A stretch of 44,404 nt of DNA from a virus (IMGVR_UViG_3300017757_000024:1-44404), one strand, 5' to 3'; positions 1 through 44,404 are shown, numbered from the stretch's first letter. Numbers and translations: made by a program. The notes: generated by a model from the sequence alone, not told the origin.

Positions 1-5
1 CAACA

Positions 6-20
6 AAAGTTAATAACTTT
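6..20. promoter_or_regulatory. Perfect 15-bp dyad, candidate operator
   Basis: AAAGTTA, one central A, then TAACTTT form a perfect inverted repeat of 7-bp arms, about 50 bp upstream of the -7 box of the first early gene. The position suits an operator for a dimeric repressor or activator; the small HTH protein at 1418-1609 is a possible ligand. AT-rich dyads can arise by chance, so this is a suggestion only. Confidence 0.3.
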
Positions 21-67
21 AAGTAAAAAATATTGTCTTGATTATCGTTAATGTAAAGAATCTTGTA

Positions 68-97
68 TATATTTGTAAATATAATTTAATTTAATTT
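68..97 (+). promoter_or_regulatory. Early promoter -7 box plus AT leader
   Basis: TATATTTG at 68-75 matches the Bacteroidota -7 consensus TAnnTTTG and is followed at 84-97 by the ATTTAATTTAATTT leader that recurs before other leading genes of this phage. No good -33 TTTG is seen at the usual 19-21 bp spacing; nearby TTG triplets are 27 or more bases upstream. It would drive the whole rightward early block beginning at 101. Confidence 0.5.
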
Positions 98-100
98 ATT

Positions 101-637
101 ATGACTAAACTAAAAACAATCAATATTAAAGGAAAGGAATATGTTGAAGTCAATGAAAGACTAAAATATTTCAGAGTAAATTACCCAAACTTTTCACTAG
201 TTACAGAAGTGTTACAATGCACAGAAGAACACTGTGTTATGAAAGCTACTATATTAAATGAGCATGGAATAGCAATAGCAACAGGACATGCACATGAAAC
301 AAAAGGATCAAGTTTTATAAACAAAACATCTCATGTTGAGGTTTGTGAAACATCTGCTTGGGGTAGAGCTTTAGGAAACTTTGGTATAGGTATAGATTCA
401 TCTGTTGCCTCTGCTGATGAGGTAAATAATGCAATACAAACACAAGGATCTTCTGGTGTACCTAAACTTAAAAATAAACCAACAGATAAAAAAAAATTAA
501 ATACAAAGCAGTTTAATGCTATGATGGAACACATCAGAGATGGACAAGCGTTACTTGTCTCTCAAAGAATGAATAGTTATTCACTAACAGAGAGCCAAAG
601 AAAATTATTAGAGGCAGAAATACAAAAACAATCATAG
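101..637 (+). CDS. Putative single-strand annealing protein (Erf/Rad52-like)
   Basis: 178 aa. The N-terminal 110 residues hold a conserved-looking core with NKTSHVEVCETSAWGRALG (about residues 73-91) followed by GIGIDSSVASADEV. This ETSA-GRALG-GIGID signature resembles phage proteins placed with Erf/Rad52-type annealing proteins. The last 60 residues are charged and probably flexible. It directly precedes a RecE-like exonuclease (3-bp gap), the usual annealing-protein/exonuclease partnership of phage recombination modules, which is the main support for the role. All six Arg codons are AGA, matching the phage tRNA-Arg(UCU). The family assignment is from memory of similar phage proteins; an unrelated DNA-binding role remains possible. 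Confidence 0.5.
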   Translation: MTKLKTINIKGKEYVEVNERLKYFRVNYPNFSLVTEVLQCTEEHCVMKATILNEHGIAIATGHAHETKGSSFINKTSHVEVCETSAWGRALGNFGIGIDSSVASADEVNNAIQTQGSSGVPKLKNKPTDKKKLNTKQFNAMMEHIRDGQALLVSQRMNSYSLTESQRKLLEAEIQKQS

Positions 638-640
638 CTT

Positions 641-1408
641 ATGGACTTTAAAAAACACATAGAATTATTTAAAAACGACAGTAAATACTATGGAGATAAG
701 AACTTTATAACAAGCTCACAACTTGGTAAGTTGTCCCATTCTCCTGCTAAGTTAGAGTATTATAGGTTATATGGACAAGATGATACAAATGCACTGTTAT
801 TTGGTAGGGCTTTTCATATGAATGTGCTTGAAAGAGAGAAGTTTAAAGAAGATGTAATTGCTTATGAGGGAGCAACAAAAAGAGGCAAGGCATGGGAAGA
901 ATTTAAACAAGAGAATGAGGGTAAAACAATAATAACAAAGGGAGAGATGAGAAATGTAACTATAATGAGAAATAAGCTACGATCCATACCCAGAGTAGCA
1001 GAACTATTAACTGGTGGTGAAGCAGAGGTTGTTAACTGTTGGCAAGATAGCGATACAGGTGTGTTTTGTAAGGGTAAGGCAGATTATATTAAGAATGATA
1101 ATGGTAGAAAAATAATTGTTGACATTAAAACAACACAAGATCATAAAGAGTATCCCTTTAGAGGTTCTTGTAATAAGTATGGATACGATAGACAGTCTGC
1201 TTTTTATTTAGATGGCTTTGAGGCAGATGAGTTTTGGTTTATAGTAATAGAAAAAACAGAGCCATTTGATATAGGGGTTTATATGTGTGGTGATGAATTT
1301 TTAAATAGTGGTAGAGATAAATACAAAGGACTTCTAAATGTTTACAATGATTATTTTATAAAGCAAGATAAAGAGATAACAGATTATTATATAGAAACAA
1401 TACTTTAA
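641..1408 (+). CDS. PDDEXK exonuclease, RecE/exonuclease VIII-like (DUF3799 type)
   Basis: 255 aa. The layout matches the RecE-type PDDEXK nuclease domain found in phages: the GRAFH motif at 55-59, an acidic segment GGEAEVV near 125-131, CKGKADYI at 143-150 with metal-binding Asp148, DIKTT at 161-165 giving the D-x-K catalytic pair (Asp161, Lys163), and the YDRQSAFYLDG motif near 182-192. The expected activity is 5'-3' resection of double-stranded DNA ends to give single strands for the upstream annealing-like protein. It is translated in the early operon with almost no intergenic space. Family and fold are clear; polarity and biological role are inferred from the family. Confidence 0.85.
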   Translation: MDFKKHIELFKNDSKYYGDKNFITSSQLGKLSHSPAKLEYYRLYGQDDTNALLFGRAFHMNVLEREKFKEDVIAYEGATKRGKAWEEFKQENEGKTIITKGEMRNVTIMRNKLRSIPRVAELLTGGEAEVVNCWQDSDTGVFCKGKADYIKNDNGRKIIVDIKTTQDHKEYPFRGSCNKYGYDRQSAFYLDGFEADEFWFIVIEKTEPFDIGVYMCGDEFLNSGRDKYKGLLNVYNDYFIKQDKEITDYYIETIL

Positions 1409-1417
1409 ATTTAAAAT

Positions 1418-1609
1418 ATGGGCTTAAAACAAGAACTAAAAGCGAGAAAGATTACACAACAAGAGTTGTCAGACCACATGTCTGTTTCTCGCCCAACGAT
1501 TTCAAAGAAGATTCATTCTCCAGATACCTTTACAGCACAAGAGATTAGGTTAATCTCAGAGCTGTTAAGTGTAGATGAAGTGTGGGCTTTTTCGAATTTA
1601 TTCAGATAA
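1418..1609 (+). CDS. Small helix-turn-helix protein (XRE/Cro-like)
   Basis: 63 aa, almost wholly one HTH domain. The segment ITQQELSDHMSVSRPTISKK (about residues 12-31) has the classical helix-turn-helix spacing with TQQEL then VSRPTIS as the recognition helix. No other domain is present, so it would bind DNA as a dimer, like Cro-type regulators. It lies among recombination and replication genes and could regulate the early promoter or bind an origin-like site. The dyad at 6-20 is one candidate target, but nothing in the sequence proves this. Confidence 0.75.
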   Translation: MGLKQELKARKITQQELSDHMSVSRPTISKKIHSPDTFTAQEIRLISELLSVDEVWAFSNLFR

Positions 1610-1632
1610 ATATTAACTAAAATTTTTAAAAA

Positions 1633-1896
1633 ATGTCAGAAAAAAAAGAGACAATTTATTGTGGTAATGGTAAAGAAGTAAAATTTGATGATGGAGGAGC
1701 TATCGTCAATGCAACCATCCACCTAGACAAAATCAGAGATCATGTCTACGAATACGAGGGTAATAAGTATGTAAATATTACAGTCGCTAGGAATAGAGAT
1801 GGGGCAAATGAGTATGGTAAAACTCATCATGTCAAAATCAATGATTACAAACCTGAGCCTAAAAAAGAAAAGGCTGAGGAAAACTTACCATTTTAA
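1633..1896 (+). CDS. Small protein with SSB-like C-terminal tail
   Basis: 87 aa. Residues 1-70 look like a compact beta-rich domain (repeated short strands such as ATIHLDKI and KYVNITVARNR). A charged linker (KPEPKKEKAE) follows and the protein ends in ENLPF. Bacterial SSB proteins end in an acidic tip D-D-I/L-P-F that binds partner replication and repair enzymes. The same ending after a Lys/Glu linker suggests a phage ssDNA-binding or partner-recruiting protein. The domain itself is shorter than an SSB OB fold (about 110 aa) and is not recognised. Its neighbours are recombination and replication genes. Confidence 0.6.
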   Translation: MSEKKETIYCGNGKEVKFDDGGAIVNATIHLDKIRDHVYEYEGNKYVNITVARNRDGANEYGKTHHVKINDYKPEPKKEKAEENLPF

Positions 1897-1910
1897 TTAA
1901 ATTAACAATT

Positions 1911-2000
1911 AAGGGGGTGCTCCTTGTAAGTAGATATTATTTTCTCATAGGTACGTGCAGTTTTCTCATAATTTCAAACACGTGTGAGCCCCCTTTTTTT
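1911..2000 (+). other. Structured intergenic element with terminator-like end
   Basis: AAGGGGG (1911-1917) can pair with CCCCCTT (1989-1995), extended by CTC (1920-1922) with GAG (1986-1988) across a 2-nt bulge, and the 3' arm runs into seven T (1994-2000). Between the arms lie two exact copies of TTTTCTCATA (1940-1949 and 1961-1970, 21 bp apart) and ACGTG (1953-1957) that could pair with CACGT (1979-1983). It could be an attenuator/terminator with a structured loop, a small RNA, a regulatory leader for the helicase-loader gene at 2012, or an origin with iterated sites. It is the largest non-coding stretch in the early block. Confidence 0.5.
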
Positions 2001-2011
2001 AATACAAAACT

Positions 2012-2509
2012 ATGCTTATAAAAGTAAACAAAGACTCTTTTATAGAGAGCTCAAAGATAGATCAATACTATTTAGATGGTAGAGTGATAGTATTTTATGT
2101 ATCATCAAGGGAGCATAAAGAAATATACCCAACAGAGAGCTTTGCTATGGGTGTATTTAAAAATATAGCGAACTCATTTAGAGACGCAACAAATGAGACT
2201 ATTGTATTAAAACCTAGTGAAAAAATATTATCAGAAAAAAAAGATATGTTTGAGGACTTCTGGATTAAGTATGATAAGAAAATAAATAAAGATGATGCCT
2301 TTAAGAAGTGGAAAAAATTATCTATGGTAGACATGAAAGAGGCCTTAAAAATGGTTAACTCTTATGTTAAATCAACGCCAGATAAACAATACAGAAAAAA
2401 TCCATCCACTTGGATATACCAAAAGGCATGGAGAAATGAGGTAATAGGAAAGGCAGAACAGTTAAAGGCAACTTATACAAAACCAAAATACACAGATGTC
2501 AGTAGATAA
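2012..2509 (+). CDS. Putative helicase loader / replication initiation protein
   Basis: 165 aa. The C-terminal half carries the layout of a domain common in phage replication proteins: MFEDFWIKYDKK (about 76-87), then DDAFKKWKKL, ALKMVNSYV and finally NPSTWIYQKAWRNEV. This F-FW-Y-K...A--W-KL...NP-TW-----W pattern typically occupies the C-terminus of phage replisome organisers and loaders. The N-terminal 70 residues are not recognised. It immediately precedes and overlaps by 14 bp the DnaB-type helicase, the classical loader-helicase order. No AAA+ Walker motifs are present, so it would act as a non-ATPase loader. Confidence 0.6.
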   Translation: MLIKVNKDSFIESSKIDQYYLDGRVIVFYVSSREHKEIYPTESFAMGVFKNIANSFRDATNETIVLKPSEKILSEKKDMFEDFWIKYDKKINKDDAFKKWKKLSMVDMKEALKMVNSYVKSTPDKQYRKNPSTWIYQKAWRNEVIGKAEQLKATYTKPKYTDVSR

Positions 2510-3797
2510 TAAACAAATAGAGAGAACATTAATAGGGAAATTAATTATAAACCCTCAGGATTACTATAATAACCATAGTTTACTAAGCCCTGATATATTT
2601 AAAGACCCTAAAAACAAGAGAATATATACTTATTTATCCAAAGAGTTAGAGGATGGAAATAAAGTTGATCTAGTCACTCTTTCAGAAAAAATATCTAAAA
2701 GTGGAGAAGATTTAACTTCTGATGTAGCGAGAATGATTAGTGAGGATGCGTATTTAGAGACTCAGGCACTTACCTGTATACTTGTCTTGAATCAAAAAAA
2801 GAAAAAAGAACAACTATTAAGTCTTAATAATCAGATAGCAGACATGCTAAGTAGGGATGATGATCTATTTGAGATACTAGAGTATGTAGAGGAACAGGTT
2901 GGAAAGATAGGTAATGTATCTAAAGATGAAATAGTTAACGTAAAAGAACAACTTGGTGGATTATTAAAAGACATTGAGTATAAAATGAATAACGAAGGAT
3001 TGAATGGTATTACAACAGGATTTAACTCTATAGATAAATTCACAGGTGGTTGGCAAGAAACAGACTTGGTTATTATTGGTGGTGCTAGCTCCATGGGGAA
3101 GACATCACTAGCCTTGGCTTTCGCCTTTAATTCTGCCTTTATAGGAGGAAGCCCCACCTGTTTATTTTCTTATGAAATGAGTTCTAAACAGCTTCTTAGC
3201 AGGTTAATATCATCTGATACTGGTATAGATAATAAGTGGATACTAAAGGGTACGTTAGATCAAAGTGAGATGAGTAAAATACATGAGAGTGTGGGAAGGA
3301 TAGAGGAGACTCCACTTTATGTAGATGAGTGTTCATCATCTTCTTTGAAGTATTTAATAAATAGAATTAGACAATATGTAATAACAAAGAAGGTTAAGTT
3401 GTTTATGGTAGATTATCTACAACTAGTTACTAACGACAAAAGAGGAAGAAGTAGGGAGCAGGAGGTTTCAGAAGTTGCACGTTCACTAAAGAATATAGCA
3501 AAAGAACTTAATGTAACTATCATTGCGTTGTCCCAACTTAACAGGGGTGTAGGACAAAGATCAGAGAGTAGGCCAACTATAGCAGACCTAAGAGAGTCAG
3601 GAGAAATAGAGCAGGCTGCAGATATGGTTGTTCTTGTTTATAGACCTGAATACTATGGTATAAAAGAGGATGGAGATGGTCAAAGCACAGAGGGTTTAGC
3701 TGAAATTATATTTGCTAAAGGTAGAAATGTTGGTACAGGGGTACTAGGATTAAGGTTTCAAAGAGAATTAACTAAGTTCCATGAAATACAAAACTAA
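2496..3797 (+). CDS. dnaB: Replicative DNA helicase, DnaB family
   Basis: 433 aa, close to the usual DnaB length. An N-terminal helical DnaB-N-like region (about 1-100) precedes a RecA-type motor. Walker A is GGASSMGKTS (about 195-204); Walker B is KLFMVDYLQL (301-310); motif H3-like ALSQLNRGVGQR and the downstream RPTIADLRESGEIEQAAD segment with an Arg/Glu-rich finger region are typical of DnaB. Expected role: hexameric 5'-3' unwinding at the phage fork in the host cytoplasm. The start overlaps the putative loader gene, suggesting coupled translation. No primase domain is fused, so host DnaG is presumably recruited. Confidence 0.93.
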   Translation: MSVDNKQIERTLIGKLIINPQDYYNNHSLLSPDIFKDPKNKRIYTYLSKELEDGNKVDLVTLSEKISKSGEDLTSDVARMISEDAYLETQALTCILVLNQKKKKEQLLSLNNQIADMLSRDDDLFEILEYVEEQVGKIGNVSKDEIVNVKEQLGGLLKDIEYKMNNEGLNGITTGFNSIDKFTGGWQETDLVIIGGASSMGKTSLALAFAFNSAFIGGSPTCLFSYEMSSKQLLSRLISSDTGIDNKWILKGTLDQSEMSKIHESVGRIEETPLYVDECSSSSLKYLINRIRQYVITKKVKLFMVDYLQLVTNDKRGRSREQEVSEVARSLKNIAKELNVTIIALSQLNRGVGQRSESRPTIADLRESGEIEQAADMVVLVYRPEYYGIKEDGDGQSTEGLAEIIFAKGRNVGTGVLGLRFQRELTKFHEIQN

Positions 3798-4242
3798 AGA
3801 AAAAAAAGCCATAGACATGGCAAGGGGAAAAAGAGCAGAAAAAAAGTACGCAAGTATTTATAACGAGAATATTGTAGAGTGGCCAACAGAAAAAGAAGAT
3901 ATACAGGAACACTGGGATGTAAAAATAGGTGGTAAAAAAATAGATGTAAAGGCCATAAAGAAAAGTGATGAGAATATACACTTTGTAGAGTTTAGGAATG
4001 TTCAAGGGAAAAAGGGATGGCTCTATGGTGACGCAGATGGATTTGCTTTTGAAACAAAAGATTATTGGATAGAGGTTAAAAAAGAAGATTTACAAGACTT
4101 TATACACAAAAAATGTATAGACAAAAAGATAGGGTGGGGTGTATACGAATTAGGATCAAGGCCAGGTGCTGAGGATTTAATAACTAAAGTTAAAACAATA
4201 GATTTATGTCACATAGGAAAAATAAAGAAGAAAAAGGAATAA
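3781..4242 (+). CDS. Probable PDDEXK-fold nuclease-like protein
   Basis: 153 aa, basic. Early residues GKRAEKKYA (about 17-25) give a helix with Glu20. EHWDVKIGGKKIDVKA (43-58) then gives Asp46 and the D-x-K pair Asp55/Lys57, with the IDVKA strand typical of restriction-endonuclease-like folds. This resembles small phage resolvase- or restriction-type nucleases, but no family is recognised with certainty. The start chosen overlaps the helicase gene by 17 bp; a later ATG at residue 13 (MARGKRAEK) would avoid the overlap and keep all motifs. It sits in the replication block, so a role in recombination or degradation of host DNA is plausible. Confidence 0.55.
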   Translation: MKYKTKEKKAIDMARGKRAEKKYASIYNENIVEWPTEKEDIQEHWDVKIGGKKIDVKAIKKSDENIHFVEFRNVQGKKGWLYGDADGFAFETKDYWIEVKKEDLQDFIHKKCIDKKIGWGVYELGSRPGAEDLITKVKTIDLCHIGKIKKKKE

Positions 4243-4388
4243 TTTGCCCATTCTGTAAAGAGGAGTTATTATGGAACTCTGAATTTGACTATGAGGATTA
4301 TGGTATAGAGGGAGCAGGAATTGTAGGATCTTATTCTTGTAAAAATAAAAAGTGTAATGTTGATAATGTTGAAATTTTTACAAAATGA
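4206..4388 (+). CDS. Small zinc-ribbon protein
   Basis: 60 aa. Two cysteine pairs, CPFC (Cys14, Cys17) and CKNKKC (Cys45, Cys50), spaced 27 residues apart, describe a zinc-ribbon knuckle; the region between is acidic and Gly-rich. The start overlaps the upstream nuclease-like gene by 37 bp and the stop overlaps the next start as ATGA, so the gene belongs to a coupled cluster. Such phage peptides often bind nucleic acid or a host enzyme, but no specific function can be assigned. A shorter product from a non-ATG codon near the CPFC motif cannot be excluded. Confidence 0.6.
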   Translation: MSHRKNKEEKGIICPFCKEELLWNSEFDYEDYGIEGAGIVGSYSCKNKKCNVDNVEIFTK

Positions 4389-4648
4389 AAAAACAGATAT
4401 GGCACTTAGAGGTTGGTTACAAGTGGAGGAACATAAGGATGGTAAGAGGAGTTGAAACACCAACGAAAGAATTTAAAAAAGGAACATTTACTACTTGTAG
4501 TATTGGAGACACTGTAGAGGAATTAGATGGTAATAGTTACCTAAAGGGTTGTATAGGTAAAGAGGTAAAATCCTCTACAAAAGTAGAGATAATAATAACA
4601 GACATCATTTGGAGAAAGGAGGCAGGAATGAGTAATGACGTTTATTAA
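4385..4648 (+). CDS. Unknown early protein
   Basis: 87 aa, not recognised. The sequence has alternating hydrophobic strands (IWHLEVGYKW, KVEIIITDIIW) and no signal peptide, membrane segment or obvious catalytic motif. It begins inside the stop codon of the zinc-ribbon gene (ATGA) and ends two bases before the tRNA-Arg gene, so it is co-transcribed with both. Small, probably beta-rich; function unknown. Confidence 0.6.
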   Translation: MKKQIWHLEVGYKWRNIRMVRGVETPTKEFKKGTFTTCSIGDTVEELDGNSYLKGCIGKEVKSSTKVEIIITDIIWRKEAGMSNDVY

Positions 4649-4650
4649 AT

Positions 4651-4724
4651 ACATCCATAGCTCAACTGGATAGAGCAACAACCTTCTAAGTTGTAGGTTC
4701 TAGGTTCAAGTCCTAGTGGATGTA
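4651..4724 (+). tRNA. tRNA-Arg (anticodon UCU)
   Basis: A complete cloverleaf can be drawn: acceptor ACATCCA (4651-4657) with TGGATGT (4717-4723), D stem GCTC/GAGC, anticodon stem ACAAC/GTTGT (4678-4682 and 4690-4694, fully paired), loop CTTCTAA with anticodon TCT at 4685-4687, and T stem CTAGG/CCTAG around TTCAAGT. The discriminator base is A at 4724; CCA is not encoded. It reads AGA and AGG, the Arg codons this AT-rich phage prefers (all six in the first gene). It lies inside the early operon, two bases after a stop codon, so it must be processed from the polycistronic message. Confidence 0.95.
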
Positions 4725-4748
4725 CAATGGTGATTAAATGCACCAGAT

Positions 4749-4773
4749 TATGTTTAACTAAATTTAATTTAAT
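4749..4773 (+). promoter_or_regulatory. Candidate promoter/leader of the secreted-protein gene
   Basis: TATGTTTA (4749-4756) is a near match to the TAnnTTTG -7 box and is followed by AATTTAATTTAAT (4761-4773) directly before the ATG at 4774. This repeats the box-plus-leader pattern seen before 101, 34477 and 40956. It would allow the secreted protein and lysis genes to be expressed separately from the replication genes. The last base of the box is A instead of G, and no -33 TTTG was found at good spacing. Confidence 0.35.
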
Positions 4774-5163
4774 ATGAAAAACACAATTTTTTTAATGCTA
4801 TTAGCCTTGTCGTTTCAAGGCTTTGCACAGATCGACTCAGGAGTATATACCTCTAATGAAACTTGGGTATTCAAATGGGATGACCAAGGTTATGAGAATG
4901 ATGGAGAACTCATGGATGAAGAACCATTCTTTATAGAATTTAATGACCATGGATTTAGATTATATATAGAAGAGGGTGATATTGGAGAAATGTTTCCAGC
5001 TATGTATGTAAAAAACATGGATGGGTGGGAAGTTTATTCTGTATACCCTGATGAAAGAATGGAGTATAAAGATGGTCACCTAGTTTGGTTTTATAATTTT
5101 AATAGTTCAACTGGTTATTACGAAAGATCAACTGAATTTAAAAATATAAAAAAAGTAAAGTAG
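4774..5163 (+). CDS. Small secreted protein of unknown function
   Basis: 129 aa. The N-terminus (MKNTIFLMLLALSFQGFAQ) is a clear Sec signal peptide with a predicted cleavage after FAQ or near Ala18. The mature part of about 110 residues is acidic, rich in aromatic residues (several Trp, Tyr, Phe) and probably beta-stranded (WVFKWDDQGY, FFIEFNDHGFRLYI, WEVYSVYPDERMEY). It resembles small periplasmic or surface proteins of Bacteroidota rather than a phage enzyme. It follows the tRNA and its own AT leader. Possible roles are envelope modification or superinfection exclusion, but this is inference from export alone. Confidence 0.65.
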   Translation: MKNTIFLMLLALSFQGFAQIDSGVYTSNETWVFKWDDQGYENDGELMDEEPFFIEFNDHGFRLYIEEGDIGEMFPAMYVKNMDGWEVYSVYPDERMEYKDGHLVWFYNFNSSTGYYERSTEFKNIKKVK

Positions 5164-5169
5164 GTCATA

Positions 5170-5619
5170 ATGAAAAAGAGAGGTAGGATAAAGAATGTAA
5201 AGGCCACTAGTGTTGATGGTATTAACTATAGATCAAGGCTAGAGGCTTTTACTTCTATTGAACTCAGGAGGGCAGGTATAAAATTTAATTACGAAAAAGA
5301 AAAGTTTTTACTAATGGATAAGTTTACCTACGAAGGAGTTTCTATAGAAAAAAGGAAGAAAAAAGGTAAGTTAATTTATGACCAAGCCTTTAAGTCTATT
5401 CGTTCAGTCACATATATACCTGATTTTACTAACTTAAAAGATGGTTGGATTATAGAGGTGAAGGGTTTAAAGTCTGATGTGTTTAATTTAAAATGGAAAC
5501 TTTTTAAACAATATCTTGTTAAAAACAACCTAAATTACGAACTTTACATGCCTGGTAGTAAAAAACAGGTTTTACAAACTATTAAAATGATTAAAGAAAA
5601 AAATGGGAGTATTAGATAA
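5170..5619 (+). CDS. PDDEXK endonuclease-like protein (DUF1064 type)
   Basis: 149 aa, basic. The motif order matches small phage endodeoxyribonucleases of the DUF1064 group: YRSRLEAF with Glu25, then TYIPDFTN with Pro84-Asp85, then WIIEVKGLKS with Glu96 and Lys98, followed by a basic helix WKLFKQYL. Together these give the E-PD-ExK active site. The family is thought to act as a nicking or junction-cutting nuclease in phage DNA metabolism. The holin gene starts inside its 3' end (17-bp overlap). Assignment to the fold is secure; substrate is not known. Confidence 0.75.
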   Translation: MKKRGRIKNVKATSVDGINYRSRLEAFTSIELRRAGIKFNYEKEKFLLMDKFTYEGVSIEKRKKKGKLIYDQAFKSIRSVTYIPDFTNLKDGWIIEVKGLKSDVFNLKWKLFKQYLVKNNLNYELYMPGSKKQVLQTIKMIKEKNGSIR

Positions 5620-6013
5620 AATATTTGGTGGTGGTGCAGGTAAACTGGTTGAATCAGTTGGTGGTGTCTTAGACAACTTAACTACCTCTAAAGAGGAGAA
5701 GATGGAGGCTAAGAGAAAGTTAAAAGAGATCGTTCAGGCACATGAGGTTGAAATGGAAAAAAACATTACTGCAAGGTGGCAGGCTGACTTACAACATGGT
5801 AACTGGCTTACAAGGAGTATAAGACCTATAGTCCTGTTAACTTTATTAATTGCAACAATACTTCTTGTGTTCATTGATTCAGGAACAATAGACTTTCATG
5901 TGGATGATAAATGGAAAAGTTTGCTTGAAATTTGTCTGATAACTACGATTGGTGCATATTTTGGATCTCGTGGCCTCGAGAAGATTAAAAATAATAATAA
6001 TAAAAATAAATAA
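5603..6013 (+). CDS. Holin, 3-TM superfamily (GTA-type)
   Basis: 136 aa. An N-terminal amphipathic segment with GGGAGKLVESVGGVLDNL and a charged helix (about 28-60) precede RWQADLQHGNWLTRSIRPIV. Two hydrophobic segments then follow at about 75-92 and 106-121, and the protein ends with GAYFGSRGLEKIK. The W-SR-IRP and GAYFGSRGLEK features are diagnostic of the Holin_3TMs family known from gene-transfer agents and many phages. It should form inner-membrane lesions that release the lysis enzyme. The candidate lysin (DUF5675) lies in the other, leftward block, so the lysis genes are split between early-strand and late-strand units. Confidence 0.85.
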   Translation: MGVLDKIFGGGAGKLVESVGGVLDNLTTSKEEKMEAKRKLKEIVQAHEVEMEKNITARWQADLQHGNWLTRSIRPIVLLTLLIATILLVFIDSGTIDFHVDDKWKSLLEICLITTIGAYFGSRGLEKIKNNNNKNK

Positions 6014-6014
6014 A

Positions 6015-6287
6015 ATGACAAAAGAAATTAAAATTGAAGACAATATAATTAAAGAAGTATCTGAAATTAGAGGCGAGGTAAACACAATGGCCTTTAACTT
6101 TGGTAAATTAAGGTTAGAAAAGATTAGTTTAGAAAATAGACTAAAAGAAATAGAAAAAACAGAGTCAGATATGACTGCTAAGTACAAGGGTAACATGACA
6201 AAAGAAAGAAAGATAGCAGACAAATTAAAAGAAAAGCATGGAGAAGGATACGTTGACCTAACTAAAGGAGTTTTTATAGCCTCATAA
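6015..6287 (+). CDS. Small coiled-coil protein downstream of holin
   Basis: 90 aa from the ATG at 6015, one base after the holin stop; an upstream in-frame ATG at 5949 would overlap the holin and adds no sensible sequence. The protein is a heptad-rich, Lys/Glu-rich helix throughout, ending in GEGYVDLTKGVFIAS. There is no membrane segment or signal peptide. Its place after the holin suggests a lysis-associated or virion-associated accessory, but nothing confirms it. Its last six bases overlap the 3' end of the convergent leftward gene. Confidence 0.65.
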   Translation: MTKEIKIEDNIIKEVSEIRGEVNTMAFNFGKLRLEKISLENRLKEIEKTESDMTAKYKGNMTKERKIADKLKEKHGEGYVDLTKGVFIAS

Positions 6288-6554
6288 GGTCCATTTATTT
6301 TTTGGACAAGTTGATGTTCTCCACCTAGCCTTAACTATCATATAGCAACCACAGGATTCACAAACACTTTTTTCTTTGTTAAATAAATCACAGGCCTTGC
6401 ATGTGTTTATTCTAACAAGGTACTCTTTGTCATTTAGGTTTTCTGCTCCATTGACTATATGTTTTGCTGTGTCCTTAACTAGATTTTTTGCCTTAGTCAG
6501 AATATTAGGACTATTCTCTCTACATCCAGGGAGTCCCTTACAACTTTTTTTCAT
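6282..6554 (-). CDS. Cys-rich, probably zinc-binding protein
   Basis: 90 aa from the ATG at 6554; an upstream ATG at 6632 adds 26 basic residues that overlap the HNH gene and look non-native. The C-terminal half contains CKAC (52, 55), then CESCGC (65-70) and a final CP at 83-84 before KNKW, a pattern fit for one or two zinc sites. Two more Cys (5, 11) lie at the N-terminus. It overlaps the HNH gene end by 17 bp and is the last gene of the leftward transcript. It resembles short Cys-rich phage proteins found next to HNH genes; function unknown. Confidence 0.65.
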   Translation of the reverse strand: MKKSCKGLPGCRENSPNILTKAKNLVKDTAKHIVNGAENLNDKEYLVRINTCKACDLFNKEKSVCESCGCYMIVKARWRTSTCPKNKWTL

Positions 6555-6951
6555 TTGATTTTTCTTTAAATTTCCTTTTTTCTTTATTGTAATCAGCTTT
6601 CTTTTTCTTACACCCATCACATCTACATCCATTTCTATAGGCTGTCAGGGATGGACAAGGTTTACCTGGCCTACCCCTTGAAGCTGCGTAGTTACATTTG
6701 GAGTGTGAGAACGCTATATTATCTAAGTTAAAAAATAAATCAACAGGATCTTCAGAATCTAGCCATGGAATTTTATGCTCTAGAGTAAATAAATCTATAT
6801 TATTAATCTCTGCACCACATTGGTAACACCAATTTAAGTCTAGTTTTTTTGCGAAGTCAAATAATACTGATTTTTTTAACCTATGAGATGCAGTTCCAGG
6901 ATCCATTCCTAACTGTTTTTTCTTTTTCTTCTTGGCGTTAGTTAGGCTCAT
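6538..6951 (-). CDS. HNH-type endonuclease
   Basis: 137 aa. A basic N-terminus is followed by the HNH core: CYQC (42-45), LEHKIPW with Glu58-His59, FNLDNIAFSHSKCN with Asn/Asp75-78, His83 and Cys86. A second Cys motif CRCDGC (109-114), preceded by LTAYRNG, then lies before a basic tail; this TAYR-GCRC--C module is often attached to phage HNH proteins. The fold should bind zinc and cut DNA. It could be a packaging-associated HNH nuclease or a homing-type enzyme; it is not next to the terminase here, and neighbouring genes show no intron scar. Its ATG overlaps the stop of the upstream 81-aa gene by 4 bp. Confidence 0.8.
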   Translation of the reverse strand: MSLTNAKKKKKKQLGMDPGTASHRLKKSVLFDFAKKLDLNWCYQCGAEINNIDLFTLEHKIPWLDSEDPVDLFFNLDNIAFSHSKCNYAASRGRPGKPCPSLTAYRNGCRCDGCKKKKADYNKEKRKFKEKSNEKKL

Positions 6952-7193
6952 CTAGGTTTCTTAGGAATCTTCTTCCTTCCACCTTCGTTTTCCATACCTC
7001 TATTGGTAGATTTCCTTATTACTTTTACAAATTTTTTTCTTGGACCATTTGGGTGGTGAACATCCATCCCATCTCCTTTTGATACTCTGCCTGCTTTCTC
7101 TAGTTTTCTTCTGGACCTATTTCTAGCTGCTCGATCTTTCTTAGATTTATCTGAGCTTTGAAACTTTTTATATTCTTTTTTGTAATCTCTCAT
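6948..7193 (-). CDS. Small basic HNH-related protein
   Basis: 81 aa, very basic (KKDRAARNRSRRKLEKAG). The central DVHHPNG (about 44-50) is the first histidine motif of a small HNH-like family, and VKVIRKSTNRGM supplies the conserved N-R segment. The cysteines of classical zinc HNH proteins are missing. Such short proteins occur in many aquatic phages near HNH or structural genes and are annotated as HNH or unknown. It overlaps the downstream HNH gene by 4 bp, so the two are probably translated together. Confidence 0.6.
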   Translation of the reverse strand: MRDYKKEYKKFQSSDKSKKDRAARNRSRRKLEKAGRVSKGDGMDVHHPNGPRKKFVKVIRKSTNRGMENEGGRKKIPKKPR

Positions 7194-7206
7194 GATTTGT
7201 AAAGAA

Positions 7207-7241
7207 AACTGGGGACAATCCTTGCCCCCAATTTACCAGTT
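7207..7241 (-). terminator. Hairpin terminator after the lysis gene
   Basis: On the leftward strand, AACT ... GGGG (7225-7229) pairs with CCCC AGTT (7207-7214), with an 8-nt bulge on the 5' side and a 10-nt loop, followed by TTTTCTTT. It lies between the DUF5675 gene and the small HNH-related gene and would end most of the late transcript. The U tract is interrupted by one C and the bulge weakens it, so read-through into the last three genes is likely. Confidence 0.5.
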
Positions 7242-7304
7242 AAAAACTTCAATTATGATTGTTTTTGAAAACACACAATTAAATATAGTGAAAAATTGTT
7301 ATAC

Positions 7305-7805
7305 TTATGCAATATCCCTGTAAGTTATTAACACTTTCTTGTTAATAATCAGGTTTTTTACTATCATTTCGTATATACGCTTGTACGCTTGGGTTGATTT
7401 ACCTATAAAGCCATTCTTTATTAGCTGGTTGTTCTCTTGGCTGTCACCAACGAGTAAGCACCCTGCAGTGTGTTCATCAGTATTTCCACAATGAATGAGA
7501 ATATAATCAAACCCAGGAACGCTAGTAATATGGAGCATACCCCTGTGCATACTGCCAAATCTCTTAGTGTATTTTTGGTGGAAACCACCCACTGTTCGTA
7601 ACTTGATCTCGTAGGTACCTTCTGGTATGCGAGTCTCACCCATAACTTTTTCGTCTCTTTTTTCATCTTCTAATGTATAACATAAAAATTTTCTTTTACA
7701 CCTAAAACCTTCTCCATGTGGATTATTTGCAGTGTCATTCACCTCAAATAGCATGCCACTAGTAGAGTCTTGTTCACTTGATATTCTTAAAACTTCTAAT
7801 TTCAT
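7305..7805 (-). CDS. DUF5675-family protein, candidate endolysin
   Basis: 166 aa. The order of conserved blocks fits DUF5675: LEVLRISSEQDSTSGMLF at the N-terminus, LCYTLEDEKR, GETRIPEGTYEIKLR, GML-IT-VPGFDYILIHCGNT (His105, Cys106) and HTAGCLLVG (Cys116). The H-C-G-N and GC pair recalls the active-site layout of L,D-transpeptidase-like folds, although the fold is not proven here. In Bacteroidota phages this domain commonly occupies the lysin position, and no other free lysozyme or amidase gene is visible. Its start overlaps the giant gene's stop (ATGA). Role in peptidoglycan cleavage is inferred. Confidence 0.7.
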   Translation of the reverse strand: MKLEVLRISSEQDSTSGMLFEVNDTANNPHGEGFRCKRKFLCYTLEDEKRDEKVMGETRIPEGTYEIKLRTVGGFHQKYTKRFGSMHRGMLHITSVPGFDYILIHCGNTDEHTAGCLLVGDSQENNQLIKNGFIGKSTQAYKRIYEMIVKNLIINKKVLITYRDIA

Positions 7806-10800
7806 TTTTCTAATAATTCATTATATTCTTGTAATTGACTTTCAGATAATACTTTTTTAAGCCAAATGTCCCAATCTAATTGTTCTATAGGAACTGATTT
7901 ATCCCTTCTTTCTAGTATATCTATAATTGCCTGAGACAACCTAGCGTTCTCCATAGTTGTTCTGCTAGCCTCAAATTCTAACATTGTTTCATCTAAAGGT
8001 GTATTAGGGTCATCTTCAACAGGGGTTGTTTTTCTAGGTGGTTCAGCAAATATATTAATCTCCTGTTCTTCTAGTCCTAATACTTTTGAAAGATAATATA
8101 GTTTCTCTAAATATTTTAAGTTTCTTATAAGCTCCTTTTTTATTAATTCAGGGTCTCCCTCATATTTTGGGTCTAATCCCCTTATATTGTTCATTACATC
8201 TTGAGTTCTATAATAAGCAGCTTGCCCCACATTGGTTTCACCAAATCTAATACCAGCAAACGTACCTATTACCTCATGTTTTAAACTAGCGTCAGGATCA
8301 AAAAATCTTTCTATTGTTTTAGCAACACCAGGCCTTACCTCATAAAGTATATGCCCAAACATAGAATATATTTTATTGTAATCACTAGTATTTTCTGGAT
8401 ATATTCTTTGACCATTAGAATCTACTCCAGTAATTGCCTCTTCTACTGCTCCTGCTAAAACATCAGTTCCAAGGAATGGGTCAAAAAGGGCTGATAAAAC
8501 TGGGCTACCACCAAATAAGCCCATAATAAAGTTTCTATCTTTTGTTGGGTCGTCCTCAGGTGGATTAAATATTGAATTTGCTATATCGTATAAAAACCCA
8601 TGAGATAGGTTGTCATGTATATTCCATGAGTACCATACTCCACCCTCAGGGTTTGATATTGGTACTAGGGTTCCAAACTCGTTCCATGGTGCTCCAATAA
8701 ATTTTAAGGCTTCAGCTATTTTTTTATCTAAAGAATAGTTTTCTTCGTCATCAAATCCCACTAGGGACATTATACCAGAGACAGCTAATTTTGTAAGAGT
8801 TGGCATAGCAACTAAATTAATTATTGTTCCTGTCATTCTAGCTGCCCCTCTTTTTACAAGAACTGGATTACCAGATGCTAACTCTCCTTTAGCTATCTTT
8901 ATAGTCATCATACTTGTTCTTATCACCTCAGCAGGGAAGGAGACAAACGAACCAACAAGTGGATTTACTCTAAGTTTTTTAGCTAAAAGTGGAACTGCTG
9001 AATAATTTGGGTAAGTATTTCTTATAACGTATCCTGCTCTTTTTATTGCCTCTTGCCTGCTCATGCCTGCTTTTTCTGCTGTCTGCATTTCTTGCAAGAA
9101 ACCAGTAACCTTCCATACTACATCCTCAAATCTATATGCACCCTCAACACCCCTTTGTATTTTTCCAAGCACACTTTTGTTTGCAGTTTTATTTATTGAC
9201 TCAAAGAAACTTCTTTCACTTCCATCTGATCTTAATAAGTCTTTTATTTCTTCTAGTCCAACAGTCTCATCTATCATTCCCTCCTCTATCATACTCTCCC
9301 ATAAGGCACTTTGTTTAGCATTACTAGATTTTCTGAATATATTAGTAGCAATACTCCAAGCATCTGTTGTATTCTTTAATGTAGAGAAATTAATGTGACC
9401 ATTCATTACAGCAAAACCAACATTAGCTGTAAAGTTTCTAACGTGTGTTACTGGATTATATACAGTAAGACCTAATTTAGTGTAACCAAGAAACTTCATA
9501 TAGAATTTAAGGGCTGTATTAGTATTTCTTTGTGCCCCCTCAATTTGTGCGTATATATCTTTGGTTACAGAGTATGTTTTTCCATCTACCTCTATTGTTT
9601 CAGTTAATTTTTTTTGTAAATCTGGAGTTGTAGGTATCCCCTCTATTATAAACTTACCATTTCCTGCAGCCATTAATGTTTTTACAACGTCATTTCTATA
9701 TGTAGTTAGCTCTACGCTATTTATCATTTGCTCAGCAGTGTGTGCAAAATTCCATGATGGATTCTCTATTTCTCCTAGAAACTCAACAATCTCCTCTGGC
9801 ATATCCTTTCTTTTCTTGAATATTTTATTACTTGGTTTATTTATATGAACTGCTCTATTATAAACTGTACTATTATTGCCAGACCTAAATACCTCTAAAA
9901 CCTCTTGTTGAACCATGTTCATTGTAACTTTTTTTGGCTTTGTATCTATTTGTTTGTTATTATATTGCTCTAATTCTCTGTCATACTTTTCTTGTAATTG
10001 ATTTCTAACAAATGTTGTTACCCTACCAATGGTTGTCGCAGAATTATAAAACTCTCCCTCACCTGCTTCTTTAGCCATTTCAATGGCGTTCATTTGTTTT
10101 TTAACATAATCCATATCATGATGAGCTCTATATTGCTTCATAAGATATATACTCTTATTTGCCAGCACAGTTCCTGCCAACTCCCCTTGAACAACACCTT
10201 GATTTATTAAACTTTGACTTAAAGCATCAATCATTTCTCTTGCATTTCTAACAGCGTCTGCTAACTCTGGGTCAGATTCTAAGTTTTTTACTTTAGTTTT
10301 TCCTCTGTGGTTATCTCTTAATTCCTTTATCCTAGAGTTTATTTCATTTATTTTACTTTGTCTTATTCTCAAAGGGTTAAAAGAGCTAACTTGTTCATCA
10401 GTCATACCTTTGGATAAATTATCTATTTGTGACTGTAGTATAGATATTTCATTTTTAAGAGAAGTAATTAGTGTAGCTGGATCAGTTAGTGCATCATTTA
10501 CTTGCTCTAATGTAAAAGTATCATTATTGTCTATTGCTTTTTGTAATGTTTCTTGTGCAGCTTTTACAGCCTCTATCTTTGCTTTTCTTCTACCCAACAT
10601 TTCTCTTTGTCTGTTGTAAGCATCAAAGCCACCTGGTCCTGATGGTGTAAGCCATTTTTGAATAAAGTCTGTAGCAAAACTAACTTTACCATTGTACATT
10701 TGGTGCACATACTCCATGTCAGGATCTATTCCTTCATCAACCTGAAAAGATGGTAAATTAATTCTAGTGCTTGCAGCTTTTACTTTATTGGTTATATCTA

Positions 10801-13800
10801 TAGAATTGTGAGCCTCTCCATTTATATTTGTAACTGTTGGCCCTGCAGACTTATCTATACTTGATGTAACATCTCTAATTACATCAGGTATTGTTTCGTT
10901 AAAGAATGTTTGTTTTGGTCCATCAAAATTTTGACCTGGCTTAAACGCTAGTCCATCAAAACCCAAGTCAGATGAGTACCTTACAAGCCTTCTAACTATT
11001 GGCTCTATGTTAGATGACATTTCATTATCAGGTGCTACAACATCTTCTACTAACATTATACTATTACCATCCTCATCTATTTTTTTAGTGTACCTTACAT
11101 TACCCAGGTCATATAAAGGATTAGATATTTTTATTTCACTATCGCTTATTTCTTCAACCTTTGTTTTGTTCAATGTTATATAATCCTCTAAGGCCTCTTT
11201 TGGTATTAAGTCATCAGCGTATAGTCTCTCTGCTGATTCTAGGAAATTATTCATTCCTAAGAACTTTAAGTCCTCAACTATATTTTCATCACCAACCATT
11301 TTTAAATTATCCATCCATTGTTTTGGGGTACCCCTATTAATGGTGGAGTGCTTGACTGCGTCTAAAGCATTTGAATGGTTTGATTCATCTATTTGAAAAG
11401 TAGGTTTTCCATCAACGTCTTCACTTCTGTAATCTTCATCTATATTTATTTCCTTTCCTTTAGGTATGGTAGATTGGAATCTGTTTTTAACATCCTCTAT
11501 ATTGCTCATGTCCTCTATAGAAATCTTTAATGGATTTTTATTAACATTAACTCCAAAGAACTCTAATATTTTTTTAGCAAACTCTTTTGCTTTATTCAGT
11601 GCTGTTTGATCGTTTTTAAATTGGTCAAGACCAGCATCACCTAAATACTCAGCTAAGGCCTCCTCAACAGCGTCATCTGTATTATAACTTCCATCCTCGT
11701 TTCTTACAGACATTACACCAAACTCCATATAGGTAGTGTCTCTATTTGGCCTTTTTTGAGTTTCTAATGTTTTAGATATATCATTCCACAATTTAGTTAT
11801 AGGACCCTTTCCCTTTTCTGCCTGCATTGCCCTCTTTATTATTTGTACAAATGGGTGAGCTGCCTCATGAAAAACAGTGTTACCAGATGCCTTATCTAGA
11901 TTAATATGTATCTCTCCATCACCCATTAATATAAAGCCTTTACTATTCATTTTAGCATAAGCCTCTTGTCTAGTCATACCAGACTTTCTTAAATCATTGT
12001 ACATGCTGTCACTATCATTATGTACAATTACATCTAGACCTAATGGCCCAAGAATCTTATCAATCATTTTAAGAACAGTTGCCTTTCTTTTATTCGCTGC
12101 ACCACCTGCAGCTTTATGAGTAGCTGCTCTTTTCTTTAAATCTTTTCTATCTTCTTTATTATTCTTATATCTATCTCCCTTTTTATTAGTTTGTTTTTTC
12201 TCTATCTCTTTGCCTTTTTTCTCAGCTTCTTTTCTGTAGTTTTCCTGTGCCTCCTTTTCTGCTTCTATTTGTGACTCTTCCTCTATAATAGCATCAACCT
12301 CAGCCATATCTATCACAGATGTATCTTTTTTGGATAACATTTCGTTTATTAAATTTTCTGTAGCTACATCTGTAAGTATATCAGGGTCATTTAATAGATT
12401 GACACCCTTAATGTTAGATACTTCATTATTAAATTCAGACTGTGTAATTTCTCCATTGTCTAATTTCTTCTTTAATCTTTTAAATTTATTTTTAGCAATT
12501 TTTGATTGCCTATCTGTTAGGTTTGGATCTGTTACAACCATAGACTCTAGGTCCCCATCTTCGTTTTTAATCATACCAACAATATCTTGTTTTGGGTTAT
12601 TGTTAACAGATATTTTACCCTCAGGGTTTATAGTAAATGATGATCCTGTAGCCTTTATTCCATGGGTTTTTAGTATTTGGTTTTGAGTTGCTGACCCCTT
12701 TTTGTTCCTTACAACAAAGTCTCCTTTAGGTGTCTTAACCACTATGTTACCATCAGAGTCTCTCTGTAATACTCCTTGCTTACCTTTATAGGTAACATTT
12801 TTACCTATTACATCTTTTATTTTAGAACTATCGTTAATAGGTGTTATTTGTTTGGAAGTTGTTCCATCAGCCTCTCTAATACTCTTAACTTCACTGTCTT
12901 TGGGAGCTCGTTTAGTCTCACTCTCAATCCCAGGGGCAGATTTTCCTGATTCTTCTCTAATTGTGTCCTTGATGTGTTTCTCAAGGTCTGGGTCTGTTTC
13001 TTCATTTATTGTAGGTTTTATTTGTTGAACTTCATTTAATAATTCTTTATGCAAAGAGAGTAATCTACTTTCTTCTTTTGTTTTGTTTTCTATTTTTTCT
13101 AATCTATCTACCTCTAGCTTTAGTCCTCTAACAGTGTTTTTATACTCCTCAGTTCCCCACTCTTTTTTATTATTTCTATGTCTAATTACATTTTTAGATG
13201 CTGGAGACATGTTCTCAGGACTAACCCCTAAGTCTCCAAATTCACTTGGTTCAGCCATTACATCTGCAACACTTTCTCCATTTAGTAGCCTTTCTAATTT
13301 TCCATCTATATCAGATATAGTGTCTTTTACTCGTTTTTGAATTTTAGGATCTTTATGACCTTGAAACGCCTCTAAGTGTTGTTTATGCTCAAGGAGATTC
13401 ATAATATGTAATTTCTGCCCATCTTTTAGGTCTTTATCTGATGTAGCTATTAAATTATCTGTTTGTTGGAATAGGTTTTTAAACTTATCTTTAATCTCAG
13501 CTGCCTTCTCTTTTGTTAATTCTATTGTGTTACCTTCCCAGTAAAAGTTTTTAGTTCCAACTAGGTTATCTAAAGAGTTAAAGAAAACATCTTGATTTTC
13601 ATAACCATAAAATAAAGCCTCTTGTTGTAATCTACTTTTAAACCCTTTAAACCTCATTTCAGTTGTCCCACTAGCACCACCTAGTGCTGCCCCTATAGTA
13701 AAAGAATCTTTGTACTCATTCCAATTTCTGGTTAAATCAAAATCTCTACCATCTTGAGTGTAATTGTAACCAGCATTAATTAATCTTGCGACCTCTAACT

Positions 13801-16800
13801 CTGCTACTTCTTGTAATCCCTCAGTACCAGCATTTCTTGCTATTACGCTAGTATTATATTTAAAAGAGTTAAAAAGTGCTCTACGACCACTAACTAAGGA
13901 TAGGTTTTTCCAGGCTGTAGTATATTTTTTTGGATCAAGCCAAGTACTGAAACCTTTACCAAAACCTATATTTGGGTTAATTAATTGAGTAAGACTAACA
14001 ATCATAGTTTGTGCTCTCGCATAATCATCAGCCTCTGCAAGATTCCCACCAATATCATCTAAATAAGCACGTCTAAATTCACCATATTGCTTAACATTAT
14101 ATGACCCCATCATGGTTCCTTTAAATAGCCAATTTTTTGCTTTTTTAGTTTTTCCAAGTGCAGAAACCCTTCCTGCTAACAATATATCAGCAGCTAATCC
14201 CATTCCACTTTGCCCTAAAGAGTTCCACCAAGCATAATTGTTGTCATCTAATTCTACATTGTATTTACTAGGGTCTTGTGAAAATTTTTGAATAAGATGT
14301 TGAGCAATAGGACTGCTCATTGGGACTAATACGTCATCTGATGTCATAACCTGTATTGGAGTTACTCCATCTTCACTCAACACAATTTTAAAGTCTTTAT
14401 CAAAATCATTCTTATGAATACCATCTGGAGTTGTTCTTCCCTCTTCTGAATCTGATGTTATGTTTACAAATTGAAACTCGCTTCCTAGTTTTAATATAGA
14501 TGGAGTCATTAATATTGAATCATAATCTTTAGTAAATTGCCAGGTATCTGACATAGCATCTGTCCAGTCGTATTCAGCGTCATTAGTAAATACACCTTTC
14601 ATCCAGTTTGGGGTATCAGCAAATATATTTCCAAGATCTCTTTCCATGCCCTCAACCCACCTAAGGGCTCCCCATAACTGCCCATCAGAATAGGCTTTGT
14701 CCCATGCTATCTGTTGTTTTTCCACACCTTTCATAAAGTTTCCCCACAACATATTTCTGTCCATTAGTTTTGATCTCCATTGTGATCCTGCATTATAAGT
14801 CTCCATTATTCCTGAATACTGCTTAATAATATCTCGTTCATGAAAGTCACCACGCTGTTTTAACAATGGAACATATATATCTTCATTAAAACTTTGTATT
14901 TGTGTAACTAGCTTATTATAATCCTCTATCTGCATGTCAGTCATGTTCTCAGTATCAGGAATCATCATTCCATCTGAGTCTAGTTTGGTTGGAAACTTTG
15001 AAAGCATATCAATTTGCTTATTAATCCAATCATCAGCAACTATTATTTGCTCCCCAAGAGTTTCTGCCTCTTTCATTATACCTGTCTTCTCTAAGGTTTT
15101 ATCCATAGAATTTAATGCATTATTCATAGATCCTGCGAAATACTCATACGCCCTAGTCTCTAAATTAGTTCTATACATTGAACCTTGTATTTGTAGTTTT
15201 TCCTCAGTCATACCACCAAGGCCAACACCAGAATCAAAAGCTAAAACAGTGGGGTCCCCTGAAAAATATTTCCACCTAATATAATCCATATCAGTTATAT
15301 TGCCCTTACTATCTCTAGGAAGTGTGGCTATAAATTTCTCCATCATGTACGAGCCAACAGCCAGTTGGTCTGCCTCATCTTTACTTACCACTTTCTGTAG
15401 AGGATTAAAAGATGGGTCAGTGGCACTAACTCCATAATCCCCATCGAATTGCTCTGGAGCCTCTTCTTCTTGTTTAGTAATATATTTCCTTGTTGCAACC
15501 CCCTCTCTATACAGTGTTCCAGAATCCATTGGGTTATCTACATGGGTAACAGTAAAATCATAAGAACCTTGTGATAAATAATTTTTAAACTCCTCATCAC
15601 CTTTCCAGAATGTTTTGCTTTCATTAAAATTACCATCCAAATCAGACAACTCACCATTTTTATTTAGAACCACATTAAAACCATCTCTTTCATGATTTAA
15701 TATTTCACTAAGCTCTTCTGTTATAATGGGGGGAAGGCCCTCTTCTTGTCTCAATTTATTTATTTTATACAGTGAGTTAAATTCATTTTCTGTATTTAAA
15801 TCCCAGGTAGTTACGACTTGAGTTTGTTGTAACTCTTGATTTTTAATATTTAAATCTTCTTTACTTTTTGATTCTTCTAGGGTTTCTAGTCTGTAGTTGT
15901 TGTTTCCTTCTAAAAAATCTTCTGTTAAAGCATCAGGATTTTCATGAAATAGTTCAATCAATTCTGCGTCCATGCCATCATTAGCTAATAATGGGTTTAC
16001 TCCATCTTCTCCTTCAGTAAGTATTGCTCCTGATGGGGTGTATAGATATTGCATTTTTCCACCAGCAGCGTCTTTTCCAATATACGCCCAACCTCTTGAT
16101 AAGGCTTCTGAATATTTTTTTCTTAGCTTAACATCACTTATTCTAACACCCCCAATAAACTCTCCACTGGCACTATAAGATCCTGTAAGTTTAGAATTAA
16201 TTTCATCTCCTAAATATGGAAAATCATATCTCCTTGAATATATTTTAGCAAACTCAGGGTTATTGGCTATATAATCAGGTAACTCCTCTTCACCAGGTAT
16301 ATTCAAATAATCTATGTTATCCATTATATCAGGATCCTCTTCAATCATTTTGATTAACTCCTTTTTGGTTATAATTTCATCGTCTGAGATAGCTATATAT
16401 TGATCGCCTGTTTCCATATTTTTTGTTTTGGCTAACTCCTCTCTTTTTACTGTCTCAATGTAATTAGGATTGTTTTGGTAGTCATCTCCCCAAACTTTTG
16501 CTGGATTAAAACCAATGCTACCACCCTTGTAATATTGCCATGGTATATTATCTAACATGGTTAAGGCGTGATTCTGTAGGTTCTCTGGAGACGTGCCATC
16601 AGCATTTGGGTTATTAAATAATATTTCATTTTTTATTAAATCATATCCTAGTATTTTTTCTTCTAAACTTTCTACAGATGAGTCATCACCCTTATCTTGA
16701 CTACTTTTGATTTTAATATTTTTAGCTTTAGGGTACTTATCTAAAATAGTATTAGCCTCACTAGTTTTCCCTTCAGCTAATAACCTTCTATAGTTTGTTG

Positions 16801-18427
16801 CGTCTATATCAGTCATATAGTCCCATGGTTGCATAGCTACAGCTTGGGGTTTGTATTCCTCATCTGTTTGCTGACCTGAATCAGGGACAGGTACGTTGTC
16901 TTGTTTTGTTTGGGGTTCAATATTTTCTGGTTCCTGTTGGGTTTGTGGGGCATATCCTCCTTCTGAGTATTTTCTAACTATACCACCTCTTCTAAATATA
17001 TCTTTGTATATTTTTTTATTTTCTTGTCTTTGTTTTATTTTTTTATCGCTTTTATCTTTAGGGTTTTCCCACTTTATCATAAAGTCTTCAGTAATTGCAT
17101 CTACATCATCCAAGCCTTCTGTTCTTGTTATAAAATCATCAGTCTCCTTTTCTGTTATCATATAATCAATCTGATATTTCCAATTATCTGGGTCTCTCCA
17201 GTCTAAATTTCTTTCATTAAAATATTCTAAAAATCCAGCTTTTCTGGTGCTATAAGTGTGTTGAAATAATCCAAGCCCAGGGTTGTAATAAGCTGTTTTA
17301 ATTTCTCCAGTTTCTTCATCCTCGTATTCATACGTTTCATTTTCATCCATCTCTATAAATCTAGACCCCCCAAAATCTGATACTTTCCTTCTTTGTATTG
17401 CTCCAACCTCAAATCCTGACTCAGCCATAATATTGTTTATTATTGCTCTAGCCTGTGCATCAGTAAAATTGTGACCAATTATATTCCCATTTTCATCTTC
17501 TTTTTCATTGTCTATTAAATAGTTATAAACATCTTCAGGGTCAACTGTTGCCATTGGAAGGTCAACTTTATTTACTTTATATTTTTCATTTATATCTTTA
17601 TGTTTCTCATACTCTATGTAATTCAGTGGATGGGTAGATCCCTTAGTTACAAAAAACTCTTCTTTTGTTCTTGCTTCGTATATAATTTGATTTTCTTCAA
17701 GACTTTTTGTGTTATCATAATCAAGCCCCCATTTCTCCATTTCTACTTTAAAGGAAGCGATTTCAATAAGATTACTGTTTTCTTGCTCTATTTTTTCGTC
17801 TTCTATTTTTTTCTTACGATCCTCTATTGTAATTTCCATTTCCTCGATAGACATTCCATCATGGATTTGAGCACCTATACTTTCTGCCTCTTCATATAGG
17901 GCCTCAATTTTTTCCTGTTTTTCTTTTCTTTCTAATTCTAATCTTTCTTCTTCTTCTTTTTGTTTTCTAATCTCTTCTTCTTTTTGTTCTCTAATCTCTC
18001 TTTCCTCTTCTGTTTCTATAGTTTGAGGATCGTATTCTTCCCCTTCTTCTGGTTCTTCTGGTTCTTCTTCAATTATTTCTTCCTCATCACTATCACTTTC
18101 GTTCTCCTCTTCTATTAAATCATCTTCGTTATCATCTTCAGACTCTCCTAATATTTCATCTAATTTTTTTAGGATCTCAGGGTCATTTGTGGTGATTACC
18201 TCTTCCCCATTTTTTATTTTTTCTATGTATCCAGGTATTTCTAGTAGTATTAATAACTCCTCTTTTGATGTGGGTATTCCATTTATTTCGTATTCACCTG
18301 TATATTCTGGTGTGTCATATATACTTACTTCCTTATCTTTTTCTTCTGACTCAATATTTGGATCAACAATCTCTTGAGATTCCCCATCGCCAGTTTCCCC
18401 ATCTGATGTACCATCGTCCACATCCAA
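7802..18427 (-). CDS. Giant ejected virion protein (polyvalent; lysozyme, zincin motif, LPD38-like)
   Basis: This open frame encodes 3541 aa from the ATG at 18427, but it very probably continues upstream by a -1 frameshift into the frame starting at 18663, giving about 3620 aa. Numbers here are for the 3541-aa frame. An acidic coiled-coil region (about 100-185) is followed by a phage tail-lysozyme-like domain (about 305-460) with MAESGF and Glu336. A Lys/Glu-rich stretch near 2060-2130 precedes a zincin-like segment with HEAAH (2187-2191) and a downstream EEALAEYLGD that could give the third ligand. A TPKQWMDNL domain (near 2365) follows, then an LPD38-like C-terminal region (NPVTHVRNF near 2985; hydrophobic GTIINLVAMPTL near 3195). 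Such polyvalent proteins are packaged and ejected with DNA to cross the envelope. No RNA polymerase DxDGD-type motif was found. Confidence 0.85.
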   Translation of the reverse strand: MDVDDGTSDGETGDGESQEIVDPNIESEEKDKEVSIYDTPEYTGEYEINGIPTSKEELLILLEIPGYIEKIKNGEEVITTNDPEILKKLDEILGESEDDNEDDLIEEENESDSDEEEIIEEEPEEPEEGEEYDPQTIETEEEREIREQKEEEIRKQKEEEERLELERKEKQEKIEALYEEAESIGAQIHDGMSIEEMEITIEDRKKKIEDEKIEQENSNLIEIASFKVEMEKWGLDYDNTKSLEENQIIYEARTKEEFFVTKGSTHPLNYIEYEKHKDINEKYKVNKVDLPMATVDPEDVYNYLIDNEKEDENGNIIGHNFTDAQARAIINNIMAESGFEVGAIQRRKVSDFGGSRFIEMDENETYEYEDEETGEIKTAYYNPGLGLFQHTYSTRKAGFLEYFNERNLDWRDPDNWKYQIDYMITEKETDDFITRTEGLDDVDAITEDFMIKWENPKDKSDKKIKQRQENKKIYKDIFRRGGIVRKYSEGGYAPQTQQEPENIEPQTKQDNVPVPDSGQQTDEEYKPQAVAMQPWDYMTDIDATNYRRLLAEGKTSEANTILDKYPKAKNIKIKSSQDKGDDSSVESLEEKILGYDLIKNEILFNNPNADGTSPENLQNHALTMLDNIPWQYYKGGSIGFNPAKVWGDDYQNNPNYIETVKREELAKTKNMETGDQYIAISDDEIITKKELIKMIEEDPDIMDNIDYLNIPGEEELPDYIANNPEFAKIYSRRYDFPYLGDEINSKLTGSYSASGEFIGGVRISDVKLRKKYSEALSRGWAYIGKDAAGGKMQYLYTPSGAILTEGEDGVNPLLANDGMDAELIELFHENPDALTEDFLEGNNNYRLETLEESKSKEDLNIKNQELQQTQVVTTWDLNTENEFNSLYKINKLRQEEGLPPIITEELSEILNHERDGFNVVLNKNGELSDLDGNFNESKTFWKGDEEFKNYLSQGSYDFTVTHVDNPMDSGTLYREGVATRKYITKQEEEAPEQFDGDYGVSATDPSFNPLQKVVSKDEADQLAVGSYMMEKFIATLPRDSKGNITDMDYIRWKYFSGDPTVLAFDSGVGLGGMTEEKLQIQGSMYRTNLETRAYEYFAGSMNNALNSMDKTLEKTGIMKEAETLGEQIIVADDWINKQIDMLSKFPTKLDSDGMMIPDTENMTDMQIEDYNKLVTQIQSFNEDIYVPLLKQRGDFHERDIIKQYSGIMETYNAGSQWRSKLMDRNMLWGNFMKGVEKQQIAWDKAYSDGQLWGALRWVEGMERDLGNIFADTPNWMKGVFTNDAEYDWTDAMSDTWQFTKDYDSILMTPSILKLGSEFQFVNITSDSEEGRTTPDGIHKNDFDKDFKIVLSEDGVTPIQVMTSDDVLVPMSSPIAQHLIQKFSQDPSKYNVELDDNNYAWWNSLGQSGMGLAADILLAGRVSALGKTKKAKNWLFKGTMMGSYNVKQYGEFRRAYLDDIGGNLAEADDYARAQTMIVSLTQLINPNIGFGKGFSTWLDPKKYTTAWKNLSLVSGRRALFNSFKYNTSVIARNAGTEGLQEVAELEVARLINAGYNYTQDGRDFDLTRNWNEYKDSFTIGAALGGASGTTEMRFKGFKSRLQQEALFYGYENQDVFFNSLDNLVGTKNFYWEGNTIELTKEKAAEIKDKFKNLFQQTDNLIATSDKDLKDGQKLHIMNLLEHKQHLEAFQGHKDPKIQKRVKDTISDIDGKLERLLNGESVADVMAEPSEFGDLGVSPENMSPASKNVIRHRNNKKEWGTEEYKNTVRGLKLEVDRLEKIENKTKEESRLLSLHKELLNEVQQIKPTINEETDPDLEKHIKDTIREESGKSAPGIESETKRAPKDSEVKSIREADGTTSKQITPINDSSKIKDVIGKNVTYKGKQGVLQRDSDGNIVVKTPKGDFVVRNKKGSATQNQILKTHGIKATGSSFTINPEGKISVNNNPKQDIVGMIKNEDGDLESMVVTDPNLTDRQSKIAKNKFKRLKKKLDNGEITQSEFNNEVSNIKGVNLLNDPDILTDVATENLINEMLSKKDTSVIDMAEVDAIIEEESQIEAEKEAQENYRKEAEKKGKEIEKKQTNKKGDRYKNNKEDRKDLKKRAATHKAAGGAANKRKATVLKMIDKILGPLGLDVIVHNDSDSMYNDLRKSGMTRQEAYAKMNSKGFILMGDGEIHINLDKASGNTVFHEAAHPFVQIIKRAMQAEKGKGPITKLWNDISKTLETQKRPNRDTTYMEFGVMSVRNEDGSYNTDDAVEEALAEYLGDAGLDQFKNDQTALNKAKEFAKKILEFFGVNVNKNPLKISIEDMSNIEDVKNRFQSTIPKGKEINIDEDYRSEDVDGKPTFQIDESNHSNALDAVKHSTINRGTPKQWMDNLKMVGDENIVEDLKFLGMNNFLESAERLYADDLIPKEALEDYITLNKTKVEEISDSEIKISNPLYDLGNVRYTKKIDEDGNSIMLVEDVVAPDNEMSSNIEPIVRRLVRYSSDLGFDGLAFKPGQNFDGPKQTFFNETIPDVIRDVTSSIDKSAGPTVTNINGEAHNSIDITNKVKAASTRINLPSFQVDEGIDPDMEYVHQMYNGKVSFATDFIQKWLTPSGPGGFDAYNRQREMLGRRKAKIEAVKAAQETLQKAIDNNDTFTLEQVNDALTDPATLITSLKNEISILQSQIDNLSKGMTDEQVSSFNPLRIRQSKINEINSRIKELRDNHRGKTKVKNLESDPELADAVRNAREMIDALSQSLINQGVVQGELAGTVLANKSIYLMKQYRAHHDMDYVKKQMNAIEMAKEAGEGEFYNSATTIGRVTTFVRNQLQEKYDRELEQYNNKQIDTKPKKVTMNMVQQEVLEVFRSGNNSTVYNRAVHINKPSNKIFKKRKDMPEEIVEFLGEIENPSWNFAHTAEQMINSVELTTYRNDVVKTLMAAGNGKFIIEGIPTTPDLQKKLTETIEVDGKTYSVTKDIYAQIEGAQRNTNTALKFYMKFLGYTKLGLTVYNPVTHVRNFTANVGFAVMNGHINFSTLKNTTDAWSIATNIFRKSSNAKQSALWESMIEEGMIDETVGLEEIKDLLRSDGSERSFFESINKTANKSVLGKIQRGVEGAYRFEDVVWKVTGFLQEMQTAEKAGMSRQEAIKRAGYVIRNTYPNYSAVPLLAKKLRVNPLVGSFVSFPAEVIRTSMMTIKIAKGELASGNPVLVKRGAARMTGTIINLVAMPTLTKLAVSGIMSLVGFDDEENYSLDKKIAEALKFIGAPWNEFGTLVPISNPEGGVWYSWNIHDNLSHGFLYDIANSIFNPPEDDPTKDRNFIMGLFGGSPVLSALFDPFLGTDVLAGAVEEAITGVDSNGQRIYPENTSDYNKIYSMFGHILYEVRPGVAKTIERFFDPDASLKHEVIGTFAGIRFGETNVGQAAYYRTQDVMNNIRGLDPKYEGDPELIKKELIRNLKYLEKLYYLSKVLGLEEQEINIFAEPPRKTTPVEDDPNTPLDETMLEFEASRTTMENARLSQAIIDILERRDKSVPIEQLDWDIWLKKVLSESQLQEYNELLEK

Positions 18428-18663
18428 AGAATCGTCTGAATCGCCTGAATCGACTTTTTTTTTAAACCATAAGTGGTTATTATCGTTTCAAGTTTGTTGT
18501 CTTCTAGTTCAGACTGTGCGTATTTTGCATACAGGTCTCTTAGCAGGGTGTCATAATCATCACCATAAGTGTCTTTTATGGTTTGAATTTTATCATCGCT
18601 TATATCTTGATTTGCATACTTTGCGTAAAAGTCTTTTAATAATATGTCTAATTCATCTCCCAT
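18325..18663 (-). CDS. Frame-0 start of the giant protein (short form 112 aa)
   Basis: Residues 1-70 contain two copies of a ~35-aa repeat: DELDILLKDFYAKYA with DDKIQTIKDTYG, then DYDTLLRDLYAKYA with DNKLETIITTYG. After YGLKKK at the A9 run, the remaining 40 residues are a low-sense Ile/Gln/Trp/Met/Lys mix. The -1 frame reads acidic sequence (VDSGDSDDSLDVDD) that runs unbroken into the giant frame. The combined length 18663-7802 with one base read twice is 3621 codons including stop. The start overlaps the upstream stop as TAATG. Most likely this is the N-terminus of the giant protein, with the 112-aa chain a by-product; a sequencing error in the homopolymer is the alternative. Confidence 0.7.
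   Translation of the reverse strand: MGDELDILLKDFYAKYANQDISDDKIQTIKDTYGDDYDTLLRDLYAKYAQSELEDNKLETIITTYGLKKKSIQAIQTILWMWTMVHQMGKLAMGNLKRLLIQILSQKKKIRK
18455..18463 (-). other. Programmed -1 frameshift site (A AAA AAG in an A9 run)
   Basis: On the coding strand the codons are TTA AAA AAA AAG TCG in frame 0. This contains the heptamer A AAA AAG, identical to the slippery site of E. coli dnaX, and A9 is also long enough for RNA polymerase slippage. Slipping back one base joins the N-terminal repeats to the giant frame. No Shine-Dalgarno-like stimulator or strong downstream hairpin was seen; a weak GATTC/GAATC pairing with a ~50-nt loop is the only candidate. Confidence 0.6.
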
Positions 18664-20492
18664 TATAGTACGTCTCCTTTATCTGATATTTCATAATCTA
18701 TGTCAGCGTCATCTCCACCTCCTGTTTCTTCATTTTCTTCTTCCCCTTCAGTGCCTCCTATAGAGCCATCAGTTATTTCTCCACTTCTTAACTCTTCAGT
18801 TTTTCTTTTTGCTAATTCATCCATAGCTTCTGTTTTTTGGAAATTAGAAGACTTCTCACTAAAGTCTCCTTGTATTTGTGACCTAGCTTTATCAAGTGGC
18901 ATAATTGCTTTAATTGTACCTGTATCAGTTAATCCCTTTCCTTGCCAATTAGATTCCATGTCTCCATCTGTTGCATGGAATGTTACCTGAACAGCAGGTC
19001 TATACTCACATTTTGCGTAAGCCTCTGGATTATCAGTTTTTAAAGCCTCTTCTTCTTTTTTAGTTAAGAATTTTCCTTGGTCAGGGTCCCATAAACAAAG
19101 ATAAGCATCATGGTAGGTTATCTCTAAATCCCTTCCTAGCCCATCTATATCATACTCCCCACTTCTAAATAAATCATCACCCCCAAGTAAGGTAATTTCA
19201 TCAGGACTAAATGTAGCCTGTGTTATTTGACCCTCTTCTTTACCTCCATGCTCTATAGTAAACATCCCTTCATAAGCTATTGCATTATCCTCTCCCATTT
19301 CATAAGTTGGATTATCAGCATCACCACCTACATTAATGCTATAAGTAGATAATTCTCCTGTGTGGTTATGGTCACTCATACGAGATATTAACTCTGACAT
19401 ATCAAATCCTCCCCCTGAGCCATCTCCATCAACTCCATCATATCCCATAACATTTTGTATTACGTAATCTATTATTTGGTCTTTTGTGATAGAGCCCTCT
19501 TTAAAGTTTCCTGATGGATCGTTTCTCATCATGTTTATAATAGGAGCTGCATTAGCAGTTAGAACACTACCCTCTGGGTCCTCTGGATTGTACATATCTG
19601 TTGCACCAAATATAGCCCCATGAAGATTAGTATAAGTAGTTTTGTAATTTTTATTATCTTTATTAATCACACCACCATCATCTATAAAAGAAGAGTCTGG
19701 AGTAATAAGGTCAGAAAAAGTTTCAGGATTCCAATCATTTGCTGATGCATTTTTTTTCAATTTATCTTTACCTATTCCTAATTTATCATAATACTCATCT
19801 AAGGTTATCATCTTTTCTACCTCTTGGTCTGCAGTAGCTTGTACTGGATTTCCATCATTATCTAATTTAGCGTCATCTTTATTTGTGGTTGTTCCATCTC
19901 CTGATTCTGTTACATATAAAGCGTTTCCATTCTCATCTTTTTGTGGTACCTTTTCTGTATCTGTTATGATTGCCATTAATCTACCATCTTGATTATAAGC
20001 AGGTTTAAAACCTTTCATCCATTCTCCCTTAGCATTTTCTAGTGCCTGTAAATTATCTTGATTGTAATATATAGAGTCTTTGTCTCCAAGTAAGTCTAGT
20101 GCAGCATCATAATCGTTTTGAAACCTTGTTTGAAAAGATTTAAACGCCCCTGCTGTTCCATCTAAAGTATTTTTAAGTCTGTGTGCGTTAGCACAAGGAC
20201 TTCCTGGAGGACAGTTTTCCATATCACCTGGGTTCATACTAAGATATGGTGCCATTGAATAAACATGGTTATAATAATCTTGACTAAGATCTTGTAATTG
20301 TTCTTGAAAATAAGGGTTATCACTGCCCCAATCAGCCATTTTCCAATCAAATGGTTTTAATGCATCTTTCTTTTTTGATTCTAACTCTTTCCTTGCTTGC
20401 TCTTTTTTTTGTAAATCAAGCGATAGCCATCCTTGAGCCTCTTGTACGAGGTTCCTTTTACTCATTAAATCTGAAACATCTGCTACTGGCAT
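18663..20492 (-). CDS. Internal virion / ejected cargo protein, 609 aa
   Basis: 609 aa, acidic, not recognised as a known family. The N-terminus is helical and charged (LQKKEQARKELESKKKDALK), followed by FQEQLQDLSQDYYNHVYS. A Cys pair CPPGSPC lies near 94-100. The middle and C-terminal thirds contain many short Gly/Asp-rich turns, and the tail is strongly acidic (EGEEENEETGGGDDADIDYE). It lies between the 347-aa and giant proteins, the position of the second internal or cargo protein in podoviruses. Its stop overlaps the next start (TAATG), so its synthesis is coupled to the giant protein. Role inferred from position. Confidence 0.6.
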   Translation of the reverse strand: MPVADVSDLMSKRNLVQEAQGWLSLDLQKKEQARKELESKKKDALKPFDWKMADWGSDNPYFQEQLQDLSQDYYNHVYSMAPYLSMNPGDMENCPPGSPCANAHRLKNTLDGTAGAFKSFQTRFQNDYDAALDLLGDKDSIYYNQDNLQALENAKGEWMKGFKPAYNQDGRLMAIITDTEKVPQKDENGNALYVTESGDGTTTNKDDAKLDNDGNPVQATADQEVEKMITLDEYYDKLGIGKDKLKKNASANDWNPETFSDLITPDSSFIDDGGVINKDNKNYKTTYTNLHGAIFGATDMYNPEDPEGSVLTANAAPIINMMRNDPSGNFKEGSITKDQIIDYVIQNVMGYDGVDGDGSGGGFDMSELISRMSDHNHTGELSTYSINVGGDADNPTYEMGEDNAIAYEGMFTIEHGGKEEGQITQATFSPDEITLLGGDDLFRSGEYDIDGLGRDLEITYHDAYLCLWDPDQGKFLTKKEEEALKTDNPEAYAKCEYRPAVQVTFHATDGDMESNWQGKGLTDTGTIKAIMPLDKARSQIQGDFSEKSSNFQKTEAMDELAKRKTEELRSGEITDGSIGGTEGEEENEETGGGDDADIDYEISDKGDVL

Positions 20493-20502
20493 AGACTATA
20501 TC

Positions 20503-21546
20503 TTAATTAAAAATTGAACTTCTTCTTTTACCATAATTAAATTTAGGTAATCTAGGTTTGTGAACAGATGCGTGAACTGCTCCTCTTTTAGCTTCTTTGT
20601 TATTATTTTCTTCAGCTTCTTTATCCCACTTAGTTAAAAGTTTGTCCATTAAATCAACAAGCCCCCTTCCATTTTTATCTTTTATTAAGTGTCTTATTTG
20701 TTTTACGTTCTTTGGTGGAACTATTGCCTCTCCACCTGTCATTTCTCCTATTTTTTCTGGCTGCCCTTCTTCATCTTGGTTTACTAAATCAATAGGATTC
20801 TTTTCATGTGAAAACTCTCCAGGCGTTACTTCAGGCTTATCTTTAGGCACTTCTTGTTCTTTCCCTCTTTGCTTTTGGGCCTCTTGCATTGCCCTTTGTT
20901 TTAATCTTTCTTTTAAACCTTTTTTAACAACTGCTCCTTCTCTTCCAAACATGCCTCCCATAGCTAAACCAAGTCCTGCATCTACACCCCCTGCTATTTG
21001 CTGTCTGGATGCCTCTAAATTTCTTTGACCAGCCATAACATCTGACCTTCCCTCTCCTCTTTCTTTCTCTGCTTGACTTATAGCTGCAATCTCTCTTGAT
21101 TCTTGCATGGTTCTAAGGTTAGACCTTTCTTGTGCACCAGCACGCAACCCTTGTTGCACAGCTTGTGTTTGTGCTTGTGCTAATTGACCCTCTTGTTGTG
21201 CACCTGCTTGTGCAGCAGCAAATGGATCCACTCTTGAACCACCTCTAGTAGCAGCACCTAAAGCTGCAGCTCTGGTTCTTTCTGCTGCCTCTTGTCTTCT
21301 GTTTATCTCTGTTCCCCCCAGTCCCTCTTTCATTTTTTGCACCTCAGGACTCATGGTAAGAGCTTGTTGGTTTCCTACAAGAGCCTCTCTCTGTGCTTTA
21401 GCTGCGTCCATCTCTCCAGTAGCAGTCTCTATAGCAGCTTTAGATCTTTTCTTGCCACCAAATCCAGCTATTAGTCCACCTATAAAGTATTTAGCTTTAT
21501 GTAATCCTTTAAGTTTTTTTGTTTTTTTTCTTTTATTTCTAGCCAT
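20503..21546 (-). CDS. Ala/Gln-rich internal virion protein
   Basis: 347 aa. A basic N-terminus (RNKRKKTKKLKGLHKAK) precedes a long Ala/Gln/Arg/Glu helical region (about 40-190), then a Gly-rich segment DAGLGLAMGGMFG. The C-terminal region has KIGEMTGGEAIVPPKNVKQI, a motif common in phage internal and tape-like structural proteins, and ends in a basic tail. The layout resembles small internal virion proteins such as the T7 gp14 or P22 gp7 class, which form part of the ejection conduit. It is first in the cluster of three internal proteins. The call rests on composition, motif and position. Confidence 0.65.
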   Translation of the reverse strand: MARNKRKKTKKLKGLHKAKYFIGGLIAGFGGKKRSKAAIETATGEMDAAKAQREALVGNQQALTMSPEVQKMKEGLGGTEINRRQEAAERTRAAALGAATRGGSRVDPFAAAQAGAQQEGQLAQAQTQAVQQGLRAGAQERSNLRTMQESREIAAISQAEKERGEGRSDVMAGQRNLEASRQQIAGGVDAGLGLAMGGMFGREGAVVKKGLKERLKQRAMQEAQKQRGKEQEVPKDKPEVTPGEFSHEKNPIDLVNQDEEGQPEKIGEMTGGEAIVPPKNVKQIRHLIKDKNGRGLVDLMDKLLTKWDKEAEENNNKEAKRGAVHASVHKPRLPKFNYGKRRSSIFN

Positions 21547-21553
21547 AGTTTTA

Positions 21554-21561
21554 CAAATATA
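21554..21561 (-). promoter_or_regulatory. Candidate -7 box before the internal protein cluster
   Basis: TATATTTG on the leftward strand, 7 nt upstream of the ATG at 21546 and after the stop of the muzzle gene. At the expected -33 distance only TTAG is found, so the promoter is weak or accidental. If used, the message would have almost no leader. Confidence 0.3.
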
Positions 21562-21573
21562 GTAATTTATTAT

Positions 21574-24500
21574 TTATTTATTGCTAAGTTCACTCTTGTT
21601 TACATTTGCATTTATAGCAAATATATGCACTTTATCTTTTGTTCTTTTAGTTAACTCAGTATCCATGAAGTGACCCTTTATTCTGTCACCCTCTATTTGG
21701 GCTGTTTTCTTAACAAACATAAAGGTATTTGCGAGTGATGTAGAGGCACTTGCTGTTAAAACTATATCATCATTGTCTGTTATTGCACTTATAACCCCTA
21801 TCAATGTTTCTGTTCCACTGTTGTCATAAAAGATAGAGTCACCTACATTAATTCCAGCAGTAGTAAAAGTTGTATTAGTTGAGTCACCAGAACCATCTGC
21901 TAAAGTATTCCCCCTAAGTGCTGTTGATGAATTATTAGTAGAACAGTTACCTAAACCAAAATACTCACCACCAACAGTGTTAGTAGTTCCATAAGGTATT
22001 TTAACGCTACCTATGTCCTCTCTCATTACCCATGACCCTGCAACCTGAGAGTTACCTGTTTGACTGTCATTATTATAAGACGTTCTATGTGTAACTTGAG
22101 TATCATTTATATTGGTAGCCATTTTTGTTAGATACATAGTTTTATTAGTGGTTAATATAAAGGAGCCTGCTAGTGCTGTGTCTGAAACTAGGGAGTTGGC
22201 TGCTAAAGTTATTGACGTATCGTTAGTAACTGTAGCCACAGTACCTATAGTTCCTAAGGAGTTATTAGAAGTGTAATAATATAAAGTATCCCCTACTTCA
22301 ATATCATTATTTGTAAATGTAGTTCCTGTTCCTGTTACAGTTGTACTGCCTGTTCCAACAGATATAGATGTACCCTTGATTGGTATAACTTCCTGTCTAT
22401 CAATACCTTCTATAGATACGTTATTCCAACCTTTAACACTAGAAACATCACCATTAAATGCGAATCCTAATTTCATTTCTTCTGGGTATGGGTTGTCATA
22501 AAATAAACAATGGTTATTTGAGTCCATGTCATGCTTATATAAATTGCCCCATTTAAAACTTATAAATGTTCTATGTAGTTTACCATAATAATCAGGATAA
22601 TAAGTATAAAAACTAGACCACCTATTATTTTTTTCATTAAATCCAATAGTAACTCCTTCTATTAAAACTTCTTGACCATTATCTTTTACCCTTAAAGTTA
22701 CATCATCATTATATACAGCATCAGTTCTTTTATCCTTAAATACATTGGCCTCAAAGTTTTGTGATAAGGAATTAAAATTAACTGCACATCTATTAAATTT
22801 ATTTTTCTTTTGATCTTCTGTCCCTGTAGTTATAGCATAAACATCAGGGAAGGTTACAACATATTCTCCATGCCTAGGGTCGTACCCACCTAATATTTTT
22901 AATGGACCATTAAGTTTTTCATTGTAAGCATCTTCAGTTATAGCCTGATACTCATCCATCTTATCCCTAAAGAAGTCAATCATTTTATAATCAGATATAG
23001 CAGTTATACCATCTCCACCTATTCTTAATACAGAACCTCTTTTTATATCGCAAAAATAAACTGTCTTTCCATATACTGCCACAGACTCTGGATTAGTTGA
23101 TACGCCCCAATCCCCTGCTAGTGGTTGAGCAGTATTAGATAAAACATTTTTAGACAACGTAATACCTGCATCTCCTGATGGTGATGTTATAATATCTTTT
23201 CCAACAAGAACTTTACTTACCTTATCTTCTTGTAGTACAAGTAAATCTGTATCTCTGGAAATTAATTTTTGTATAGCACCTTGATTTAAATCGTAGTCCA
23301 TATAAGGTCTTTGACTAAATGGAAAAGAGTGAAACCCATTATACTTAGTGTCTGGTTGAAAAACGTCAGAATAAGTAATAGTTGCCTCTCTTCTTTGCTC
23401 AACAGCATTAGGGCTATATAAATGAGGCCTACCTATGTTGTTGTGATTTGTTTGCATGAAGTCATTTAAGAAATAACTTTCATAGTATCCAATTATATTT
23501 GTAGAAGTGTTACCCTCATCTATAGATCTAGTTTTTCTTGGTTTAAACCAAATGTCACCTCTTTTAAATATACCTGTTGCAGGAACAGTAGATTGATCTA
23601 TACCATCTGCCACACTGTAACCAGTAGGGTCTTGGTTCTGTGTAGAGCCTTGGTGGTACCTAGTTTCTAGTCCTTTATTTCCTATTGCGTATCTTTCAGA
23701 AAATTCATAATAAATAACTTGGTCTGGGTTTGTGTTTTTCTTTGGTCTATATATTTCTATAATACACCCACTCCAATTAGCTATTTCTCCTTGACCTGCT
23801 TCTGTTGTGTTAGCACTAGAGACATCCATTCCTGATATTCCTTGGTCATCTATAACTAAAAATTTACCATGCTTTCCTTTTTGTGGATTACCTTGTGTTC
23901 CACCAACAGGTGATGTAATAGATGCTCTTATCTTATTAGAGACATTATCACCACTTTCACCACCATCATCACTTGTTGAGTCTGTGTCATAATCAAATCT
24001 AGTTGGGAAACTACCTACATCACTTAATTTAAAATCATAATACCTTTGAGTAGTAGTATCATCTGGGTCTGCCATAACAGAGCCACTATTATTTGTAATA
24101 ACCCTCATCCTATCACCTTCAGCAAAGCTCCAGTCTCCAATCAACGATCTATTTTTTTCACTATAACTCCATACTCTACCATCCATGGTATTTAAAGATA
24201 TATATATCTTAGTATCTGCATCTGAGTCTGCAGCAGAGGTCCCTGGCTTTGCACCCATATTAATATATGCTTTGTCTACAGTGAATTGCATAAACTTTCC
24301 AACAGAAGTATTTCTAGCATATACCCAGTGATAATATCTAGACCATATAGGTGGTTTGTGATATACCTTCCAGCCTATTCTTCCTGGAACTAATTTTTGG
24401 TCATTTGTTAGCTCTGTTGAACTTATACCATCTAAACTTTCTATAAATTTTTTCTCAGGTGGGAATTTAATATATACAGATGACGATCTACTTGGGTCAG

Positions 24501-27258
24501 ATTTATTACCCTCTTCTAGCAATACAGTAGAGCTTCTACCTTTTCCATCATAATAAACTAAACCAAACCTATGCCAAGATCCAGATTTAAATCCACTTGC
24601 TTTTTGAGAATAGTCTATTGTTGAGTCAAAACTTATATTTGTATCCTCAAAGTCAGACCATGGGGTTTCTGTACCTATTATAATATCTGTACCAGAACCT
24701 GTTGTTACAAGGCCATTCTCTGTATTATTAGGTGTAACATATTCAAGAGTATCTTTGCATTTATCTCCCATTTCGTAACAACCCCTAGAGTTAACACCAC
24801 CCCCAGTGAATTGACCACAACTACCTGCACCACAATTAGTTGCATCCATAAAGTCCCCATCTCTGTACCAAACGTGCAAATTAGTTGTTGTAGTCCCATC
24901 TAACATTGTGTAAGATGTACAACCATTACAAGACGCAAAATCATTGTCAGGCAAAGTGGTTGAGTCCTCATTATTTTGTTGTCCTTCGTTGCAACCTCCA
25001 TTTGCAGTATCTTGGCCATATGGGGAAAATACTATTTCTAATTTATTGTTATCAAATACAGTTGCACTAACAAACCTCATCTCAGCAGCTTTTTGTTCAT
25101 CACTACCAAGGTAAGATTGATTACCACTTGCATCCTCTCTATATAGGTGGTTTAAAGATAAGCCTACATTTTCATTAAAATCTTCAGAGTCTGGGTTATT
25201 ATTTCCTGTGTTATCCACATAGGTGCCTGCACAAACTGCTTGTATGTCTGTAATAAAACTATTTAATAATGTTGACACACCACCAGCAGTCACTTCTTTT
25301 TTTAAGTTTATTTGTGCTCCAAAATACTCATAGGTGTTATATGGACCCCATGAATCTCCCCAATCTTCATGAGGCCAAAAAGACACTATACCAGGTAAAA
25401 GGATAGGCCCCCATTTAACTTTATATTTTACCCTAAAATTAAATTTTAAAAAAAATGTTTGACCAACCTCAACCTCTGTGGGGAAGGTATAAGTAACTTT
25501 ACTTTGTGCTGCGTCTGCGTTCCAACATAAAGCAGCATCTGGGGTTAAATCATCATTGTTATTGTTTGTAACAGACTCAGTAATAAAATGTTCTATAGTT
25601 GGTGCTGAACCAATATTTTCTTCAGATATTCCTAACTCATCCATTTGGTCTGTGGTTATATCTCCACCACCAAAATCATATGTGGCCCCACCTTGAGAAT
25701 TACCTGTAGGACTAATAACTATAGGGTCTGTGGCTCCACCATATAGAGAAACTAAATCAAACTTTACAGGAACTCCATTAAAGCCATCAATATAGTTACC
25801 ATAAGATATTCTATTTTCTGCTATAATATCTTGTGCCTTTGCTCTTTTTGGAACCCTGTCATATAGTTTATTAAATTCAACAGGATCAACTGCAGTGTAT
25901 ACACCATCATTTCTAAAGTCTATATATCCTAAAGGAGTAGCACTGTAATCAACACTACCTGTAGTCATACTCTTAATGTATGGTACATTTTCAGTTGTTA
26001 CGTTATTGTACTCATACTGAGCTTCACCTATACCAGCATAGTCATCGTCAGCAAAAGTATAATTAGCATCATAATAATTATTATCAACAGATGCTATTAA
26101 ATAGTATTCTCCTTTGTTTCCTTCATCTGGAGCTGTTTCTATATAAGAACATTTTCTGGCCACAATCTCTATTTTACTTACATCTGCTGGCCCATTCCAG
26201 TACCATACTCTAAGTTGGTTATATTGTCTTTGTTTTTCCTTATTTATGTCGTTGCTATAGTAAGTAGGGTTTGGTAGGGTATAGCTCCACTCAGAATATG
26301 ATCCTACCTCATTGTCTTTATAAACATATCTATATGCAAACTGCCAAACAAATCCATATAAATTATTTTTCTTATAAGCTATCTCTAAACCACTTGTACT
26401 CTCTATTGTATCCACAGAAACATTATTAGTAGAAATAGTATTTGCAGCTAAATTAAATGTAGATGATTCCCCATTTAATGTAGTAAATGGTATACTTGAT
26501 ATTTGAGCATTTGTTATATTTTTAACAGGTGTCTGATGAAAGTATATTGGTGGATTAGGTCTTTTCTTGCAAACATCAACATAAAGCCTTTTTCTCCAAG
26601 CAGGAACAAGTGCGTTGTTTGGATTGTTATCCATACTACTTACATAAAACTCATATGGGTATTGAGTATCTATATTAAATGCTGTCCCAGGTGTTCCAAG
26701 GGAATAGTCACCACCATCATAGTAAACTGTAAATCCAGCCTTGCCTTTTTCTACATTAATATATTTTGGCTCATTATGAGTAGTCTCTCCTGTGTCTGAT
26801 AAAAATGTATTATCACATGTCCAGTATAATAAATCACCAATTTTGTTTACTCCAGTTATTAAAGTAGTTTTATCAAAGTTTAATACACCTTGATATGGAA
26901 GACCAGTATCTCTAAAGACAGTTGATATAGTCTCTGTATTGTTGTTATACTCTAGTATCATATGGAAGTTTTTTTCGTTCCATATAAAATAATATAAACA
27001 GTTATTTGGAGAGTCCTCATAAGATCCTATAACTCTATATTCAGCAGTGTCGCTACCAAAAGCTCCTTCTCTTCCTCCAAAAATTCTATTGTAAGCGTGT
27101 TTTTGAGTGCCCCTTATGTTCTCTACAAGCATTGTATTTCTACCCTCAGAAGATAATACCCTAATGTTTTGTGCATTATGATAATCCCCATTAGGGACAA
27201 TTCTTGAGTCATCATCTCTGTTTAACCCACCTGTAAAATTTCTTTTATCCTGAGTCAT
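21574..27258 (-). CDS. Muzzle / tail-hub protein (crAss-like, 1894 aa)
   Basis: 1894 aa. The N-terminus KRNFTGGLNRDDDSRIVPNGDY and the following NAQNIRVLSS match the start of the large tail-tip or stabilisation proteins of crAss-like and related podoviruses. The end IKGHFMDTELT...VHIFAINANVNKSELSNK is the typical C-terminus of that family. Most of the chain is beta-rich. A Cys-rich segment lies at about 756-839 (CNGC, NCGAGSC, GCYEMGDKC). Near the C-terminus are two copies of a short beta domain (about 1628-1701 and 1771-1848) with the pattern V/INVGD...IG-I/V---T/D--I-LTA. It should form the distal nozzle of the short tail. Downstream it is followed by the ejected proteins that would pass through it. 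Confidence 0.75.
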   Translation of the reverse strand: MTQDKRNFTGGLNRDDDSRIVPNGDYHNAQNIRVLSSEGRNTMLVENIRGTQKHAYNRIFGGREGAFGSDTAEYRVIGSYEDSPNNCLYYFIWNEKNFHMILEYNNNTETISTVFRDTGLPYQGVLNFDKTTLITGVNKIGDLLYWTCDNTFLSDTGETTHNEPKYINVEKGKAGFTVYYDGGDYSLGTPGTAFNIDTQYPYEFYVSSMDNNPNNALVPAWRKRLYVDVCKKRPNPPIYFHQTPVKNITNAQISSIPFTTLNGESSTFNLAANTISTNNVSVDTIESTSGLEIAYKKNNLYGFVWQFAYRYVYKDNEVGSYSEWSYTLPNPTYYSNDINKEKQRQYNQLRVWYWNGPADVSKIEIVARKCSYIETAPDEGNKGEYYLIASVDNNYYDANYTFADDDYAGIGEAQYEYNNVTTENVPYIKSMTTGSVDYSATPLGYIDFRNDGVYTAVDPVEFNKLYDRVPKRAKAQDIIAENRISYGNYIDGFNGVPVKFDLVSLYGGATDPIVISPTGNSQGGATYDFGGGDITTDQMDELGISEENIGSAPTIEHFITESVTNNNNDDLTPDAALCWNADAAQSKVTYTFPTEVEVGQTFFLKFNFRVKYKVKWGPILLPGIVSFWPHEDWGDSWGPYNTYEYFGAQINLKKEVTAGGVSTLLNSFITDIQAVCAGTYVDNTGNNNPDSEDFNENVGLSLNHLYREDASGNQSYLGSDEQKAAEMRFVSATVFDNNKLEIVFSPYGQDTANGGCNEGQQNNEDSTTLPDNDFASCNGCTSYTMLDGTTTTNLHVWYRDGDFMDATNCGAGSCGQFTGGGVNSRGCYEMGDKCKDTLEYVTPNNTENGLVTTGSGTDIIIGTETPWSDFEDTNISFDSTIDYSQKASGFKSGSWHRFGLVYYDGKGRSSTVLLEEGNKSDPSRSSSVYIKFPPEKKFIESLDGISSTELTNDQKLVPGRIGWKVYHKPPIWSRYYHWVYARNTSVGKFMQFTVDKAYINMGAKPGTSAADSDADTKIYISLNTMDGRVWSYSEKNRSLIGDWSFAEGDRMRVITNNSGSVMADPDDTTTQRYYDFKLSDVGSFPTRFDYDTDSTSDDGGESGDNVSNKIRASITSPVGGTQGNPQKGKHGKFLVIDDQGISGMDVSSANTTEAGQGEIANWSGCIIEIYRPKKNTNPDQVIYYEFSERYAIGNKGLETRYHQGSTQNQDPTGYSVADGIDQSTVPATGIFKRGDIWFKPRKTRSIDEGNTSTNIIGYYESYFLNDFMQTNHNNIGRPHLYSPNAVEQRREATITYSDVFQPDTKYNGFHSFPFSQRPYMDYDLNQGAIQKLISRDTDLLVLQEDKVSKVLVGKDIITSPSGDAGITLSKNVLSNTAQPLAGDWGVSTNPESVAVYGKTVYFCDIKRGSVLRIGGDGITAISDYKMIDFFRDKMDEYQAITEDAYNEKLNGPLKILGGYDPRHGEYVVTFPDVYAITTGTEDQKKNKFNRCAVNFNSLSQNFEANVFKDKRTDAVYNDDVTLRVKDNGQEVLIEGVTIGFNEKNNRWSSFYTYYPDYYGKLHRTFISFKWGNLYKHDMDSNNHCLFYDNPYPEEMKLGFAFNGDVSSVKGWNNVSIEGIDRQEVIPIKGTSISVGTGSTTVTGTGTTFTNNDIEVGDTLYYYTSNNSLGTIGTVATVTNDTSITLAANSLVSDTALAGSFILTTNKTMYLTKMATNINDTQVTHRTSYNNDSQTGNSQVAGSWVMREDIGSVKIPYGTTNTVGGEYFGLGNCSTNNSSTALRGNTLADGSGDSTNTTFTTAGINVGDSIFYDNSGTETLIGVISAITDNDDIVLTASASTSLANTFMFVKKTAQIEGDRIKGHFMDTELTKRTKDKVHIFAINANVNKSELSNK

Positions 27259-27263
27259 ATGTA

Positions 27264-27977
27264 TTACATTTTAGGTGATTGCTTAAACGCTTTCCTTGTT
27301 GTTTGTAATGCCTCTTGTTTGGTGAAACTCAACATTCTAGCTCTAGCTAATCTTTTATTATTATAATATTCATTTTTAGCTGCTATTTTATCGTTAGGAT
27401 TAACATTTCTTTTTCTTTGTATAGATTTCCAGTATATATACGATCTAAGTGCCTCAGCAGATGACTCATGTACCACCACCTTGCCTTCACTTGGGTGAAT
27501 CAAAGAGCTAGATATATATTCTAATATTATTTTTTTACTTGATAAGTCAGAAGTAAATTGTATAGTATTATTTTCTGTGTCAACCCTATAGTATCCATTT
27601 GTATTATTTCCTCCACCTAGTCCAAATTCTTGAACATACTCAAAATAAGTTGGATGTAATTCATCATCGCTAACTGTTGTGCTATTTGCAGCAGTACTAA
27701 CTAATGATTTATCATTTCTTAACCCTAGTGGGTGAACGTCTCCATCATTACCATATACACCTATTTTTGTATATTTAATATAATCTGATGGTAAGTCTAT
27801 AGTTAGTGTATCAGAATTAACAGTTAGCTCAATTGTTCTAATACCACCACCTACATCAAAGTGTAATTCTTTTAAACCATTGAGAGCAAGTTTAAAATAC
27901 CTAAGAAAATCATTTTCACTGGTTTTACCTTCCTCAATAATTACGTCATTTACTATATCTTCTACTTTTATATACAT
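27264..27977 (-). CDS. Connector/ring protein (tail-tubular A-like)
   Basis: 237 aa. The pattern MYIKVEDIVNDVIIEEG...DFLRYFKLALNGLKEL at the N-terminus, the middle ELTVNSDTLTIDLPSDYIKYTKIGVYG, and the helical C-terminus with EALRSYIYWKSIQRKRNV are typical of head-tail connector proteins of podoviruses, including crAss-like ring proteins. It begins inside the stop codon of the 533-aa gene (TAATG) and ends 5 bp before the muzzle gene. Structural role at the neck is inferred from these features and the position between other ring proteins and the muzzle. Confidence 0.65.
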   Translation of the reverse strand: MYIKVEDIVNDVIIEEGKTSENDFLRYFKLALNGLKELHFDVGGGIRTIELTVNSDTLTIDLPSDYIKYTKIGVYGNDGDVHPLGLRNDKSLVSTAANSTTVSDDELHPTYFEYVQEFGLGGGNNTNGYYRVDTENNTIQFTSDLSSKKIILEYISSSLIHPSEGKVVVHESSAEALRSYIYWKSIQRKRNVNPNDKIAAKNEYYNNKRLARARMLSFTKQEALQTTRKAFKQSPKM

Positions 27978-29578
27978 TATACTATATCTATATTATCGTT
28001 AACTACATCCTCTTTCGCTTGTCTCATTAAAGAGAATGTGGCTACTAGAGATTTTATCATTTCTGGAACTGTTTCATGTGGAATAGGGAACTCTTCAAAA
28101 TCATTAAACGTGTTAGAAGCAGCAATAAACCAAACAGTTACCTCTAGTCCTTGATCGTTGAAATTTTTATGGTCACTATTATATAAAAAGATTTTTTTGT
28201 TTTCTCTATACCAATACTTTCTTCCACTTAAAAGTATTGCGTTATCAAACATTGAGAATTGACCTGGATTAGGCATCCTAGAATAACACTCAACCCCTGA
28301 GTAATTAGCTTTCTCAGTTGCATTTTTAACCTCTACAGAATCTACTGTAGGGATTGTTACTCCACCAGTTAACCCTGTCATGCTATTAAATGTAACACCA
28401 TCAAACCCACCATTATTATGTGCTTCTCTTATAAATAAAGCACCATCTTCTATAACAGCTATTATTCCATATGGCTTTAAAAGCCCTGCATATTTATTTA
28501 ACCACATCTGTGCTAAAACAATCCCTTGTATTGATTCGTAACCTTCCACATCATCTTCTCTAATATCATCTTCAGTTAACTCTATATAAGTTGTTAAAGA
28601 AGTTGAACCCTGTGCTTTTATATTGTGCACATCTGCACCTAATTCTTTTAGTTTTTTGTTTTTAGAATATTCTATAGTTATTCCAAATCCTAATGTAGGG
28701 TAATTCTGTCCACCTGCTTGAGAATAAGTAGATGATATTGTTAAGGCATCATCTGTATTCCAATCAACTATAGATGCGTTTGTTAATATTGATTTAAAGT
28801 CAAAATGATTAGATCTTACAACTCCAAAATGTTGAGCACTATAATGACTTTGAAAAATCATCGTCCAATACCCACTTGCACTAGTGTCTGTCCATGAAAA
28901 CTTTAATTTATTTACTTTTAAAAAATCTTGAAAATCTTTGTTATTATTTAAACTCATTAAAAGAACTTGAGGGTTTAATGAATTTTGATTTACAATATCT
29001 GTGTTTCTTCTATCAGATGGGTTTTTATAAGTAAATGTAAAGCTATAGTCTTTTACAGTGTTAGCATCATACCCATGTTTAAAAGAAAAAACAAATTTAT
29101 TTCCTACATCAGAAGTTCCTGTTTTATTTTTAAACTGTATAGTAGACTGGTAAGGAGTGGATGTATTTACTTGGGTAAAGTTAGCAATAATCACTTTTCT
29201 TTCGTCAGACATTATTTGCTCAGATGGAGGCACTCCATCAACTGTTGTTATTCTTCTAACTGGAGTAGAACAAACTCTATATATAGCATCATCATTAGGT
29301 AAACTTAATGGGTTGTACAGTAAATTAATAAATGGCCTTCCACCAACTCCATAAATACTACTTAAAGAAACATCAAACTTTCTTTTTGTTAAAAAAGCAC
29401 TAGGCATTTCATGGTCTCCTAGCATAGAATTTTCTAATATATGCTTTTTTACCATAGCGTCTCTTTCTTGTTCAACTAAAGCTATTACCTCTTGTTTTGT
29501 AACTTTAGAGTCATCTGTTGTTGAGCCACCATTTACTATCCTCTGTACCTGCTCTGCTATTAATCTTTTTGTTATCAT
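27977..29578 (-). CDS. Ring protein, 533 aa (crAss-like neck component)
   Basis: 533 aa. The first 65 residues (MITKRLIAEQVQRIVNGGST then KVTKQEVIALVEQERDAMVKK) form the helical head found in neck ring proteins of Bacteroidota podoviruses. The C-terminus, IPHETVPEMIKSLVATFSLMRQAKEDVVNDN, is the matching helical end. Between them lies a long beta-rich middle (about 80-470) that makes it larger than its neighbours and could be an outward-facing or enzyme-like insertion; nothing catalytic was recognised. It is packed 3 bp from the upstream ring gene and overlaps the next one. Confidence 0.65.
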   Translation of the reverse strand: MITKRLIAEQVQRIVNGGSTTDDSKVTKQEVIALVEQERDAMVKKHILENSMLGDHEMPSAFLTKRKFDVSLSSIYGVGGRPFINLLYNPLSLPNDDAIYRVCSTPVRRITTVDGVPPSEQIMSDERKVIIANFTQVNTSTPYQSTIQFKNKTGTSDVGNKFVFSFKHGYDANTVKDYSFTFTYKNPSDRRNTDIVNQNSLNPQVLLMSLNNNKDFQDFLKVNKLKFSWTDTSASGYWTMIFQSHYSAQHFGVVRSNHFDFKSILTNASIVDWNTDDALTISSTYSQAGGQNYPTLGFGITIEYSKNKKLKELGADVHNIKAQGSTSLTTYIELTEDDIREDDVEGYESIQGIVLAQMWLNKYAGLLKPYGIIAVIEDGALFIREAHNNGGFDGVTFNSMTGLTGGVTIPTVDSVEVKNATEKANYSGVECYSRMPNPGQFSMFDNAILLSGRKYWYRENKKIFLYNSDHKNFNDQGLEVTVWFIAASNTFNDFEEFPIPHETVPEMIKSLVATFSLMRQAKEDVVNDNIDIV

Positions 29579-29581
29579 TTA

Positions 29582-30250
29582 TTATTGCTTTTGCTCTTGG
29601 TTTTTAGACTCTGAATATGTAATTATTTCAGCCTCCCTTAAATTAACTCCTATGTAACCAAGTATTCTGTTAGCTATCTCTTTATGAGTAGAGTCAGCCA
29701 ATGTAAGTTGTGTTGAGTCACTAGAGTTATATATCTCTATACTGTTTACAGTATTATAAGCCCAGTTAGGATCAGATGGTTTTTTAATATAATTTAATCT
29801 AGCAGTAAATGTTGTATCTGAAGCACCAAGTGTATCAGTAAATATCCTAACCCCATTTTCTTCTATTACACCAACTGGAGAATCCAATGATGGAAAAACA
29901 AGTGAACTAGACCTTCTTTTATATAACTCTCCTAAACTAATCATTTCTACAGAATTACCACCATACCATAGTGATACAAAATGTAGATAATTAGCAGGAA
30001 AAGTAAACAGATCACCTGAAACAGTTAAATTTGATTCAAACACAGTTACAGGATATAGTTCATCACTTAATTGTGCTGTGTCTTTATATCCAATAACTCC
30101 TGCTGTAGGAGATGGCTTACCAACCTTTTCTTTAATAACATCTAATTGTGCTCTCTTAGATAACATATTGAACTCACTAGGCTTTACATAACCTCTTTGT
30201 TCTTTATTTGCCATGAATTGCACAAACTTATATACTTCATCTATTGTCAT
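29582..30250 (-). CDS. Ring/connector protein, 222 aa
   Basis: 222 aa. The beginning MTIDEVYKFVQFMANKEQRG, then YVKPSEFNMLSKRAQLDVIKE, is a recurring N-terminus of neck proteins in Bacteroidota podoviruses. A beta-rich middle (LFTFPANYLHFVSLWYGG) and a C-terminal helical end (DSTHKEIANRILGYIGVNLREAEI) follow. It is the first gene after a terminator and has a good -33/-7 promoter only 5 bp upstream of the ATG, so its message would be nearly leaderless; an internal ATG at residue 13 would give a longer leader but lose the conserved start. Role inferred from position with two other ring genes. Confidence 0.65.
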   Translation of the reverse strand: MTIDEVYKFVQFMANKEQRGYVKPSEFNMLSKRAQLDVIKEKVGKPSPTAGVIGYKDTAQLSDELYPVTVFESNLTVSGDLFTFPANYLHFVSLWYGGNSVEMISLGELYKRRSSSLVFPSLDSPVGVIEENGVRIFTDTLGASDTTFTARLNYIKKPSDPNWAYNTVNSIEIYNSSDSTQLTLADSTHKEIANRILGYIGVNLREAEIITYSESKNQEQKQ

Positions 30251-30255
30251 AGGTA

Positions 30256-30285
30256 CAAATATAACAAAAAAAAGAGGGCTACAAA
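30256..30285 (-). promoter_or_regulatory. Promoter for ring-protein genes, overlapping a terminator
   Basis: On the leftward strand TTTG (30282-30285) and TATATTTG (30256-30263) are separated by 18 bp, close to the Bacteroidota -33/-7 consensus spacing. The -33 box lies in the loop and 5' side of the preceding terminator hairpin. The ATG begins 5 bp after the -7 box. It would start a separate transcript for the neck, tail and ejection genes. Confidence 0.55.
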
Positions 30286-30297
30286 AGTAACCCCCTT
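30266..30297 (-). terminator. Intrinsic terminator after the 306-aa gene
   Basis: On the leftward strand GGGGGTTAC pairs with GTAGCCCTC (30287-30295 with 30274-30282 on the + strand), giving nine base pairs with two G-T wobbles, a TTTT loop and eight T immediately after (30266-30273). This is the cleanest rho-independent terminator in the window. It separates capsid genes from the neck and tail genes. Confidence 0.8.
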
Positions 30298-30327
30298 TAA
30301 AATAACAGAAGTAAATTCTATTAATTA

Positions 30328-31248
30328 CTAATTAAATCTCTTTAATTGGTTTTTAATTTCATCTAAAACCTTTTCTCCATCGCCACTTTTACAGAAATCT
30401 GCAAAATGATCTATTGGTTTTTGACCTATTGGAACATGAGTAATAAGAGGCCTAGCAGATCCCTTAATCCAAGTTACTTTATTAGAAGCCATAGATATTA
30501 ATTGGTGCTCCTCAGCTAGTAATATAGTCTCCTTTATCTCTGTTACTGGATTATCCATACCTGATATAAAACCATTAGGGTCCTTTTGAGCAAGAACTTT
30601 CATATCATATCTTATCTCATCTGTAGATTTGTCTACATTCACACCTAATACTTTAGCGTATCCTATTAATTTACCTATAGGCATTTTAAGAGCTAAGGAC
30701 ATTGCATCTATCTCTAATACACTTTTCTTTAAACTAACCTTAGCTTTTCTTTCAGTATCTTTTTTCTTAAATACTACTTTTGAATTTGTCATTCTATTAA
30801 GATTGTCTCCATTTTGATTATGGTGTTCCATAAACTTTTTAAGAGTTGGGTTTTGTTTTCCAACAATTAAAAATCCTTCATTGAAGGTAATAGGTGACTT
30901 AACTTTTGCATCTTTTTTTTGTTCATCCTCAAATATAGAAGACTCTCCAGGTATATATCTTATTTTTCTATTTACACCCTTTATTGGGTCATAAATAATA
31001 TCCTCAGCCTTAATCATGTATACAAGTGCATACTTTACTTTTTTTGTTTTTCTATCTATACTACTTTTAGTTAATTGATAAATAGTAGGTCCATCTTTTT
31101 TTCTACCAAAATTAAAATTAGATCTTGGTGTATTTTGAACTATTGTTTTGGGTTCTTCTACAACAGGACTTGCTGTAGTTGTTGCAGTATTTAAAACTCC
31201 TGTTTTAACTGCAGTTTTCTTTTTAGGGAATGTTTTTGTTGTTGCCAT
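30328..31248 (-). CDS. Head-associated protein, 306 aa, function unknown
   Basis: 306 aa. A Thr/Lys-rich N-terminus (about 1-45) precedes KDGPTIYQLTKSS, then a region KIRYIPGESSIFEDEQKK followed by SPITFNEGFLIVGKQNPTLKKFMEHH, which is reminiscent of a protein family placed beside the capsid gene of Bacteroidota podoviruses. The C-terminal half is helical (SLKKSVLEIDAMSLAL, LIGYAKVLGVNV). No enzymatic motif is visible. It sits between the small capsid-associated gene and a strong terminator and has its own AT leader, so its level may be set separately. A minor capsid, maturation or DNA-binding role is possible. Confidence 0.5.
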   Translation of the reverse strand: MATTKTFPKKKTAVKTGVLNTATTTASPVVEEPKTIVQNTPRSNFNFGRKKDGPTIYQLTKSSIDRKTKKVKYALVYMIKAEDIIYDPIKGVNRKIRYIPGESSIFEDEQKKDAKVKSPITFNEGFLIVGKQNPTLKKFMEHHNQNGDNLNRMTNSKVVFKKKDTERKAKVSLKKSVLEIDAMSLALKMPIGKLIGYAKVLGVNVDKSTDEIRYDMKVLAQKDPNGFISGMDNPVTEIKETILLAEEHQLISMASNKVTWIKGSARPLITHVPIGQKPIDHFADFCKSGDGEKVLDEIKNQLKRFN

Positions 31249-31258
31249 TTTATTAAAT

Positions 31259-31274
31259 ATTAAATTAAATTAAA
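31259..31274 (-). promoter_or_regulatory. AT leader of the 306-aa gene
   Basis: The leader reads TTTAATTTAATTTAAT on the leftward strand, 10 bp before the ATG at 31248. It matches the leaders at 84, 4761, 34483 and 40962. It may be a translation enhancer for ribosomes that do not use Shine-Dalgarno pairing. No convincing -7 box lies directly upstream. Confidence 0.35.
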
Positions 31275-31283
31275 CTTGTTAAT

Positions 31284-31322
31284 ACACTTTGGAGGGAGAG
31301 AAACTCCCCCTCCTCAATGTGT
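31284..31322 (-). other. Strong GC-rich hairpin between capsid-region genes
   Basis: On the leftward strand GGAGGGGGAG pairs with CTCCCTCC (two bulged G), extended by ACACATT against AAAGTGT at the base. It stands out in an otherwise AT-rich gap. It lacks a following T run, so it is more likely an RNA-processing or 3'-stabilising structure for the capsid message, or a partial terminator, than a full intrinsic terminator. Confidence 0.5.
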
Positions 31323-31366
31323 TCTTTATTCTGCCTATATATCATTTCAAGACAGTCTACTAATTG

Positions 31367-31813
31367 TTATGAATCAGACGCAGCTGTTATTGTAGTAACA
31401 TGTCTTCTAACTTGAATACCAGTAATGTTCTCAACAGGGTAAGAACTGTTAACTGCATCAAATGATAAAACAGGTCCAGCAGTAATTGAGTTCATTAAAG
31501 ACCAAAGGTCAGCTATTACTGCAGCTTCTTTTCCAGAAGTGCAAGTAATTCTAGCAAACGCTTGTTCCATTCCCTCAATTAATTGACCATCATGGTCATT
31601 ACCAATTAAACTACCTGGTTCATATTTAGTTCCACCTGAAAAGTAGATGTAAACTAATCCACTGCCATTGTTTTCTGCTGCCATAGAACTAATATTCATA
31701 GCAGGAAATGCAGCTAAATCTAAATCAGCTCCATTATCAGCGTTAGCAACAGAGTTAGCATCTACTGTAGAAACGTGAAACATTAATAATTTATCTCCTA
31801 TAATTTGTGCCAT
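31367..31813 (-). CDS. Small capsid-associated protein (possible decoration)
   Basis: 148 aa, Ala/Ser/Thr-rich and beta-like. It starts MAQIIGDKLLMFHVSTVDANSV, has GSGLVYIYFSGGTKYE in the middle and ends VRRHVTTITAASDS. No cysteine-based or catalytic motif. Directly downstream of the major capsid gene (27 bp gap), the common place for a decoration or cement protein. The call rests on position and size; no family was recognised. Confidence 0.5.
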   Translation of the reverse strand: MAQIIGDKLLMFHVSTVDANSVANADNGADLDLAAFPAMNISSMAAENNGSGLVYIYFSGGTKYEPGSLIGNDHDGQLIEGMEQAFARITCTSGKEAAVIADLWSLMNSITAGPVLSFDAVNSSYPVENITGIQVRRHVTTITAASDS

Positions 31814-31840
31814 TGTTTATATATTTTAAAGGGTTAATAA

Positions 31841-33283
31841 TTAAGATTTTTTGATTAACATGTATCTGTTCGCACCAAAACCTTCAAAACCTCTTTCAGT
31901 TCTGTAGTGACACTTCAGATTATCTTCAGTGTTTGTTTTGTTTTTAAGAACAGCAGAACCTGTTAACCAGTGTTCCATCTCTCTTGAATAACCATTAGCA
32001 GCTTTATATCTAATTCTTAGAGAAGGTATTTTATCTCCAGACTTAGCGTCTTTCTGAGTATCCATAGGAATACATATACCATATCCATTGTAGTTAAAGT
32101 TTGTTGCTCCAACTAATTTTGGATGATTAAATAAGTCATATGTTTTCTTGTGAAATGTATAACCACCTCTTGAGAAAGAATTAAATCCAAGGTTTAATGC
32201 CATGTTTTTGTTATTCTGGAAAGTACCATAGTTGGCACCACCAGCAGCATATGCACCTTGAGCAGCTAATAAGTCATCAATATCTAAAGATAAGTTGATA
32301 CCACAATACATTGCGTATTCCTTAGCACCTCTATATTTATCTAAAGATTTGATAATAGCATCAAAATCTGCCATAGAAATCGCAGATGATCCTAAATCCA
32401 TTGATTGACCTTTATTTTCGATAAAATCTAATAAACCTTCAGTACCTCTGATTCCCCCATTTGTAAATGAAGAACCACCAACTGCTGCAGCTAAATTAGT
32501 ATTTGTATCTACTTGTTTACCCAAAATCATCATTAACTCTTGATAGTCCATGAATCTTTTATAAGTATCAGCTTCACCTTTTAAGTACCATAAGTATCCT
32601 GAACCAAAGTGTTGACTATCAACTTTAAAGTAAATCACGTTAGTAGCTTCAGTACCTGAAACTTCAAATGATTCTTTAATAATCATACATTTGTTAGAAT
32701 ATTCATGAACTCTTGGTAAAATAGAATCAGGTTGAGCAGTATTCTCTCCCCATTCATTACCTATAATAGTCCAAGTTTCCCCATCACTAACGCTTGACCA
32801 ATTTGGATATGGATGAGCAGTGAATGTTGGAGATGCATTTACAGTAGGTGTAGACGTAACTATAATCATCTGTCCTGATTGAGATAACAAAATATCACCT
32901 AATCTAACTGGATGTTCTTGAGTTGATGTGCCTAAACCTGCATCTGCTAAACTTGAATCTAAAATATTCATTTGATGTGAACCATAAGCTGTACCACCTG
33001 TCGCTGGGTTAGTACTGTTATAATCCAAAGTAACTGTGTTGTGTATAAACGCTTCTTCGAAGTGTTCAAATTGTGTTTGTGTGCACTCTTTTTTTGCTCC
33101 AACTAATTCTAAAAGACCAGTGATTCCTTGCTTTCCATATCTTTGGATAAGACGTTCATCAACTTCTCTTTTGTGCATAGCTAAAGTTGTAAGAGAACTT
33201 ACATAATTGTCCTGAGTCGCTAACGCCACTGACGTAGGATTCAGTACAAAGTTTTCACCTGAAGGTAAACTTACTGTTGCCAT
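31841..33283 (-). CDS. Major capsid protein (HK97-fold, crAss-like)
   Basis: 480 aa. The N-terminus begins with a short arm (ATVSLPSGENFVLNPTSVAL), and VDERLIQRYGKQGITGLLEL follows near 37-60. The middle has the Gly-rich IRGTEGLLDFIENKGQ and DLLAAQGAYAAGGANYG segments. The end CHYRTERGFEGFGANRYMLI is the typical C-terminus of crAss-like capsid proteins. Length, acidic scaffold immediately upstream and portal two genes upstream all fit. It should assemble an icosahedral head, probably with help from host GroEL and the phage GroES-like protein. Confidence 0.85.
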   Translation of the reverse strand: MATVSLPSGENFVLNPTSVALATQDNYVSSLTTLAMHKREVDERLIQRYGKQGITGLLELVGAKKECTQTQFEHFEEAFIHNTVTLDYNSTNPATGGTAYGSHQMNILDSSLADAGLGTSTQEHPVRLGDILLSQSGQMIIVTSTPTVNASPTFTAHPYPNWSSVSDGETWTIIGNEWGENTAQPDSILPRVHEYSNKCMIIKESFEVSGTEATNVIYFKVDSQHFGSGYLWYLKGEADTYKRFMDYQELMMILGKQVDTNTNLAAAVGGSSFTNGGIRGTEGLLDFIENKGQSMDLGSSAISMADFDAIIKSLDKYRGAKEYAMYCGINLSLDIDDLLAAQGAYAAGGANYGTFQNNKNMALNLGFNSFSRGGYTFHKKTYDLFNHPKLVGATNFNYNGYGICIPMDTQKDAKSGDKIPSLRIRYKAANGYSREMEHWLTGSAVLKNKTNTEDNLKCHYRTERGFEGFGANRYMLIKKS

Positions 33284-33316
33284 ATTTTATAATTTTAATA
33301 TTAATAATCTATTTAA

Positions 33317-34477
33317 TTAATCGTCAAATATATGTTTCGATATTTGACCAGCAATAGACTCTCCATGTCGTTCTTGAGAAACTTGATTAGGCTCGTAAGA
33401 TGGGTTATTAATATCCCTTAGTACTGATTCAGCACCTTGTGATCTATATTGATTAGCGACACTTCTTACTATTTTGTCTTGCAACTTCATAGCAATCATA
33501 TCTAGTGCTAATTTTTCTGTATCCCAGTTACCATAATCATCTTGGTAAGGTTCAAAAAAGTCATCTAAATTGGACATTGCATCTCCAACCATAGCTTTGT
33601 CATCTTCTGTTAATTGATATTCGAAGACTTCTCCACTATCGTTCATTTGAAATTGCAATGATTCCATATCATCTAACTCTTCATCCATATCATCAAGAAA
33701 ATCTTCTCTAGCTTCTTGAGTCTCTATGTAATCCTCTTCAGTATAACCTTCGTTATCTTCAGCAGGAGCCCAGTACTCTTCTTGCAAGTCTTGTAATTCT
33801 TGCCTAGCTTTAGACACATCTCTTTTTAAATGGATTTTACCAAGTTCAGTTTGCTCAGAACTGTACTTTCCCTCCCCTTGTTTGTAGGTATCATTAAAGA
33901 ACAAGTCGATTTCCTTATCTGTTAAATCAGGGTTTTCTAATGAGAGGTATTCTTTTATAACCTCTTGGTCAGACATTTCGTTATAGTCTTGACTTTGTGT
34001 TAAGAAGTAATCTTCAGCACTTCTTCCAGTTTCCTCAACAAATCTATTCATTTCTGCTATCTGATCGCTAGCAAATTCGTTTTCTTGTTGGTCTTCTAGA
34101 TCATCTAATAAATTATCTAGGTCGTCATAGTCTGTTCCATACTTTTCGTTTAGAACATCTAGAGCATCATAGTCATCTGATTCGTACTCGTCTTCTCTCT
34201 CTTCAGGGGAAGAATATTCTTCTTCCTCTTGTTCATAATACCCATCTTCTTGGGTAGGTTCAGTTTTCAAAGAGCTTTCCATTGCTTCCTCTGGACTATA
34301 CTCACTATCATTCGATGGTTCGTATTCCTCCTGAGGTTCTACTTCAGAACTTTCATTCTGAGTTAGGTCTATTGTTTTTGGTTGAAGAGCTGATTCGCTA
34401 GAATCTAATGCAACTTCAACGCTTTCTCCTGTAGCCTCTGCAAAATCTTGTGCAGGGCCTAAATGTTCGTCAGCCAT
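33317..34477 (-). CDS. Acidic scaffolding protein
   Basis: 386 aa, very acidic throughout (runs such as EQEEEEYSSPEEREDEYESD and DDMDEELDDMESLQ), predicted largely helical or disordered with no catalytic motif. Position between portal and capsid and composition are those of a capsid scaffold or portal-scaffold fusion. The C-terminal part (about 310-386: MIAMKLQDKIVRSVANQYRS) is less acidic and may contact capsid subunits. It has its own promoter and AT leader just upstream, allowing strong expression with the capsid gene. Confidence 0.75.
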   Translation of the reverse strand: MADEHLGPAQDFAEATGESVEVALDSSESALQPKTIDLTQNESSEVEPQEEYEPSNDSEYSPEEAMESSLKTEPTQEDGYYEQEEEEYSSPEEREDEYESDDYDALDVLNEKYGTDYDDLDNLLDDLEDQQENEFASDQIAEMNRFVEETGRSAEDYFLTQSQDYNEMSDQEVIKEYLSLENPDLTDKEIDLFFNDTYKQGEGKYSSEQTELGKIHLKRDVSKARQELQDLQEEYWAPAEDNEGYTEEDYIETQEAREDFLDDMDEELDDMESLQFQMNDSGEVFEYQLTEDDKAMVGDAMSNLDDFFEPYQDDYGNWDTEKLALDMIAMKLQDKIVRSVANQYRSQGAESVLRDINNPSYEPNQVSQERHGESIAGQISKHIFDD

Positions 34478-34482
34478 ATTAT

Positions 34483-34535
34483 ATTAAATTAAATTAGTTT
34501 TTTTGCAAATATATATCTTATTTGTCATAATCCAA
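34483..34535 (-). promoter_or_regulatory. Promoter and AT leader for scaffold-capsid genes
   Basis: On the leftward strand the -33 TTG (34533-34535) and -7 TATATTTG (34506-34513) are exactly 19 bp apart, the consensus Bacteroidota spacing. The leader TAATTTAATTTAAT (34483-34496) then precedes the ATG at 34477. This is the best matched promoter in the window and would boost scaffold and capsid above portal and terminase. Confidence 0.65.
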
Positions 34536-34538
34536 TGT

Positions 34539-36932
34539 TTATTTTAAAATATTTGGTATTGGATTTTCAGGATTTTCTTCTACTTGTGGCATTTCCTCTA
34601 ATTGTGATAAAGGAAGTGCCCTGTCTCTTTTTTGCTCTACTATCCTAGATTGATTATAAGCAGACTTATCTTGAGATTTTAATTTAACCTCTCCTGATAC
34701 GTTAGCAACCTTTTCTTTACCTGAATTATTAAGAGCAATCTCTTTCATTCTTCTTTGGTGTTGCTTAGAGTCAAGTTGGTCTTTTAATTGATATTCTGCT
34801 TGCATCTCTTGTATTTTACTTTGAGATTTCATTTGAGCCTCCTGTGCCTGCATTTGTGCTAACATTTGCATTTCTTGTTGTTTAATCTGAGCTTGTTGTT
34901 GAGCAGCTTGTTGTTGAATTTTTGCATTTTGCATTTGTGCCTCTTTTGCTTTTCTTTCTTCTTCTTCTTGGTATTTTCTTCTTCTAAACATTAACACCTG
35001 ATTAGCAAGTTTCATATTTTTTATGGACCTTATAGTAATAACATCCTCTAATCTCATTTCTTTTTGTGCTAAAGACATTTGTAGGTTTTGCTCTAATTGT
35101 AATTTTTGATCTTCATCTGGTGCTACTTCCAGTAAAATTCCAAACTCATGATGGGATATATCTCCATTCATTTTCATCATAGACATAGTTCCTTTTCCTA
35201 GTGCATTGGAATATGACTTAAACTTTGCTTTATTTTTTATAATATCCTGAAGCCTCATACATATACACTCAGCAACTCTTTTTGTTAAACTAAGATACCC
35301 ATCATTAATATTTCTAGTTGCATTATTTGATGCTAGAATTTGTAATTTCTGAACACCAACTAAGGCCTCGCTTGGTGGTTTAGCACCCTCTTTAGCTTCA
35401 TTAACTCCAGTCACATCTCTTATCATTTGTAGATTATGTTGATAGATAGCAATTAACTTATTCATATCACCACCTATACCATTTTCTAGTTCTTGCACAG
35501 GAATAGCACTAGTTGGTTGCCCCTCGTCATTTAAAGTTCTATAGTATATATTACCTGTTTGGTCATATATCTCTTGAAGCTCCATTGGGGTAAAAGTTCC
35601 ACCATCTCCTTTAGAGACGTTTTCCAATGCACCCAATTCAAACGCTGCACCTTTTGGTCTTGCCTTAGCTATTATTTGTTGCAATTTTAGGTGAGCAAGT
35701 TGTATTTGGTCTGCAAATGGTATCATTCTTTCCACCATTGATTTGTTAATCATTTTATGAGTCCCTGGTGCATATACAACATAAGATAATTTAGTCTCTG
35801 TTAAATTAGACTTCTTTCTCATCATGTTTTTAGCTAAGCCATAGTTTAATACAAAATCTGTTCCAACTATATACATTCCTGAATAAACAACCTTTAAGGA
35901 TGTTTTAATCATTTCTCTTTCAAACTTAGATGTCTTTGGTTTTTTATAGTTGTATTCTTTTTTCCTAACAGTATACCCACCATAAGCATTTTTCTTTTTT
36001 TCATACTTCAAATCGTTTACTGAAAAAAATTCTGCATCCATTACAGTTACTCTAAATTTATCATACTCATGCTCATGTTGATATTGATTTATATAAGACT
36101 CGTAATTAGGACTTATTGTGTCGTTACTATTTTTACCTGAGTATTCCCCTGCTATCTTAACATAATCCTCTTCGCTTAATTGATCTCCTGCTATTCTTTT
36201 TAACTCTCCAATAGTTATTGTATAAACTTCTCCTGCGTGTTGAATATCTGAGTAATCTTCATTATTAGTGTATGAAGTAATTAAATTAGCTGGATCTACT
36301 CTTTTTACTTTAACACCAGAGTTAGGGTCTACATATGTTTTACAAGCACCAACCCCACAGACAATTAAATCTCTAATCACTGCTTTTTTAATTCCATCAA
36401 AGTTATTTAAATCCATTATGAATTTAATACCCTTTTCCATAGCTACCTCTGTGGCTTGTTTATAAGAAAGTGCCATGTGTATATCTAACTCCTCTTGAGT
36501 TCTAGGTATGTAACCCTTTTGCCTTAAATCATATCCTGTGACCTTGCTTAACTCTTCTAGCCCTGGTTTAACAAGCATTTGAGCAAACATTCTATTTTTA
36601 TCTTGTTCTCTTTTTGTTTCTGAAATAGGGTCTGTAGCATTTGCTAAAACTTCATATTCTTGGTTAGACAAATCATTCACTATTAAATCTAAAAATTTAG
36701 GTATTATATTTACAGGGGTCCAGTCTAAATTAAGATAAGACGTATCTCCCTGTACATCTAGTAGGTCTTTATATTTTGATACATTTTGAGATCCTTGAGC
36801 ATAACTTCTTGCCTTTGCATATCTAGCTTTTTTACTATCTATATTAATTTCTGAATTATCTTTCCAGTCAGAGTACATTTTTTTAAAATAAGCAAGACCA
36901 TATTCTTTCTTTGCTTTTTCTTTTGGTGACAC
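34539..36932 (-). CDS. Portal protein (crAss-like)
   Basis: 797 aa from a GTG start at 36932 (an in-frame stop lies just upstream and no ATG is available nearby). The opening EYGLAYFKKMYSDWKDNSEI and the DLLDVQGDTSYLNLDWTPVNIIPKFLDLIVNDL block are those of portal proteins in Bacteroidota podoviruses. The middle has PGTHKMINKSMVERMIPFADQIQLAHLKLQQI, and the C-terminal third is a Gln/Ala/Met/Glu-rich helix (about 650-760), the usual barrel and tail of large portals. It forms the dodecameric channel at one capsid vertex. It lies between TerL and the scaffold; a candidate -7 box is 38 bp upstream of the start. Confidence 0.85.
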   Translation of the reverse strand: MSPKEKAKKEYGLAYFKKMYSDWKDNSEINIDSKKARYAKARSYAQGSQNVSKYKDLLDVQGDTSYLNLDWTPVNIIPKFLDLIVNDLSNQEYEVLANATDPISETKREQDKNRMFAQMLVKPGLEELSKVTGYDLRQKGYIPRTQEELDIHMALSYKQATEVAMEKGIKFIMDLNNFDGIKKAVIRDLIVCGVGACKTYVDPNSGVKVKRVDPANLITSYTNNEDYSDIQHAGEVYTITIGELKRIAGDQLSEEDYVKIAGEYSGKNSNDTISPNYESYINQYQHEHEYDKFRVTVMDAEFFSVNDLKYEKKKNAYGGYTVRKKEYNYKKPKTSKFEREMIKTSLKVVYSGMYIVGTDFVLNYGLAKNMMRKKSNLTETKLSYVVYAPGTHKMINKSMVERMIPFADQIQLAHLKLQQIIAKARPKGAAFELGALENVSKGDGGTFTPMELQEIYDQTGNIYYRTLNDEGQPTSAIPVQELENGIGGDMNKLIAIYQHNLQMIRDVTGVNEAKEGAKPPSEALVGVQKLQILASNNATRNINDGYLSLTKRVAECICMRLQDIIKNKAKFKSYSNALGKGTMSMMKMNGDISHHEFGILLEVAPDEDQKLQLEQNLQMSLAQKEMRLEDVITIRSIKNMKLANQVLMFRRRKYQEEEERKAKEAQMQNAKIQQQAAQQQAQIKQQEMQMLAQMQAQEAQMKSQSKIQEMQAEYQLKDQLDSKQHQRRMKEIALNNSGKEKVANVSGEVKLKSQDKSAYNQSRIVEQKRDRALPLSQLEEMPQVEENPENPIPNILK

Positions 36933-36970
36933 TAATGGACTAGGTTATCCACCTATTTTTTTATCCTTTC

Positions 36971-36978
36971 CAAATATA
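36971..36978 (-). promoter_or_regulatory. Candidate -7 box before the portal gene
   Basis: TATATTTG on the leftward strand, 38 bp before the portal GTG, in the 60-bp gap after terL. At the matching -33 position TAA is found instead of TTG, so only half of the promoter is visible. Confidence 0.35.
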
Positions 36979-36992
36979 TTTCCTATTTCCAT

Positions 36993-39056
36993 TTACTTTA
37001 TTTTTTTAGATAATAAACCTTTATTTTGATATGTTTTTACAAATTTAGTAAATTTTGGCATATCTTTCTTAACTTGGACGAATTTTTGTGAGGCTAATAA
37101 TGCAAGGCTAGAACTGATGGTAGCATCAAATTTTGTTCTATTATCTATATCAAATCTACTCCAATCATCCAAAAGTCTATTAAAGTAACATTTTCCAACC
37201 TCTCCAGTCTCCATATTTAACCCAACATGGTCATAAATATAAGTAGCCACAACTTCAGCTTGTGCATTAATTACAGCAACACCAGACCCTGGTATACCTT
37301 TAGTAACCTGTTTTCTACTAAAATCTGTATGTGTTGACTCTGGTCTATCCATAAGATAGTCATAATATCCTCTTCTTTCAAAATATTTTATAATTCCTAT
37401 CTTATTATTTTCTACAAGTATTGGACAACCATAGAATACACATTGTTTAATCATGTCTTCATAAAATATATCTGCCTTAGGTGGTCTAAATATATATTCA
37501 CAAACAAATTGCTCTGAAGGTAGTCCATCAGCTAATGTAAATTTATGATAAATATGACAAGCAGCGTTAGATCTCCTACCATCTGTTGTTGTATCATGGT
37601 CATAAGGGTCACATCCAGCAACTAAAGTTAATGCGTTGCCAGGTCTTTTTTTGCTATACTTAGTATTTATTAAATTTTGCATTTCTTTTTCAGGAAACCA
37701 AGTTACTTCCCATTTACCTTTTTTATTAGGCACCCATATAACACTACTGTCTTGTACTCCATTTCTCCATATAAAATCACCCTTAACTGTTAGATTATCA
37801 GTTACCTCATTGTAGTCTAATTGCTGATATATTTTTTCTACATCAAATACACTAGAAAGTGAATCATTTCTAAATGCTTCCTCAGTAGTAAAAGGAAACT
37901 GTCTTTTAAACTCTGATAATGAACTAGTATTGTTTTTTAAACCATCTCTTCTGTTTTTCATATAGTCCTTTGCACCAACACTAATTTGTATGTCATCACA
38001 CCCTAAAACAGGTTTTTCTGGTGTATCTATTACAGAAAACCCATATTCATCTATAAATCCTTCTAGGTTTTCATAAGAGGGTATAAATAGAGAGTATAAT
38101 CCAGATTTAGTTCTGCCATTTAAATCTTTATCATTTACATCAGAATTATAATATAAGTCTTTATACTCTAGCCCACCATCTTCTAATTTATTAGCAGTTG
38201 ACCCCATCATACATTTACCTACAATTTTTCTTCCAAGAAGTAAACAAGTTTGTGTTACCCCCCAGTTTTTTGCTATAGACGTTGATCCTGTCCATTTACC
38301 TGCCTCATCATGGATAAGTAATTTAAGTTTCATTCCATCATAACTATTGTCTGCAGTGTTCCTCCAGTCTATAACAGAATTAAGTGCTTCTGACTTTTCT
38401 ATATGCTTATGCTTCTTTGTTATTTTCTTTGCAGGCTCTCTAAATGCTAGCTCTACTCTTGGATTACTAGAACCATCTTGTATGGGTTGAAAGAAAAATG
38501 GGTACCTTCTATATATCCTAACTACCTTGTCTGTAAACATACTTTTTGCATCAGAACCTGTCTTTGATAACAATCCAAAATTCGACTCATAAGTCTGTGT
38601 TGCTTGGTTAACCATCTCAGAGCTAGCCATATATGAGAACCCAGATCGTCTGTTTTTTAGGAAACACATACCCATGCAGTTAGGATCTAATTTACATGCT
38701 TGCCAAAAAATAAAGAACTTTCTATTAGCGTCTCTATAATCAGGGTAACCTATATCTATATGAGACCATTGTAAAAACATATAATGACTACCAGTAATAT
38801 AAGTTGGCGTTCCATTATTCATAAACCAAAGGCCTTCCCTTCTTCTTCTAAATTCTTCTTCTATATACTCGTAATAATCAGATGCATTTTCTCTTGTTAA
38901 TGCTTTTGGTAATTCCTCCCTAACCCACCTTTGGTCTTTCTTTTTTTTATCTGAGTATAGTATTTTTTTCTTTGGTGGTTTTTTAGGTAATTGTATCTCA
39001 AGACCTTGAATGTCTATAATACTACCTAAGTTATTTGGATTTAATTGAATTGGCAT
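36993..39056 (-). CDS. terL: Terminase large subunit (packaging ATPase-nuclease)
   Basis: 687 aa. The ATPase half has CFLKNRRSGFSY (about 131-142) in the Walker A place, where Arg replaces the usual GK, a form known in crAss-like terminases. Walker B is LLIHDEAGKW with Asp250-Glu251, and a coupling motif lies near MMGSTANK (283-290). The nuclease half begins with TLVAGCDPYDHD (Asp483) and has a later acidic site near TKFDATISSS (about 650-659). Expected role: ATP-driven translocation of concatemeric DNA through the portal and cutting at the headful end. Order TerS candidate-TerL-portal is standard. Confidence 0.9.
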   Translation of the reverse strand: MPIQLNPNNLGSIIDIQGLEIQLPKKPPKKKILYSDKKKKDQRWVREELPKALTRENASDYYEYIEEEFRRRREGLWFMNNGTPTYITGSHYMFLQWSHIDIGYPDYRDANRKFFIFWQACKLDPNCMGMCFLKNRRSGFSYMASSEMVNQATQTYESNFGLLSKTGSDAKSMFTDKVVRIYRRYPFFFQPIQDGSSNPRVELAFREPAKKITKKHKHIEKSEALNSVIDWRNTADNSYDGMKLKLLIHDEAGKWTGSTSIAKNWGVTQTCLLLGRKIVGKCMMGSTANKLEDGGLEYKDLYYNSDVNDKDLNGRTKSGLYSLFIPSYENLEGFIDEYGFSVIDTPEKPVLGCDDIQISVGAKDYMKNRRDGLKNNTSSLSEFKRQFPFTTEEAFRNDSLSSVFDVEKIYQQLDYNEVTDNLTVKGDFIWRNGVQDSSVIWVPNKKGKWEVTWFPEKEMQNLINTKYSKKRPGNALTLVAGCDPYDHDTTTDGRRSNAACHIYHKFTLADGLPSEQFVCEYIFRPPKADIFYEDMIKQCVFYGCPILVENNKIGIIKYFERRGYYDYLMDRPESTHTDFSRKQVTKGIPGSGVAVINAQAEVVATYIYDHVGLNMETGEVGKCYFNRLLDDWSRFDIDNRTKFDATISSSLALLASQKFVQVKKDMPKFTKFVKTYQNKGLLSKKIK

Positions 39057-39061
39057 ATCTA

Positions 39062-39355
39062 TTATCTTTTAGCCCATTTCTCTGCAAAACCTTTTTCAAA
39101 ATCTTTTTCCTCTCTAAATTCTGCATCACTATTTGAAAGTTGAGCCTCTAGCTTGGATATACCTATTAGTATCTCTTGAGCATCCACAAAACATTCTTTT
39201 TTTGCTTTAATTGCATTTCTTCTTTTTTCATCAGATAACTCTGGGTCTAATGGTTTTTTAATATCATTTATAAGAATAGCTACAGCCTCTTTAGATGAGT
39301 CTATTAACTCTTGCAGTGCTCTTTGTACGTATGATTTATTACTTTCTTTCTCCAT
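39062..39355 (-). CDS. Candidate terminase small subunit
   Basis: 97 aa, helical and charged: KSYVQRALQELIDSSKEAVAIL, then RRNAIKAKKECFVDAQEILI, then a basic C-terminus. It ends 5 bp before terL and overlaps the co-chaperonin gene by 17 bp. Small, helical, DNA-binding-like genes directly upstream of terL are usually TerS, and this is the only candidate. No clear helix-turn-helix is visible, so the assignment rests on position. Confidence 0.45.
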   Translation of the reverse strand: MEKESNKSYVQRALQELIDSSKEAVAILINDIKKPLDPELSDEKRRNAIKAKKECFVDAQEILIGISKLEAQLSNSDAEFREEKDFEKGFAEKWAKR

Positions 39356-40004
39356 CTTCTACTTTTGCTAATATATCTTGATTCCTCATTCTAAGAAGTA
39401 CATCACCTTCAATTTTCATATCATATTCTGAATTAACTGAGAATACAACTTCATCACCTTTTTTCATTCCTTGGTCTTTCATCCAATCACTAAGGTGCCT
39501 TATGTATCCATGTAGCTCTATGTCCTCTACCCCTGGCTTTAAAAATATACCTGTTTCACTTTTTATCTCTTCTTCGTCTTGTACTTTTTGCTCCACAAAA
39601 TTCCAGTGGTGTAACATCCTTATATCTTCACCCCTAACTCTTGCATATATAAAATCCCAATGAACAGAATATAAATTTTCTTCATCTAGCCATCTTACTT
39701 TATTGTCACTTATAAGGTCTTGTGAAGATGAGTTTGCAAACTTTTTGTCTACACTTACATTACCAGTACTAGCAGTTATCATGTGATGAAAATAAACTTT
39801 ATCACCTATTTTAACATCAAACTCTAGGCCTTTAGGTAACCACTCAGGAACTTGATATACTGTACCATATTGTCTAGCGTGCTTTAAAGGGTCAAAAGTA
39901 TAATTTAATATTATTCTTTTACCATTTTTAAGCTCTATAGTGTCTTCATAAGGTTTTTCTACCTTAACAAGAAAATAATTCTTAGGTATTTTTACTTTTG
40001 CCAT
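39339..40004 (-). CDS. GroES-like co-chaperonin, two tandem Cpn10 folds
   Basis: 221 aa, about twice the length of GroES. The first half (about 1-122) has NYFLVKVEKPYED, a mobile-loop-like GKRIIL (29-33), KIGDKVYFHH and the closing LYSVHWDFIYARV. The second half (about 128-217) has NFVEQKV, TGIFLKPG (151-158), KKGDEVVFSVNSEYDMKIEG and RMRNQDILAKVE, which is the GroES C-terminal signature. Each half thus carries its own GD-V-F strand and hydrophobic tripeptide for binding GroEL (IIL and IFL). It should cap host GroEL to fold capsid or other phage proteins. It lies just upstream of the terminase genes. Confidence 0.75.
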   Translation of the reverse strand: MAKVKIPKNYFLVKVEKPYEDTIELKNGKRIILNYTFDPLKHARQYGTVYQVPEWLPKGLEFDVKIGDKVYFHHMITASTGNVSVDKKFANSSSQDLISDNKVRWLDEENLYSVHWDFIYARVRGEDIRMLHHWNFVEQKVQDEEEIKSETGIFLKPGVEDIELHGYIRHLSDWMKDQGMKKGDEVVFSVNSEYDMKIEGDVLLRMRNQDILAKVEDGERK

Positions 40005-40011
40005 AGTTTAT

Positions 40012-40284
40012 TTAATTTACTTCGTAATGCTCTTCGTAATCTAGATTGTACTCAACTCCAGTTATGGTAAAAAATGATTTCCACATTTCTGAAGTTTCTG
40101 AATCTTCCATTTTAATAAATACGTTAAATTTTAACATGTTGTATTTATAAAAGTATAAATCATCTTGGACTATAGCAGTTATTTTTGCTCTACCCCTCAT
40201 TATAGGCTGTCCAACTACATAGGTTATACCATCTTTAATATCTCCTATTGTTATCTTTCTTATTATCCCACTTATAAGTTCCAT
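40012..40284 (-). CDS. Unknown small protein, 90 aa
   Basis: 90 aa, not recognised. Probably beta-rich: ELISGIIRKITIGDIKDGITYVVGQPIMRG, then KITAIVQDDLYFYKYNMLKFNVFIKM. It begins inside the stop codon of the preceding gene (TAATG) and ends 8 bp before the GroES-like gene, so it is part of the same coupled string. No membrane segment or signal peptide. Confidence 0.55.
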   Translation of the reverse strand: MELISGIIRKITIGDIKDGITYVVGQPIMRGRAKITAIVQDDLYFYKYNMLKFNVFIKMEDSETSEMWKSFFTITGVEYNLDYEEHYEVN

Positions 40285-40595
40285 TATGCTTCTGGTTTAT
40301 TTTTATTATTAAATATATTAAACATATCAAGTTTGGATATAGACTCTAGTTCATCTATTGATAACTGTTCACTAACTGGGTTACCAAAAACCTTTTCGTC
40401 AATAACCATTTTTAAAGCGTTTGATACTAAATCTTCTTTTAGATTTGTTATAGTTTCTGAATTAAACTCATCTAAAGTATCTCCCATCTTTATGTAAGAA
40501 AAAACAAACTTTATATTTTTTTCTTCTTTTAAGCTGTTTATTACTTTTATTACGTCTTTTATTTTAGTTTTTGGATTTTTTTTCTTTTTTTTCAT
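40284..40595 (-). CDS. Unknown small protein, 103 aa
   Basis: 103 aa, not recognised. A basic start (KKKKKNPKTKIKDVIK) is followed by helical, acidic sequence (DEFNSETITNLKEDLVSNAL). The ATG at 40595 overlaps the DUF1599 gene by 32 bp; a later ATG at residue 37 would remove the basic arm. It ends within the start of the next gene (TAATG). Function unknown. Confidence 0.5.
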   Translation of the reverse strand: MKKKKKNPKTKIKDVIKVINSLKEEKNIKFVFSYIKMGDTLDEFNSETITNLKEDLVSNALKMVIDEKVFGNPVSEQLSIDELESISKLDMFNIFNNKNKPEA

Positions 40596-40956
40596 AGTGA
40601 TAAACTAGACCATCAACAGAGTCTATATTAGTTCCATTTATATTAACATGACCACCCATTTCTAAGATTTCTTTTTCAGACTCAAATTCATCTGCCTTTT
40701 CTTTTATCATGGCTACTTTGTATAAAACAAGATAACCTATAAGATCAATAAGGGTATCCTCTGTTTCATCAGTAATTCCAACATTCTTTATACGCATTAA
40801 CTTGTCATCTATTCTTGCTCCTAGTGAATCTAGTGCGTCTCCATTTGAGAAAATATTAGATGGGTTTATAGCAGAGTCTCCATATGCTCTGTTTTTTTCT
40901 ATTAAGAGATCTTTAACTTCTGTAATAATCTCTCTTATTACTCTTTCTGTATTCAT
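40564..40956 (-). CDS. DUF1599 / nucleotide-modification-associated domain 1 protein
   Basis: 130 aa. The block EKNRAYGDSAINPSNIFSN (about 20-38), ARIDDKLMRI (47-56), then TEDTLIDLIGYLVL (65-78) is the signature of the DUF1599 (Nmad1) domain. Members are all-helical and related to nucleotide pyrophosphohydrolase-like folds, and have been linked by genome context to phage base modification. Here no DNA base-modifying enzyme is visible, so a role in nucleotide pool control may be more likely. It is first gene after a promoter-leader at 40962-40986. Confidence 0.75.
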   Translation of the reverse strand: MNTERVIREIITEVKDLLIEKNRAYGDSAINPSNIFSNGDALDSLGARIDDKLMRIKNVGITDETEDTLIDLIGYLVLYKVAMIKEKADEFESEKEILEMGGHVNINGTNIDSVDGLVYHYEKKEKKSKN

Positions 40957-40961
40957 TATAT

Positions 40962-40986
40962 ATTAAATTAAATTTCAGTAAATATA
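40962..40986 (-). promoter_or_regulatory. Promoter -7 box plus AT leader
   Basis: TATATTTA (40979-40986 on the leftward strand, a one-base variant of TAnnTTTG) followed by AAATTTAATTTAAT (40962-40975) and the ATG at 40956. The arrangement copies those before 101 and 34477. It would begin a transcript for the DUF1599, co-chaperonin, terminase and portal genes. Confidence 0.45.
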
Positions 40987-41036
40987 CAAAAAAAAGATAC
41001 TACTTTCGTTAACCCTTTTAAAAGTTATAAACATAG

Positions 41037-41507
41037 TTATACACTGGCTACCAGAACCTCCATTCTAACAGCGTGAGAACTGCTGTCTACTAAGATACTT
41101 TCTAGGTCAGTTAAAGCTGTTATTACTGTTGCAGCTGCAGAATTTACTGCTACAGAATCATGTGGCGTTCCAAGAACAAAACTTTTACCTGCCCCTAATA
41201 AAACAGTTGCTGAATCATCTGCATCACTATCATCCTTGCCAGTGTCTATTTGTAAAGACAGGTTAACTGCATTAGAGCTATCTAAGTTGGTTACTCTTAT
41301 GTATTTTACATTTTGTATATCCATAGCCCCATCAGCTCCACCAACTGTATCTTTAAAAGAGACTAAAGTAGTGTCCACTGATGCTGGAACTGTTAGTATT
41401 CTTTTGTATACATCTACTATACCTGATACAATAAAACTTTTTGTTCCACCATACTGATGTCCATTTACTGTTACGTCTTCTGTTAATGTTACTGTTAAAT
41501 CTGCCAT
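41037..41507 (-). CDS. Small structural protein linked to the tail fibre
   Basis: 156 aa, beta-rich. ADLTVTLTEDVTVNGHQYGG opens the protein, then VDVYKRILTVPASVD, VKYIRVTNLDSSNAVNLSLQI and an end VLLGAGKSFVLG...HAVRMEVLVASV. This ordering is common in small proteins found next to tail fibres in aquatic phages. It lies 7 bp downstream of the fibre gene. A fibre-capping, adaptor or head-decoration role is possible; the exact role is unknown. Confidence 0.55.
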   Translation of the reverse strand: MADLTVTLTEDVTVNGHQYGGTKSFIVSGIVDVYKRILTVPASVDTTLVSFKDTVGGADGAMDIQNVKYIRVTNLDSSNAVNLSLQIDTGKDDSDADDSATVLLGAGKSFVLGTPHDSVAVNSAAATVITALTDLESILVDSSSHAVRMEVLVASV

Positions 41508-41514
41508 TGTTATT

Positions 41515-43548
41515 CTATGTTAAATTTCTACTTATTTTTTGATAATGAACTGTTAATGTTCTTGCTGCTGTTGTTCTTGTTGTAACACTTATTTGTGGTA
41601 CTAAATCTGTATTATCTTTTAAAGCTGAACCTTTTGTTGTAGCTGAAGATGCTGCTCTACCATATATATAAATATCATCATTATTAGGAAATGATTTTGT
41701 GCTTGCAGCAGTTATAGTTATACTAGTAGAAGAGGTGACAGCAGTAACTGTTCCCCATGCAACTCCTGTTGCGTTTGTTATAACATCTCCTACAACTATT
41801 TGTGTTGTTGCATCTGTCCCATCTACAGCTATAACATGAGAAGAACCACCACTTAAACTAACTGCCCCATTTACATTTACCCCTGTGTCACCAATTCCAG
41901 ATATAGTAGTTAAACCATATTGCTCGTCATTTATAAACACGCTAGCTTGTCTATTTGAATCTATTTCAATTCTAAATCTATAGTTAGTTCCTTCATCCAA
42001 AGCTAAACCTAAATTAGTTACATAATCAGTTCCATTATTGCTGTACACACAATGCCAAGTACTAGTAGTACCTTGATATCGTAACATATCTCCTGAAGCT
42101 GCATTATCTGAATCATAATAAAAAAGAACTTGATCTGTATACTGAGAGTGGTTTTGTGCAGCATCTAAAAGAGTTGCTGAACCACCAAGTCCTGCTACAT
42201 ACCTTACAGTGTTTTTAGCATTAGCTTCTGTCGCATGAGTTGTTACAGCACATTCCCATATTGTGCTATTTTCTGTACCAAAAGTTACATTGCCCCAAGC
42301 AGACTGATTTGTGTCTTGGTGTGGTAAGATTACCATTTCATCGTCATTGTTAGTATCAGTAGTAAGTAATATTCCTGCTCTTGTTGTATCAAATGTACAT
42401 AAGCTAGAAGTACTATTTGTTCCTTGTATCTCAAAGTTTCTATTACGAGGCACTCTCGTTGCTTCAGTAGCATTAGCTAAATCCCCATTTATACCTGGTG
42501 TTTGAGTAAAATATTCTTCTAGTTTATATCTTGTAGATGGAGATACAACGCCATCACAGGTTATAGATCCAGTAGCCCTTATATTACCAACAACATGTAA
42601 AAATTCTGTAGGGGAAGTAGTTCCTATACCAACATATCCAGTTGATGTTATTCTAACTCTTTCAGCGACAGTACCTGCTCTTCCTGTTTCAAGAGCTATA
42701 TAAGCATTTTGAGTGGAGGCACTAGAAGTCCAATCTGATTCTGTTCCTACAGATATTCTTCCTGCATCTGCAACTGCTGGTGTAGAAGCATCGTAATACC
42801 ATTGATTAAATAGTATACTACCTTCTGTTCCATCCATATCAGCAGCATTTACTTTATTTGTAATTGCTAATATATCTGTGTTTGCTTTTGCAGTTCCTGT
42901 TTCTCTTATCTCAACTGTATGTGCAGGGTCTGTTACATTCTCTCCTAGTCCAACTCTTTTATTAGACCCATCAACAGAAACTAGTGTTTCAGAATTTGCA
43001 AATACATTAAATGATGAGGTTGTATTTCTTCCTTCAAAAAGAAATTTCTTATCAGCATCACCAAAATGAATATTACCATTAGTTACAGTATCTTGACCTA
43101 TACCTATAGCTCCTGTTCCTACAGAGGCACCATTCTCAATTAATATTTCTCCTGCACTTGAGTTAGCACCAGGATTACTTGTTATGTAATTTTTATTAGC
43201 TTGTGCTGCAGTACTAGATGATCCACCACCTACTGTTGCTACAGGGTTACAATCTCCAATACAAAAACCATATTGGTTACCCTTACCAACTATGAAAGAT
43301 GCGTTACCATTATCTATTGTAACAGCTTGTCCTGTTCCACCATCTATATGTAACTTACCAAGTGATGGGATTACATTTATTCCAAAAGCTGTACCTACCT
43401 TAACTTTATTAGTTGCTATGGATAAATCGCTATCAGTTCCTTCTCCACTTTCAACTACTGTTAGTGTGGAGGTTACTGCCCCATCGTTAGCAGTTTTAAG
43501 TAAACTACTAAATCTGTTTGCTACTGTTTGTCCTGATAATGTTGCCAT
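41515..43548 (-). CDS. Tail fibre / receptor-binding protein
   Basis: 677 aa. The N-terminus (about 1-30) is a likely tail-attachment helix. Then come repetitive beta segments, including VRITSTGYVGIGTTSPTEFLH near 300-320, a motif typical of phage fibres and tail spikes. The C-terminal half contains a LamG/concanavalin-like stretch (YRFRIEIDSNRQASVFINDEQYG, about 517-540) that may bind surface glycans. A short beta domain near 573-631 (GDVITNATGVAWGTVTAVTS) resembles two in the muzzle protein. It should contact the host surface. No endoglycosidase motif was recognised. Confidence 0.75.
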   Translation of the reverse strand: MATLSGQTVANRFSSLLKTANDGAVTSTLTVVESGEGTDSDLSIATNKVKVGTAFGINVIPSLGKLHIDGGTGQAVTIDNGNASFIVGKGNQYGFCIGDCNPVATVGGGSSSTAAQANKNYITSNPGANSSAGEILIENGASVGTGAIGIGQDTVTNGNIHFGDADKKFLFEGRNTTSSFNVFANSETLVSVDGSNKRVGLGENVTDPAHTVEIRETGTAKANTDILAITNKVNAADMDGTEGSILFNQWYYDASTPAVADAGRISVGTESDWTSSASTQNAYIALETGRAGTVAERVRITSTGYVGIGTTSPTEFLHVVGNIRATGSITCDGVVSPSTRYKLEEYFTQTPGINGDLANATEATRVPRNRNFEIQGTNSTSSLCTFDTTRAGILLTTDTNNDDEMVILPHQDTNQSAWGNVTFGTENSTIWECAVTTHATEANAKNTVRYVAGLGGSATLLDAAQNHSQYTDQVLFYYDSDNAASGDMLRYQGTTSTWHCVYSNNGTDYVTNLGLALDEGTNYRFRIEIDSNRQASVFINDEQYGLTTISGIGDTGVNVNGAVSLSGGSSHVIAVDGTDATTQIVVGDVITNATGVAWGTVTAVTSSTSITITAASTKSFPNNDDIYIYGRAASSATTKGSALKDNTDLVPQISVTTRTTAARTLTVHYQKISRNLT

Positions 43549-43637
43549 ATTTTATATTTCAAATCCAAAGTTTAACAATATTAATCTAAATCTTTTGCAG
43601 TCTTTACTACATACTCTTTCTCCACAAAAGTAAAGTT

Positions 43638-43645
43638 CAAATATA
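43638..43645 (-). promoter_or_regulatory. Candidate -7 box before the tail-fibre gene
   Basis: TATATTTG on the leftward strand within the 175-bp gap between the thioredoxin-like and fibre genes, 89 bp upstream of the ATG at 43548. A TTTGG lies only 10 bp further up, too close for a standard -33. The gap holds no convincing gene. Confidence 0.3.
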
Positions 43646-43723
43646 GTAAAGAATCCAAATCTTATTTGTAAGGCAATCTTATTCTTTTTATTACCACTTC
43701 TCCATGAGTTTATCCAGTTCATA

Positions 43724-44095
43724 TTAATTAAATTTTGCTAACATTAATTCATCTATATCTTTTTGTACAGTTTTTTTATCTGCATCTAATTTAAACATTA
43801 CATTTGGTAAAAACCTAATCTTTTCCTCTCCACTTTCAAAAACAATTACAGTTGGTATTGCTGTTATATCATATTTCATTTGTAAGTCCATGTACTGGGA
43901 TATGTCTACTAAGTAATATGAACAATCAGTTAGTTCGTACTTAGCAGCATTAGCGTCATTCCACCCAGCATAAAACTCTACAACAACAATATCTTTAGCC
44001 ACCTTGCCTTTAAAATTATCAGGATTTATAAACTCTTGACCAAAACAAAATCCTGAACATATTAGTAGCGAAATAATTATTATTAAATTTTTCAT
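43724..44095 (-). CDS. Exported thioredoxin-fold protein lacking the CXXC
   Basis: 123 aa. A signal peptide (about 1-20, LIIIISLLICSGFCFG) is followed by a thioredoxin-like core: DIVVVEFYAGWNDANAAKY (about 35-53) and ITAIPTVIVFESGEEKIRF (about 77-95) with cis-Pro81. The place of WCGPC is WNDAN (45-49), so both redox cysteines are missing; Cys58 is the only Cys in the mature chain. It cannot be an ordinary disulfide reductase; the fold may serve protein binding or as a structural subunit. It starts inside the stop region of the membrane protein (overlap of 4 bp) and precedes the fibre gene. Confidence 0.7.
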   Translation of the reverse strand: MKNLIIIISLLICSGFCFGQEFINPDNFKGKVAKDIVVVEFYAGWNDANAAKYELTDCSYYLVDISQYMDLQMKYDITAIPTVIVFESGEEKIRFLPNVMFKLDADKKTVQKDIDELMLAKFN

Positions 44096-44404
44096 TTTTT
44101 TAATTCTTTAATTTCTTCATTAAGATCTTCTATGTCTTTTATAATGTTGTCAATCTTCTGTCTAGCCATTTCATCTTTCATATTAAACTCCATTCTTGTA
44201 GGTGGCCAAGTTTGAGAAGCAGCAGGGTCCCCCATATCTATTGTATAAGTTCCTGTACCTGGCCTAGGTTTTTCTAAGGCCTCTGCGACTTTAACTTCTA
44301 GCTCTACAAATTTAGAGTTTATATTAGATAGCATACCATAGTATCCTGCTATTACAGCAGCCACCCCTGCTATTATCCAAGCAAGGGTTTTAATGCTAAT
44401 TTTA
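44092..44404 (-). CDS. Membrane-anchored coiled-coil protein, cut by window edge
   Basis: Partial at its 5' end. The frame is open from the right edge: ...KISIKTLAWIIAGVAAVIAG forms a membrane segment, followed by a short linker, EVKVAEALEKPRPGTGTYTI and a C-terminal coiled coil (DEMARQKIDNIIKDIEDL). A GTG at 44364 could start the gene but would cut off part of the membrane segment, so the true start is probably outside the window. The single N-terminal anchor plus coiled coil resembles spanin- or envelope-associated phage proteins, though it is not at the holin locus. It overlaps the thioredoxin-like gene by 4 bp. Confidence 0.6.
   Translation of the reverse strand, partial: KISIKTLAWIIAGVAAVIAGYYGMLSNINSKFVELEVKVAEALEKPRPGTGTYTIDMGDPAASQTWPPTRMEFNMKDEMARQKIDNIIKDIEDLNEEIKELKK

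Follow-up and report, generated by a model that had tools for sequence, protein, structure and literature searches.

A conserved adenine run as a probable programmed slippage site in the giant virion protein gene of marine Bacteroidota podoviruses

A viral DNA of 44,404 nt (IMGVR_UViG_3300017757_000024), referred to here at its full length as the window, carries a module of virion genes on the minus strand that includes a giant gene (Table 1). The muzzle, portal and terminase genes of the contig are related to those of Cellulophaga phages phi38:1 (Pervagoviridae) and phi19:3 (Pachyviridae) and of the Flavobacterium elemo phages, and proteins of the module matched Callevirus, Baltivirus and Elemovirus. 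The module is of the Pervagoviridae/Pachyviridae-like (crAss-related) type of Bacteroidota podoviruses, with the order of muzzle, portal and terminase kept and the giant gene in the last place (PF25731, phrog_6547, phrog_6681).

Table 1. Features of the giant-gene module in the window and of the frames around the adenine run.
Feature	Position	Strand	Remarks
Muzzle protein (PF25731 crAss_MUZ, phrog_14478)	21574..27258	-	Anchor for gathering 80 related contigs
347-aa gene, virion module	20503..21546	-	Gene order same in relatives
609-aa gene upstream of N-domain, virion module	18663..20492	-	Relatives in G002, G003, G004 and G007; used to locate the homologous junction
N-terminal domain common to all predicted products	18464..18663	-	ATG 18663; two ~30-aa repeats; YGL just before the A-run
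A9 tract (probable slippage site)	18455..18463	-	A10 in most relatives, A9-A12 overall
N-domain frame past the unslipped A9 (KSIQAIQTILWMWTM..., stop 18325-18327)	18325..18454	-	+1 to the giant frame; conservation not consistent
Hidden overlapping tail, -1 to the giant frame: SRFRRFRRFFGCGRWYIRWGNWRWGISRDC	18366..18455	-	TGA stop 18363-18365; open 30 codons
Giant frame	7802..18487	-	Open from 18487, stop at 7802; 3,541 codons counted from TTG 18427

Near the start of the giant gene the minus strand reads GGT TTA AAA AAA AAG TCG, and the nine A's (18463-18455), which a preliminary description had singled out for the slippery A AAA AAG that they contain, were found as described. The domain upstream of them (N-domain) consists of two repeats of ~30 aa each (DFYAKYA...TYG and DLYAKYA...TYG), again as described, and was modelled by AlphaFold as four helices (H3-16, H23-33, H37-48 and H55-64; pLDDT 67-79); a homologue of it is present in the related contig L101. 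Read without a slip, the frame of this domain stops at 18325 after 112 aa. The giant frame, which is -1 to it, is acidic and remains open for ~3.5 thousand codons, in agreement with the preliminary description, and it encodes an acidic Ser/Gly/Glu linker followed by domains that include a phage tail lysozyme domain (PF18013, giant residues 316-475) and a virion-protein region (phrog_22602, giant residues 2675-3238). The N-domain and the giant frame joined give ~3,620 aa, the length stated earlier. Position 18427, where an ATG had been reported, carries TTG instead, and the first in-frame ATG lies ~190 codons past it.

Queries with the 609-aa gene and with the N-terminus of the giant gave no matches among annotated phages at the DNA or protein level; the muzzle gene was therefore taken as the anchor, and the 80 related contigs were gathered by this gene only. 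A scan of viral contigs with the 609-aa gene was unsuccessful, as was a comparison of the giant N-terminus with 13 records, the region being too divergent. The exact context core of the window was found by a pattern scan in one other phage (L192), which has A10 and belongs to a different population. A near relative that is 88% identical (L002) begins ~60 nt behind the A-run, so that the window's own tract cannot be read from it.

In 55 of the 80 contigs, well in excess of chance, a run of A9-A12 occurs at the homologous place, after 30-105 codons of the giant gene. Some ten to eleven loci with adequate sequence lack the site, which indicates that it is not essential for every member, and the remaining contigs end before it. 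Among 48 non-redundant loci, the tract is A10 in 36, A11 in six, A9 in five and A12 in one, and never falls below nine. Seven of nine giant genes that were read carry the N-domain in one frame through [L/V/Q]-KKK-[D/V/E] into the acidic linker, with a tract of A10 (A11 in L096). That the two frames of the window belong to one giant protein, as previously proposed, is upheld by relatives that read both as a single open frame through [LV]-KKK-[DVE]. The closest relatives carry an LDV(D/E)DGTSD-like motif in the linker, and the window has the same motif in its -1 frame. Since the family reads through in one frame with A10, the window, with its A9, lacks one A relative to the family. In relatives, whose alignment the preliminary description had named as a check, the A-run is kept at the homologous place and the register of the window is not, most members having A10 and a single frame.

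A single frame with A10 or A11 is found in phi38:1, Calle_1, Gundel_1, MW202828 and the elemo phages (elemoA); in elemo the A10 lies in another codon phase (GAA AAA AAA AAT) and encodes KK only. An A9 tract, with the N-domain and the giant in different frames, is found in Cellulophaga phi13:2, phi18:3, phi19:3 and phi46:3 and in Maribacter phage Panino, where the N-domain and the giant are annotated as separate genes or the giant lacks its first domain. The phi18:3 giant (gp123) is recorded as detected by MS/MS, and the N-domain gene (gp122) is annotated as hypothetical. Homopolymer miscalls may be present in the older Cellulophaga genomes; if the A9 tracts are real, these phages can make the giant protein only by slipping. 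Two related contigs, L127 and L170, have A9 and A10, respectively, and identical flanking sequence. In crAss001 (first 50 kb) and phi14:2, the strand that encodes the giant genes showed no such tract at a coding position.

The sequence past the A-run had been described as nonsense-like. In the frame of the N-domain it is not consistently conserved, and the description overlooks a conserved tail in the third frame (18455-18366 in the window), which the window has in common with L099-L108. Behind the tract, an open stretch of 19-50 codons follows in the frame -1 to the giant at all 48 non-redundant loci, compared with a median of 5 open -1 codons at random positions of the same genes. Shuffling the giant codons in place gave a mean open -1 length of 10.0 (sd 1.26), from which the observed value departs by z 20.7. 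In the +1 frame, too, openness exceeds that of the shuffles (z 7.0), and this is not accounted for by the slippage reading favored below. In nine run-less giant genes that served as a control, a comparable open -1 stretch at the site is rare. An independent start for the tail was ruled out, because ATG, GTG and TTG are absent from the -1 frame between the nearest upstream stop and the tract in 48 of 48 loci; the tract is thus the only way into the tail.

Mismatch at giant codon positions 1/2/3 was 0.269/0.342/0.304 in the overlap, 0.279/0.217/0.485 over the 150 nt that follow the -1 stop and 0.237/0.180/0.500 far downstream. Disjoint pairs gave 0.19/0.24/0.20, 0.29/0.23/0.49 and 0.25/0.20/0.46 for the same three regions, with a Fisher p of 1e-14 for overlap versus far that is somewhat generous, as some pairs share near-identical partners. 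The ratio of position 2 to position 3 is 1.19 in the overlap, against a mean of 0.61 and a maximum of 1.49 in a random-window control that is noisy, probably through poor alignment. The fastest position in the overlap is giant position 2, and this pattern ends at the -1 stop codon. Because giant position 2 is the wobble position of the -1 frame, the substitution pattern indicates that the -1 peptide is under purifying selection.

Across families the tail has the motif KKKR...FGxGFxG...SGxRTRxxxFGF, plus shorter forms, and the tail of phi38:1 contains ...GIPLKKKRKRRAFGIEFYLWSGSFKFGWFRL. By net charge, 48 of 48 tails are basic and 48 of 48 giant-frame images are acidic, a coupling that is partly a property of the code. 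The Arg/Phe/Gly content of the tail is likewise partly forced by the overlapping acidic Ser/Gly linker, whereas the substitution pattern is not so forced. For the group with the longest tails, AlphaFold predicted three strands (pLDDT ~79 over residues 11-40); a Foldseek search with this model returned no significant match (best E 0.68). The proposed short product of the window, predicted as N-domain, KKK and tail (~99 aa), was modelled with a helical N-domain and a tail of no confident structure.

The run is also kept as nucleic acid. AAA makes up 57% of Lys codons in these genomes, and KKK elsewhere in these phages is all-AAA in 3 of 165 cases, whereas at the site it is all-AAA in 58 of 58 run-bearing loci (54 contigs, phi38:1, MW202828, phi19:3 and the window), a figure that is partly a selection effect and not an unbiased rate, since these loci were chosen by runs of at least nine A's. 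The tests of -1 openness and substitution are independent of it. An unselected survey of KKK, limited to codons 1-125 of every ORF with at least 900 aa, yielded 55 cases, three of which are not all-AAA (two in other genes and one near the L122 frame start, ahead of the tract). The codon before KKK varies (TTA, GTA, CCA, TCA, CAA or GAA, for Leu, Val, Pro, Ser, Gln or Glu) and mostly ends in A. As judged from these codon patterns, the A-run is selected at the nucleotide level.

On this evidence, we consider it probable that programmed slippage takes place on the A-run, which lies in a gene for a giant virion (cargo or ejection) protein of a large marine Bacteroidota podovirus clade, and that it gives two products; all the sequence evidence backs the earlier suggestion that the run functions as a slip site. 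The RNA polymerase would stutter on the run and so produce an mRNA pool with longer and shorter A tracts. Transcripts with A10, or with A9 plus one A, would place the N-domain in the giant frame and yield a protein of ~1,700-3,700 aa with the order N-domain, KKK, acidic linker, and lysozyme and other domains. One further A, equivalent to a -1 shift, would yield a short protein made of the N-domain, KKK and a 19-50-residue tail, which is basic, aromatic and glycine-rich and is predicted to form a three-stranded beta sheet in the best-sampled group. On an A10 allele, unslipped RNA would encode the giant and RNA with one A added the short form; on an A9 allele, the giant would require one added A, and the short form one lost or two added. 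The preliminary description had the giant made by slipping, in the manner of gpG/gpGT. This would apply to the A9 alleles (the window, Panino, phi13:2, phi18:3, phi19:3, phi46:3 and L127) but not to the A10 relatives, which are the majority and would make the giant unslipped, with the slip giving the short form.

We infer that the N-domain targets or docks both products in the virion and that their ratio, which slippage would set, matters. Our guess is that the short form controls the stoichiometry of the giant in the virion or its docking there, and that the basic tail of the short form may pair with a membrane, with DNA or with the acidic linker. A more far-reaching reading, to which we give somewhat less than an even chance, is that the short protein acts in its own right as a partner in the virion or in ejection, with a fold that comes from the overlapping frame only, that clade-wide RNA-polymerase slippage acts as a fixed-ratio switch between ~100-aa and ~3,000-aa forms, and that the slip site is also a module border for N-domain exchange (phi13:2 versus phi19:3).

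Both products might instead arise by -1 ribosomal frameshifting on A_AAA_AAA or A_AAA_AAG in the style of E. coli dnaX. Every tract contains one of these heptamers, and the conserved tail sits in the -1 frame, which is the usual direction of such shifts. However, seven A's would suffice for the ribosome and AAG would be tolerated or better, yet the run has at least nine in the 48 non-redundant loci; nine A's is the length usually taken as the threshold in bacteria, from which on many of their genomes avoid such runs (PMC1088944). E. coli dnaX-type frameshifting is stimulated by a downstream stem-loop or pseudoknot; in a model of pseudoknot-free folds no stimulatory structure was seen, with a mean fold z of -0.44 against -0.22 in random windows and 6% against 7% of sites below -2. 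Moreover, a -1 shift on the A9 alleles would yield the giant and not the conserved tail. A homopolymer of about nine or more A's in coding sequence, its conservation where such runs are otherwise avoided, and selection on an alternative-frame product, here the -1 tail, are features of transcriptional slippage, and all three are found at this site. From the 9-12 A's, the lack of an RNA stimulator and the interchange of A9 and A10, RNA-polymerase slippage of the Thermus dnaX type is likelier and ribosomal shifting appears unlikely; the -1 frameshifting at a dnaX-like site proposed earlier thus keeps its site, with a mechanism that is probably another.

The A9 of the window itself either exists in nature as an allele or comes from faulty assembly or sequencing of a true A10, and we rate the error at even chances; the giant of this phage would then be made without frameshifting. 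An error would agree with the A10, one-frame norm of the family, with the identical flanks of L127 and L170, and with the A10 of the Illumina genomes Gundel_1 and Calle_1 (PMC8776804), and A10 in the window would give GLKKK-VDSGDSDD in one frame, whereas four Cellulophaga isolates and Panino also have A9 with split frames. The hidden -1 tail and the selection on the tract remain in any case, so that an error in the window is compatible with programmed slippage. The coexistence of A9 and A10, even with the same flanks, could also suggest a contingency locus at which tract variation in the DNA toggles the giant protein on and off. We find this very improbable: the phi18:3 giant found by MS/MS is a virion component and its off state should be lethal, the in-frame A10 is strongly the norm, and coding selection on the -1 tail requires routine expression. 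It is scarcely credible that there is no slippage and that KKK is kept for a protein reason, such as a cleavage or binding site, with the A-richness coming from AT-rich codon use. KKK does stand at the site in almost all members, at a domain border, but AAA-AAA-AAA is avoided elsewhere, elemo has KK only yet the same A10, and the -1 frame is selected behind the run and mostly closed in run-less loci.

If programmed slippage is correct, a widespread aquatic phage group makes a conserved, unannotated protein, which is absent from gene-finder lists because it would arise through slippage only. Tailed phages would then have a clear case of dual coding through transcriptional slippage, a counterpart of potyvirus PIPO, and we know of no earlier one for a giant ejection or cargo protein. 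The slip site would also account for the missing first domain in the annotated giant genes of phi19:3, phi18:3, phi13:2, phi46:3 and Panino, and it warns against merely polishing out A9/A10 differences in genomes of this kind. In the open-access literature searched on crAss phages, Cellulophaga phages, slippage and ejection proteins, the site is not described.

Similar to dnaX of Thermus thermophilus (A9; PMC1088944, PMC5009743), the phage gene has at least nine A's in coding sequence, and would give a long unslipped and a shorter slipped product of the same N-terminus. Thermus dnaX is, however, a cellular gene in which the run lies seven-eighths of the way in and stops soon follow in both other frames, whereas the phage run is near the gene start and one of the other frames holds a conserved coding tail of 19-50 codons. 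As proposed for the phage site, potyvirus P3N-PIPO (transcriptional slippage at GA6; PMC4552492) has a conserved A-run at which the addition of one A gives access to an overlapping -1 frame, and the short product, inside a much longer frame, joins the N-terminal part to a new C-terminal tail; in both, such runs are avoided elsewhere. The potyvirus system belongs to plant RNA viruses with their own replicase, and its genes and proteins are unrelated. As would be the case here, the tail assembly chaperone frameshifts of phage lambda (gpG/gpGT) and others (PMC5009743) make two structural-module proteins with a common N-terminus in a slip-set ratio. There, the shift is ribosomal and gives the longer form of chaperones that leave the assembly, whereas here most members would get the short form from the shift, and the long form, which A10 members would make without slipping, is a giant podovirus virion protein. 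The capsid-protein frameshifts of T7/T3 and of kuraviruses (PMC5009743, PMC9965538) also provide two isoforms of a podovirus structural protein by slipping, but they concern the capsid protein, are ribosomal, and have an extension as the -1 form.

The N-terminal domain before the A-run, the candidate slippage tract early in the giant virion-protein gene, is common to phages phi13:2 and Gundel_1, and is unrelated to that of phi19:3, 18:3, and 46:3. The giant parts behind the A-run are nonetheless near-identical between phi13:2 and phi19:3, which indicates that the N-domain has probably been swapped between phages, with the exchange border at or adjoining the A-run. The giant gene of phi46:3 is annotated as two pieces, gp120 and gp121, and relatives differ in this respect; a second frame break, a gap, or a sequencing error could each explain it.

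Both KKK and the A-run are absent from the related giant genes of L124, L151, L172, L144, L147–L149, L119, and L142; the slippage site has been lost or was never gained in several lineages. Some of these site-less genes (L124) nevertheless carry two N-terminal repeats.

The annotated giant gene of Maribacter phage Panino begins at a GTG downstream of the A9 run, and an annotated minus-strand gene overlies the true N-domain. The frame −1 to the giant frame, proposed to encode the C-terminus of a short product, reads KRKFWGIRGRKWFIGFFRPEGGGWFFGI in this phage. Across 48 non-redundant A-run-bearing loci, the +1 frame behind the A-run likewise stays open for longer than codon shuffling predicts (z 7.0), though not in every locus; the excess may follow from the hydrophilic character of the giant frame, or it may reflect a third, weaker product.

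The closest relative contig (L002, 88% identical) starts approximately 60 nt downstream of the A-run, and contig assembly may tend to break at this tract. A different phage, L192, carries the core CACTTATGGTTT-A10-GTCGATTC, which exactly matches that of the window between diverged flanks, through chance, recombination, or strong constraint. Further into the giant protein, a HEAAH motif followed by EEALAEYLGD is suggestive of a putative zinc metallopeptidase domain in addition to the lysozyme domain.

Coordinates of features in the window and related loci
Feature	Source	Position	Strand
N-domain, phi13:2	L186	6103-6366	
N-domain, Gundel_1	L193	29380-29530	
N-domain, phi19:3	L181	22475-22783	
gp120 and gp121, phi46:3	L185	6358-10677, 10997-12877	
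Giant-gene start region, Panino	L194	24512-24700 and 24682	
Contig start, closest relative	L002	1	
Core matching the window	L192	7697-7726	
HEAAH motif (giant residues 2187-2191)	Window	11855-11869	-
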